Positions 1 to 37,864 of a stretch of DNA of 37,864 nucleotides are shown piece after piece. Under the pieces are notes generated by a model. The model searched no databases. It saw nothing but the letters and a program-made list of their open reading frames with translations, and was not told the DNA's origin. Within the stretch, counting starts at the first letter, position 1. Each line of letters begins with the position of its first letter. The DNA is from Bacillota bacterium (lineage in GTDB: Bacteria; Bacillota; Sulfobacillia; Sulfobacillales; JAIMBI01), in assembly GCA_021846505.1 (NCBI GenBank), contig JAJZWV010000039.1, forward strand, positions 1-37,864, given 5' to 3'. The position numbers and the translations under genes are program-made.

Positions 1-577
1 ATCTCATGATGGCCGCCACCACGATGAGCGTCACCACCAGCATGCGGTTCAGCCCCGACAGATCCGTTTGGCTGACCGCCTTTCCAATCACGCTGGAGCC
101 GGTGACGGCCACCTGGGTGCCCGGGCCGACGCGGCCGATGGCCTGGCCGATCCGGTGCACGGCGGCGCTCACCCCGACGTGTCCCGGCACCGTGACGACG
201 GCAAAATCCGTCCGGCCGTTGGGCGCGAGAAACGGCGAGCGGCCCGACTTCGGCGCCGGACCCACCTGGTGGCCCAGGTGGACGCGAGCCATGCGCTCGG
301 CAAACACAAATTTCTCACGGGTGCTCAGGGCGCCTGTGGTGCTGTGCAGCACCACCTCCACGGTGCGGCCGCCGACGGACGCGTGAATGCGGCTCAGATA
401 GTGCTGCGCTAAGCTGGGCTCCGAGCTGGATGGCAAGAACGTCGTGGACTGCGCCGACGCGACCGCGGTCAGATTCGGGAGTGCCTTCACGACCACCACC
501 GTGACGAGGAGCCACCCCACCGCCCACAGCCACCACATCCGCCGCGTTGACGCCATCCACCGTGCCCACCGCTTCAT
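1..577 (-). CDS. MMPL/RND-family transporter, N-terminal part (runs off window)
   Basis: The gene reads from ATG at 577 leftwards out of the window, so only the first 192 codons are present. An AGGAGG ribosome-binding site sits six bases before this ATG. The protein starts with a basic segment, a membrane helix at about residues 15-33, and a long extracytoplasmic stretch. That stretch contains a Phe-Leu-Pro-Ser segment around residues 47-50, as is common just after the first helix in MMPL proteins. A second helix begins near residue 178, after the motif VAVTGSSVIG (157-166). This layout matches the first half of MMPL-type RND exporters, which move lipids or drugs across the membrane using the proton gradient. 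The substrate cannot be told. It stands alone here, with its own candidate promoter at 641-670. Confidence 0.72.
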   Translation of the reverse strand, partial: MKRWARWMASTRRMWWLWAVGWLLVTVVVVKALPNLTAVASAQSTTFLPSSSEPSLAQHYLSRIHASVGGRTVEVVLHSTTGALSTREKFVFAERMARVHLGHQVGPAPKSGRSPFLAPNGRTDFAVVTVPGHVGVSAAVHRIGQAIGRVGPGTQVAVTGSSVIGKAVSQTDLSGLNRMLVVTLIVVAAIMR

Positions 578-973
578 CTCGTGCCTCCTGCCGGTCCCCG
601 CCGGCTGACTCGCTAGCCTCCCCTAACCAACACACCACAAATACTTAACTCCAAAAGTGTTTGCTGTCAACAAGTGTTTTGGCGGCAGGAAGAGCCGCCC
701 GGCCATCCGATGCGCGGCCGCTGAAGTTGTGCGGCCTACTCGGCCTCCCCTCCCGCCTACTCCGCCAAAACCGCCTGAATGGCCGCATCCAGCCGGCGCG
801 GGCTCAGCCGCCGAGCTGCACCGGGCGCCTCGCCTTCGAGCACCAGGACCTATGCGGGATCCCGTGGGCTCCAGCCGCCACCGCCTGCGTCGCGTCATCG
901 AAAGGCAAGCGGGTGCCATGCCAATCGGGACGCCGCTGCGCGCGTGACCCTTGGCCGTGCGTTTAAGCGGCTG
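578..973. other. Intergenic region between MMPL gene and aromatic operon
   Basis: This 396-base stretch holds the MMPL promoter near 641-670. It also holds a short perfect hairpin, GGCGGC at 681-686 and GCCGCC at 694-699. On the minus strand that hairpin is followed by A rather than U residues, so it is not a convincing terminator for the upstream hpa operon. The rest (700-973) has open frames without recognisable protein character, and I see no gene in it. Confidence 0.5.
641..670 (-). promoter_or_regulatory. Candidate sigma-A promoter for the MMPL gene with flanking direct repeat
   Basis: On the minus strand a perfect TTGACA (-35, 670 to 665) is followed after 18 bases by AAGTAT (-10, 646 to 641, three of six consensus bases). 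This would give a leader of about 55 bases before the ATG at 577. The octamer AAACACTT (minus strand) occurs twice, at 655-662 and 672-679, 17 bases apart and on either side of the -35 box, so it could be a regulator site. The -10 match is modest. Confidence 0.4.
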
Positions 974-1984
974 TTAGCGTTGGCTTACACTGGCCGGCCG
1001 GTCCGGGAGTGTCGGCTCCTCCAGCGCCCCCGGCTCCCCGGTTTCCCACGAATAAGCCCCCATCGCCTCATTGAACCACCGGGGCGGCGCTTCCGCTCCC
1101 CAGAATGTCGCGCGGCGAGGATCGTTCAGGTCCCACTTGACGGTGGGCCAGTCGGGGTCGGCCACCAAGTAATCACCGGTAAACAGTTCGAAGCGATTGC
1201 CATCCGGATCCCGGACGTACAGGAAAAACGCGTTGGTGGTGCCGTGCCGCCCCGGCCCGCGCTCCAGATTTTCGAAGTGGCCGGCAGAGGCCAGCACATC
1301 GGCGGCGTGCAGCAGCGTTTCGGTGCTGTGGGCGATGAAGGCGGCGTGGTGGATGCGGGGGCCGCGTCCATTGGAAATGGCCAAGTCATGCGAGGTTTGC
1401 TTGCGGCGCAGCCACGCGCCCCACATGCGCTCCTCGCCCGACACCGGGTCCCGGCTCACGGTGCACTCGGAGTTTTGAAACTGGAGCGCCTCCATGTACC
1501 AGCGCGCCGCGCGATCGATGTGAGGCGTCACAAAGTTCACGTGGTCGAGCCGCATGACGGCGGCGCCCCGATACGCCGCATACGCCTGCAGCTGCCACTC
1601 CGCCGGCTCCACCTGATGCACCAGCTCCAAGGGAAACCCAAACGGGTCCATCAGGCGCAGCGCGCGCCCCACCCCGCGCTCGGTGCCCGGCTCCACCCAC
1701 CGATGCCACAGCTGATGGCGCTCGGCCAACGCGGCGGCGGCCGTGAGGTCTCCCTCCGACGCCACCCGAAATGCGGCGTGCACCACGCCGGGGCTTATAG
1801 CCCGGGTCAGCACTAGCGAGTGGTGCATGCGGTCTTCGATGCCCCGGAGATACAGGTGATTGTCGTCTCGGGCGGTCTCCACAAACCCCATCAGGTCGCA
1901 GTAGAAGTGCCGCGACCGCTCCAGGTCGGCGACGCGGTACTCCACATGGCTGGCTCGCAGAATGTTCACGGGCGTCTCGGCCAT
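974..1984 (-). CDS. hpaD: 3,4-dihydroxyphenylacetate 2,3-dioxygenase (extradiol ring cleavage)
   Basis: Two-domain extradiol dioxygenase of the vicinal-oxygen-chelate fold, very similar in layout to homoprotocatechuate 2,3-dioxygenase. It opens 3,4-dihydroxyphenylacetate to 5-carboxymethyl-2-hydroxymuconate semialdehyde. Numbering from the first of two adjacent ATGs, the metal ligands appear as His149 (RLDHVNF), His214 (RIHHAAF) and Glu267 (RFELFT), and the second-sphere catalytic His200 (KQTSHD) is present. The conserved ERGPGRHG segment is at 242-249. The total is 336-337 residues, somewhat shorter than the roughly 360 of characterised enzymes because the C-terminal lid is short. AAAGGAGG stands 7 bases before the second ATG (1984) and only 4 before the first (1987), so 1984 is preferred. 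It is the last gene of the operon, 42 bases after hpaB. Confidence 0.92.
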   Translation of the reverse strand: MAETPVNILRASHVEYRVADLERSRHFYCDLMGFVETARDDNHLYLRGIEDRMHHSLVLTRAISPGVVHAAFRVASEGDLTAAAALAERHQLWHRWVEPGTERGVGRALRLMDPFGFPLELVHQVEPAEWQLQAYAAYRGAAVMRLDHVNFVTPHIDRAARWYMEALQFQNSECTVSRDPVSGEERMWGAWLRRKQTSHDLAISNGRGPRIHHAAFIAHSTETLLHAADVLASAGHFENLERGPGRHGTTNAFFLYVRDPDGNRFELFTGDYLVADPDWPTVKWDLNDPRRATFWGAEAPPRWFNEAMGAYSWETGEPGALEEPTLPDRPASVSQR

Positions 1985-2026
1985 CATGTGCCTCCTTTCG
2001 ATGGTGCAAACGCGAGCGTTCGGCGG

Positions 2027-3496
2027 CTACTCCGGATCCGGGATCGGCGTGCGCTCCAAAAAGTGCGCCACCCGCTCCTTCATGGGGCGCTTGTCGTAGG
2101 AAAAATACAGGGCGCCGGCCATGCGCACCGGGTCGCCGAAGAAAAAGCGCTCGTACAGCACCTGGCGGCCGGCGAAGCTCGACAGCGCCAAGTCCCACGC
2201 CAGGCGAAACAGCCGGATGCGGGTGGCGGCATCGGTGTTGCGGGCTTGGTAGAAGCGGTCGATGTCCGCTCTGAGCGCGGGCGCCTTCAAGTCCCGCTCG
2301 GTGGGGATGGCCATCAAGCCGCTGGCGCCCAGCTGCTGGACAATTTCCACCAGGCGCGGGTACACCTTGGGAAAGGTGTTGCGGGCAATATTCAGGGGCG
2401 TCCAGTCGGGGGTCATGACGCCGTGCTGGTTTTCCCGGGCGTTGGCTTCCGACGCCAAGATAAACGCCTTCTGGGTTTCGACCGCGATGATCATCTCGGC
2501 GATTTTCTCCTGGACGTGCTGAAACTGCTCGATGCCAATCATGTCGACGATGGTGCTGGCCACGCCCAGAATGAACTCGGCCTTGGCGATGTTTTTCACC
2601 ACCACCTGGTGGGTCATGTGCACGGTGGCGTCGGTGTCTGGATACAGCCGGTTGCACAGCTCGCCGCTTTCCAGCAGAAACACTCGCTCCCACGGCACCA
2701 GCACGTCGTCAAACACCACCATGGCGTCCATCTCTTCAAAGCGCGACGCCAGCGGGTGGTCAAACGCCGGCCGGCCATAATCAAAGCTTTCGCGGCAGAT
2801 GAAGCGAAGGCCCGGCGCCGAGCAGGGCAAGCTGAACGCATAGGCGTAGGGCTTATCCTCGTCGGCGGCCCGAATCACCGTCGAGGGAAACACCAAAATC
2901 TCGTCCGCCAGCGGCAGGGTGGCCAGCATCCGCGCCCCCCGAATAATGACGCCGTCGCGGGTTTTGCCCACGACCCGCGCGGCAATGTACGGGTCCGCCT
3001 GCTGGGCCGGCCCGGCGGCGCGGTTGCTCTGCGGGTTAATCAAGGTGTGCGTGAGGCACAGGTCATTTTCCCGCACGTACTCGTAGTAGCGCCGCACGTT
3101 CTCCCCAAACCGCGGGTCATTTTGGTCGAAAAATGACGGCGCCGACGCCAGCGCCATCAGGTCGGAGTTCAGGTAGTCCGGCGTCCGGCCCATGATGCCG
3201 CCGGAAAAATTGGCCCAGTGCTGCATCATGCGGCGCCGGCGGGCCAAGTCCTCTTTCGTCCGGGGCGTGAGAAAGCTCAACCCCACGCGGTCGCCCGTGG
3301 ACGGCGAGCGATAGGTCATCTCGTCCGCCATTCCCGGCTCGTGCTGCAAGTCGTACAAGCCAGCAATACTTGCCGCGATGCGCCGAAACGGGGGCGCCTC
3401 CGCCACCGATCCCGTGATGCGCTCGCCGTCAATCCAAAGCTCCCGGGCTGACTGGTTCACGTCGCTGAGGTACTGCGCCCCCGTCCGCACTCCCAC
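2027..3496 (-). CDS. hpaB: 4-hydroxyphenylacetate 3-monooxygenase, oxygenase subunit
   Basis: FADH2-using monooxygenase of the HpaB/PvcC/4-hydroxybutyryl-CoA-dehydratase-like family. It hydroxylates 4-hydroxyphenylacetate to 3,4-dihydroxyphenylacetate, the substrate of the next gene product. The 489 residues match the family length. The N-terminal GRTPDYLN segment (103-110) gives Arg104 and Tyr108, and THTLINPQ follows at 149-156 with His150. By motif these correspond to the Arg/Tyr/His substrate-binding set of known HpaB enzymes. The long C-terminal helical part includes the family-typical SYDKRPMKERV stretch. The start is GTG at 3496, with AAGGA about a dozen bases upstream, 28 bases after hpaE. 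The enzyme needs a separate NAD(P)H:flavin reductase. No obvious HpaC lies in this window, unless the PPOX-type protein at 7391-7867 fills the role. Confidence 0.92.
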   Translation of the reverse strand: MGVRTGAQYLSDVNQSARELWIDGERITGSVAEAPPFRRIAASIAGLYDLQHEPGMADEMTYRSPSTGDRVGLSFLTPRTKEDLARRRRMMQHWANFSGGIMGRTPDYLNSDLMALASAPSFFDQNDPRFGENVRRYYEYVRENDLCLTHTLINPQSNRAAGPAQQADPYIAARVVGKTRDGVIIRGARMLATLPLADEILVFPSTVIRAADEDKPYAYAFSLPCSAPGLRFICRESFDYGRPAFDHPLASRFEEMDAMVVFDDVLVPWERVFLLESGELCNRLYPDTDATVHMTHQVVVKNIAKAEFILGVASTIVDMIGIEQFQHVQEKIAEMIIAVETQKAFILASEANARENQHGVMTPDWTPLNIARNTFPKVYPRLVEIVQQLGASGLMAIPTERDLKAPALRADIDRFYQARNTDAATRIRLFRLAWDLALSSFAGRQVLYERFFFGDPVRMAGALYFSYDKRPMKERVAHFLERTPIPDPE

Positions 3497-3524
3497 TAGG
3501 CCACGTCCTTTCTCTGGTCGTCAC

Positions 3525-5018
3525 TCACACGCTGCCACTACTCCCGAGCCGCGGAATGTCGGCCGGGGCCAGCGCCACCTGGACCGACTTCCAGTCGGTG
3601 TAAAAGTCAAACGACAGGTCGCCGCCCTCCCGGCCAATGCCACTCATCTTGCTCCCGCCAAAAGGGGTCCGGAGGTCGCGCACGTTATGGGAGTTCACCC
3701 ACACCATGCCCGCCTCCACCCGGTCGGCCACCCGGTGGGCCCGCGTCAAGTCGCTGGTCCAGACGTACGCCGCCAAGCCGTAGTCCACGTCATTGGCCAT
3801 GGCGAGCCCGTCGGCCTCGCTGGCAAACGTCATGACCGCCAGCACGGGGCCAAAGATTTCCTCGCGCGCCACCCTCATCTCCGGCCGCACCTCCGTCAGC
3901 ACTGTGGCCTCCAGGTAGCTGCCTTCCGGCAGGTGGGGAGGCCGCCGCCCCCCCACCGCCACCCGCGCCCCTTCTTGGGGCGCCAGCGCCACGTAGCTCA
4001 TCACCCGATCCCAGTGCTCGGGGTGGATCAAGGGCCCCAAGTCGGTGGCTTCGTCAAACGGATCGCCCACCCGAATGCGGCCCGCGCGGCGAACCAGCTC
4101 GGGAATCACGCGAGCGGCCGCCCCCTCTTGCACCAAGAGGCGCGAGCCAGCGGTGCAGCGCTCGCCATTCAGCGTAAACATGCCAAACAGGGCCGCATCG
4201 ACGGCGCGGCCCACGTCGGCATCATCAAACACCAGCACCGGCGACTTGCCGCCCAGCTCCATGGAAAATCGCTTCAGCGTCGCCGCCCCGCTGGCCATGA
4301 TCGTGCGACCCGTGCTGGTTTCGCCCGTAAACGAGATGAGGCGCACATCCGGATGGGCCACCAAGCTGGCGCCCGCCGTCTCCCCGAAGCCGTGCACCAT
4401 GTTGAACACGCCACCGGGCAGCTCCGCCTCCTCGATGAGGTGGGCCAGGCGATCCGCCGTGAGGGGCGACCACTCGGCCGGCTTCAGCACCAAAGGGTCG
4501 CCCGCGGCCAGACACGGCGCGAGTTTCCAGCTTTCCAGCATCAGCGGGGTGTTCCACGGCGTGATGAGGCCCGCCACGCCGACCGGCTGGCGCACGCTGT
4601 AGTTCAGAAACCGACCCGGCACGGGATAGGTGGCGCCCGTCATCTCGCGCGCCCGCTGGGCAAAAAACCGAAAGTTTTCGGCCGCCCGTGCAATTTGGCC
4701 GCGCGTCTGGCGGATCGGGATGCCGGTGTCCAAAGTTTCCAGCCAGGCCAGCTCATCGGCATGGGCCAGCATGAGCTCCGCGATGCGCTCCAGAAACGGC
4801 GCCCGGTAGGCGCCGCCGCGCTGGGCCCAGGGGCCGGCGCGAAAGGCGGCGGCCGCGGCCCTGACCGCATCCTCCACCTCCGCGGCTCCGCCCGCCGCCA
4901 CGTGGGTCAACACCTGGCCGGTCGCCGGGTTCAGGTCGGCAAACATCTCGCCGTCGCAGCTGTCGACCCAGGCCCCGCCGATAAAATGCTGCAGGCGCGG
5001 CGGCACCGTCCAGTTCAT
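3525..5018 (-). CDS. hpaE: 5-carboxymethyl-2-hydroxymuconate semialdehyde dehydrogenase
   Basis: NAD(P)-dependent aldehyde dehydrogenase, 497 residues. By context it oxidises the ring-cleavage product of HpaD to 5-carboxymethyl-2-hydroxymuconate. Conserved features are TPWNTP with Asn156, LKPAEWSP with Lys179, the cofactor-binding FTGETSTG segment (230-237), catalytic Glu254 in MELGGKSP, and catalytic Cys288 in NGERCTAGS. EEIFGPV and PFGGSKMSGIGREGG lie in the C-terminal half, as expected for the HpaE branch. An in-frame upstream extension exists, but the ATG at 5018 overlaps the preceding stop as ATGA and lies after AGCTGG-type sequence, so translational coupling is the better model. Substrate assignment rests on the neighbours, since other ALDH substrates share this fold. 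Confidence 0.88.
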   Translation of the reverse strand: MNWTVPPRLQHFIGGAWVDSCDGEMFADLNPATGQVLTHVAAGGAAEVEDAVRAAAAAFRAGPWAQRGGAYRAPFLERIAELMLAHADELAWLETLDTGIPIRQTRGQIARAAENFRFFAQRAREMTGATYPVPGRFLNYSVRQPVGVAGLITPWNTPLMLESWKLAPCLAAGDPLVLKPAEWSPLTADRLAHLIEEAELPGGVFNMVHGFGETAGASLVAHPDVRLISFTGETSTGRTIMASGAATLKRFSMELGGKSPVLVFDDADVGRAVDAALFGMFTLNGERCTAGSRLLVQEGAAARVIPELVRRAGRIRVGDPFDEATDLGPLIHPEHWDRVMSYVALAPQEGARVAVGGRRPPHLPEGSYLEATVLTEVRPEMRVAREEIFGPVLAVMTFASEADGLAMANDVDYGLAAYVWTSDLTRAHRVADRVEAGMVWVNSHNVRDLRTPFGGSKMSGIGREGGDLSFDFYTDWKSVQVALAPADIPRLGSSGSV

Positions 5019-5761
5019 ACCAGCTCCCCCACGACGCGGTTCACCAGCCGGCCCACACCCTCCACCTCGCACACCATCTCATCGCCCGGGTGCACTGGGC
5101 TGATGCCGGGCGGCGTGCCGGTCAAAATCACGTCGTCGGCGCGCAGCGTCATGAACTCGGACACATAGTGAATGATCGCCGCGACGCTGTGCACCAGGTC
5201 CGCCGTGCTGCCATCCTGCTTCAGCTCGCCGTTGACCCAGGAGCGGACGAACAGCCGCTCCGGGCTCGGCACCTCGTCGACCGTCACCAAGTACGGCCCC
5301 ATCGGCCCAAAACTGTCAAACCCCTTGGCTTTGATGGGCGGGCGGAACAAATTGGTGACGAAGTCGCGGCAGGTGAAGTCATTGGCCACCGTAAACCCTT
5401 TGACGTAGTCCAGCGCCCGCTCCTCACTCACATGCCGGCAGGTGCGGTCAATCACCACCGCCAGCTCGGCCTCATAGTGGCAGTACTGTGCGCCCGCCGG
5501 ATACACCACCGGCAGTCCATGCCCGATGAGGCTGGAGTTGGGCTTGATGAACAGCGCCGGCGCCGCAGGCTTTTCCAGGTGCAGCTCGGCGGCATGGTCG
5601 GCGTAGTTCAGCGCCAGCCCCACCACCACCTGCGGCGCCACCGGCGGCAGAAACACCGCCCGGTCGGGATGAAACCGGCGGCCCCGCTCGTCCAGCAGCT
5701 CGCCCTCGAGATACGTCACCCGGCGCACTTCGCCATCCACCACGATGCGAGCCGTTTTCAT
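5015..5761 (-). CDS. hpaG: Fumarylacetoacetase-fold enzyme: homoprotocatechuate-pathway isomerase/decarboxylase
   Basis: A 248-residue protein of the fumarylacetoacetate hydrolase superfamily. In the homoprotocatechuate pathway such enzymes decarboxylate 5-oxopent-3-ene-1,2,5-tricarboxylate and isomerise 2-hydroxyhepta-2,4-dienedioate. The metal-binding set is visible as Glu97 and Glu99 (HYEAELAVV) and Asp128 (VANDFT). The conserved GLNYADHA-like segment is GLALNYADHA (48-57), with FIKPNSSLIGHG (71-82) and LTGTPPGISPV near the C-terminus. Its start (5761) overlaps the DapA-family stop as ATGA, and its stop overlaps the hpaE start the same way. Enteric HpaG is a fused double-domain protein. 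Here there is one domain, so one chain may do both steps, or one step may be missing. The exact reaction is inferred from context. Confidence 0.85.
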   Translation of the reverse strand: MKTARIVVDGEVRRVTYLEGELLDERGRRFHPDRAVFLPPVAPQVVVGLALNYADHAAELHLEKPAAPALFIKPNSSLIGHGLPVVYPAGAQYCHYEAELAVVIDRTCRHVSEERALDYVKGFTVANDFTCRDFVTNLFRPPIKAKGFDSFGPMGPYLVTVDEVPSPERLFVRSWVNGELKQDGSTADLVHSVAAIIHYVSEFMTLRADDVILTGTPPGISPVHPGDEMVCEVEGVGRLVNRVVGELV

Positions 5762-6699
5762 GTGGGCCGCCCCTCCTTCGCCGGGCGGCCGCCATGGCCT
5801 AAGAGGCCATACGCCGCCAGCACTTGCTCCAAGCCCGCGCGGTGCGCGTCGCTGATAGCCACCAGCGGCAGGCGCACGGCGGGGCGGATGAGGCCCATCA
5901 TGCCCATGGCGGCTTTGACCGGGGCGGGGTTGGTTTCCCAAAAGAGCGCCTGATTCAGCTCCAGCAGCCGATAGTGCAAGTCGCGTGCCGCGTCATAGTC
6001 GTTTTGGGCCACCAGATTGTACAAGTTCGCCACCAGCCCCGGGAGAATGTTGGCCGTGGCCGAAATATGCCCCGCGCCGCCCACAGCCAGCATGGGGTAG
6101 CACAGCGCCTCGATGCCGCTGTACACCAAAAAGTCGCGCCCCACCGTGTGCAGCACCTGCGACACCTGCTCGAAATCTTTGTTCGCCTCTTTGACGCCGA
6201 TGACGTTCGGGCAAGCGGCCCGGAGCCGCTTCAGCGTGGCCGGCTCCATGTTGGTGGCCGTGCGGCCGGGAATGTTGTAGACAATCACCGGGAGGTTGGG
6301 CACCGAGCCCGCCACCGTGCGAAAGTGCTGGAACAGCCCCTCCTGACTCGGCTTGTTGTAGTACGGCACGATGACCAGTGCCGCATCCGCGCCCAGCTGG
6401 CTCGCCAGCTGGGTTAGGGCTAAGGTCTCCTCCAGATTGTTGGAGCCACTGCCCAGCACGACCGGCGCGCGGCCATTCACGGCGGCCACCGTGACGCGAA
6501 ACACCTGCTCGCGCTCGGCAGCCGTCAGCGCCGACGGCTCGCCGGTCGTGCCGCCGACCGAAATGCCATGCGTCCCTTCGGCGAGCTGCCAGTCCACCAG
6601 GCGCTCGATGGCCGCCACATCAATCTGATTGGCATCGTCAAACGGCGTGACCAGCGGAACAATCGATCCCCGGAGCCGCTTTTCAGGCTGCTGCCTCAT
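5758..6699 (-). CDS. DapA/N-acetylneuraminate-lyase family aldolase or synthase
   Basis: A 313-residue class I aldolase of the dihydrodipicolinate synthase superfamily. The Schiff-base lysine is Lys170 (VIGVKEANK), with Tyr141 and Arg146 in VYNIPGRT and the carboxylate-binding loop GGTTGEPS at 49-56. The Arg in PGRT is typical of true dihydrodipicolinate synthases, so that activity is possible. However, its position inside the aromatic operon, overlapping genes on both sides by ATGA, suggests another role. It may make the pyruvate-forming aldol cleavage of 4-hydroxy-2-oxoheptanedioate to pyruvate and succinate semialdehyde, in place of the usual class II enzyme HpaI, which is not found here. 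That role is inference. The family assignment is secure. Confidence 0.85.
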   Translation of the reverse strand: MRQQPEKRLRGSIVPLVTPFDDANQIDVAAIERLVDWQLAEGTHGISVGGTTGEPSALTAAEREQVFRVTVAAVNGRAPVVLGSGSNNLEETLALTQLASQLGADAALVIVPYYNKPSQEGLFQHFRTVAGSVPNLPVIVYNIPGRTATNMEPATLKRLRAACPNVIGVKEANKDFEQVSQVLHTVGRDFLVYSGIEALCYPMLAVGGAGHISATANILPGLVANLYNLVAQNDYDAARDLHYRLLELNQALFWETNPAPVKAAMGMMGLIRPAVRLPLVAISDAHRAGLEQVLAAYGLLGHGGRPAKEGRPT

Positions 6700-7394
6700 T
6701 GCACTGCCCTCCCTGAGTTTGGCTGACGCGCATGGGCGCCCTCCGCACGAAACTCCAGCGCGTCAAGCGTCGCCAGCACATGATCCCGCACCTGGAGCTC
6801 ATACACCGGTGCCGGCCCGTGCTCCGCGAGGGTCTCGACCAGCTGGTAGTGCTCCTGCACCGAGCTTTTGATCCGCGCCGGGATGCGCGCGAACAGTGAG
6901 CCCTCCAGCGTCTCCAGCCGGTCGCGCCCATCCGCCAGGAGGTGCTTCACATAGCTGTTGCCGCCGGGCGCCACCAGTGCCTCGTGAAACTGGCGATCCA
7001 GGGCACCATACCCCAGCGGGTCCCCGGCTTCCACCCGCGCCATCATGGCCCGCAGCAGCACCCGGAGCCCCGCCAGCGTCTCGGCCGTGTGGGCGGGCGC
7101 CGCCACCCGGGCGGCGTAGCCCTCCAGCACCGCCAGCAGCTCAATCGTGTCCGCGATGGCGCGGGGGTTCTGGGCCACCACCTGAAAGCCGACGTGCGGC
7201 GTGTGCGCCACCAGGCGCTCCGCCTCCAGGCGGCGCACCGCCTCGCGCACGGGAATGGCACTCACGGCAAAGTCCCGGGCCAGCTGGTCAATTACCAGCC
7301 GGTAGCCTGGGCCATACATGCCACGCTGAATGCGCGCGCGGATTTCGCGATACACGCTCTCCTGCTTGGGTGGCCGGCTGGCTTTGACTCTCAT
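6696..7394 (-). CDS. GntR-family transcriptional regulator with FCD domain
   Basis: A 232-residue FadR-type regulator. Residues about 10-72 form the winged helix-turn-helix (YREIRARIQRGMYGPGYRL, then AVSAIPVREAVRRLEAE as the recognition helix). Residues about 80-215 form the all-helical FCD ligand-binding domain. Candidate metal or ligand residues in it include Asp143 and His147 (LDRQFHEAL) and a later histidine in QVRDHVLA. It starts with ATG at 7394, overlapping the stop of the PPOX gene as ATGA, and ends overlapping the DapA-family start. Lying within the operon, it probably controls that operon and itself, with a pathway intermediate as effector. A pair of identical-type 11-base elements at the operon promoter (7896-7930) is the best candidate operator. 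Confidence 0.9.
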   Translation of the reverse strand: MRVKASRPPKQESVYREIRARIQRGMYGPGYRLVIDQLARDFAVSAIPVREAVRRLEAERLVAHTPHVGFQVVAQNPRAIADTIELLAVLEGYAARVAAPAHTAETLAGLRVLLRAMMARVEAGDPLGYGALDRQFHEALVAPGGNSYVKHLLADGRDRLETLEGSLFARIPARIKSSVQEHYQLVETLAEHGPAPVYELQVRDHVLATLDALEFRAEGAHARQPNSGRAVQ

Positions 7395-7867
7395 GAGTGC
7401 CCATCCGCCCCGACGGCCGCCATCTGATGCTGCGCCAAATACTCGGCCACCTGGTCATCCAGGTGCCGAAGCTTCGCGGGGTAGTCCTTGACGTAGTGAG
7501 GGCTGGCGGTGAGCTGGCCGCCGGTGAACATGCTGTCGCGGACGGCGTCCACTGTGACACGCACCAGGCTCAGCGGAATAGGCAGCCCCTGGGCCAGCCG
7601 CTCCTGCACGTGAGCGCGCCCGTGCAGCGTCAGCACCGACTGCTGAAACACCACCACCGACACTTCAGGCACACGCTGAATGTTTTGCACCAGCCGCGAG
7701 CGCCAGCCCACCAGCAGATCCAAGTGATCCGGCGGCGATCCGCGCAGCCATGACACCGCCACGACATTGGGGTGGCCTCGGTCGTCCGTGGTGGCCACCA
7801 GTGACAGCGCCTCTGCGGTCAAGTGCCCCAGCACTGCGGCCAGATCAGGGACGGCGTGACGCACCAT
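7391..7867 (-). CDS. PPOX-class flavin/F420-binding split-barrel protein
   Basis: A 158-residue protein resembling pyridoxamine 5'-phosphate oxidase-like split barrels. The N-terminal beta strands include ALSLVATTDDRGHPNVV and SWLRGSPPDHLDLLVG, followed by WRSRLVQNIQRVPEVSVVVF and LTLHGRAHV. Such proteins bind FMN, F420 or heme. It is the first gene of the aromatic operon. HpaB requires reduced FAD and no HpaC-like reductase is present, so this protein could be the flavin-supplying partner, but classical HpaC belongs to a different split-barrel family and this is only a hypothesis. The start is ATG at 7867, with GAGGGGGAG about five bases upstream. An in-frame extension upstream crosses the promoter and is not used. 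The stop overlaps the GntR start. Confidence 0.72.
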   Translation of the reverse strand: MVRHAVPDLAAVLGHLTAEALSLVATTDDRGHPNVVAVSWLRGSPPDHLDLLVGWRSRLVQNIQRVPEVSVVVFQQSVLTLHGRAHVQERLAQGLPIPLSLVRVTVDAVRDSMFTGGQLTASPHYVKDYPAKLRHLDDQVAEYLAQHQMAAVGADGHS

Positions 7868-7895
7868 TCTCGCTCCCCCTCGGCGAATGCTCGCA

Positions 7896-7930
7896 ATCAC
7901 ATGCGAGATGCTGTGTGAGATCATATGCGA
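7896..7930 (-). promoter_or_regulatory. Twin 11-base element, candidate GntR operator
   Basis: On the minus strand the sequence TCGCATATGAT (7930 to 7920) recurs as TCGCATGTGAT (7906 to 7896), ten of eleven bases identical and 24 bases apart. The first copy contains the -10 box and the second lies just downstream of the predicted start point. A repressor bound at both would block initiation. The operon encodes an FCD-type GntR protein, the natural candidate to bind here. Confidence 0.5.
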
Positions 7931-7948
7931 TTCAATATGGGACTGCAA
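7920..7948 (-). promoter_or_regulatory. Promoter of the aromatic degradation operon
   Basis: On the minus strand TTGCAG (7948 to 7943) and TATGAT (7925 to 7920, five of six consensus bases) are separated by exactly 17 bases. Transcription would start near 7912, about 45 bases before the PPOX ATG. The -10 box lies inside one of the two repeated elements described at 7896-7930. Confidence 0.55.
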
Positions 7949-7983
7949 GGCGAGAGGAAAAGTTTCTCGCCGGCGGGTATCAT
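7949..7983 (+). promoter_or_regulatory. Inverted repeat and possible promoter for the DNA glycosylase
   Basis: GGCGAGA (7949-7955) and TCTCGCC (7965-7971) form a perfect 7-base inverted repeat with a 9-base centre, between the two divergent genes. A -10-like TATCAT follows at 7978-7983, 37 bases before the glycosylase ATG, but no good -35 box accompanies it. The repeat could be an operator or a leader hairpin. Confidence 0.3.
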
Positions 7984-8020
7984 GATGCGCAGCGCTCGGT
8001 GTCGAAGGGGGAGAGGCCAC

Positions 8021-8653
8021 ATGTCGCCGAGTCGGCGCCCACAGCCGCAGAGCTGGTTTTGCCGCCGCGACACGGTGGCCATGGCGCGTCAGCTTTTGGG
8101 CCAGCTGCTGGTGCACGAAACCGCCGAGGGCGTGGCGGCCGGCATGATTGTGGAGACGGAGGCGTACCGGGGCCCCACCGACCGGGCCGCCCACTCCTTT
8201 GGCGGCCGGCGCACCGCACGCACCGAGGCCATGTTTGGACCGCCGGGCCATGCCTATCTCTATAGAATTTACGGCCTCCACGTGTGCTTTGACGTGGTGT
8301 CGGGACCACCCGGCGCCCCGGAGGCGGTGCTGGTGCGAGCGCTGGCGCCCGTCGCGGGGCTGCCGCTCATGCGGGCCCGCCGGGGCGGCGCTGACGACCG
8401 GGAGCTGGCCAATGGGCCGGGCAAGCTGTGCCAGGCCCTGGGCATCAGCATGGCGCAGTATGGCCATCCCCTGTGGGAGCCCCCGCTGTATGTGTCGCCC
8501 TACCGCGGCCCCTGGCCGCCGTCGGAGGTGGCGTCGGGCCCCCGCCGGAACATCTCGTACGCCCAAGAAGCCCAAGCCTACCTGTGGCGCTTTTGGATTC
8601 GCGGCCACCCGCTTGTGTCCCACCCCAGCGGGCCGTCGGCTGAGGGGCGCTAG
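8021..8653 (+). CDS. 3-methyladenine DNA glycosylase (AAG/MPG family)
   Basis: A 210-residue monofunctional DNA glycosylase that removes alkylated purines from DNA to start base-excision repair. It has the family core IVETEAYRGPTDRAAHS (43-59), with Glu47 and Tyr49 matching the catalytic glutamate and the intercalating-region tyrosine of human AAG, and His58 nearby. MFGPPGHAYLYRIYGLHVCF (71-90) is followed by EAVLVRALAP and ANGPGKLCQALGI, all hallmark segments. The length fits the bacterial family. The ATG at 8021 follows a GGGGGAGAGG site, and an in-frame upstream start at 7925 lacks one. It is divergent from the aromatic operon and convergent with the serine hydrolase gene, so it is probably a single-gene transcript. 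Confidence 0.93.
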   Translation: MSPSRRPQPQSWFCRRDTVAMARQLLGQLLVHETAEGVAAGMIVETEAYRGPTDRAAHSFGGRRTARTEAMFGPPGHAYLYRIYGLHVCFDVVSGPPGAPEAVLVRALAPVAGLPLMRARRGGADDRELANGPGKLCQALGISMAQYGHPLWEPPLYVSPYRGPWPPSEVASGPRRNISYAQEAQAYLWRFWIRGHPLVSHPSGPSAEGR

Positions 8654-8656
8654 CGA

Positions 8657-8687
8657 GGCAAGGCCGCAGCGGGACTGGCGGCTTGCC
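8657..8687. terminator. Hairpin between convergent genes
   Basis: GGCAAG-g-CCGC (8657-8667) pairs with GCGGCTTGCC (8678-8687), ten base pairs with one bulged G and a loop of about ten bases. It lies in the 46-base gap between the stop codons of the convergent glycosylase and serine hydrolase genes, so it could end transcription from both sides. There is no U run, so it is not a textbook intrinsic terminator. Confidence 0.45.
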
Positions 8688-8699
8688 GGGCCTGTTCCC

Positions 8700-10316
8700 C
8701 TACGGCGTGAAGAACCGAAAGAAGGGGGAGCCCGACAGCATGGCGCGCCATGCCTGCCCGTCCACCACCGTGTCAAATTCAATGGCTTCGGGGAGAGGCT
8801 TTCCATCGGTGCACCGGAAGTGCCCGGCTGTGCCGGCAATGGGCACCAGCTGATACTCGGCTCCCCCCGGCCACAGCAGATAAAGCTTGCCGCCGCGGAT
8901 GCCCACCCGAAATGTCGGGCTCCAAGGATTGTACCCCCGGTAGTGGCCCGTGTAGGCTTTCCACTCCTCCGGCACCGGGGTGGGCTCGGGCGGGGTCGCT
9001 CGCCGCCGCCACTGCCGGTCTCCATGGATCAGCACGGCCTCGCCCTCATCTGCCAGGGCCAGGCGGATGGCAAACCGGCGCCAGCGGGGGTGGTCCGAAA
9101 CCCACCGGCCATCTTCCGCCGCATCCAAGCGCGCGGTTTCCCCGCCGGTGCCGCGCAGAACGAAATGGCTCCCGCTCCAGACCACCTCGACACGGCCACC
9201 TTGGCTATCCTCGGACCGGTACGTGCCGGCCAGGGCCGACCAGTCCTCGGCCGCGCCAGCCGGGCCGACGGCCCAAGCCGCCCGCGGGGGCGAGGGCTGG
9301 CCGCCAATCATCCCAACCACATACTGAGTGAGCTCCTCGGCGGGAAAAGGTCCGTTGGCCATCGCGACCGCGCCGATGCCGGCCGATAAATCGGCGGTCA
9401 GCCCCGCGCGGTACCCCAGCATCCCACCGCTGTGACTCACCCACTCGCGCCCGCCGGCCCCCACGAGAAACAGTCCATAGGCGTAATCCCGCCACGCGTC
9501 GACCGAGACGACCGGCCGGATGAGCTGCCGAAACCACGACGGCGCCAGCACCACCGCCTCGGGTGTGCGGCCCCGATTGAGCAGGAGGCGGGCGAAGGCC
9601 GCCAAGTCATCGATGGGAGCCGACAGGCAGCCGTCAGCCGTATCGGCCTCAATCCATGGCGCGACCGCCAGCGGGTTGCCCGCGTGCAGGGGCTCGTCGT
9701 CACACAGCGGCTCATACCCGACGGCCAAGTCCCGCCGCAGGCCGTGAGTGATGGCCGCCGCCGTGTGCCGCATGCCCAGCGGCGCCAGGACGCGCTCGCG
9801 GACCAGCTGGGCGTAGGGCTGTCCGGCCACCCGCTCCAGCACCAAGCCAATCGCCTTGTACCCGACATTGGAATAGTGAAAGGCGCTCCCCGGCTCCCAC
9901 GCCACCGCCGTGTCTCGGAGGGCCCACACCTCAAAGCGGGCATCCGGCGCCACATCGGTGCCGCCAATGATGCCGGCCGAGTGCGACAGCAAGTGGTGCA
10001 GGGTGATGGGCCCCCACCGATTCTGCACGCGAAACCACGGCAGGTAGTCCGACACCGGCGCGTGCAGGTGCAGTCGCCCCTCGCCCGCGAGCTGCAGCAC
10101 CAAGACGGCCGTGAACGCTTTGCCGATGGACCCACACTCAAAGAGGGTGGCCGGCCCCACGGGAATCCGGGCGTCGGCATTGGCCCACCCCGCAAAGCTG
10201 GTGTGCCGGACGCCCTCGCGATCGGTGACGGCCACCGCCACGCCCGGCGCTCGGCAGCGCCGCCACGTGGCCTGCACTAGGTCCTCCACCATGGGAATCC
10301 ACGCGGTCGCCTCCAT
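8700..10316 (-). CDS. Serine hydrolase, beta-lactamase/PBP4* fold with C-terminal beta domain
   Basis: A 538-residue protein of the class C beta-lactamase/esterase superfamily (Beta-lactamase domain, about 10-350). The catalytic SxxK is Ser63-Ile-Gly-Lys66 in FECGSIGKAF. The second motif is Tyr148-Ser-Asn150 in FHYSNVGYK, and the third is HSGG at 295-298. The C-terminal 150 or so residues contain AGTYRSED and TGHYRGYNPWSP repeats, like the beta-strand domain often appended to such hydrolases. No signal peptide is visible from the chosen start, so it is probably cytoplasmic. The start is ATG at 10316, preceded by AGGAGGGG at six bases, while the longer open frame lacks a good site. The substrate is unknown; peptidase or esterase is likelier than true beta-lactamase. 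Confidence 0.88.
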   Translation of the reverse strand: MEATAWIPMVEDLVQATWRRCRAPGVAVAVTDREGVRHTSFAGWANADARIPVGPATLFECGSIGKAFTAVLVLQLAGEGRLHLHAPVSDYLPWFRVQNRWGPITLHHLLSHSAGIIGGTDVAPDARFEVWALRDTAVAWEPGSAFHYSNVGYKAIGLVLERVAGQPYAQLVRERVLAPLGMRHTAAAITHGLRRDLAVGYEPLCDDEPLHAGNPLAVAPWIEADTADGCLSAPIDDLAAFARLLLNRGRTPEAVVLAPSWFRQLIRPVVSVDAWRDYAYGLFLVGAGGREWVSHSGGMLGYRAGLTADLSAGIGAVAMANGPFPAEELTQYVVGMIGGQPSPPRAAWAVGPAGAAEDWSALAGTYRSEDSQGGRVEVVWSGSHFVLRGTGGETARLDAAEDGRWVSDHPRWRRFAIRLALADEGEAVLIHGDRQWRRRATPPEPTPVPEEWKAYTGHYRGYNPWSPTFRVGIRGGKLYLLWPGGAEYQLVPIAGTAGHFRCTDGKPLPEAIEFDTVVDGQAWRAMLSGSPFFRFFTP

Positions 10317-10545
10317 CGCTGTCCCCTCCTGCGGCCCGCCGCTTCCCCCGCCGCGCCTCAGCCCAGGCATTCGCCGACGCCGCGCGGGTTCCTGCTTTGT
10401 GCACATGGGGGCAGGTTTCTCGGTGGTGCCAGCAGGATTCCGTCTCTCTCTGTTGAACATTGTGAATACGGATCCCCCTGAGGAACCAGGCCGCCAGAGG
10501 GGGAACGCCTCGCGCACCGCCGCGGGAGAAGAGGGGGATGTTTTC

Positions 10546-12261
10546 GTGAAACCACCCTACTGGCGCCGCGTTTCTATCGCGGCGATAAGTGGATTGGCCC
10601 TGATATTGGCCGCCTGCGGCGCAAGCTCGACCGCGACCGGCAAAGTGGCCCCGGGACTGAACGAGAAGGTCATCACGCTTCTTGGTGGGGTTCAGACCGA
10701 GCCAAACTCCTGGTTCCCGATCGTCTCGGACGCCACCTGCACCACCGTAAACTACGCGGTAACCTCGCTGATGTACGTTCCCCTGGTGTACGTCAATCCC
10801 CACGACCAGATCCAATTCACCCACTCGCTCGCGTCTTCCATCACCGTAAGCCACCACGACACCGTGTACACGGTGAAGATGAATCCCAAGTGGAAGTGGT
10901 CCAACGGCACGCCGGTCACGGCGCAGGACGCGGTGTACTCGTGGGACATCATGCTGGCGGCCAGCCAGAACAATGCGCCGTGGGCGTATTGCTCCGACGG
11001 CAGCGGGGGCGTGCCGACTGACTGGCGGAGCGTCGTCGCCAAAAACGCCACCACCCTCGTTATCACCACGACCAAGCCCGTGAATCCGGTGTGGTTCGAG
11101 TACAACGGCATTGCCCAAATCGTCCCGATTCCCAAGGCGTCCTTCGACAAGTACGGCCACGGAAACCGGGAGCTGTCGTACATCACCAGCATCGAGAACA
11201 AGGCGTCCAACCCCGCCTTCCACGTGGTGGACGGCCCCTACCAGGAAGGCACGTTCATCAACAACGCCTCGTGGACCATGGTGGCCAACCCTCACTACGA
11301 TGGGCATGTGTCCAACATCAAGAAGCTGCTGTTCGAGTACCAGACGTCCACGGCCAACCAGTGGGCGCAAATGCACCGGGGCGTCTACGCGACCGCCTCG
11401 ATTCCCAACTCGTTCTACAGCCAGCGCGGGGAGCTGCCCTCCTACTATCGGCGGACCAGCGCTCCGTACTCCTTCTGCTTCAACTATATGGTGCCCAACA
11501 TGTCGTCCCAGACGCCAGGCGGCATGGGGCCCATCTTCAAGCAGCTGTATGTGCGGCAGGCGCTGCAGATGGGGATCAATCAGCCGGCGATGGTGAAGGA
11601 TCTCCTGCATGGCCTGGGGGCGGTCGAAAGCGGCCCCGTGCCCGTCGAGCCGCGGACCCAGTTTTACGATGCGCATACGCCGTCGTATCCCTACAGCCCC
11701 GCCAAGGGCAAAGCCCTGCTGGAGAAGCACGGCTGGACGATGCACAACGGCGTGATGACCAACAAGCAGGGGAAAAAGCTTGCCTTCACCTGGGTGGTGG
11801 CTTCGGGATCCACGACCGACACCAACATCGCCCAGCTGATCAAGCAGGACTGGGCCAAGGAGGGCATTGACGCCACCATTCGGGAGGAGCCGTTCAACCA
11901 GGTGGTGGCCCTAACCTCGAGCCAGTTCCAGCTCATCTGGTGGGGAGGCGGCTGGTGCTACGGGGCCGAGGACCCCACCGGCGGGGCCCTCTTTGGCACA
12001 GGCTCGGTGGCCAACACGGGCCTGTACAGCAACTCCCAGATGAACAAGCTGATTGCCGCCACCCACGCGCCGTCCACCCTGGCGCAAGCCAAGGCGCGCA
12101 TGGACGCGTACCAGGTGTTTGCGGCCAAGCACCTCCCGGTGCTCTGGCTGCCGGCGAACACCGGGCTGATGGTGATCAAGCAGGGGCTGCACGGCGTCAA
12201 CTCGGACTACAACACGCTGTCCGGGTACGAAGCGTACAACAACTGGAAGGTCGGTCCCTAA
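10546..12261 (+). CDS. Peptide/nickel-type ABC transporter substrate-binding lipoprotein
   Basis: A 571-residue family 5 solute-binding protein of oligopeptide/nickel ABC importers. The N-terminus has basic residues, a hydrophobic helix and a lipobox Leu-Ala-Ala-Cys24, so it is lipid-anchored outside the membrane. Family segments include WSNGTPVTAQDAVYSWDI, GPYQEGTF, the helix-like VRQALQMGIN, and LPVLWLPANTGLMV near the end. The start is GTG at 10546, eight bases after GAGGGGG. A nearer ATG at 10538 is out of frame. No permease or ATPase genes adjoin it, so it is an orphan binding protein, possibly working with a transporter elsewhere. It diverges from the serine hydrolase gene across a 229-base gap, which suggests but does not prove related peptide scavenging. 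Confidence 0.9.
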   Translation: MKPPYWRRVSIAAISGLALILAACGASSTATGKVAPGLNEKVITLLGGVQTEPNSWFPIVSDATCTTVNYAVTSLMYVPLVYVNPHDQIQFTHSLASSITVSHHDTVYTVKMNPKWKWSNGTPVTAQDAVYSWDIMLAASQNNAPWAYCSDGSGGVPTDWRSVVAKNATTLVITTTKPVNPVWFEYNGIAQIVPIPKASFDKYGHGNRELSYITSIENKASNPAFHVVDGPYQEGTFINNASWTMVANPHYDGHVSNIKKLLFEYQTSTANQWAQMHRGVYATASIPNSFYSQRGELPSYYRRTSAPYSFCFNYMVPNMSSQTPGGMGPIFKQLYVRQALQMGINQPAMVKDLLHGLGAVESGPVPVEPRTQFYDAHTPSYPYSPAKGKALLEKHGWTMHNGVMTNKQGKKLAFTWVVASGSTTDTNIAQLIKQDWAKEGIDATIREEPFNQVVALTSSQFQLIWWGGGWCYGAEDPTGGALFGTGSVANTGLYSNSQMNKLIAATHAPSTLAQAKARMDAYQVFAAKHLPVLWLPANTGLMVIKQGLHGVNSDYNTLSGYEAYNNWKVGP

Positions 12262-12273
12262 GAACCTAGCGGA

Positions 12274-12314
12274 ACAGAGGGAGAGGCGGCCTTCCGGGCC
12301 GCCTCTCCCTCTGT
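12274..12314. terminator. Perfect 18-bp hairpin, bidirectional terminator candidate
   Basis: The arms at 12274-12291 and 12297-12314 are perfectly complementary over 18 bases around a TTCCG loop. The hairpin lies 12 bases after the lipoprotein stop and 34 bases before the stop of the convergent CcdA-like gene. There is no U tract on either side, but the stability and position argue for a terminator or 3'-end mRNA stabiliser. Confidence 0.65.
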
Positions 12315-12348
12315 GCGGCCAAGCGGGGTGCCGCGAAGCCTCGGGCAG

Positions 12349-13167
12349 TTACAGAGCACCCAGAGCCTGCGCGGCATAAACCAACAGGAGCACCCCGGTG
12401 AGGCCAAACAGAATGCCGGTTCCTCGCTGAAGCCAGGGGCCCACACGCGCCTGCCAGCGGCCCAGGAGAGTCTGGCCCCCCAGCGCTACCAAGGCCACCA
12501 GCAGGCCGGCGATGGCAGCGCCGTACAGGGCCGTAGTAGCGGCTCCCAGCCAATACGTGCCCGCCGCCAGCGGCACCAAGACGATCCCCACAAAGATGGG
12601 CACCGCACACGTTTGGGAAGCCACGCCATAGAGCCACCCCAGCTGGTAGAGCGCGGCCGCCCTCATGGGCTCCGCGCTCCGGCGCCCGACTCCGGCCCAG
12701 GCCAGGCGGGCCTCCAGCGGCCCCAGCCGCCGGCCCGAGAGAATCGCCGCCCCGAGCCCCAGCATCGCCACGCCCACCAACAGGTTCAGATAGAGGAGCT
12801 CGTGGTCCAGCACCGAGCCGACGAACGCCACCACCAGCCCCACCGCAACGTAGAACGACAGGATGCCGGCAGCCAGCCAGCGGCTGCCCTGGACCAGCGT
12901 TCTCCGAGCAGCGCCCTCCTCCGGCCTTCCCCGGCCGATAATGAGATATCCCAGAAATGCAGGCGTGAGGGCCAATCCGCAGGGTGAGAAGAACGAGGCC
13001 GTGCCCCCTAGCAGCGCCAGGCCGAGGAGCCACACCGGTGGCAGGCCGCTCAGGTGCGCCAGGAGCTGTCCGCCGACATGGAGCGAGAGGTAGATGCCCC
13101 CGCCGAAAAACATCCCGACACCGAGCGCCGCTGGCCAGGGGCGCCGCATCCCACTCCCGTTGGCCAT
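12349..13167 (-). CDS. CcdA/DsbD-like thiol:disulfide membrane transporter
   Basis: A 272-residue integral membrane protein with about six helices, like the CcdA family that carries electrons from cytoplasmic thioredoxin across the membrane. The two redox cysteines are Cys63 in SFFSPCGLALTP and Cys187 in GVASQTCAVPIFVG, at the family positions in helices one and four of the core. An extra N-terminal hydrophobic stretch (about 12-35) precedes the core. The ATG at 13167 follows GGAGG at five bases. No partner thioredoxin-like protein or cytochrome c maturation gene lies in this window, so the acceptor is unknown. It lies 148 bases downstream of the class II aldolase gene and may share its transcript or have its own promoter. 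Confidence 0.82.
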   Translation of the reverse strand: MANGSGMRRPWPAALGVGMFFGGGIYLSLHVGGQLLAHLSGLPPVWLLGLALLGGTASFFSPCGLALTPAFLGYLIIGRGRPEEGAARRTLVQGSRWLAAGILSFYVAVGLVVAFVGSVLDHELLYLNLLVGVAMLGLGAAILSGRRLGPLEARLAWAGVGRRSAEPMRAAALYQLGWLYGVASQTCAVPIFVGIVLVPLAAGTYWLGAATTALYGAAIAGLLVALVALGGQTLLGRWQARVGPWLQRGTGILFGLTGVLLLVYAAQALGAL

Positions 13168-13315
13168 AGCCACCTCCGCTTCAGAGGGCGCCTGCCGTAC
13201 GGCTGGAGGCCACGCAAGCCGTGCTGTCACACGATACACTGTACTCCAACCGGAACCAGGTTTGCGGGGCATCGACACGCGCGGCACAGGGGCACAGGCG
13301 GGACGGACGTGCCGG

Positions 13316-13945
13316 CTACGGCGGCGCGGGCCGATAGCTTTGGAGTCGCTCGGCCGCCGCCGCCATCTCGCTTGGGCTCAAGACGTGCGGGGTGCCGCCG
13401 GACAACGCGTGCAGGTACACCCGGCACACCCATTCTAAGAGCCGCGCCCGCTCCAGCGCCGCCGCGAGGCTCTCGCCCACCACCACTGCGCCGTGGTTGG
13501 CCATCAGGGCGGCGTGCCCGGCTCCCAGCGCCGCCACCACGCCCTCGGCCAGCTCGGCGGTGCCGAAGGTGGCATAGGGCGCCACCGGGACCTCCCCCCC
13601 GAGCTGGTGCATAGCGTAGTGAATCGGCGGAATGGGGCGGCGCAACACCGCCAGGGCGGTGGCCGCCGCCGAATGCGTGTGCACCACCGCCTGCACGTCG
13701 CCGCGCGCCTGATACAGAGCCAGGTGCAGCCGCCACTCGGAGCTTTTCCGGTGCGTGCCTCCCACCTGGACGCCCACCGCATCCAGTGCGGCCAGGTGAG
13801 CGGATGTCAGCTGCTCGTAGGGCACGGCGCTCGGGGTAATCACCAGGCCCGCGCGAGTACGCACGCTCACGTTCCCGGCGGTGCCTACGACCAGTCCCTC
13901 GCGGGCCAGCTGCTGCGCCGCCTCTGCCAAGTCCGGCGCGCTCAC
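13316..13945 (-). CDS. Class II aldolase/adducin-family protein (fuculose-phosphate aldolase-like)
   Basis: A 209-residue zinc aldolase-type protein. The N-terminal GLVVGTAGNVSVR (17-29) binds substrate phosphate in relatives such as L-fuculose-1-phosphate and L-ribulose-5-phosphate enzymes. The metal ligands are His89 and His91 in VVHTHS and His151 in ANHG, and Glu70 in KSSEWRLH is the catalytic acid position. The start codon is GTG at 13945, overlapping the galE stop as GTGA, so it is translationally coupled to galE. In this setting it could act in sugar metabolism feeding the polysaccharide locus, for example on a deoxy-sugar phosphate. Methylthioribulose-1-phosphate dehydratase-like activity is also possible within the family. 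The substrate is not decidable here. Confidence 0.82.
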   Translation of the reverse strand: MSAPDLAEAAQQLAREGLVVGTAGNVSVRTRAGLVITPSAVPYEQLTSAHLAALDAVGVQVGGTHRKSSEWRLHLALYQARGDVQAVVHTHSAAATALAVLRRPIPPIHYAMHQLGGEVPVAPYATFGTAELAEGVVAALGAGHAALMANHGAVVVGESLAAALERARLLEWVCRVYLHALSGGTPHVLSPSEMAAAAERLQSYRPAPP

Positions 13946-14895
13946 GGCACGTCCCGAGCTGCGGCAGCGCTGGCCGTCACGTCATCCAAATCGGGATGGC
14001 CAGGCTCCCAGCCGAGCAGCTCCCGAATCGCCGTGCCCTGCCCAATGAGGCGTGGCGGGTCTCCGGCGCGTCGGCCGGTGGGCTGCGTAGGAACCGGATG
14101 GCCCAGTGCCCGCTCCAGCGACGCCACCACCTCGGCCACACTGTACCCCAGGCCTGTGGCCACATTCAGCGCGGCCGAGGCGCCGCCCGCAGCCAAGTGC
14201 GCCAGCGCCCGCTGGTGCGCCTCCGCCAAGTCGGCCACATGCACGTAGTCGCGGACCGCCGTCCCGTCCGCGGTGTCGTAGTCATCGCCAAAGACTTGAA
14301 ACGGCACACCCGCGCGCACGGCCGCCAGCGCGTTGGGAATCAAGTGGGTCTCCGGCTGGTGGCGCTCCACCGCCACCCCCGGCAGGGCGCCGGCGGCATT
14401 AAAGTAGCGCAGCGCGACATATCGGAGCCGACCCGCCCGGTCCAAATCCTCCAGCACCCACTCCATGGCCAGCTTGGTGCGGCCGTACGGGTTGATGGGC
14501 TGCCGCGGATGGTGCTCCGGCACCGGCACCTCGGACAATTCGCCGTACACAGCGGCCGAGGACGAAAACACCATGAGCCCCACATCCGCCTGGCTCATGG
14601 CAGAGAGCAGCGCCAAGCCGCCGCGGACGTTGTGATCCCAGTACGCAAGGGGATCGGCCACCGATTCGCTCACCACGATCTTGCCGGCCAGATGCACCAC
14701 CGCTTCCACCCCGTGCGCCTTCAGCGCGTCTGCCAGCAAGGCGTGGTCGCGCACGTCCCCCACCACCCGGCGCGCCTCGCTGGCCGATCGGCCCGCCACC
14801 AGGTCGTAGCCGGTCACGGTGTGGCCCGCCTCTGACAGCACGTGCGCCACGGCGCTGCCGATGTAGCCCGCCGATCCGGTCACCAGAACGTTCAT
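13942..14895 (-). CDS. galE: UDP-glucose 4-epimerase-like NAD-dependent epimerase
   Basis: A 317-residue short-chain dehydrogenase/reductase-type epimerase that interconverts UDP-glucose and UDP-galactose, or the N-acetyl forms. The Rossmann motif is GSAGYIGS (7-14). The catalytic Ser region is FSSSAAVYG (110-118), and the YxxxK pair is Tyr137 and Lys141 in NPYGRTKLAMEW. YFNAAGA and the substrate-side DDYDTADGTAVRDYVHV stretch are typical of GalE. The ATG at 14895 follows GAGGGAGG, and overlaps the stop of the upstream ligase-like gene as ATGA. In the locus it would supply UDP-galactose or a related donor for the glycosyltransferases. Confidence 0.9.
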   Translation of the reverse strand: MNVLVTGSAGYIGSAVAHVLSEAGHTVTGYDLVAGRSASEARRVVGDVRDHALLADALKAHGVEAVVHLAGKIVVSESVADPLAYWDHNVRGGLALLSAMSQADVGLMVFSSSAAVYGELSEVPVPEHHPRQPINPYGRTKLAMEWVLEDLDRAGRLRYVALRYFNAAGALPGVAVERHQPETHLIPNALAAVRAGVPFQVFGDDYDTADGTAVRDYVHVADLAEAHQRALAHLAAGGASAALNVATGLGYSVAEVVASLERALGHPVPTQPTGRRAGDPPRLIGQGTAIRELLGWEPGHPDLDDVTASAAAARDVP

Positions 14896-16124
14896 GACGC
14901 CTCCCTCGGAGTGGCCGGCGGCCAGCACAGCACCACCGCCACCACGGCCAAAAACAGGTAATCTTCAAACGAAATGCCGCCCAAAAAGCTGGATTCCGCC
15001 AGTTGCTCCACCAGCCCCGCCACCAGGAGCGCCAGCCACAAGCCAAAGTGCCGCACCGAGGTGGCTCGCTGCCACGCCGCGGCGATGGCCGCCGCGACGA
15101 CGGCGGCCCACAGCAAGAGGCCCACGATCCCCACCTCCACCAGGGTTTCCAGCGGGCCGTTGCTGGGGGTTAGGCCCACGTAAGCGCGCGGCACATACGG
15201 GGCCATGGCGCCGGGCGACTGGCCCGGGCCCACCCCGAAGAGCCAGTGGCTTCGCGCCACCGAGAGGGCCGCGCGCCACAGCAGCGTGCGGCCGGACAGC
15301 CCATGCTTGAACAGCGCCAACAGCCGATGGAGGCCCGTCTTGGCCGTGACCAGCCCCAGTGCCGCCGCCGCGCCGCCCAACACCCACAGCACCCCGCGCC
15401 GCCCAAACACGACGGCGGCCACCACCAGCACACCGACGGCCGCCGCAATCCAGCCTGTGCGGGAGTAGGACAGCGCCAGGCCCATCACCGACAGGATGCC
15501 GGCGGCCCACCACAGCCACCGCGGGCGCTCGGTGCCTTCCACCAGCAGAATGGCGGCTGCGGGCACGCCAAAGGCGGTCAAGAAGCCCAGGGTGTTTTTG
15601 TTGGCAAACGGCCACTGCCACGCCAGAAGCGTGTGGCTGCCCACCGGCACGGGGAATCCCTGGTGAAATTTCACCGCGGCCACGCCCGCCGCCAGCGACA
15701 GCAGCGCGGTGGCACCCGCCAGGACCATCAGCAGCTGATGCCACGGCCGCCCGCCGGCCTCCTGGTGCACGCGCGGCAGCGCCCAGAGCCCGGTGGCCAT
15801 CACCACCGGCACGCCGGCGGCATAATTCAAATCGCCGCTGGCATGATGTACCAAGGCCACCAGCACCACCCAGGCCGTGTACACCGCTCCCCACGCCACC
15901 AGCGGGCTCCAGTGCACCCGACCGCCCGCCTTCAGCGCCAGCAGCAGCACCGCCGCCGCGGGAATCAGCCACGGCGCATACTGCCAGTGCGAGTCGGTGT
16001 GGGCGTGCACGACCTCCACCCAGATGGAGTCCGCCGCCAGCGTGCCAAACGCCCAGTTCCGGCGCCACCCAATGATGGCTGCCGACCCGATGCCCAAGAG
16101 CACCGCCCAGAAATCCGCCGACAT
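14892..16124 (-). CDS. O-antigen ligase/polymerase-like membrane protein (Wzy-C/WaaL family)
   Basis: A 410-residue protein with about ten to twelve membrane helices and the hallmark GLALSYSRTGWIAA segment near residue 230, typical of the O-antigen ligase/Wzy_C domain. A large non-membrane loop after it contains SGRTLLWRAAL and FGVGPGQSPGAM, the conserved loop positions of the family. These proteins polymerise undecaprenyl-linked repeat units or transfer a polysaccharide onto an acceptor. The ATG at 16124 follows GGGGG at six bases, and a TTG six bases earlier is less likely. It is followed by galE with ATGA overlap and preceded by a GT4 gene with a 74-base gap. In a Gram-positive-type cell the acceptor might be the wall or a protein rather than lipid A. 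Confidence 0.85.
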   Translation of the reverse strand: MSADFWAVLLGIGSAAIIGWRRNWAFGTLAADSIWVEVVHAHTDSHWQYAPWLIPAAAVLLLALKAGGRVHWSPLVAWGAVYTAWVVLVALVHHASGDLNYAAGVPVVMATGLWALPRVHQEAGGRPWHQLLMVLAGATALLSLAAGVAAVKFHQGFPVPVGSHTLLAWQWPFANKNTLGFLTAFGVPAAAILLVEGTERPRWLWWAAGILSVMGLALSYSRTGWIAAAVGVLVVAAVVFGRRGVLWVLGGAAAALGLVTAKTGLHRLLALFKHGLSGRTLLWRAALSVARSHWLFGVGPGQSPGAMAPYVPRAYVGLTPSNGPLETLVEVGIVGLLLWAAVVAAAIAAAWQRATSVRHFGLWLALLVAGLVEQLAESSFLGGISFEDYLFLAVVAVVLCWPPATPREAS

Positions 16125-16198
16125 TTCCAACCCCCGCCCATGTCTTCGCTATGAATTCACGGTCGATCCATGGCGATGCTCAGCCACCTGGCCTCATG

Positions 16199-17302
16199 CT
16201 AGTCCGGCGGAGCCGGACTTGTCGAGGCCGGGAGCTGGCGCGCGGCTTCCGCGGCTGCCCGGCCCCAGGGCTTGACCGTGCGCGGGCCGCGCCGCGCGCG
16301 ATCCGCCCACACGGACGGCTCGCGCAGCTCCGCTAGCGTGTGGAACCATTCGGACTGCGACCGCATGCTCAGCACGGCCCCCCGCTGCGCTGGCGAGAGC
16401 CCGCTGAGACCCACCCGCCAGCCCACCACCGGCCGGCCGTAGGCCAGCCCCTCCAGCACCTTGGTGGGGGTGCCGGCCCCCACCAGGATGGGCGCCACCA
16501 CCACCCCGGCCGCCCGATAGCACTGCTCCAGCTCCTGGGCATCCACCAGCCCCTTCCCGGTCAAGCCGGGCCGCTTGATGCGCTCGGTGCCTTTGCCGAC
16601 CAGCGTCAGGTGAAAATGCTGCCGCACGAGGACCGGCCACAGCTGCTCTAGAAAATGGGACAGCCCCATGCGGTTGGGCGCGTATTCCAAATTGCCCACA
16701 AACAGCAGCTGCGCCGGATCGGCAGGCGGCAGCGGCTTGACCCGCGGCACGCCATTCTCCACCACCCTCACGTGGGGCACGCCGCGCTCGCGCAGCCACT
16801 CGGCGTCTCGCCCCGCCGCCACCCACACCTCGTCAAATTGGCGGGCCAGCCGAACTTCCTCAGGGCCCACGCCCAAAAGCCCCACGCGATGCGGCGTCCA
16901 CTCCCACAGCATGAACTCCGAAAGATAGAGGCCCAGGCTGTCGGTCAAGTCCAGCAGGTGGAATCGGCCGGGGACCGCCAGCGCCCAATATGCACATTTG
17001 AGCTGAAAGCCGGCCACAAGGTCGTACGCCCCCTCCACGGCCGGCGGATGGCCGCGATAGCCTGCCATCGCCAGCGGAAAGTGGCGGCGCACCAAGCTGT
17101 TCCAGCGCGCCCGGCGCCGCGCGGCCTCCGGCAGCGGAAAGTGGGGGTGCTCGCCGCGGTGCACCCCTCCCCACTGCAGCATCGTTACGTCAAAAACATC
17201 ACTTAATCCGCTCCACAAACCCCAGGCGCGCCACTGATCCCCCTGGCGCGGGTCAGTGGGATCGACGGCCGTCAGCATCACGGCCTTCGCTGCCTTGCTC
17301 AT
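16199..17302 (-). CDS. GT4-type glycosyltransferase
   Basis: A 367-residue predicted glycosyltransferase of the GT-B fold, GT4-like. The N-terminal acceptor domain (about 1-195) leads into the C-terminal donor domain. LLFVGNLEYAPN (about 213-224) marks the start of that domain, LTLVGKG follows, and APILVGAGTPTKVLEGLAYGRPVVG is the nucleotide-sugar binding loop in the E-x7-E region. It resembles sugar transferases found in exopolysaccharide loci. The ATG at 17302 is preceded by GGAGGAGG at six bases, although this makes it overlap the upstream GT gene by 50 bases. A later in-frame ATG at 17278 is possible but has no such site. Donor and linkage are unknown. Confidence 0.86.
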   Translation of the reverse strand: MSKAAKAVMLTAVDPTDPRQGDQWRAWGLWSGLSDVFDVTMLQWGGVHRGEHPHFPLPEAARRRARWNSLVRRHFPLAMAGYRGHPPAVEGAYDLVAGFQLKCAYWALAVPGRFHLLDLTDSLGLYLSEFMLWEWTPHRVGLLGVGPEEVRLARQFDEVWVAAGRDAEWLRERGVPHVRVVENGVPRVKPLPPADPAQLLFVGNLEYAPNRMGLSHFLEQLWPVLVRQHFHLTLVGKGTERIKRPGLTGKGLVDAQELEQCYRAAGVVVAPILVGAGTPTKVLEGLAYGRPVVGWRVGLSGLSPAQRGAVLSMRSQSEWFHTLAELREPSVWADRARRGPRTVKPWGRAAAEAARQLPASTSPAPPD

Positions 17303-18356
17303 GACTGGCCTCCTCCAACACCTGGGCCGTCCGGGTCACCATCTGCGCCAAGTCAAAGTGCCGCACGACGTGTGCGCGCGCCCGCGCCGCGAACGATCCG
17401 CCGCGCCCCTCGGCCGCCCCCCTGATCGCCATTGTAAGGGATTGGGGATCGCCGGCCGGCACCACCAGGCGGGGATCCAGTGGCCGCACCACGTCGCCCA
17501 TCGCCCCCACCTCGGTCACAATCGTGGGAAGGCCATAAGCCAGCGCGTCCAGCAGGGTGTACGGCAGCCCTTCTTTCCAAGAGGGAATCGCGAGGGCGTG
17601 CAGCGGGGCGAAAAATTCGGCCGGATGGCTCTGCCACCCCAGAAACTCCGCGTCCACGCCCTGGGCCGCCGCCGCTTGGCGGTATTCGTTGGCCCCCGGC
17701 CCGTCACCGCCCACCACCAGCTGCCAGCCGGCACCCGCCGCTGCCATGGCTTGAATAAGTACGGCGAGCCCCTTTTCCGGGCCAAATCGCCCCAAAAAGC
17801 CCACGCGCCACGGCGGCCCGTGCGGCGGCTGCCAAGAGGCGGCAGGCAGAGCGACGCCGTTCGGAATGTGCGCCACTCGGCGGACGCCTGCCGCGGCCGC
17901 CCACGCTGCATCTGAGCCGCTGACCGCGATGACGGCGGCCGATCGGCGGCCCGCCCACCGCTCCAGCTCCCGGTACAGCCGGCGCTCCCAGGCGGGGCGG
18001 GTGGGGTCGGTGAATACGAAGCCATGGGCGGTGTAGACGGCCGGCACGCCCACACGCCGGGCGGCCACCCGGGCCAGCAGACCCGCCTTGGAGCTGTGGG
18101 CATGCACGACGCTGGGCCGCCACGCCCGCATGACTTCCACCAGCGCGCGGACCGCCGCCACATCCCCGCCGCCGGTCACCCGCCGGGTGAGGGCCGGCAG
18201 GTAGTGGGTGGGCCCCACCGCGGATTCCAGCCAGCGGCCGCCGCCGTGCACGACCTGCACGTCATGGCCGGCCGCCCGGAGCCCCTGGGTCAGCTCGGCC
18301 ACGTGGCGCTGGGCCCCACCCGGCTCGCCCCCGGTAATCACCTCCAGCACGCGCAT
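17253..18356 (-). CDS. GT4-family glycosyltransferase
   Basis: A 367-residue GT-B glycosyltransferase. The N-terminal glycine-rich ITGGEPGGAQRHVAEL (7-22) is the acceptor-domain signature. VHAHSSKAGLLARVAAR follows, then VAHIPNGV linking to the donor domain with VGFLGRFGPEKG and LAIPSWKEGLPYTLLDALAYG, where the E-x7-E type pair lies. The ATG at 18356 follows GAAAGAAGG; an in-frame start nine codons earlier lacks a site. It is the first gene of the minus arm of the polysaccharide locus, transcribed from the region shared with the glycosylphosphotransferase gene. It probably adds one sugar to the lipid-linked repeat unit, and donor and order are unknown. Confidence 0.9.
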   Translation of the reverse strand: MRVLEVITGGEPGGAQRHVAELTQGLRAAGHDVQVVHGGGRWLESAVGPTHYLPALTRRVTGGGDVAAVRALVEVMRAWRPSVVHAHSSKAGLLARVAARRVGVPAVYTAHGFVFTDPTRPAWERRLYRELERWAGRRSAAVIAVSGSDAAWAAAAGVRRVAHIPNGVALPAASWQPPHGPPWRVGFLGRFGPEKGLAVLIQAMAAAGAGWQLVVGGDGPGANEYRQAAAAQGVDAEFLGWQSHPAEFFAPLHALAIPSWKEGLPYTLLDALAYGLPTIVTEVGAMGDVVRPLDPRLVVPAGDPQSLTMAIRGAAEGRGGSFAARARAHVVRHFDLAQMVTRTAQVLEEASHEQGSEGRDADGRRSH

Positions 18357-18468
18357 CGAGTGCCTTCTTTCGCGAAAATGCAACCCGCCGCCCGCCGGGA
18401 GCGTTCTAGCAGCAAGCCAGATTCGGCCGCGGGGGGCAGTTTTTTACCTGCCGCTGCGTTTGCTGTCG

Positions 18469-18487
18469 ATTATACTAGGCATAAAAT
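18469..18487. promoter_or_regulatory. Overlapping divergent -10 boxes of the polysaccharide locus
   Basis: The AT-rich core holds TATAAT on the minus strand (18474 to 18469, perfect consensus). On the plus strand it holds TATACT (18471-18476) and TAAAAT (18482-18487), each five of six. Neither direction has a strong -35 box; TTGCTG at 18460-18465 is a weak partner for the second plus box. It sits between the first GT4 gene (minus, ATG 18356) and the glycosylphosphotransferase gene (plus, ATG 18519), so one site may set the output of both arms. Confidence 0.45.
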
Positions 18488-18518
18488 TCGCGGCGCGTGC
18501 CGCTGGCGAGGTGAGCGG

Positions 18519-19820
18519 ATGCGATTTGCGGGCGTGACGCGTGTGCTGCTGCCCGTAATCGACGTGGTGTTGCTCAATGCGGTCACCACCCTGGCGTTTC
18601 TGCTGCGGTTCGGCCACTTTCCGCCCGCCTACAACTGGGACGCCTACTTGCAGCTGTTTTGGTGGGACGCGCTGGCGCTGGTGCTGATTTTCAGCATTTA
18701 CGGGCTGTATCGGCCCTACCGCCAGCCCGCCCAGGATTTATCCCAGGCGGTGGGCACGGCGGTGCTGGTCAACGCGTTTGTCACACTGGCCATCACGTTT
18801 TTGGCCACCACGATTGGATTCCCCCGCTCGGTGTTTCTCATTTCGGCGGTGCTCCAGGTGCCCGTGTTTCTCATCTGGCGCCGCGTGCACCGGTCACTCA
18901 CCCTGCGTGAGGCGCCCACCATCCGGGTGCTGGCCGTGTCGGCCCCCGCGGAAGACTCCATGATGACGCGCCGCGCCGGGCAGTATCTGCCCCGCATCGC
19001 GGTGGAGCACCGCGCCTTCAACACGCCGCCGGGCGATTTGGCGGCCTATGGGCTGGTGCTGCTGAGCAGCGACGTGCCGCAAGATCTCAAAGAAAAATAT
19101 TTTATCGCCTGCCTCACGCGCGATGTGCCATGTCTGTGGACTCCCAACCAATACGATTTGCTCGCGGCGGGCGCCGAGCTGACGGCGCTGGCGGGCACCC
19201 CGTTTTTGGAGCTGCCCTCCGTCCGGCTGTCGCGCGGCTCCCTGGTGGTGAAGCGCCTGGCCGACATCGTGCTGGCGGGCCTGGGGCTCATCGTGCTGTC
19301 TCCCCTCATGGGCGTGATTGCCCTGGCCGTGCGCGCCACTTCACCGGGGCCGGTCCTGTATTGGCAGGAGCGGGTCACCGTCGGCGGCCGGGTTTTCCGC
19401 CTGGTCAAGTTTCGAACCATGCGGGGTGACGCCGAATCGGGGTCGGGGCCCGTATTGGCCGGGCTGGACGACCCCCGCGTTACGCGGCTGGGCCGGCTGC
19501 TGCGTGCGAGCCACTTGGACGAGCTCCCGCAACTTTACAATATTGTCCGCGGCGAAATGTCGCTGGTGGGCCCACGACCCGAGCGGCCGGCGTTTGTGAA
19601 TCAATTTCGGACCGAGATTGGCTACTATGATTTGCGCCACGAGCTTCCGGCGGGACTGACCGGCCCCGCCCAGGTGATGGGCGACTACTACACGCCGCCC
19701 GAGCATAAAGCCGCCTTTGACCTTTACTACGCCAAGCGGCACAGCCTCCTGCACGACTTAGCTCTGATGGTGCGCACGGCACTGGGCAGCGGGCCGCGGC
19801 GCCCTGGCCGCGGCGCGTAA
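18519..19820 (+). CDS. Polyprenyl glycosylphosphotransferase (initiating sugar transferase)
   Basis: A 433-residue WbaP/WcaJ-type enzyme. It moves a sugar-1-phosphate from a UDP-sugar to undecaprenyl phosphate, the first step of repeat-unit assembly at the inner face of the membrane. The N-terminal part has four membrane helices (about 8-30, 48-66, 78-99, 104-120) and a central soluble domain. The C-terminal catalytic domain begins with the helix KRLADIVLAGLGLIVLSPL. It has the hallmark sequences SPGPVLYWQERV, VFRLVKFRTM (292-301), the Asp334-Glu335 pair in LDELPQLYN, and SLVGPRPERP (348-357). The ATG at 18519 follows GAGGTGAG. The stop is immediately followed by the ATG of the next GT gene. 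Confidence 0.93.
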   Translation: MRFAGVTRVLLPVIDVVLLNAVTTLAFLLRFGHFPPAYNWDAYLQLFWWDALALVLIFSIYGLYRPYRQPAQDLSQAVGTAVLVNAFVTLAITFLATTIGFPRSVFLISAVLQVPVFLIWRRVHRSLTLREAPTIRVLAVSAPAEDSMMTRRAGQYLPRIAVEHRAFNTPPGDLAAYGLVLLSSDVPQDLKEKYFIACLTRDVPCLWTPNQYDLLAAGAELTALAGTPFLELPSVRLSRGSLVVKRLADIVLAGLGLIVLSPLMGVIALAVRATSPGPVLYWQERVTVGGRVFRLVKFRTMRGDAESGSGPVLAGLDDPRVTRLGRLLRASHLDELPQLYNIVRGEMSLVGPRPERPAFVNQFRTEIGYYDLRHELPAGLTGPAQVMGDYYTPPEHKAAFDLYYAKRHSLLHDLALMVRTALGSGPRRPGRGA

Positions 19821-20972
19821 ATGGGCCCCGCACAGCTAGCCGTCGGCCTAGACGCGCGCCTCCTGATGTCGGAGCCCCATCCCACCGGCGTCGGCTACTA
19901 CGCGCGCGAGCTGGCGCGGCATGTGGCACCGCTGGTCAATCTCCATCTTTACACGGATGGCCGCGGGGACGCTCCGCCAGCGAGCGGCGCCGCCACCGCG
20001 CCCGAGGGGTGGGCCGCTGAGCCCGCCACCCTGCACACCGCCCGGCGCTGGCCCGGCCTGCCTTGGCAGCAGACGGCGCTGGTGGCTGGCTTGTGGCGCC
20101 AGCGCCTGCATCTGTACCACTCGCCCAGCTTCACCCTACCTCGCTGGGCGCCGTGCCCTACGGTGGTCACCATTCACGACCTGGCGGCCCTCACGGTGCC
20201 CCAGTGGGCCAATGCCGCCAACCAGCGCTACCTGGAGCGGATGCTGCCATGGGCGGTGCGGCACGCCGACCGAGTCATCACGGTGTCTCAGCGAGTGCGC
20301 CAGGAACTGGTCACCTACTTCAGCTTGTCCGCCGCCGACGCGCGCCGGATTGTGGCCGTGGGACTCGGGGTGGATGCCGCGCGCTTTCATCGCCAGCCGC
20401 CGGAGGCCGTGGCCCAGCTGCGCCGCCGGCTGGGCCTCACCGACCCCTACTTGGTGTTTGTCGGCACCCGCGAGCCCCGAAAAAACCTGGTGCGACTGGT
20501 GACCGCGTTCAACGTGGCGCGCCGCCGCCATCCGTCGGCCATGCTGCTGCTGGTCGGGGCGCCGGGCTTCAACACCGCCGCCCTGGACCAGGTGGTGGAC
20601 CGGACGCCGGGCGTCCGCGTGGCGGACTATCTGCCCGCCGCCGACGTGCCGCTGGTGCTGCAGGGCGCTGCGGCGCTCTGCTACGTTTCCCTGTATGAGG
20701 GGTTTGGCCTGCCGGTGCTGGAGGCGATGGCGCTGGGCACCCCCGTCATCACGTCAGCGGGCACGGCCATGCAAGACGTCAGCGGAGGCCACGCGCAGTA
20801 CGTAAACCCGCTGGAGGTGGACAGCATCGCCGCCGCCCTCGACCGCGTGCTGTCAGATCCCCCCGCGCTTCAGCGCGAGGCCGCCGAGCACATGGCCTAC
20901 GCGCGATCGCTGTCGTGGAACCGGACCGCCCGGGAAACCGTCCTGGTGTACCAGCAGGCGAGCCGCCGCTGA
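19821..20972 (+). CDS. GT4-family glycosyltransferase
   Basis: A 383-residue GT-B transferase of the mannosyltransferase-like GT4 group. The N-terminus GLDARLLMSEPHPTGVGYYA (9-28) is the usual acceptor-domain start. VVTIHDLAAL, ADRVITVSQRVRQEL and YLVFVGTREPRKNL (the start of the donor domain) follow, then YVSLYEGFGLPVLEAMALGTPVI with the E-x7-E pair. Its ATG directly abuts the stop of the glycosylphosphotransferase gene, so it is co-translated with it. It shares its overall pattern with the following gene, and the two may be old duplicates. The sugar donor is not predictable. Confidence 0.92.
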   Translation: MGPAQLAVGLDARLLMSEPHPTGVGYYARELARHVAPLVNLHLYTDGRGDAPPASGAATAPEGWAAEPATLHTARRWPGLPWQQTALVAGLWRQRLHLYHSPSFTLPRWAPCPTVVTIHDLAALTVPQWANAANQRYLERMLPWAVRHADRVITVSQRVRQELVTYFSLSAADARRIVAVGLGVDAARFHRQPPEAVAQLRRRLGLTDPYLVFVGTREPRKNLVRLVTAFNVARRRHPSAMLLLVGAPGFNTAALDQVVDRTPGVRVADYLPAADVPLVLQGAAALCYVSLYEGFGLPVLEAMALGTPVITSAGTAMQDVSGGHAQYVNPLEVDSIAAALDRVLSDPPALQREAAEHMAYARSLSWNRTARETVLVYQQASRR

Positions 20973-20973
20973 C

Positions 20974-22110
20974 ATGATCACGGTGGGGCTGGACGCGCGC
21001 TACGGCGTGCTGGCGCATCGGCGGGGCATTGGGGTGTACGTGCACCAGCTGCTGGCCGCGTGGCACGCGGCGCCGCCGGACGGATTTACCTGCGTGGCGT
21101 TCACTGACGGCCGCGCCGATGCGGGCGTGATGCGCGCTTTGGCGGGGCCGCGCCTGAGCTTTCGGACGCTGTCGGTGGAGCCGTTCGCGCGCTGGGAGCA
21201 GTGGGCGTGGCCCCGCGCCGTGAGAGAGTGCGGCTGCGACTTAATCCATGGAACGGCCAACATCGGCCCGCCGCTCTCAGGGCCGCCGCTGGTGCTGACG
21301 CTGCACGACGTCATCGAGTGGCACCGGGGCCGGGACTTCGCCGACCGCCTGACGCCACGGCACCGCCTCTCGCGCCTGTATCGCATGCGCGCCATGGCGG
21401 CGTCGGCTCGCCAGGCTGCGGAGGTGATCACGGTGTCTCAGCATGCACGCCGAGACATGGTGGCCACGCTGGGGCTGGATGATCGGCGGATCACCGTCAT
21501 TCCGCTGGCACCCAGCCCCCCCGGCGAGGCGCCCGACGCGCTCGCACCTCTGCGGCTGGGCGTCACGACCCCGTATGCATTTGCGCTGGGGGCACTGGAC
21601 GCGCGCAAGAATGCCGCGCTGCTGTGGCAGGTGTTTTCCACCCCCGCGCCCGCAGCGCTCGCGCTGGTGGGCTTCGAGCCGCCGGCGCTCCGGCAGGCCG
21701 CGCTGGCGGCCACTCGCACACCCCAAGTGGTGGTCGCGGGGTTTGTGAGCGAAGGCGTGCGCGCCGGCCTGTTGGCGGGGAGCACCGCGTTTTTGTACCC
21801 ATCGCTCTACGAGGGCTTTGGATTGCCCGCGCTGGAGGCGATGGCCGCCGGCATACCCACGCTGGTCGCGGCCGGCACCGCCGCCGACGAGGTGACGGCG
21901 CCCGGCGCCTGGGCGCTGGACCCTCACGATGCGAGCGCCTGGCGCGCGGCGCTGACACAGTTGGTCGCGGACCCCGCGCTGGCGGCAGATTGGGGCATGC
22001 GCGGCCGCCGCGTGGCCGAGCAGTATCGGTGGGCCGACACGGTGCGGGCCACCTGGGCGGTGTATCGCCGCGCGGCGGGACAGGGTGGCGGCGGATGGCG
22101 CGGTGCCTGA
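20974..22110 (+). CDS. GT4-family glycosyltransferase
   Basis: A 378-residue GT-B transferase. The N-terminal GLDARYGVLAHRRGIGVYVH (5-24) parallels its upstream neighbour, followed by LVLTLHDVIEWH, AAEVITVSQHARRDM and the donor domain with ALGALDARKN and YPSLYEGFGLPALEAMAAGIPTLV (E-x7-E). The ATG at 20974 is one base after the previous stop. Both plus-strand GT4 genes sit directly after the initiating transferase, suggesting they add the second and third sugars, though order cannot be read from sequence. The gene ends in a glycine/arginine-rich tail. A gap of 153 bases with its own promoter separates it from the DUF2079 gene. Confidence 0.92.
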   Translation: MITVGLDARYGVLAHRRGIGVYVHQLLAAWHAAPPDGFTCVAFTDGRADAGVMRALAGPRLSFRTLSVEPFARWEQWAWPRAVRECGCDLIHGTANIGPPLSGPPLVLTLHDVIEWHRGRDFADRLTPRHRLSRLYRMRAMAASARQAAEVITVSQHARRDMVATLGLDDRRITVIPLAPSPPGEAPDALAPLRLGVTTPYAFALGALDARKNAALLWQVFSTPAPAALALVGFEPPALRQAALAATRTPQVVVAGFVSEGVRAGLLAGSTAFLYPSLYEGFGLPALEAMAAGIPTLVAAGTAADEVTAPGAWALDPHDASAWRAALTQLVADPALAADWGMRGRRVAEQYRWADTVRATWAVYRRAAGQGGGGWRGA

Positions 22111-22139
22111 CGATATCCGTGGAGGCACACGCGGGTGCG

Positions 22140-22148
22140 TGCTACAAT
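22140..22148 (+). promoter_or_regulatory. Extended -10 promoter before the DUF2079 gene
   Basis: TGC-TACAAT gives an extended -10 element with five of six bases matching TATAAT at 22143-22148. No good -35 box precedes it, which extended -10 promoters tolerate. It lies 115 bases before the ATG at 22264, in the only sizeable gap of the plus arm, so the DUF2079 and ABC exporter genes may be transcribed separately from the upstream GT genes. Confidence 0.45.
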
Positions 22149-22263
22149 CGGCACGCATCGACGGGATTCACCTAACCGCGTCCGCGCGCGACAGTACGCC
22201 TGCGCGGCCGCCATCGGCCCGCGGTCTGGGAGCCCGTGAGTCCAAGCGAGGGGGAGGCAGCGC

Positions 22264-23586
22264 ATGCCCGCCGAGGAATATCGGGGGTCGGCCGGCTGGC
22301 GCGTGGTGATTGCGGTGGCCGTGGCTGCCCTGACCGGGCTCGTCTCCCTGGTGCGCTACGAGTTGTTTCGCAGTGGCGCGAGCTTGCCATACTACGTTCA
22401 GGCGCTTTACGCCCTGGCCCACCAGGGGCCGGCCGCCGTGTCGTCGTGGGCGTCCCATCAGCCGATCTTGGGCGTGCACGGCCCCTTAATTTTGCTCCCG
22501 CTCAGCTACCTCATGGCGGGGGGCGGGCTGGGACTGGTGCTGGTGGTGCAAGCCGCCGCGGTGGGCATTGGGTTTGTCTATCTGGATGACTGGCTGGCCG
22601 CACAGGACACTCCTTGGCCTCGGCGCCGGGTGATGGGATGGGCTTACCTGCTGTCCTCGCTGCTGTGGGGCATGGTGGGACAAGATTTTCATCCGCTGGT
22701 GCTGGCCGTGCCGGCCTTGATGGCCGCGGCAACTCTGTTGGACCGCGGCCGGGTCGCCGCCGGCCTCGTCGCGCTCACCGTGGCGCTGCTGTGTGGATTT
22801 TCCCTGCTGCCGGCCGCCCTGGTGCTGGCACTGGTGCTGGCCGCCCGCCAGCGGCCCGCAGCGGCTCTGGCCGCCGCCGCCTGGTCCGCGGCCGCCACCC
22901 TAGCGGCCCTGTCCGCCACCGGCGCCCGCCTGGCCGTCCTCCTTGGCCTGCCGGCCCACCTCGCGGCCCCGGCAGCCACCAGCCACGTGGCCCTGTATGT
23001 GGGCTATCTCCTGGTGCCGGTGCTCGTGTTTGGCGTGTCGGCCGGGACGCTGTGGCTGCTGCCCGCTCTTTGGATCATGGCCGTGAACATCGGCATCGGC
23101 ACCCCCGCCGCCACGTCGCCGTTTGCCAGCGCCAGCGCGTTGGCCGCCCCCTTTCTGCTGCTGGCTTTGGCGGCCACCTTGGCCGATGGGCGGTTTTGGC
23201 GCTGGCGGCGGCTGTCGCTGGCCGTCTACGTGCTGATGTTTGTCATCTTTCTGGGCCACGAGGCGGGGCTGCGCCACGACGGGCCGCCGCTGGGCCAGCT
23301 GACAGCGGTCACCACCGCCATGGCGGTGGTGCCGGCTCATGCCACGGTCGTGACCGTGCCATACGCGGCGGCGCATCTGGGAGCCCGGGCCCACCTGCTG
23401 CCGCTTGTCGGGGCGCGGCTGTGGCCCGCGCACAGCTACGTGGTCGTGGACACCACGTACACCGCGCCCATCCCGGCGGGCGCGCTGCCGCCGGCGCTGG
23501 CTCGCTTGAAGCGCGACGCCAAAATAAAATACTCGTTTGATGGGATGTGGGTGTTTTATCTCCCGCACCAAGAGAGGGGGCTCTGA
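22264..23586 (+). CDS. DUF2079-like polytopic membrane protein
   Basis: A 440-residue protein with about nine to ten membrane helices. The pattern of the first 200 residues matches DUF2079. It has LVRYELF followed by a Tyr-Tyr-x-Gln-Ala-Leu-Tyr run, then HQPILGVHGPLILLPLSYL, a helix rich in Leu and Ala, and AYLLSSLLWGMVGQDFHPLVLAVPALM, the family's Asp-Phe-His-Pro motif. The C-terminal 80 residues form a soluble domain ending near VFYLPHQ. DUF2079 proteins resemble GT-C glycosyltransferases in layout but have no settled function. GGGGGAGG stands six bases before the ATG. It is one base upstream of the ABC permease gene, so it is likely translated together with the export system. A role in modifying or handling the exported glycan is inference. 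Confidence 0.78.
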   Translation: MPAEEYRGSAGWRVVIAVAVAALTGLVSLVRYELFRSGASLPYYVQALYALAHQGPAAVSSWASHQPILGVHGPLILLPLSYLMAGGGLGLVLVVQAAAVGIGFVYLDDWLAAQDTPWPRRRVMGWAYLLSSLLWGMVGQDFHPLVLAVPALMAAATLLDRGRVAAGLVALTVALLCGFSLLPAALVLALVLAARQRPAAALAAAAWSAAATLAALSATGARLAVLLGLPAHLAAPAATSHVALYVGYLLVPVLVFGVSAGTLWLLPALWIMAVNIGIGTPAATSPFASASALAAPFLLLALAATLADGRFWRWRRLSLAVYVLMFVIFLGHEAGLRHDGPPLGQLTAVTTAMAVVPAHATVVTVPYAAAHLGARAHLLPLVGARLWPAHSYVVVDTTYTAPIPAGALPPALARLKRDAKIKYSFDGMWVFYLPHQERGL

Positions 23587-23587
23587 C

Positions 23588-24412
23588 ATGGCTGTCGCGC
23601 AGGTGGGGGAGCGGCTGACGGTGCTGGAGCGGGTCCTGCCGCACGACCTCCTCCGCTGGGTGGAGCTTATTCGGAACCTTGCGGTGCGCGACGTGGAGAC
23701 ACGCTACAAGCATTCGCTGCTGGGCTTGTACTGGACGCTGATCAACCCGCTGGTCACCGCCCTGATTTTCTCGTTTGTGTTTCAGGACATCTTTCATGCC
23801 ACGTCCAAGCCCATCCCGTACGTGGTGTTTCTGCTGTCCGGGCTCACCTTTTGGAACTTCTTCAACAACGGGGTGTACTCGGCCACCTCAAGCGTCACCG
23901 GCAATGCCCAGCTGCTGGCCAAGCTGTATTTTCCGCGGGTGGTGCTGCCCACGGCCGCGGTGCTGGCCCGCCTGATTGACTTTGCGTTTGGCCTGGTGAT
24001 TCTCCTGGTGTTTTTCGCCCTCTACCGGGTGCCGCTCCACTGGGCGGGCTTCATCCTGATTGCCCCCATCCTGCTGCTGCAAGTCGTGTTCACCATGGGC
24101 ATCGCGTTTATCACCTCGGCCCTGAACGTGCTGTACAGGGACATGAGCCAGCTGATTGGCCTCTTGCTGATGGTGTGGATGTACATGTCCCCCGTCATGT
24201 TTCACCCGTCCAGCGCTCCGGCCGAGCTTCGCCTGGTGTTTTACATCAACCCCATCGGCGCGATGATTTCGGCCGAGAAGGATCTGCTGTTCACCGGCCA
24301 GGTGACACATCCCCTGTATCTTTGGTTTGCGGTGCTGTGGACCTTTTTGGTTTACGCCGCCGGCTTGCGATTGTTCAAGCGCATTGAGCCGCTGTTCGCG
24401 GAGGTGATGTGA
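23588..24412 (+). CDS. ABC-2 type polysaccharide export permease (Wzm/TagG-like)
   Basis: A 274-residue permease with six membrane helices. The family-typical N-terminal amphipathic part is LAVRDVETRYKHSLLGLYWTLINPL (charged cytosolic helix, about 31-55). SFVFQDIF, PYVVFLLSGLTFWNFF and the C-terminal MYMSPVMF then FYINPIGAMI are also present. These are hallmarks of Wzm, KpsM and TagG subunits, which move lipid-linked polysaccharide across the cytoplasmic membrane. The ATG at 23588 follows the DUF2079 stop by one base, with a GAGAGGGGG site upstream. Its stop overlaps the ATPase start as TGATG, so the two subunits are made in equal amounts. The substrate is presumably the glycan built by this locus. 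Confidence 0.93.
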   Translation: MAVAQVGERLTVLERVLPHDLLRWVELIRNLAVRDVETRYKHSLLGLYWTLINPLVTALIFSFVFQDIFHATSKPIPYVVFLLSGLTFWNFFNNGVYSATSSVTGNAQLLAKLYFPRVVLPTAAVLARLIDFAFGLVILLVFFALYRVPLHWAGFILIAPILLLQVVFTMGIAFITSALNVLYRDMSQLIGLLLMVWMYMSPVMFHPSSAPAELRLVFYINPIGAMISAEKDLLFTGQVTHPLYLWFAVLWTFLVYAAGLRLFKRIEPLFAEVM

Positions 24413-25215
24413 TGGACACCGCGGTCACCTGCGAGCACGTCTCCAAGCGCTTTCAGCTCAAGAAAGATCGGGCCGACAGCGTGGGCCAGCTGCTGTACCG
24501 CATGATTCCCTTCCGCCGCGGCCAGCGCGCCACCACGGAGCCGTTCTGGGCGCTCCGCGACGTGTCGTTCGAGCTGAAGTTCGGGGAGAGCCTCGGCATC
24601 ATTGGACACAATGGCGCAGGCAAAAGCACCCTCCTAAAAATTTTGACTCGCACCATGTACCCGACCCAGGGGTCGCTGGCGATGCGCGGCAAGGTGTCGG
24701 CCCTCATCGAGCTGGGGGCGGGGTTCCACCCCGACTTCACGGGGCGGGAAAACATTTACCTCAACGCCTCCATCTTGGGGCTGACGCGGCGAGAGATCGC
24801 GGGCAAGATTCCTGAGATTGTCGAGTTCTCGGAACTGGAGGACTTTATCGACACGCCCGTCAAGTACTACTCATCGGGGATGAACGCACGGCTGGGGTTT
24901 GCCGTGGCCACCTCCGTCCGGCCCGAGATTCTCATCGTGGACGAGGTGCTGGCGGTCGGCGACGAGGGCTTCCAGAAGAAGTGCATGGAGAAGATCCTGT
25001 CCATCAAGCAGGAAGGCGTGAGCATCCTCCTGGTGTCGCACGCGCTCAACACCATCGCCAACTTGATGGATCACGCGCTGTGGATTGAACATGGCGAGGT
25101 GCAGCGCTACGGGGACCCCCAAGAAGTGGTCAAAGCTTACCGCGCCGCTGAGGCCCAGGGCGAAACCACCATTGAGGCCGACCTGCGAAAGGTGCTGGCA
25201 TCCGACCGCCGCTAG
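24412..25215 (+). CDS. Polysaccharide ABC exporter ATPase (Wzt/TagH-like, short form)
   Basis: A 267-residue ATP-binding subunit. The Walker A is GHNGAGKS (65-72), the family-specific ALIELGAGFHPDFTGREN lies at 97-114, the signature SSGM is at 154-157, the Walker B ILIVDEV is at 173-179, and the switch His210 is in LVSHALN. It stops soon after the ATPase core and lacks the C-terminal carbohydrate-binding domain of longer Wzt proteins, so it resembles KpsT and short TagH forms. The ATG at 24412 overlaps the permease stop (TGATG) with GGAGG seven bases upstream; a GTG three bases earlier is less likely. It is the last gene of the plus arm, followed by a hairpin at 25238-25260. Confidence 0.92.
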   Translation: MDTAVTCEHVSKRFQLKKDRADSVGQLLYRMIPFRRGQRATTEPFWALRDVSFELKFGESLGIIGHNGAGKSTLLKILTRTMYPTQGSLAMRGKVSALIELGAGFHPDFTGRENIYLNASILGLTRREIAGKIPEIVEFSELEDFIDTPVKYYSSGMNARLGFAVATSVRPEILIVDEVLAVGDEGFQKKCMEKILSIKQEGVSILLVSHALNTIANLMDHALWIEHGEVQRYGDPQEVVKAYRAAEAQGETTIEADLRKVLASDRR

Positions 25216-25237
25216 CCATAGGGTCTGACCGGCGCTA

Positions 25238-25260
25238 GGCCGCCAGAAATGGTGGCGGCC
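25238..25260 (+). terminator. Hairpin after the polysaccharide export genes
   Basis: GGCCGCCA (25238-25245) and TGGCGGCC (25253-25260) form a perfect 8-bp, almost all-GC stem with a 7-base loop, starting 22 bases after the ATPase stop. No U tract follows, only a pyrimidine-rich stretch. Confidence 0.5.
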
Positions 25261-25379
25261 ATCCTCTCCGATGGCGCATCCGCACGAGATTCAAGAGTTG
25301 GCGCTTTTGGGCTCCGTGCTCCGGAACAACTGCCGGCTGGAGAGCGATGTCAACTGCTGGTCATGTTTCACCCGGCGGG

Positions 25380-25690
25380 TCCGGTCGGGGACCTCCCCTG
25401 CACCGCGACATCCACCGGCTTCCGCCATCGATCCGGTGGCACAGCGCGACGGTGGCCGGCTGCGGGGGCACAGGCGGCAGTACAAGCTCGCCCGGCTGAC
25501 CGACAAGAGGTCCGCCGGCTCCGCAAACAGGGCGGGGAGCCGGTCGGCCACCTCCCGCCGCCACCGATGGAGTAGCCGCAGCGCAATCTGATGCGCGCCC
25601 GCTCGGTCACCGGGCGGGCTTCTTGGAGCTCTCGAGCACAACCTGGACCTTCAAGGCCGGGACATAACATTTCCTGATCTAGTGTCATTT
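25380..25690 (-). pseudogene. Decayed IS3-family transposase (OrfA plus start of OrfB)
   Basis: Fragments of an IS3-type transposase are spread over different minus-strand frames. Near 25665-25620 the frame reads ALKVQVVLESSKKPAR, like the N-terminus of OrfA. After a frame change, AHQIALRLLHRWRREVADRL and PALFA follow (about 25600-25530), the OrfA helix-turn-helix end. Then comes LLSVSRASLYCR, which after another shift continues as PVPPQPATVALCHRID, the start of OrfB. The catalytic DDE part is absent. At least three frameshifts or stops and a deletion joining OrfA to OrfB show it is long dead. The assignment rests on these motif stretches only. Confidence 0.6.
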
Positions 25691-25703
25691 GGTGTCATCT
25701 ATT

Positions 25704-25738
25704 GACAGGGTACCACGACAGGGACTTCCGGCCCTGTC
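25704..25738. repeat. GACAGGG repeat and hairpin at the fossil IS edge
   Basis: GACAGGG occurs at 25704-25710 and again at 25717-25723, and the second copy pairs with CCCTGTC at 25732-25738 to give a 7-bp stem with an 8-base loop. It lies just outside the OrfA remnant, so it may be what is left of the element's terminal repeat, or a terminator for flanking genes. The rest of 25261-25801 outside the fossil shows no gene. Confidence 0.35.
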
Positions 25739-25801
25739 TAAATTCCTGGGTCCACTATCGACGCATGAATGGCGGTCATACCGGCGGGATAAACCTGTCT
25801 T

Positions 25802-26503
25802 TCAGGCACGGGGGGCGGTGATCTGACCCTTTTTGACCGCGACGGCGAGGAGCACTAATCCTCCCGCCCAGCGCCGCACCGCATGCACCGCAAGGTTCGC
25901 CTCCATGGCCGTGAGCAACTGCTGGTCGGTCGCAAAGCCGCTCAGCGACAAGTAGATTTGGCGGTAAGCGCCCAGTCCCGGCAGTCGCGTCACCAGTCGG
26001 ACATAGAAGCGGCTGAGTCGCCCGAAAAGCGACCGGGGGTGCACGAGATCCAGCAGCACCAAACTTCCGCCGGGCTTCAGCACCCGAATCATCTCGCGAA
26101 GCCCGCGGCGCCAATCCTCCATGTTGCGCAGCGAGAACTGAGCGGTCACCCAGTCAAAGGAGGCATCCGCAAACGGCAAGGCCTGTCCGTCGCCTTTCAT
26201 CCAGTGAATCGCGGCATGAGACGCAGTGCGGCTGTGCTGTTGGGCCACCTCCAGCATCGCGGAGGAAGCGTCCAGCCCGACGAAGGTTCCTCGACCATCC
26301 ATACGCTCCGCGCACTCGCGCAAGACAACCCCCGTCCCGCATCCGACGTCCAGCACGTTGTCGCCTGGCGCGATGTGCAGCACCGCGATTGCCGCATGGT
26401 GCCATGCTCGGATCCCACCCACCGAAAGGCCCGCGCTCTCCCAGTCATAGGCGGCCGCGATTCCATCAAAGACGGACCGGCGGGCCCGGTCGGCCGTGTT
26501 CAT
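25802..26503 (-). CDS. UbiE/MenG-type quinone methyltransferase
   Basis: A 233-residue SAM-dependent methyltransferase. The SAM motif I is VLDVGCGTG (50-58), followed by FVGLDASSAMLEVA, GDGQALPFADASFDWV and RVLKPGGSLVLLDL, the order seen in UbiE/MenG and related type 11 enzymes. Members carry out C-methylation of demethylmenaquinone or related quinones, and the neighbour is a quinone-linked succinate dehydrogenase operon. The ATG at 26503 follows GAAGGAGG at eight bases, and a TTG six codons earlier is less likely. It lies 105 bases downstream of the iron-sulfur subunit gene on the same strand. Some UbiE-like proteins methylate other substrates, so the menaquinone role is probable, not certain. 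Confidence 0.78.
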   Translation of the reverse strand: MNTADRARRSVFDGIAAAYDWESAGLSVGGIRAWHHAAIAVLHIAPGDNVLDVGCGTGVVLRECAERMDGRGTFVGLDASSAMLEVAQQHSRTASHAAIHWMKGDGQALPFADASFDWVTAQFSLRNMEDWRRGLREMIRVLKPGGSLVLLDLVHPRSLFGRLSRFYVRLVTRLPGLGAYRQIYLSLSGFATDQQLLTAMEANLAVHAVRRWAGGLVLLAVAVKKGQITAPRA

Positions 26504-26608
26504 CCTCCGAGCCTCCTTCAACTGGCCGTGGGATGGGTCTAGACCCGGTCGGGCCCGCTGCCGCTGGCCCCGCTCGGCGGCGTGGCTCTCTTAGCGATGA
26601 CCCGACCG

Positions 26609-27379
26609 CTACGGGGACGTCGGCTGGGGCCGCCTCAGCCGGCGGAGCCAGGCGGCAATCGGATCGTAATGCTGGTCCGCGACTCGTTCCTTCAGCGGGA
26701 TAATGGCATCATGGGTGATCTCAATGCCCTCGGGACAGACGTCCGTGCAGCAGTGCGTCACGTTGCAAAGTCCCACGCCGGCCGCGCTATGAAGCAAGTC
26801 GGTGCGCGACGCGGTGTCCATCGGATGCATTTCCAGCTCGGCGATCCGCACCATCAGCTGGGGACCCCAATACTGCCCAAACAGGCCGTGTTCGCGCAAG
26901 ACGTGACAGACATCTTGGCACAAGAAGCACTCAATACACCGATGGAATTCTTCAACGCGGTCCACCTCCCACTGCTGCAAGTGAAACGGAGGGGGTTCCG
27001 CCGGACGAAAGCCGGGCACGAGCTCTTCCGCTCGCTCATAATTCCAGGACACATCGGACACGAGGTCACGAATGATAGGAAAAGTGCGGAGCGGATGCAC
27101 ATGAATGTCCAGGGACCCATATGCATCGAGGCGCGTTTTGCAGAACAAGCGCGGTTCCCCATTGATCTCGCCCGAGCACGACCCGCAGTGGGCCGCTTTG
27201 CAGTTCCAGCGCACGGCCAGGTCGGGAGCTTCGTGCGCCTGAATGAAGTGCAAGGCATCAAGCACCACCATTCCGGGCACCACCGGCACGCGATAGGCCA
27301 CCTCTTCACCCTGATAGTCATCGCCGCGATAAACATAGAGAACCCGTTCCTTCCCCGGAACGGCACTCCGCTCCATCAT
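26609..27379 (-). CDS. sdhB: Succinate dehydrogenase/fumarate reductase iron-sulfur subunit
   Basis: A 256-residue electron-transfer subunit. The [2Fe-2S] ligands are Cys60, Cys65, Cys68 and Cys80 in a plant-ferredoxin-like domain (NCKAAHCGSCSG). The ferredoxin-like C-terminal domain has Cys148, 151, 154 and 158 (CIECFLCQDVC) and a second cluster with Cys205, 210/211 and 215 before Pro (CNVTHCCTDVCPEG), for the [4Fe-4S] and [3Fe-4S] centres. It carries electrons from the flavoprotein to the membrane subunit. ATG at 27379 overlaps the sdhA stop as ATGA, with GGAGGG seven bases upstream; a second ATG follows directly. The overall pattern resembles the actinobacterial Sdh1-type enzyme more than the classical SdhB. 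The direction (succinate oxidation or fumarate reduction) cannot be told. Confidence 0.92.
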   Translation of the reverse strand: MMERSAVPGKERVLYVYRGDDYQGEEVAYRVPVVPGMVVLDALHFIQAHEAPDLAVRWNCKAAHCGSCSGEINGEPRLFCKTRLDAYGSLDIHVHPLRTFPIIRDLVSDVSWNYERAEELVPGFRPAEPPPFHLQQWEVDRVEEFHRCIECFLCQDVCHVLREHGLFGQYWGPQLMVRIAELEMHPMDTASRTDLLHSAAGVGLCNVTHCCTDVCPEGIEITHDAIIPLKERVADQHYDPIAAWLRRLRRPQPTSP

Positions 27380-29139
27380 GATGGTGCCCTCCCTGTCACA
27401 TCTTGAGTGAGCGGGGCCAACACGCGCTGCTGCTGGGGCGTCACGGCAGCCACCGGCACGGTGCGGAGGCTGGGGCTTCCCCCGCGATCCCGCGTGATCA
27501 CTACGTTCTGCTTTCCCCAGGCCGCATCTTCCTCGGGAAAGTCCGTCCGGTAGTGCGCCCCGCGGCTTTCTGTTCGCTCCAGCGCGCTCCGCAGGATGGC
27601 CTCCCCCAACAGCAGCATGGCATCCAGCTCCAGTGCCAAGTTCCACCCGGGGTTGTACAGCGTCCCGCCTGGCGCGGCGAGCCGTGCCGCCCGCTCCTGC
27701 ATCTCCAACACCTGCTGCAGCCCGTTCTGCAGGCCGGGTCCACTCCGGACAATGCCGCCGCACCGCGTCATCACCTCCTGGAGCGCACTGTGCAGCCCAT
27801 AGGGACTTGGGCCCAGCGGCTGCCGCAGGGGCGCGAGCACGCGCGCGACTTCCTCTTCAATCTCGCTGGCCGCCACCACCGGCAGATGGACAGACGCCGC
27901 GGCAAATCGCGCCGCCGCGTCGCCCGCCCGCTTGCCAAACACAAGCAGATCCGCCAGGGAATTGCCACCCAGCCGATTGGCCCCATGCAGGCCGGCCGCC
28001 ACTTCACCGGCGGCAAACAAACCGGGCACCCGCGTGGCGCAGGTGTCCGGGTCGACCCGCACGCCCCCCATCATGTAGTGGCAGGTTGGAGCCACCTCCA
28101 TGGCTTCACGCGTGATGTCCACATCGGCCAAGGCGAGAAACTGGGCGCGCATGCTGGGCAGCTTGCGGCTGATGAACGCCGCGCCGCGGGCGGTAATGTC
28201 GAGACGCGCCCCGCCGTGCGGCGTCCCGCGCCCGGCCTGCACTTCCTGGTAGATGGCGCGCGCGACAACATCCCGGGACGACAATTCCATTCGCTTGGGG
28301 TCATAATCCGCCATAAACCGCCGCCCTTGGGCGTTGAGCAAAATCCCGCCTTCGCCCCGCACGCCTTCGGTGACCAAGAGACCGCGAACACCCGGCGGCC
28401 ACACCATGCCGGTGGGATGGAATTGGACCATCTCCATATCCATCAAATCGGCCCCGGCGGCAAACGCCAGGGCGGTGCCATCGCCGGTGCTCTCCCACGA
28501 ATTGGATGTCACGGCGTAAACGCGCCCCCACCCCCCGGTTGCCAGTACAATGGCCGGGGCGCGAAGCAAGACAAACCGCCCATCGACCCGCCGGTAAGCG
28601 AGCGCCCCCGCCATCCCGCTGTCGTCACGGAACAGCCGGGTGACAATCACCTCAGGGTAAAACGCTACGCCCAACTGGGTCACCCGATTTTGGAGCGTGC
28701 GCAGCAGCTCTTTGCCCGTGTGGTCGCCGACATGGCACAGACGGCGGTAGGAATGGGCGCCAAACGCCCGTTGAAGGATCTGGCCCGCGGGCGTGCGGTC
28801 AAACACGGCCCCCCACCTCTCCAATTCCCACACGCGCTCGGGCGCCTCCGCCGTCAGCAGCTCCGCCATGCGCGCGCTGTTGACGAAGTGCCCGCTCTTC
28901 ATGGTGTCGCGAAAGTGAACGTCCGGGCTGTCTTCGGCGTCGAGATGCCCCAGCGCCGCAGCCACGCCGCCCTCCGCCATGACGGTGTGCGCTTTGCCCA
29001 GCAGGCTCTTGCTCACCACGCCCACGGACAGCCCAACCTCCGAGACGGCCACGGCTGCCCGCAGGCCCGCGCCGCCAGCCCCGATCACCAGCACGTCGTG
29101 CCGCAGGGTCTCCCACGCCTGCCCGCCGGCGGCAGTCAT
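27376..29139 (-). CDS. sdhA: Succinate dehydrogenase/fumarate reductase flavoprotein subunit
   Basis: A 587-residue flavoprotein. The FAD Rossmann motif is VLVIGAGGAGLRAA (16-29). His51 in LGKAHTVMAEGG fits the covalent FAD-histidyl position. Substrate-site segments include FHPTGM (typical quinone-linked SDH/FRD sequence), HYMMGGVRVD, and GLFAAGEVAAGLHGANRLGGNSLADLLVFG near residues 385-415. It oxidises succinate to fumarate or the reverse. ATG at 29139 overlaps the stop of the membrane-subunit gene as ATGA, and the open frame upstream of it is the antiphase shadow of that gene. At 587 residues it is of normal length. It works as a complex with the products of the genes on either side. Confidence 0.94.
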   Translation of the reverse strand: MTAAGGQAWETLRHDVLVIGAGGAGLRAAVAVSEVGLSVGVVSKSLLGKAHTVMAEGGVAAALGHLDAEDSPDVHFRDTMKSGHFVNSARMAELLTAEAPERVWELERWGAVFDRTPAGQILQRAFGAHSYRRLCHVGDHTGKELLRTLQNRVTQLGVAFYPEVIVTRLFRDDSGMAGALAYRRVDGRFVLLRAPAIVLATGGWGRVYAVTSNSWESTGDGTALAFAAGADLMDMEMVQFHPTGMVWPPGVRGLLVTEGVRGEGGILLNAQGRRFMADYDPKRMELSSRDVVARAIYQEVQAGRGTPHGGARLDITARGAAFISRKLPSMRAQFLALADVDITREAMEVAPTCHYMMGGVRVDPDTCATRVPGLFAAGEVAAGLHGANRLGGNSLADLLVFGKRAGDAAARFAAASVHLPVVAASEIEEEVARVLAPLRQPLGPSPYGLHSALQEVMTRCGGIVRSGPGLQNGLQQVLEMQERAARLAAPGGTLYNPGWNLALELDAMLLLGEAILRSALERTESRGAHYRTDFPEEDAAWGKQNVVITRDRGGSPSLRTVPVAAVTPQQQRVLAPLTQDVTGRAPS

Positions 29140-29903
29140 TTGAGCAGCCTCACATCGGGAATGATGTGGGCCAGCAGGAGGCGAATATAGACGTCGGTGG
29201 CCCACACACTCATCATCGACGCCCACGCCCAACGGCCATGATGGCGATTCCACCGGGAGATGCGCTGCCACCATCGGAATCGGACCGGAGGGCGCACAGC
29301 CTCGATGCCGCGCGGGCAGGCGAAGCAGTCGCGGCTCCCACCGATGAGGTGTCGAAACGCGTGGCACGACAACGTGTAGGCGGTCAGCAGGACGACGTTC
29401 CCGAGCATAATGACGGACCCGACCCCTACACCGAACTGGCCCTGAAAGATGAAGGCCGACACCGTGTCTTTCCACAGAAAGAGCAACACGATGGCGGCCA
29501 AGTACCACCAGTAGCGATGCCAGTTGCTCACCACCCAGGGCCATGCCCGCTCTCCCGTGTATGCCCGTTCCGGCCGCTCGGGTGCGCCGCACGTAAAGGG
29601 GTCGGCGGCGAATGCATGATAGTATTCCCTCCGATAGTAGTAGCAGGTCCCCCTGAACAGCAGCGGAATCCACGCCACCAGCACGGCCGGCGCGAAGGGA
29701 ATGCCGAGCCACTGCCCCAGCGGAGGGGAGAAAAATGGCGAGAGGTAGTTATGGTATTGGCCTGTCCGTTCGAACACCACCACCCCGAAGGAATACAGGA
29801 CAAACGCCGAGAACACGACCAGTGTGGTGACGGACTGCGCCCACGGCGGCCAGTACCGCGTAGGGCTTGCGGTCGCCGATGCGGCCCGCACTGAGGATGG
29901 CAT
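29136..29903 (-). CDS. sdhC: Succinate dehydrogenase membrane anchor, Sdh1-type (five-helix)
   Basis: A 255-residue membrane protein with about five helices (25-45, 68-86, 130-150, 160-182, 228-248). Candidate heme or quinone-site histidines are His129 in SNWHRYWWY and His181/His185 in SCHAFRHL. The segments TCYYYRREYYHAF and WHRYWWYLAAIVLLFLWKD resemble the single-chain anchors of actinobacterial Sdh1-type complexes rather than classical SdhC/SdhD. A pair of cysteines in RDCFACPRG is unusual. The ATG at 29903 follows GGAGGAGGGGGAG. First gene of the sdhC-sdhA-sdhB-(ubiE) group, with a 510-base region upstream. The family call is from these motifs and operon position. Confidence 0.85.
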   Translation of the reverse strand: MPSSVRAASATASPTRYWPPWAQSVTTLVVFSAFVLYSFGVVVFERTGQYHNYLSPFFSPPLGQWLGIPFAPAVLVAWIPLLFRGTCYYYRREYYHAFAADPFTCGAPERPERAYTGERAWPWVVSNWHRYWWYLAAIVLLFLWKDTVSAFIFQGQFGVGVGSVIMLGNVVLLTAYTLSCHAFRHLIGGSRDCFACPRGIEAVRPPVRFRWWQRISRWNRHHGRWAWASMMSVWATDVYIRLLLAHIIPDVRLLK

Positions 29904-30413
29904 TGATGCTCCCCCTCCTCCAAATCGGCAGCGAACAGATCGAGAACCACGTGCTGCCCTGCCATGGACGCTGCATGCAGCCGATAACCGTCGATGCCTC
30001 ATCTCCACCGCATACGTGGCGGTGGTCGTGCGACCAGTCAGCCAGCGGGCGCAGGCAAGTTTCTCTACACACATGAGCGTAGCCCACCCCTGTTTTTGCC
30101 GCGACGGGCAGTTGGGCAGACTTTTGGGGCATTCTGGTGAGCTGCCCCTACGCCGTTTGGGTCATCGCACCAGGGTCGCGCCATCGTCTCGCTGGCGGCT
30201 AATGCCGCGTTCACGGTGACCGTGTGGTGCCGAAGATAGCGCTCCCTGAGCCTTGTTGAATAGGAAACCTGTTCATACTCTTAAGTGGGAGTTCACCGAG
30301 TCGGTGATGTCTGACACCGTGCGTTGACTGGGGGATTGTTCGCGGACGAAAGACGAACAAAAGGTGGTCCATTGTGCAGTTCCAGACGCTAGGACAAGGG
30401 GAGGACATACACG
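29904..30413. other. Divergent intergenic region between sdhC and the sulfur module
   Basis: This 510-base gap has no convincing gene. It holds several inverted repeats: CCACCGC/GCGGTGG at 30005-30011 and 30019-30025, GGTCG/CGACC at 30024-30035, CACGGT-G-ACCGTG at 30212-30224, and TCACCGA-G-TCGGTGA at 30293-30307. A weak plus-strand promoter candidate is TTGTTG (30253-30258) with CATACT (30274-30279), spacing 15. No clear minus-strand promoter for sdhC was found. The first two repeats would lie in the sdhC leader. Confidence 0.45.
30293..30307. promoter_or_regulatory. Perfect 15-base palindrome upstream of the sulfur module, candidate operator
   Basis: TCACCGA and TCGGTGA are exact inverse complements around a single G. 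The site lies 107 bases before the DsrE2 ATG and just downstream of a weak promoter candidate ending at 30279, the place a repressor site would be expected. A smaller perfect palindrome, CACGGT-G-ACCGTG, lies about 80 bases upstream (30212-30224). Confidence 0.4.
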
Positions 30414-30794
30414 ATGAATCTCATCCTGCTGTCAGGCGACTACGCTAAGATTCACGCGGCCGCAATGTTGGCGGTGGTGGCCTCCAGCTTGGACATGCCA
30501 GTGAATGTGTTCGTGTCGATGGAGGCGTTGCCTGCGTTTCACGGCGATCCAGCGATTCGGGCGACCGTCGGCATGGGTCAGGTTGGCCACAAGTTGAAGG
30601 ATTCAGGCGGGGACGACTACCTGGGTCTTCTGGACCAAGCCAAAAGCTTTGGAACGGTCACCGTATACGCCTGCAGTCTGGTGGCGGACCTCTACGGGTG
30701 GACGCTGGAGGATTTGGTGCCGACCTTTGACGACATGATGGGCGTCGCCGGGTTTCTCGGCAAGGCATCCACCGGGACCACCATCGCCCTGTAG
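30414..30794 (+). CDS. DsrE2-like sulfur carrier protein
   Basis: A 126-residue DsrE/DsrF-like protein. The N-terminal strand is MNLILLSGDY, with PVNVFVSMEAL after the first helix. The single cysteine, Cys87 in VTVYACSLVADLYGW, is the conserved persulfide-carrying position of the DsrE2/DsrE3 group. The C-terminal GVAGFLGKAS helix fits the family. These proteins bind sulfane sulfur and pass it to or from TusA in the cytoplasm. The ATG follows GGGGAGG at nine bases. It is first in a four-gene set with TusA, a sulfide:quinone oxidoreductase-like protein and DUF1641, so it probably belongs to a sulfur-oxidation relay. No transmembrane segment is apparent, unlike some DsrE2 proteins. Confidence 0.85.
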   Translation: MNLILLSGDYAKIHAAAMLAVVASSLDMPVNVFVSMEALPAFHGDPAIRATVGMGQVGHKLKDSGGDDYLGLLDQAKSFGTVTVYACSLVADLYGWTLEDLVPTFDDMMGVAGFLGKASTGTTIAL

Positions 30795-30812
30795 TACCGG
30801 ACAGTGCACGCA

Positions 30813-30842
30813 GCCTGCCGGGCGCAGTGACGGCCGGCAGGC
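30813..30842 (+). repeat. Perfect 9-bp hairpin between dsrE2-like and tusA genes
   Basis: GCCTGCCGG (30813-30821) and CCGGCAGGC (30834-30842) form a perfect stem with a 12-base loop. It starts 18 bases after the DsrE2 stop and ends 32 bases before the TusA ATG. It could stabilise the upstream message or tune the ratio of the two proteins by partial termination. No U tract follows. Confidence 0.45.
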
Positions 30843-30874
30843 AAGCGGGCATCCACAAGCGAAGGGAGCTGCGG

Positions 30875-31105
30875 ATGGACACGGCAAAAATCGTGGATGC
30901 GCGGGGTTCTTATTGCCCCGGCCCCTTGATGGAGCTGATCAAAGGCATCCGCCGGGAGGCCATCGGCACGACGCTGGAAATATGGTCGTCGGATCGTGGG
31001 TCAGCCAAAGACATCCCGGAGTGGGCCGCTCGGGCTGGCCATGAGTTGGTGAGCAGCACGGAGGAGGACGGCATCTACAAGATCCAGGTGCGAAAAGCCC
31101 GGTAG
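30875..31105 (+). CDS. tusA: TusA-family sulfur carrier protein
   Basis: A 76-residue SirA/TusA-fold protein. The active-site motif is Cys14-Pro-Gly-Pro-Leu in RGSYCPGPLMELIK, and the rest (TLEIWSSDRGSAKDIPEWAARAGHELV) matches the two-layer alpha/beta fold. TusA carries persulfide sulfur to acceptors such as DsrE proteins or heterodisulfide-reductase-like complexes. In this setting it likely serves sulfur oxidation rather than tRNA thiolation, because it is between DsrE2 and a sulfide:quinone oxidoreductase. The ATG at 30875 has GAAGGGAG upstream; an in-frame ATG at 30827 overlaps the hairpin and is unlikely. Confidence 0.92.
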   Translation: MDTAKIVDARGSYCPGPLMELIKGIRREAIGTTLEIWSSDRGSAKDIPEWAARAGHELVSSTEEDGIYKIQVRKAR

Positions 31106-31155
31106 CGGCCGTCCAAACCGGTTTAGCGCAAACGCTGAGCAGAGGAGACGCACGA

Positions 31156-32295
31156 ATGAAGCGAGTGGTCATTCTAGGTGGCGGAACCGGGGGCACCATC
31201 GTCGCCAACCAGATGGTGCGTCAACTCCGCCAGGATATTGATGCCGGCGCGGTTGAGATCACGGTGGTTTCCAACACGGAGCAGCATGTTTACCAACCCT
31301 CCTTCCTGTATGTGGCGTTTGATCTAACGGCCCCGTCGGACGCCAAGCGTCCCGAGCGTCAGGTCTTGGACCGCCGGATTCGGCTTGTCCAGGGGGAAGC
31401 GGACCGCGTGGACCCCAGAGAACACGCGGTGGTCATGTCAGACGGCGTGCAACTTCCATACGACTTCTTGGTGATTGCGACGGGCAGCCGTCCCGCTCCC
31501 GAGGAAATCGAGGGATTGGCTGAAGGGGGCCATCACTTCTACACGGAGGAAGGGGCGCTTAAGCTGCGTGAGGCTCTCCAATCCTTCACCGGAGGACGAG
31601 TGGTCCTCGTGGTCGGCGTTCCCCACAAGTGTCCGGTCGCTCCCTTGGAATTCACGCTGATGTTACATGATTGGCTGGCCGCACGAGGATTGGGGCCGTC
31701 CAGCCAGATCGTGTACACCTATCCGATCGGCCGCCCCCATTCACTTGAAGGCGTGTCGGATTGGGTCAAGCCGGTGTTTGAGGCCCGCGGCATTGACTCG
31801 CACATCTTCTTTAATCCCGAGCTCGTCGACCCCGTCGCCGGTACCGTCACCAGCCTCGAAGGTGAAACGCTGTCCTATGACCTTCTGGTCGCGGTTCCTC
31901 CGCATGTGGGACAAGAGGTGATTGCACGCTCGGGTCTGGGTGACAGCGGCAATTGGGTGCCCACCGACCGCCATTCGCTGCTCATGCAGGGAACCGACGA
32001 TGTTTACGTGCTGGGCGACGCCACGAACCTTCCCATCAGCAAAGCTGGCTCCACCGCCCATTTCCAAGCCGACGTGGTGGCGGGCAACATCGTCCAGCGC
32101 CTCCGTGGCGGACACGGATCGCTGCGCTACGATGGGAAGGTGTTCTGCTTTATCGAAACCAGTCTCAGGAAGGCCACCTACATCACGTTCGACTACCAGC
32201 GCCCGCCCCAGCCCGTCGTTTCTGGCTCGTTGCTTCACCTATACAAGTTAGCGTTTAACCACATGTACTGGCTGTCGGCGGCAGGCATTTTGTAG
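31156..32295 (+). CDS. Sulfide:quinone oxidoreductase-like FAD protein
   Basis: A 379-residue flavoprotein of the SQR/flavocytochrome c sulfide dehydrogenase family. FAD motif GGGTGGTIVA (8-17), second dinucleotide region VIATGSRP (106-113), FAD-binding VYVLGDATNLPISKAGS. The only two cysteines are Cys159 in GVPHKCPVAPLE and Cys331 in VFCFIET, at the two redox-disulfide positions of SQR. The C-terminal LYKLAFNHMYWLSAAG is the amphipathic membrane-docking part. It would oxidise sulfide or a carrier-bound persulfide and reduce the (mena)quinone pool. ATG at 31156 follows AGAGGAGA. Neighbours DsrE2, TusA and DUF1641 suggest the sulfur product is handed to protein carriers. Related non-SQR oxidoreductases exist, so activity is probable, not proved. 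Confidence 0.88.
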   Translation: MKRVVILGGGTGGTIVANQMVRQLRQDIDAGAVEITVVSNTEQHVYQPSFLYVAFDLTAPSDAKRPERQVLDRRIRLVQGEADRVDPREHAVVMSDGVQLPYDFLVIATGSRPAPEEIEGLAEGGHHFYTEEGALKLREALQSFTGGRVVLVVGVPHKCPVAPLEFTLMLHDWLAARGLGPSSQIVYTYPIGRPHSLEGVSDWVKPVFEARGIDSHIFFNPELVDPVAGTVTSLEGETLSYDLLVAVPPHVGQEVIARSGLGDSGNWVPTDRHSLLMQGTDDVYVLGDATNLPISKAGSTAHFQADVVAGNIVQRLRGGHGSLRYDGKVFCFIETSLRKATYITFDYQRPPQPVVSGSLLHLYKLAFNHMYWLSAAGIL

Positions 32296-32309
32296 AGAGA
32301 AGGGCACGC

Positions 32310-33074
32310 GTGGCAACAGTGCAGGTGCCGCAGGAGGTTTTGCGGGAGTGGGCGCAAGCCCTCAGCGCGGTGAGGGCGCAAGTACCGCCGCCCATGGCCC
32401 AGCAGGTGGCGTCCATCGTCACTGTCCTGACGGCATGGGCAAGTGGGCAGGAGTCGGCGGGCACAGCCCCCATGGAGGCGAACCCCGTCCCCGCCCTCAC
32501 GCCAGCGACCGCTGCAGCACCGCTCGAGGCAGCGGCGTCAGCGCTAACCGCCGAATTATCGAGCGTGGCGTCCGCCGTCGCCGACAGCGTGACGCCCGCG
32601 CTGGTGGAGCGTGTGACGGCGCTGCTCACGGAATTCGGCGTCATCGGCAGCCGCCTCGCCTCGCCCGCTGGACTGGGTTTGGTGGAGAGCGTCGCCGACC
32701 AGGCCCAGGAGCTGACCCAGCTGCTTCGCCAAATGTTGGCCTGGCAAGCGAATGGAACATGGGTATTGGTGGAAAACACCGTTGCCCTCGTCAAGGCGCT
32801 GCAAGACTCCGTCAGCCCCGCGCTGGCAGAGCGCGTCATAGACTTTCTGGTGCCCGTAGTGGGGTCGCTGAGCCAAATGGATTCGGCCGGCATGCTGGAA
32901 GCGGCCGTGCGCCTTGCCGAGGCGGCTCCCGACAGTCTGGCGCACGCCCGCGAGGATCGCCGCCGCCTAACGGTCGTTGCCCTCTTGCGCGAGGTACAAA
33001 ACCCTGAAGTCCAGCTGGGCATCAAGACCCTGCTGCAGATGCTGCGCCGACTTCCCTACGCCATTGAGGGCTGA
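32310..33074 (+). CDS. DUF1641 family protein
   Basis: A 254-residue protein. The C-terminal half matches the DUF1641 pattern, with a repeated Leu/Val-rich amphipathic helix layout (VALVKALQDSVSPALAERV, MLEAAVRLAE, then EVQNPEVQLGIKTLLQMLRRLP). DUF1641 genes commonly sit beside formate dehydrogenase or SQR-like genes. The N-terminal part (about 1-90) is an Ala/Pro/Val-rich linker with no clear fold. The start is GTG at 32310, with AGAAGGG seven to ten bases upstream, 14 bases after the SQR stop, so it is co-translated. It is largely helical and soluble or membrane-associated. A role as a scaffold linking SQR to the carriers is inference. Confidence 0.78.
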   Translation: MATVQVPQEVLREWAQALSAVRAQVPPPMAQQVASIVTVLTAWASGQESAGTAPMEANPVPALTPATAAAPLEAAASALTAELSSVASAVADSVTPALVERVTALLTEFGVIGSRLASPAGLGLVESVADQAQELTQLLRQMLAWQANGTWVLVENTVALVKALQDSVSPALAERVIDFLVPVVGSLSQMDSAGMLEAAVRLAEAAPDSLAHAREDRRRLTVVALLREVQNPEVQLGIKTLLQMLRRLPYAIEG

Positions 33075-33107
33075 CGAGTCGGCGCTTCTCCAACAGGGCC
33101 AGACTCG
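33075..33107 (+). terminator. Weak hairpin after DUF1641
   Basis: CGAGTC (33075-33080) pairs with GACTCG (33102-33107), with a 21-base loop, followed by AGTTTCCC. The stem is short, so the terminator call is tentative. It starts directly after the DUF1641 stop codon. Confidence 0.25.
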
Positions 33108-33169
33108 AGTTTCCCTGGCAGCGGCCGCACGGCCCCGCCAGTGATAGCTAGATCGTGCTATAGACGACT

Positions 33170-34200
33170 CCGCGATGCTGGCCGCCTTAGCGGCCGCGCT
33201 GGATTCCACCCGGGGCCGCCCGTCCCTCCGCGTGGCCCAAGACCTCCGGCTGTTCTATGTGCAGCACGGCTATCAGCTGTCCGACCGGGTGCTCGTGGAG
33301 GAGGTCGCGGATAGCTTTCCCCGGCAGCGGTCTTGCCAGCTGGGGGTGACCAACCTGGTGCCGCATCCCACCACTGGCCCTGTGGTCGCACCGCCGCGGG
33401 CCGGCGGGGATCGCGGCCGCGAATGCGGCCGTCACGCACCGCCTCCAGGGCGAGAAGGTGCTCCAGGGTCGGCGTTGCCGGATCAACTCGACGGTGACGG
33501 ATGCCACCATCCACCGTCCGACGGACTCCGGGCTCCTGGCCGATGGCATCCGCCGGCTCACACGGATGCCCCGCCCGGCGCCGGCGGCATTCCTGGTGCC
33601 CGGTCCGCTGCCCCGGGACCCTGCACGGGCTCAAAAATGCCCGGACCCTGGCCCGCAGGAAACAGCTGTGGCGCCGGGCGGGCGAGGCAGTCTCCGCGGT
33701 GCTCCGCCAGACGCCGCAACGCCTGACGTCGGCCCGGGATCCGTTGGCCACCGTCATCGCCCAAAGTCGGGGCGCCGCGGCCGATGAGCGGATCCCGGAC
33801 CGGGTCGTGAGCTGCGTGGACCCCGGCGCGCGGCCCATTGAAACAGGGAAGCTGGGGCAGCCGGTGCCATTCGTCTACAGCGTGCCGGCGGGGCAGGCCG
33901 CAGACAGCTTTCTGACCGGGTACACGGTGGAGGAGGCTCCCCGGGGATGTCGAGGCCCCTGATCCCCGCCCTCGATCCGCATCGCGCGCCGTTTGGGCAA
34001 GATCCCACTCTCGTGGCGACGGGCCGGGCTGTGACAGTGCGGCGAGCCAACACGTCTGTCGGGATCGGCCGATTCGCACCGTGGCGACCCGAAGCGCGGG
34101 AACCAATCCGCCGCACGAATGCCACCCCGCCTTCCGGCGAGCATCCACTCTCACTGTGGGTGCGCCCCGCCCCGAGAGTGCAAGCGGGCGGGCGGGGCGG
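33170..34200 (+). pseudogene. Decayed ISNCY-like transposase
   Basis: Plus-strand fragments of one transposase are split over three frames. An N-terminal part resembles a DUF772-type domain (about 33175-33370, VLVEEVADSFPRQRSC). A segment GRRCRINSTVTDATIHRPTD (about 33465-33525) matches the DDE-family Thr-Val-x-x-Thr-x-Ile-His-x-Pro-Thr-Asp motif. Then comes RKQLWRRAGEAVSAVLRQTPQR and PDRVVSCVDPGARPIETGKL (about 33650-33860), typical of ISNCY-type enzymes. DPHRAPFGQDPTLVAT (about 33968-34017) resembles the final catalytic region. At least two frameshifts and a missing segment make it dead. The remnant ends near 34200, at a GC-rich inverted repeat. Confidence 0.65.
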
Positions 34201-35043
34201 ATAGCCGCCGGTGTCAAATAACCGGTTGGCCTCGCCGTACGGGATGGCGCCCTCGCCCATGCCACCAAAGGTGCCGCGCGTTTTCCACTCAAGTGCCAGG
34301 TGCGCGAGGAGTCCCATCACCGCCCGCACCGGGCCCGAGCCCGTGCTGATACGCGCCACCCCCAGCGCCGCCAGCCGCGAGGCGTCCGACTGGGGCCCCG
34401 CCAGCACATTGAGCGGCCCCGCTAGCCCTAAGGCCAGCGCGCGGACGGTGAATTCGTCCTCAGTGCCGGGCACAAACACGCCGTCGGCGCCGGCCGCCAG
34501 ATAGGCCGCGCCGCGGCGCACAGCGTGATCCAGGCGCGTGGCCGACGGCCCCACTTCGTGCCAGTACACGTCGGTGCGGGCGTTCAGGAACAGGGGAACC
34601 CCCGCGCCGTCGGCGGCGGCGCGGCAGGCGGCCAGGCGCGCCACCTGGCGCTCGAGGGGCACCAGCTGCCCATCCCGCCAATCCTCCAGGTTTATGCCCA
34701 CTATGCCCGCTGCCACGGCCTGGCGCACCAGGTCCGCCACCCCCGACGGTTCGTCGGCGTACCCCGCTTCCAGGTCCGCCGTCACCGGGACCGCGATCGC
34801 GCGCACGATGCGCGCCAATCCGCTCAGCAGCTCGGGTGCCGGCAGGCGCTCGCCATCGGGGAAACCCGCCTGAAAGGCCATGCCCGCACTGGTGGTACCG
34901 ATCGCGGGAAAGCCCGCCGCCTCAAACACGCGGGCTGACATGGCATCCCAGGCATTGGGCAGCACCAGCGGCCGCCCCGCCTGGTGCAGCACCTTAAATT
35001 GGCTCGCCCGCTCGCTCTGACTCATCGCCTTCATCGCCTTCAT
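33754..35043 (-). CDS. PEP mutase/isocitrate lyase family protein with runaway C-terminus
   Basis: The first 276 residues are a normal phosphoenolpyruvate mutase/isocitrate lyase-family protein. VLPNAWDAMSARVFEAAGF (27-45), VPVTADLEAGYAD (85-97, metal-binding Asp/Glu), GINLEDWRDG (116-125) and LNARTDVYW (153-161) are present, ending near YGEANRLF (269-276), where relatives stop. The frame then continues about 153 codons through low-complexity Pro/Arg/Gly sequence antisense to the fossil transposase. The original stop was probably removed by insertion at about 34200-34215. The family cleaves or rearranges small oxoacids; activity may survive the tail. Start: three in-frame ATGs at 35043, 35034 and 35025 in a repeated GGCGATGAA run. 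The 35043 ATG is best placed after AAGGTGATC, and overlaps nothing. It follows the alpha/beta hydrolase stop by eight bases. Confidence 0.78.
   Translation of the reverse strand: MKAMKAMSQSERASQFKVLHQAGRPLVLPNAWDAMSARVFEAAGFPAIGTTSAGMAFQAGFPDGERLPAPELLSGLARIVRAIAVPVTADLEAGYADEPSGVADLVRQAVAAGIVGINLEDWRDGQLVPLERQVARLAACRAAADGAGVPLFLNARTDVYWHEVGPSATRLDHAVRRGAAYLAAGADGVFVPGTEDEFTVRALALGLAGPLNVLAGPQSDASRLAALGVARISTGSGPVRAVMGLLAHLALEWKTRGTFGGMGEGAIPYGEANRLFDTGGYPPRPPACTLGAGRTHSESGCSPEGGVAFVRRIGSRASGRHGANRPIPTDVLARRTVTARPVATRVGSCPNGARCGSRAGIRGLDIPGEPPPPCTRSESCLRPAPPARCRRMAPAAPASLFQWAARRGPRSSRPGPGSAHRPRRPDFGR
34163..34199. repeat. GC-rich 10-bp inverted repeat at the end of the fossil transposon
   Basis: CGCCCCGCCC (34163-34172) and GGGCGGGGCG (34190-34199) are exact inverse complements around a 17-base centre. 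It sits at the junction between the decayed transposase and the PEP-mutase coding domain. It may be a remnant of a terminal repeat or a terminator for the transposase side. Confidence 0.35.
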
Positions 35044-35051
35044 CGCCTTGA

Positions 35052-36026
35052 TCACCTTCTCTCCGATCCCGCCGCCAGGAAGCTTGACGCCTGCCGCCAC
35101 AGCCGGCCGCGCCCGGACTCCAGATGCATCACATGCGTGCCGCGGGACAGCGTGACTTGGTCCACAGAGGCTGCACCCGCCAAGGCCTCCGCCAGCCAGC
35201 CCACATCACGGTGCGTGGCCTGGGTGTCCCAGGCTCCCCGGATGAGGAGCACCGGCGCCCGCACCCCGGCCGGGTCATACGGAAAGTGCCCCGCGTGCGC
35301 GTCGGCGATATCCGCGAAGGGGCCCGCGGGCACCCGCACGGTGGGCGGCACGCGATCGCCACTGGCGGAGTCCGCCGCCAGGTAGGCCGCAGCCCACGGC
35401 TCAAAGGCGTCCCGGCTGAAGACAGGGGCCTCGCCCGCCGGCACCTCCGCCTGAAACCGGTCCCACTGCTGCTGGGCCGAAATATCCCGGGTGGGTGGCA
35501 GCGCGCCGGGGGCGCCGGCCCTCTCGCGCCGGGTGATGGGGCCAAACAGCACCAGCCGCGCCACACGCTCGGGCCAGTGGCTCGCAAGGCGCCCAGCCAC
35601 CAAGGTGCCCCACGAGTGCGCCAAGAGTCCCACCCGAGCCACGCCGGCCTCGTTTCGCACCGCGTCCACCACCGCCGCCAGCTGCGCCGCCGCGGCGCCC
35701 ACACGGCCAACAGGCTCGCTGGCGGCAGGCCACCGCGACGACGCGCCATAGCCGAGGAAATCAAAGCTGTACGCGTCCAAGCCCGCTGAGGCTAAGTTTT
35801 GCATCCAGGACCCGGCCTCTTTCCCCCTCTCGCTGCTCGGTACCGGGTCTACAGCGCGGCCGAAGTCCCACCCCACTGAAAGCGCCGTCGGGAAGGTAGC
35901 CCCGTGGACGTACACCACCGGCAGGCCGCGGCCCGCCCGGTGAAACAGCGCCACGCGGCCCTGCGGCATTTCCACCCAGCGCTCCGGCTCTATCACTGCA
36001 CGGGACTGGCTGCCAGGGACGCTCAT
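35052..36026 (-). CDS. Alpha/beta hydrolase
   Basis: A 324-residue alpha/beta hydrolase-fold enzyme. The oxyanion-hole strand is VVYVHGATF (37-45), the nucleophile elbow is LLAHSWGTL with Ser138, and the catalytic acid is Asp267 in IRGAWDTQ. The base is His298 in SRGTHVMHLE. The lid region is about 165-250. No signal peptide is visible, so it is probably cytosolic. Start: ATG at 36026, with GAGGTGA seven bases upstream; the ATG at 36032 lies directly on that site. It is followed at once by the PEP mutase-family gene, so the two form an operon. It diverges from the ArsR-type gene over 54 bases, which suggests regulation by that protein. The substrate cannot be told. Confidence 0.87.
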   Translation of the reverse strand: MSVPGSQSRAVIEPERWVEMPQGRVALFHRAGRGLPVVYVHGATFPTALSVGWDFGRAVDPVPSSERGKEAGSWMQNLASAGLDAYSFDFLGYGASSRWPAASEPVGRVGAAAAQLAAVVDAVRNEAGVARVGLLAHSWGTLVAGRLASHWPERVARLVLFGPITRRERAGAPGALPPTRDISAQQQWDRFQAEVPAGEAPVFSRDAFEPWAAAYLAADSASGDRVPPTVRVPAGPFADIADAHAGHFPYDPAGVRAPVLLIRGAWDTQATHRDVGWLAEALAGAASVDQVTLSRGTHVMHLESGRGRLWRQASSFLAAGSERR

Positions 36027-36080
36027 GCTCATCACCTCAGAACGAGATTACTGCCGTGTCGTTTGTGGCATCATCGAAAT

Positions 36081-36824
36081 ATGGACAGCATCGAAGAAGC
36101 TCGCCCAGGGCGAGCCATGGGCGCGGTGGACCGCGCCACCCCCAGTATTGCCCGCGCCGCGTCCGCCATGGGCGACCCCACCCGCGCCGCCATGCTGCTG
36201 GCTTCGATGGGCGGCCCGCGCTCTGCCGGCCAGCTGGCGGCCTCCGCCGCCGTAAGTGCCTCCACCGCCAGCAGCCATCTTAGGCGCCTCGGCGAGGCGC
36301 ATCTCGTGGAGGTGACTGCCCACGGGCGCCAGCGATACTATGCGCTGGCCGGCCCCAGCGTGGCCGCTGCGCTCGAAGCACTGGGGCACCTGTCGCCGCC
36401 AGCGCCGATTCGCTCGCTGGCCGCATCCAGCCGAGGAGCGGCGCTGCGGCGTGCCCGCACCTGCTACGACCACTTGGCGGGCAAGGCCGGCGTGTGGCTG
36501 CTGGATGCCCTCCTGGAGCAGGGGTGGCTGGCACGGGCCGGCGGCGGCAACTTCGACCTGACGGCGGTCGGCATCGCAAGGCTGGCCGCGTGGAGTGCGC
36601 CCTGGCCGCCCGTCGCCCCGAGTCGGCGCCGCCTGGCGTTCGCCTGCCCCGATTGGTCCGAAGAGCGGCCGCACCTGGCGGGCGCGCTGGGCGCGGCCAT
36701 CACCCGCCACCTGCTGCAGCTGGGCTGGATGATGCCCGACCCAGGCCAGCGCACGGTCCGACTGTCCGCCGCCGGCCGTGATGGCCTGACCCGTCTCTTG
36801 GGCGTGGCGCCCCCCGATTCCTGA
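36081..36824 (+). CDS. ArsR-family winged-helix regulator with extended C-terminus
   Basis: A 247-residue regulator. The N-terminal wHTH (about 25-90) contains AASAMGDPTRAAMLLASM, then SAGQLAASAAVSASTASSHLRRL as the recognition helix (49-70), and the wing VTAHGRQRYYAL. Cys/His metal motifs of ArsR/SmtB sensors are not seen. The C-terminal half has CYDHLAGKAGVWLLDALLEQGWL, typical of a helical subgroup of ArsR proteins of unknown ligand. It diverges from the hydrolase/PEP-mutase operon, so it probably controls both directions. No Shine-Dalgarno-like sequence precedes the ATG at 36081, so it may be translated from a leaderless or very short-leader message. An internal ATG at 36117 is an alternative with only weak upstream signal. 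Confidence 0.82.
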   Translation: MDSIEEARPGRAMGAVDRATPSIARAASAMGDPTRAAMLLASMGGPRSAGQLAASAAVSASTASSHLRRLGEAHLVEVTAHGRQRYYALAGPSVAAALEALGHLSPPAPIRSLAASSRGAALRRARTCYDHLAGKAGVWLLDALLEQGWLARAGGGNFDLTAVGIARLAAWSAPWPPVAPSRRRLAFACPDWSEERPHLAGALGAAITRHLLQLGWMMPDPGQRTVRLSAAGRDGLTRLLGVAPPDS

Positions 36825-36970
36825 TGGGCCGCAGAGATAAAGCATAAAGGCGCAACCTGACGGGCATGCGCTGGCGTTTATGGGCTCGCTGCGCCCCGCG
36901 TGTGCGTGGTCAATTTTCTCCACATGGTCAGCACCTTCGCCAATTACCGGCATCGGGGTGACGCTCTCCG

Positions 36971-36979
36971 TGGTATAAT
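36971..36979 (+). promoter_or_regulatory. Extended -10 promoter before the Rpn-type nuclease gene
   Basis: TGG-TATAAT at 36971-36979 is a perfect TATAAT with the extended TG. It lies 30 bases before the ATG at 37010. The sequence 17 bases further upstream is not a good -35 box. The leader contains the GGGAGG ribosome-binding site at 36996-37001. Confidence 0.6.
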
Positions 36980-37009
36980 TAGGGCAATCGCTAGCGGGAG
37001 GCGCGCGGC

Positions 37010-37864
37010 ATGGAGCTGCTGAAGCCGACGGTGGATCTGGCGTTTCACCGCATGTTGAGCCAAGCCGGGAACGAGCCCGTGTTGCTTGACTTGCTGAATG
37101 CAGTGTTGGTGTCATCCGGCGATCGGCCCGCCACGGGCGTCACGGTCATGAACCCGCGCATTGAGCCGCGCACGGCGACTGACAGAGCCGCGGTGCTGGA
37201 CGTGCGGGCCACGCTGGCCGACGGGCGATCTGCCAACGTTGAGATGCAAGTGGTGAATCAGGGCGACTGGGCCGCGCGAAGCCTATACTATTGGGCCCGG
37301 CTGTTTGCCGACCAGCTGACGACCGCCATGCCGTACCGCCAGCTCACCCCCACGATCTCGGTAGGGGTGCTGAGCTTTCGCCTGTGGCCCGGCGGACCCT
37401 TTCACCACACGTTTCGTCTTCGCGCGGACCATGACCCGGCTATGGTCTGGAGCGATCACCTCGCGCTGCATACCGTGGAGCTGAAGAAGTTGCCTGAATC
37501 GTTTCGCCCCGAAGATGAAGAGTTGGTGCGGTGGATGAAGTTCCTGATGGATGGGCCGCCTGGCCAGAAGGAGGAGATCGCGATGGAATCGCCCGCGATT
37601 CAGCAGGCACTGACGACCCTGGAGACCTTAAGCTACGACCAGGAGTTCCGCGCCTTGTACGAGGCACGCGAAAAGGCGCAGCGCGACCTCATTTCCATGC
37701 GCGCCGACGGCCTGGAGGAGGGTCGCGCGGAAGGTCGGGAAGAGGGCCGTGCCGAAGGTCGGGAAGAGGGCCGTGCCGAAGGTCGGGAGGAGGGCCGTGC
37801 CGAAGGTCGGGAGGAGGGCCGTGCCGAAGGTCGGGAGGAGGGCCGTGCCGAAGGTCGGGAGGAG
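37010..37864 (+). CDS. Rpn-family PD-(D/E)XK nuclease (partial at right edge)
   Basis: The frame opens with ATG at 37010, with GGGAGG eight bases upstream, and is still open at the window end (285 codons seen). The N-terminus MELLKPTVDLAFHRMLSQ matches the Rpn/PD-(D/E)XK nuclease-transposase family. DVRATLADGRSANVEMQV (about 64-81) holds the Asp and the Glu-x-Gln nuclease core, and YYWARLFADQL follows. Rpn proteins such as RpnA are DNases that promote recA-independent recombination. After about residue 240 the protein is a run of an 8-residue unit rich in Gly, Arg and Glu (GREEGRAE), encoded by the tandem DNA repeat at 37730-37864. It is predicted to be a charged helical tail. Its true end lies outside the window. 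Confidence 0.85.
   Translation, partial: MELLKPTVDLAFHRMLSQAGNEPVLLDLLNAVLVSSGDRPATGVTVMNPRIEPRTATDRAAVLDVRATLADGRSANVEMQVVNQGDWAARSLYYWARLFADQLTTAMPYRQLTPTISVGVLSFRLWPGGPFHHTFRLRADHDPAMVWSDHLALHTVELKKLPESFRPEDEELVRWMKFLMDGPPGQKEEIAMESPAIQQALTTLETLSYDQEFRALYEAREKAQRDLISMRADGLEEGRAEGREEGRAEGREEGRAEGREEGRAEGREEGRAEGREEGRAEGREE
37730..37864 (+). repeat. 24-bp in-frame tandem repeat at the 3' end of the Rpn gene
   Basis: The unit GAAGGTCGGGA(A/G)GAG plus GGCCGTGCC (24 bases) is repeated five times with a further 15 bases at the edge. The first two copies have GAAGAG and the later four GAGGAG, so the copies are nearly identical and probably recent. Each unit adds eight codons without a shift, so copy-number change would lengthen or shorten the protein tail rather than switch the gene off. 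Confidence 0.92.

What the first reader, a model, noticed from the sequence alone, without database searches (positions are those of the whole stretch)
30414..33074. DsrE2-TusA-SQR-DUF1641 sulfur-relay module
Four adjacent genes encode two persulfide carriers, a quinone-linked sulfide oxidase-like flavoprotein and DUF1641. The set suggests that sulfane sulfur from sulfide oxidation is passed by TusA and DsrE2 while electrons enter menaquinone. No Hdr-like complex is in the window, so the acceptor of the carried sulfur is open. Similar sets occur in sulfur-oxidising acidophiles such as Sulfobacillus, but the mechanism with DUF1641 is not established.
Basis: partly seen in the sequence, partly recalled or inferred. 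Interest (0 to 1): 0.6.

Follow-up and report, generated by a model that had tools for sequence, protein, structure and literature searches.

The report
Sulfide oxidase with quinone-coupling partner
Next to genes for two sulfur-carrier proteins, this Sulfobacillus-like bacterium encodes a sulfide-oxidising enzyme that in every relative examined across several phyla sits beside a helper protein related to the subunits that bring membrane quinones to three other respiratory enzymes, which suggests how such a loosely attached sulfide oxidase hands its electrons to the membrane.

Summary
The four genes are real: a DsrE2-family protein (single Cys87), TusA (Cys14), a type III-like sulfide:quinone oxidoreductase (SQR; redox Cys159 and Cys331) and a divergent DUF1641 protein, in one direction with small gaps. 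The order is conserved in Sulfobacillus. The invariant core is SQR plus DUF1641: in all 89 loci of this SQR clade (Bacillota, Actinomycetota, Alpha-/Gammaproteobacteria, Nitrospirae) DUF1641 follows SQR directly, while DsrE2 and TusA move or are missing. Profiles of these DUF1641 proteins pick out, at the top of the PDB list, ForE (menaquinone subunit of ForCE formate dehydrogenase), YjlC ('NDH-2 membrane coupling protein') and usually HucM (quinone stalk of Huc hydrogenase). So DUF1641 most likely couples SQR to membrane menaquinone; this is inferred, not assayed. New here: the partner is built of tandem ~74-residue helical units, mostly 2 to 5, three in the window. Many genomes with the module lack sHdr, so the acceptor varies. 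Verdict: new variant of a known kind, with a sharp testable mechanism.

The parts
30414..30794 (+). DsrE2-family (PF13686) persulfide carrier, 126 aa, single Cys87 (codon 30672-30674), no transmembrane helix by hydropathy
30875..31105 (+). TusA sulfur carrier, 76 aa, Cys14 in CPGP (codon 30914-30916)
31156..32295 (+). type III-like sulfide:quinone oxidoreductase, 379 aa, redox Cys159 (31630-31632) and Cys331 (32146-32148); C-terminus always 48 residues after the second Cys in this clade
32310..33074 (+). DUF1641-family partner, 254 aa, all-helical, related to ForE / YjlC / HucM
32346..32462 (+). first ~74-aa helical unit of the DUF1641 protein (residues 13-51, degenerate)
32553..32762 (+). second ~74-aa helical unit (residues 82-151)
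32778..32984 (+). third ~74-aa helical unit (residues 157-225)
32952..33053 (+). DUF1641 signature (residues 215-248, ...LLREVQNPEVQLGIKTLLQMLRRLP)

Best explanation
The operon encodes a two-subunit sulfide:quinone oxidoreductase with its own sulfur carriers. The flavoprotein oxidises sulfide through the Cys159-Cys331 pair and FAD; the DUF1641 subunit, a cofactor-less helical protein of the ForE/YjlC/HucM family, couples the flavoprotein to the membrane and to menaquinone, by tethering it and/or giving the quinone a hydrophobic path. The sulfane sulfur leaves as a persulfide on TusA (Cys14) and DsrE2 (Cys87) and in this organism is most likely handed to the LbpA-sHdr (type II) system encoded elsewhere in the genome. 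Shown here: gene content, conserved order, obligate SQR-DUF1641 pairing within the clade, conserved cysteines, predicted fold of the SQR, remote homology of DUF1641 to the three known coupling subunits, presence of sHdr and MenB. Inferred: physical complex, quinone handling, direction of sulfur transfer.
For: SQR: both redox cysteines invariant in the clade; AlphaFold model pLDDT 94.6, Z 46 to human SQOR and 43 to Aquifex and Acidithiobacillus SQR. Pairing: DUF1641 directly downstream of SQR in 89 of 89 loci of the clade (median gap 15 nt), and the DUF1641 profile hits nothing else in those loci; 20 other SQRs of the phylum lack it; the 28 DUF1641-linked SQRs tested form one clade. Homology: profiles A3, A2 and A5 each put ForE1 and YjlC/'NDH-2 membrane coupling protein' (and, for A3 and A2, HucM) at the top of 177,635 PDB sequences, E 3e-11 to 2e-5 with A3. 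Function of relatives: ForE is required for menadione reduction and MK-7 retention by ForC (PMC8808070); HucM forms the stalk through which menaquinone reaches Huc (PMC10017518). NDH-2, the partner of YjlC, has the same fold as this SQR (9a63_B, Z 38), so both halves of the pair are homologous to both halves of a known pair. Co-expression: in Sulfobacillus thermotolerans adjacent locus tags BXT84_01945 (SQR, 379 aa) and BXT84_01950 (DUF1641, 335 aa) rise 5.8x and 2.2x on arsenopyrite concentrate (PMC7409299). sHdr cluster. MenB.
Against: No assay or co-purification is known to me for this pair. The window's DUF1641 alone does not reach the Pfam cut-off and alone finds no relative in the PDB. 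Its monomer model has low pTM (0.34) and no significant Foldseek match; the YjlC model appears only at Z 3.6. With profile A2 a designed helical repeat scores E=5e-5, so part of the signal is generic helix composition. SQRs without DUF1641 are numerous, so it is not needed for SQR chemistry as such. Several proteobacterial carriers of the pair may use ubiquinone rather than menaquinone (own knowledge, not tested).
Confidence: 0.68

Rival explanations
1. DUF1641 is only a scaffold: it oligomerises SQR or docks the sulfur carriers TusA/DsrE2 onto it, with no part in quinone access.
For: HucM is also needed for the Huc oligomer (PMC10017518) and ForE for ForC integrity (PMC8808070); arrays of helical units are typical docking surfaces.
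Against: SQR-DUF1641 pairs occur without any DsrE2 or TusA in 11 Nitrospirae/Leptospirillum loci, so carrier docking cannot be the general role; the characterised relatives ForE, HucM and (by its PDB name) YjlC all serve quinone-reducing enzymes.
Confidence: 0.18
2. The module is mainly for sulfide or metal stress (detoxifying sulfide, keeping sulfane sulfur bound) rather than for energy conservation through sHdr. This is a rival for the physiological role and can coexist with the proposed DUF1641 mechanism.
For: SQR and DUF1641 of S. thermotolerans rise on arsenical ore concentrate, and SQR with zinc (PMC7409299); many genomes with the module lack an sHdrB3 orthologue.
Against: This genome has a complete type II sHdr cluster, which Justice et al. 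found in all Sulfobacillus examined (PMC4378227).
Confidence: 0.3
3. Chance neighbours: four unrelated genes in one transcription unit.
For: None found beyond the weak Pfam score of DUF1641.
Against: All four genes together in 72 of 90 loci over several phyla, with rearranged orders that keep SQR-DUF1641 adjacent.
Confidence: 0.01

Closest known systems
ForCE formate dehydrogenase of Bacillus subtilis (ForE = YjgD/YrhD, DUF1641; PDB 8RQZ)
   Same: catalytic oxidoreductase plus cofactor-less DUF1641 subunit encoded next to it; electrons to menaquinone
   Different: catalytic subunit is a Mo-bisPGD formate dehydrogenase, not a flavoprotein; ForE is short (17-21 kDa) and not known to carry arrays of 74-aa units
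NDH-2 with YjlC ('NDH-2 membrane coupling protein', PDB 9PXK-9PXM, 9SNK, model 9A63)
   Same: single-FAD quinone reductase of the same fold as SQR, paired with a DUF1641 protein
   Different: substrate NADH instead of sulfide; no sulfur carriers; YjlC matches mainly in the DUF1641 signature region
Huc hydrogenase HucSL-HucM (PDB 7UUS)
   Same: HucM matches the profiles of these partners (E=2e-5 and 1e-7), at the DUF1641 signature and weakly in a half-unit; carries menaquinone from membrane to enzyme
   Different: [NiFe] hydrogenase; HucM is short; its tetrameric stalk is not shown for the SQR partner
Type III SQR and FCSD flavoproteins
   Same: fold, FAD, two redox cysteines
   Different: structurally known SQRs are not described with a DUF1641 subunit; this clade ends at a fixed point, level with FCSD and about 30 residues before the end of the Aquifex chain
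Type II sHdr cluster of Sulfobacillus (hdr cluster II of Justice et al. 2014)
   Same: present in this genome with the defining genes C1-B1-A-H-B3 and etfAB
   Different: on another contig, not linked to the SQR operon; has its own TusA

Membership tests
Sulfide:quinone oxidoreductase (type III) | FAD two-domain fold of the SQR/FCSD/NDH-2 superfamily | tested here: met
   model Z 46 to human SQOR, rmsd 2.2 over 373 residues
Sulfide:quinone oxidoreductase (type III) | two essential redox cysteines | tested here: met
   Cys159 and Cys331 invariant in A1, aligned with the two cysteines of human SQOR
Sulfide:quinone oxidoreductase (type III) | sulfide oxidation and quinone reduction | not testable with these tools
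   needs enzyme assay
Sulfide:quinone oxidoreductase (type III) | C-terminal amphipathic membrane helices | tested here: inconclusive
   one C-terminal helix 358-375; chain ends about 30 residues before that of Aquifex SQR, but several DUF1641-free SQRs are equally short
TusA | PF01206 with the conserved CPxP cysteine | tested here: met
   E 5e-21, CPGP at Cys14
DsrE2/DsrE3-like sulfurtransferase (PF13686) | family profile and conserved cysteine | tested here: met
   36.8 bits against cut-off 25; Cys87
DsrE2 in the strict (membrane-bound) sense | transmembrane segments | tested here: inconclusive
   no clear TM helix by hydropathy (max 1.69 over 19 residues); subtype DsrE2 versus DsrE3 not resolved
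DUF1641 (ForE/YjlC/HucM) quinone-coupling subunits | PF07849 signature | tested here: inconclusive
   window protein 14.2 bits, below 21; same-position relatives: 35 of 52 match at E<=0.01
DUF1641 (ForE/YjlC/HucM) quinone-coupling subunits | homology to solved members | tested here: met
   family profiles rank ForE1, YjlC and HucM first; the Sulfobacillus-type profile with the window protein ranks YjlC and ForE1 first, E 2e-5 to 1e-3
DUF1641 (ForE/YjlC/HucM) quinone-coupling subunits | encoded beside a quinone-reducing enzyme | tested here: met
   89/89 loci of the clade
DUF1641 (ForE/YjlC/HucM) quinone-coupling subunits | binds or conducts menaquinone, associates with membrane | not testable with these tools
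   needs purification and quinone analysis
Type II sHdr system (elsewhere in the genome) | shdrC1B1AHB3 and etfAB in one syntenic cluster (definition in PMC11582611) | tested here: met
   contig C70 13.5-25.6 kb: Fer4 protein (C1), HdrB1, sHdrA, hypothetical (H), Fer4+2xCCG protein (B3), EtfB, EtfA; H assigned by position only

The most novel reading that the evidence does not exclude
A HucM-like quinone conduit serves sulfide oxidation: the DUF1641 partner forms a membrane-bound stalk of tandem 74-residue units whose number (mostly 2 to 5) sets the reach between SQR and membrane, so that menaquinone is carried to a detached, possibly multimeric SQR.
Probability: 0.2. Interest if true: 0.82.

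Novelty: new variant of a known kind. Interest (0 to 1): 0.6.

Why it matters
It would add sulfide oxidation to formate, NADH and H2 oxidation as respiratory entry points that rely on a DUF1641 subunit to reach the quinone pool, making DUF1641 a general quinone-coupling module for cytoplasmic dehydrogenases. It gives a direct test of how peripheral SQRs in biomining acidophiles, magnetotactic bacteria and Leptospirillum deliver electrons, and joins SQR, TusA/DsrE2 and sHdr into one candidate route from sulfide to sulfite in Sulfobacillus-type bacteria. I found no paper in the held library that links DUF1641 to SQR mechanistically (9 papers name DUF1641).

Tried and rejected
(1) Idea that DUF1641 replaces a lost C-terminal membrane tail of SQR: the tail is fixed at 48 residues after Cys331 in 89/89 DUF1641-linked SQRs, and three neighbours without DUF1641 (L010-L012) have 82-84, but other DUF1641-free SQRs are equally short (L028, L030 also 48; L024, L026 alike), so loss of the tail does not separate the groups. 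(2) Fold search with the DUF1641 model: no significant Foldseek match; the VIA list is dominated by coiled coils. (3) Window DUF1641 protein alone against the PDB: only chance helical hits. (4) Viral contigs: no relative. (5) A human-type SQR with its own DUF1641 (L027) suggests independent recruitment, but only one more homologue was found in 249 genomes and it lacks DUF1641, so I do not build on it. (6) Sulfur oxygenase reductase: not found, but the control genomes were silent too, so absence is not shown. (8) Distance correlations of the four proteins (r 0.80-0.88) do not single out the SQR-DUF1641 pair and are not used as evidence of contact. (9) The cross-linking paper PMC10090944 does not name YjlC in its main text.

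Full report
OBSERVATION. The window is the whole contig C115 of a 3.58 Mb, 119-contig draft genome. At 30414-33074 (+) lie four genes in one direction: a DsrE2-family protein (PF13686), TusA (PF01206), an FAD-dependent SQR-type flavoprotein and a helical protein whose C-terminus resembles DUF1641. Gaps are 80, 50 and 14 nt. Cys87 of DsrE2, Cys14 of TusA and Cys159/Cys331 of the SQR are present; the DUF1641 protein has no cysteine. The DUF1641 match of the window protein is below Pfam's cut-off (14.2 of 21 bits), so it had to be established through relatives.

CONSERVATION. The SQR was searched in 249 genomes of the phylum, and an alignment of seven relatives (A1) in 84,980 species genomes (80 loci kept). 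The best named matches are Sulfobacillus harzensis, S. benefaciens and S. thermotolerans; others are Alicyclobacillaceae, Hazenella, Actinomycetota, Magnetospirillum, Magnetovibrio, Terasakiella, other Rhodospirillales, Gammaproteobacteria, Leptospirillum and other Nitrospirae. Iterated profiles for the four genes were run on all six-frame ORFs. In all 89 loci of this SQR clade a DUF1641-family ORF follows the SQR directly (median distance 15 nt, some overlapping), and the profile hits nothing else in those loci. DsrE2 is present in 72 and TusA in 78 of the 90 DUF1641-positive loci (the 90th is L027, a human-type SQR with its own DUF1641). The carriers stand upstream of SQR in 63 loci, downstream of DUF1641 in 7, and in mixed or partial arrangements elsewhere; 11 Nitrospirae/Leptospirillum loci have SQR-DUF1641 alone. 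Twenty other SQRs of the phylum have no DUF1641. The 28 DUF1641-linked SQRs placed in a tree form one clade with no DUF1641-free member inside (support 0.845). Selection caveat: the search query came from this clade, so these numbers describe the clade, not all SQRs.

WHAT DUF1641 IS. Of 52 partners, 35 match PF07849 at E<=0.01. Profiles of these partners against all PDB sequences rank first the 'NDH-2 membrane coupling protein' YjlC (9PXK, 9SNK), ForE1 (8RQZ) and HucM (7UUS): E=3e-11, 5e-7 and 2e-5 with A3, 2e-8, 4e-9 and 1e-7 with A2. With a profile of the Sulfobacillus-type sequences including the window protein, YjlC and ForE1 are again first (2e-5, 1e-3). The next hits are mostly designed helical proteins, a reminder that helix composition contributes (best 5e-5 with A2). 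In Bacillus subtilis ForE is required for formate:menadione activity and for MK-7 binding of ForC (PMC8808070); in Mycobacterium smegmatis HucM builds the stalk by which menaquinone travels 94 A from the membrane to Huc (PMC10017518). YjlC partners NDH-2, whose fold is that of SQR (9a63_B, Z 38 to the SQR model). So the SQR-DUF1641 pair is homologous on both sides to the NDH-2-YjlC pair.

The partners are built of a helical unit of about 74 residues (signature D-S-x-T-P-x-[MV]-x-E-R ... W-Q-x-x-G-T-W) in tandem: mostly two units in proteins of ~170-225 aa, three at ~240-267, four at 334-337, five at 408 (S. benefaciens AMDSBA4); among the closest relatives lengths step by 74 (alignment). A few divergent members show one unit and L027 none. 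The window protein has three, the first degenerate. HucM aligns weakly with half a unit as well as with the DUF1641 signature. Whether the number of units sets a stalk length is untested.

SQR. The model is confident (pLDDT 94.6, pTM 0.91) and matches human SQOR (Z 46, rmsd 2.2 over 373 residues), Aquifex and Acidithiobacillus SQR (Z 43) and FCSD (Z 42). The last residue superposes on residue 400 of Aquifex SQR, whose chain runs on about 30 residues, and on the end of FCSD. In all 89 sequences of the clade the chain ends exactly 48 residues after the second redox cysteine, nearly always as G-[ILV]-[LIMF]. Because some DUF1641-free SQRs are as short, I do not claim that DUF1641 replaces a lost tail.

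SULFUR ACCEPTOR. The genome has 19 CCG-domain matches and three TusA genes. Contig C70, 13.5-25.6 kb, holds a Fer4 protein (C1), HdrB1, sHdrA, a hypothetical (position of H), a Fer4+2xCCG protein (B3), two GcvH-like lipoate-binding proteins, a lipoate ligase, TusA, EtfB, EtfA and a 672-aa CCG/ferredoxin protein like the long membrane HdrC of Sulfobacillus. This meets the published definition of a type II sHdr system (PMC11582611) and resembles hdr cluster II, found in all Sulfobacillus examined (PMC4378227). Close B3 orthologues (74-78%) were found only in four Sulfobacillus-type genomes among 25 others that carry the module, so in other lineages the sulfur must go elsewhere. MenB is present.

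MECHANISM. Sulfide is oxidised on SQR; electrons pass by FAD to menaquinone reached through DUF1641; sulfane sulfur passes to TusA and DsrE2 and, in this organism, probably to LbpA-sHdr, whose electrons may leave through EtfAB and the 672-aa protein. Only the anatomy is shown. Independent support for co-expression: adjacent locus tags BXT84_01945 (SQR) and BXT84_01950 (DUF1641) of S. thermotolerans rise 5.8- and 2.2-fold on arsenopyrite concentrate (PMC7409299); that these are the L039 genes is inferred from the matching lengths (379 and 335 aa).

VERDICT. A real, conserved operon. The families are known; the obligate pairing of an SQR clade with a ForE/YjlC/HucM-type subunit, and its repeat architecture, I did not find described in the held literature. 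New variant of a known kind, interest 0.6.

Noticed in passing
G000 contig C70 (locus L123) 3.1-15.1 kb: Complete type II sHdr cluster with two lipoate-binding proteins, lipoate ligase, TusA, EtfAB and a 672-aa membrane-type HdrC/EMO-like protein in the same genome as the window.
   Followed up: yes
L016, L017, L018, L020: Related SQRs have an in-frame TGA at the position of the second redox cysteine (after ...GKGT/GKGL/GKGA), i.e. probable selenocysteine SQRs (NCBIfam NF049943 describes such a subtype).
   Followed up: partly
L027:1462-3248: A human-type (CPLVTG) SQR also followed directly by a DUF1641 gene of another subfamily without the 74-aa units; suggests a second recruitment.
   Followed up: partly
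window 26609-30074 (-): Succinate dehydrogenase/fumarate reductase-type iron-sulfur and flavoprotein genes and a membrane protein without Pfam match, divergent from the sulfur operon.
   Followed up: no
G000 contig C87 (L125:4512-5660): A second SQR/FCSD-like flavoprotein beside an MFS transporter, without DUF1641.
   Followed up: partly
window 37010-37864 (+): ORF ending in many EGR/AEGREE repeats runs into the contig end; it looks like an Rpn-type nuclease by eye, and the repeat may explain the assembly break.
   Followed up: no
L034:7123-8346, L039:7129-8133, L090:7148-7666: DUF1641 partners with 5, 4 and 2 tandem 74-aa units: a natural length series for structural work.
   Followed up: yes

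Follow-up and report, generated by a model that had tools for sequence, protein, structure and literature searches.

Introduction

C-terminal extension of a protein by stop loss is a kind of event that is already known, and it is an ordinary accident of genome evolution. In the accessible portion of their survey, Andreatta et al. (2015, PMC4494051) describe such extensions as short segments in Saccharomyces and Drosophila, and the accessible part of PMC4161906 cites stop-codon shifts in prokaryotes (Vakhrusheva et al. 2011) and counts overlapping convergent gene pairs. Here we compare with these systems a locus in which a bacterial enzyme runs far beyond its conserved end. The window, by which we mean the whole stretch of 37,864 nucleotides that was analysed, comes from a Bacillota genome (contig JAJZWV010000039.1; the genome is called G000 below), and its features are collected in Table 1.

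The likeness to the cases in the accessible text of PMC4494051 lies in an old protein that appears to have gained non-coding C-terminal sequence through stop loss; the difference is that those extensions are short, whereas here, in a prokaryote, a block of about 9 kb would have removed the stop and given 153 codons lying mostly antisense to a dead transposase. In two relatives from the same genus (G001 and G002), the enzyme gene and a convergent ABC-transporter ATPase gene form an overlap of the sort counted in PMC4161906, as far as the accessible part of that paper goes, whereas in the window extra DNA parts the two genes and has affected them in opposite ways. The enzyme core resembles DFA0005 (PDB 2ze3) and other enzymes of its superfamily over its full length, residues 8-276 aligning with 2-273 of 275, but 2ze3 has no comparable tail. 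The dead transposase matches much of the transposase of ISNCY_1 elements (NF033593), for example that of an element in G017 with about 1637 bp between matching ends and terminal inverted repeats of about 24 bp. Unlike this element, the fossil is broken by several frame changes, carries an internal deletion, is unrecognisable in its C-terminal part and has no convincing terminal repeats.

Table 1. Coordinates of the features of the locus within the window
Feature	Position	Strand	Remarks
ABC transporter ATPase gene	24409..25215	plus	TAG end at the left edge of the block; 92-93% identical to congeners
Block	25216..34215	none	About 9.0 kb; not present at this place in G001, G002 or G003; holds the transposase fossil; right edge uncertain by tens of bases
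Left-edge repeat	25426..25758	minus	Three further contigs of G000 carry related copies
ISNCY-type transposase fossil	33116..34143	plus	Ends approximate, secure part about 33148-34120; tblastn, partial NCBIfam NF033593 matches, DNA similarity
Reading frame, PEP-mutase/isocitrate-lyase-type enzyme with tail	33754-35100 from GTG, or from ATG 35043	minus	35043 is the start in the first-pass annotation
Tail, read-through into the extra DNA	33754..34215	minus	153 codons and a TGA stop; computed pI 11.8; no Pfam match
Enzyme core, PEP mutase / isocitrate lyase superfamily	34216..35025	minus	270 codons, MSQSER to LF; PF13714, congener identity, 2ze3
Alpha/beta hydrolase gene	35052..36035	minus	Lies next upstream of the enzyme gene, as it does in G001 and G002
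ArsR-type regulator gene	36081..36824	plus	Divergent from the hydrolase-enzyme pair; same place in G001

The enzyme core and its tail

Matches to the enzyme were found in 42 of the 61 genomes searched. A separate search of genome contigs gave one locus, a Vibrio sequence that matches in part at 35% identity. In the window, the frame of 448 residues holds one Pfam domain, PEP_mutase (PF13714), at residues 35-269 (E=2.9e-79; 266.5 bits against a cut-off of 31.5, profile positions 1-236 of 240). Its scores for true phosphoenolpyruvate mutase (equivalog TIGR02320, 33.8 bits) and for methylisocitrate lyase (TIGR02317, 64.4 bits) lie below the respective cut-offs of 319.55 and 354.4, and going by these profiles ‘PEP mutase family’ is the name of a fold family here and not of that reaction. 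The nearest solved structure by sequence, 2ze3, aligns (E=6.9e-56) up to residue 276 as counted from 35043; the core ends at this residue, at the LF at 34216, and 153 codons lie beyond it. The first-pass annotation, made from the letters alone, had placed the end of the conserved protein near residue 276 with about 153 further codons, and the ends of the G001 and G002 orthologues bear this out. A single-sequence structure prediction was set aside, its pLDDT of 35.6 being too low to interpret. At the other end of the frame, nine-base repeat steps (KAMKAMKAM, window 35019-35048) give the start region more than one in-frame ATG.

The core is complete, with neither a frameshift nor an internal stop. 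Its dN/dS to G001 and G002 is 0.26-0.28; the hydrolase has 0.19 and the ArsR-type regulator 0.28, and within the G001-G002 pair the values are 0.157 for the enzyme and 0.379 for the hydrolase, all of these figures being rough because dS is near 1. With G019 as the outgroup, 18 changes are peculiar to G000 and 16 to G001, while identity to the outgroup is 45.7% and 46.5% and pN 0.418 and 0.399, respectively. By these comparisons the enzyme domain stays complete and constrained, with no clear acceleration; strong relaxation is not seen. Mild relaxation is possible, as the core has a higher dN/dS than the hydrolase, and a higher one than the same gene in the G001-G002 pair, and its sequence is slightly further from the outgroup.

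The tail has a GC content by codon position of 0.704/0.783/0.658, as against 0.758/0.534/0.848 in the core, and its 153 residues include 27 Arg and 24 Pro. An open run of at least 152 codons was reached in 13% of 2000 sequences with the composition of the fossil and in 14.9% of those with the composition of the window's right-hand 1500 bases, both sets being order-1 Markov sequences rather than exact shuffles, and in the six frames of the whole window, real genes included, such a run is present at 15141 of 74930 positions. With chance giving about 13-20%, there is nothing unusual in the tail being open; the real feature is the lost stop. Because its codon-position GC is of a non-coding type, its openness is at the level of chance and a Pfam search of it gave no match, the evidence points to non-coding DNA that was brought into frame. 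An arginine- and proline-rich segment of this kind would, if made, most likely be unfolded or trimmed; we infer that translation does run on into the tail and that the added segment is neutral.

An equally long tail in homologues, which would speak against an accident peculiar to this gene, was considered in the first-pass annotation. By a rough count, none of 29 homologue loci has a comparable tail (L003-L031; three of them close, most of them distant and some of them fragments), their frames ending between -47 and 60 residues beyond the core end; the count is only approximate at loci whose alignment broke off near residue 210, and it includes L015, L024, L027, L028 and L029, which appear to be fragments or broken frames. 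A GC-rich hairpin past the old gene end on the minus strand was dismissed as a candidate (z -1.64, with 13 of 200 shuffles folding equally well), and the one terminator-like site lies elsewhere, at 33642-33655, against an expectation of 0.7 such sites.

The uninterrupted state in relatives

The closest orthologues, those of G001 and G002, have 275 residues and are 66-67% identical to the window enzyme over 270 codons. They end ...EANDLFLRPD-stop, four residues past the LF, where the window reads ...EANRLFDTGGYPP... (LFDTGGYPP). In both genomes the enzyme stop overlaps the stop of the convergent ATPase gene: the listed frames overlap by 4 bp, CTAA, whose CTA gives the enzyme's TAG when read on the opposite strand and whose TAA is the stop of the ATPase, with two bases common to both. 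A comparison with uninterrupted homologues had been proposed at the outset, and these two orthologues support the claim that inserted DNA removed the native stop.

A third congener, G003, keeps no more than a piece of the enzyme gene next to its ATPase gene (52 bp, 82.7% identical to window 34307-34358, or 40 residues with an internal TAG); the hydrolase has no match in that genome, and the ArsR-type gene is absent from this place. Because of this state of G003, the cassette of these genes appears to be dispensable in the genus. At locus L078 (G003:C48, 5628-5866) the fragment is flanked by the ATPase gene on one side and an Rpn-family nuclease gene on the other. Further away, in G005 and G006, of the same family, both the block and the enzyme gene are missing next to the ATPase, and the genes that follow it there, read by eye, are glycosyltransferase genes; in G004, which represents a different genus within the family, a search at E 1e-60 gave no such ATPase.

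The block and its edges

In a blast comparison with one stretch of one G001 contig, the window is collinear at 18430-25214 (with small gaps), 34225-36758 and 37010-37688, and 25216-34215 has no match in that stretch; the G002 and G003 stretches likewise lack the block. At the left junction, identity with the congeners runs up to the shared stop, ...GACCGCCGCTA. At the right junction, good similarity resumes at about 34216 and about 13 bp of the sister sequence, the enzyme's last codons, are left out; a weak gapped alignment extends about 30 bp past this junction, so that the right edge is uncertain by that much. Between the two edges, a search for a target duplication gave only coincidences of 5-6 bases, and an inverted similarity of the edges was rejected (score 30, equalled by 78 of 300 shuffles).

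The left edge of the block (window 25216-25801) is a dispersed repeat with copies 67-86% identical on contigs 84, 54 and 19 of the same genome. HTH/transposase models match a related copy of it below the Pfam cut-offs and the piece in the window not at all; it is probably a mobile-element remnant and, at a guess, a relic of an IS3-type orfA.

The right edge is formed by the transposase fossil, which tblastn, with pieces linked in several frames, aligns with the ISNCY-type transposases of G017 and G034 (E 4e-61 and 2e-61). The frames change between 33148-33375, 33374-33637, 33642-33929 (33627-33929 for G034) and 33935 onward. Against the ISNCY_1 transposase, 200 of 366 aligned residues are identical, a figure that includes an untrusted last stretch: the protein alignments run nominally from 33148 to 34255, and their last stretch is gapped and crosses the junction into the enzyme gene. 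Similarity to ISNCY-type elements at the DNA level stops at about 34120, and for the last 94 bp before the junction the score observed against two elements was reached by 308 and 215 of 500 shuffles. The best single piece of the fossil scores only 45.5 bits with NF033593 (cut-off 325 bits), because the frame is broken; combined, the pieces align clearly. Both the tblastn pieces and the partial NF033593 matches confirm, for most of the tail, the earlier claim that it lies antisense to a transposase fossil.

With the terminal repeats of the G017 and G034 elements as queries, the best gapless match near the fossil is 16 of 24 bases at 33144-33145; for two of the three queries nothing in the window scores higher. 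It may be a terminal inverted repeat but was not taken as one, since the same bases align as transposase codons, and the search with these repeats found none at the right edge of the fossil. On the sequence evidence, the event is not one transposon hop: the block has mobile-element remnants at its right edge and probably at its left edge too. Of the transposon insertion put forward in the first-pass annotation, the fossil at the right edge stands and the extent does not, the extra DNA being a block of about 9 kb with no convincing terminal repeat at the junction.

Relatives of the fossil are found in G017, which has two ISNCY-type copies (L035 1284-2920 and L055 557-2193) that are 98.7% identical over about 1.64 kb. 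They have terminal inverted repeats of about 24 bp, and in one copy the transposase match is split over two frames.

Origin of the extension

We propose that in the genus ancestor the enzyme and ATPase genes were convergent, with stop codons sharing two bases, and that in the lineage of the window genome a block of about 9 kb, bearing sulfur-oxidation and fumarate-reductase-like genes with decayed mobile DNA at its edges, came to sit at the shared stop. Such a stop can stay with one partner only: the ATPase has a stop (TAG), and the enzyme would have lost its last few codons and its stop, its frame then reading 153 codons into the antisense side of a long-dead transposase gene until a chance TGA. 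The geometry of the shared stop explains why one gene has kept a stop and the other has not. We put the probability that the block stripped the enzyme of its stop in this way, and that the non-coding tail brought into frame is a tolerated accident, at about 80%. The block would then be the derived state, a gain here being simpler than a loss elsewhere because the enzyme end of the sister genomes has the normal length of the nearest solved relative. The reverse order, in which the genus ancestor already had the block, the other three congeners deleted it and acquired compact shared stops, and the enzyme was extended here by a separate local event at the transposon, seems to us improbable. Loss of the block in an ancestor of these three is conceivable because G000 seems by ATPase identity to be the outlier of the four, and relatives of the cargo do occur in other genera of the order; such a deletion, however, would have had to recreate an enzyme end of normal length together with overlapping stops, and 2ze3 (275 aa, matched to 273) also ends there.

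That the gene is decaying, with the stop loss as a first step towards the loss seen in G003, is compatible with the arrival of the block at the shared stop and is unlikely rather than far-fetched: G003 retains its fragment and no hydrolase match, and the dN/dS of the core somewhat exceeds the values for the hydrolase and for the G001-G002 pair. Against this, the core is complete, its dN/dS of about 0.27 is well under 1 and its peculiar changes are about as many as those of G001 (18 vs 16), while recent relaxation is not datable. Of the outcomes offered in the first-pass annotation, a tolerated accident fits best, given a non-coding-looking tail and a core that is not clearly accelerated; gene loss is seen in G003 and not here. 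The third of these outcomes, an incipient functional extension in which the basic tail has been recruited, for example for nucleic-acid or membrane binding or for an altered assembly of the enzyme, strikes us as very unlikely. The frame has stayed open and its product would be rich in arginine and proline and strongly basic, but its codon-position GC, its openness at the chance level, its lack of a Pfam match and the 29 loci lacking a comparable tail all speak against recruitment. We hold it to be just as improbable that the block was wrongly joined to the enzyme gene in assembly or that a base error hides a real stop. The assembly is a draft in 119 contigs, slipping by one base at the junction in one direction leaves only 20 codons before a stop, and the accessible text of PMC4494051 reports that one putative gene fusion in that survey of C-terminal extensions was traced to assembly errors. 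A slip in the other direction, however, leaves 218 codons open, and the 3' end of the sister type is missing instead of being shifted in frame, a difference for which one wrong base does not account. Moreover, the collinearity of both sides with one stretch of one G001 contig places the block between known neighbours, and the fossil DNA has one match in the genome, leaving no repeat to drive a misjoin there, although the left edge does have its related repeats.

The locus is a clear comparative example of mobile DNA lengthening a protein: the uninterrupted state is present in two relatives, the block is delimited, and a third relative represents loss. It is also a warning for annotation, as the last third of the predicted protein is not enzyme. 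It further suggests a simple, testable idea, namely that shared stop codons are sites sensitive to insertion. A wider speculation, which we regard as improbable, is that overlapping convergent stops are weak points at which mobile DNA regularly makes long C-terminal extensions, and that a few of these, that of the window included, may be retained as new segments. The thought arises because an insertion at overlapping stops must strip one partner of its stop, and because GC-rich frames stay open, which would make antisense transposase frames a ready source of tails. A literature search of limited extent found no paper on insertion at shared stops.

Cargo and neighbouring genes

Following the left-edge repeat, the block carries genes for a UbiE-type methyltransferase, for iron-sulfur and flavoprotein subunits of fumarate reductase/succinate dehydrogenase, for a 312-residue frame without a family match, for a DsrE-like protein and for TusA. 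There follow an oxidoreductase of the sulfide:quinone reductase (SQR) type, below the NCBIfam cut-off, and a 254-residue protein without a Pfam match, and the ISNCY-type fossil closes the block at its right edge. The 254-residue protein we tentatively assign, from its position, to DUF1641. The part at 30414-33074, in which the DsrE, TusA and SQR-type genes and a further gene stand in a row, resembles a sulfur-oxidation cassette. The same four-gene order is present in G012.

Three of the cargo proteins (SQR-type, FrdA-like and the 254-residue protein) were searched for in the congeners. For the SQR type there are distant relatives only, at 35% in G001 and as a trace in G002, with none in G003; the FrdA-like protein has relatives of about 41% only; and the 254-residue protein is matched in part in G002, at 30%, but not in G001 or G003. 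Part of the four-gene row recurs in G004, where DsrE, TusA and a portion of the SQR-type gene are about 81% identical.

On the other side of the enzyme gene, the link between regulator and enzyme may be older than the genus. At L095 (G019:C158, 3368-4916) a distant relative of the enzyme (45%) adjoins an ArsR-type gene, on a 5.8-kb contig that holds no relative of the hydrolase. At the contig end of the window (37010-37864) lies a gene for an Rpn-family nuclease/putative transposase with EGREEGRA-type repeats, relatives of which occupy the same place in G001 and G003.
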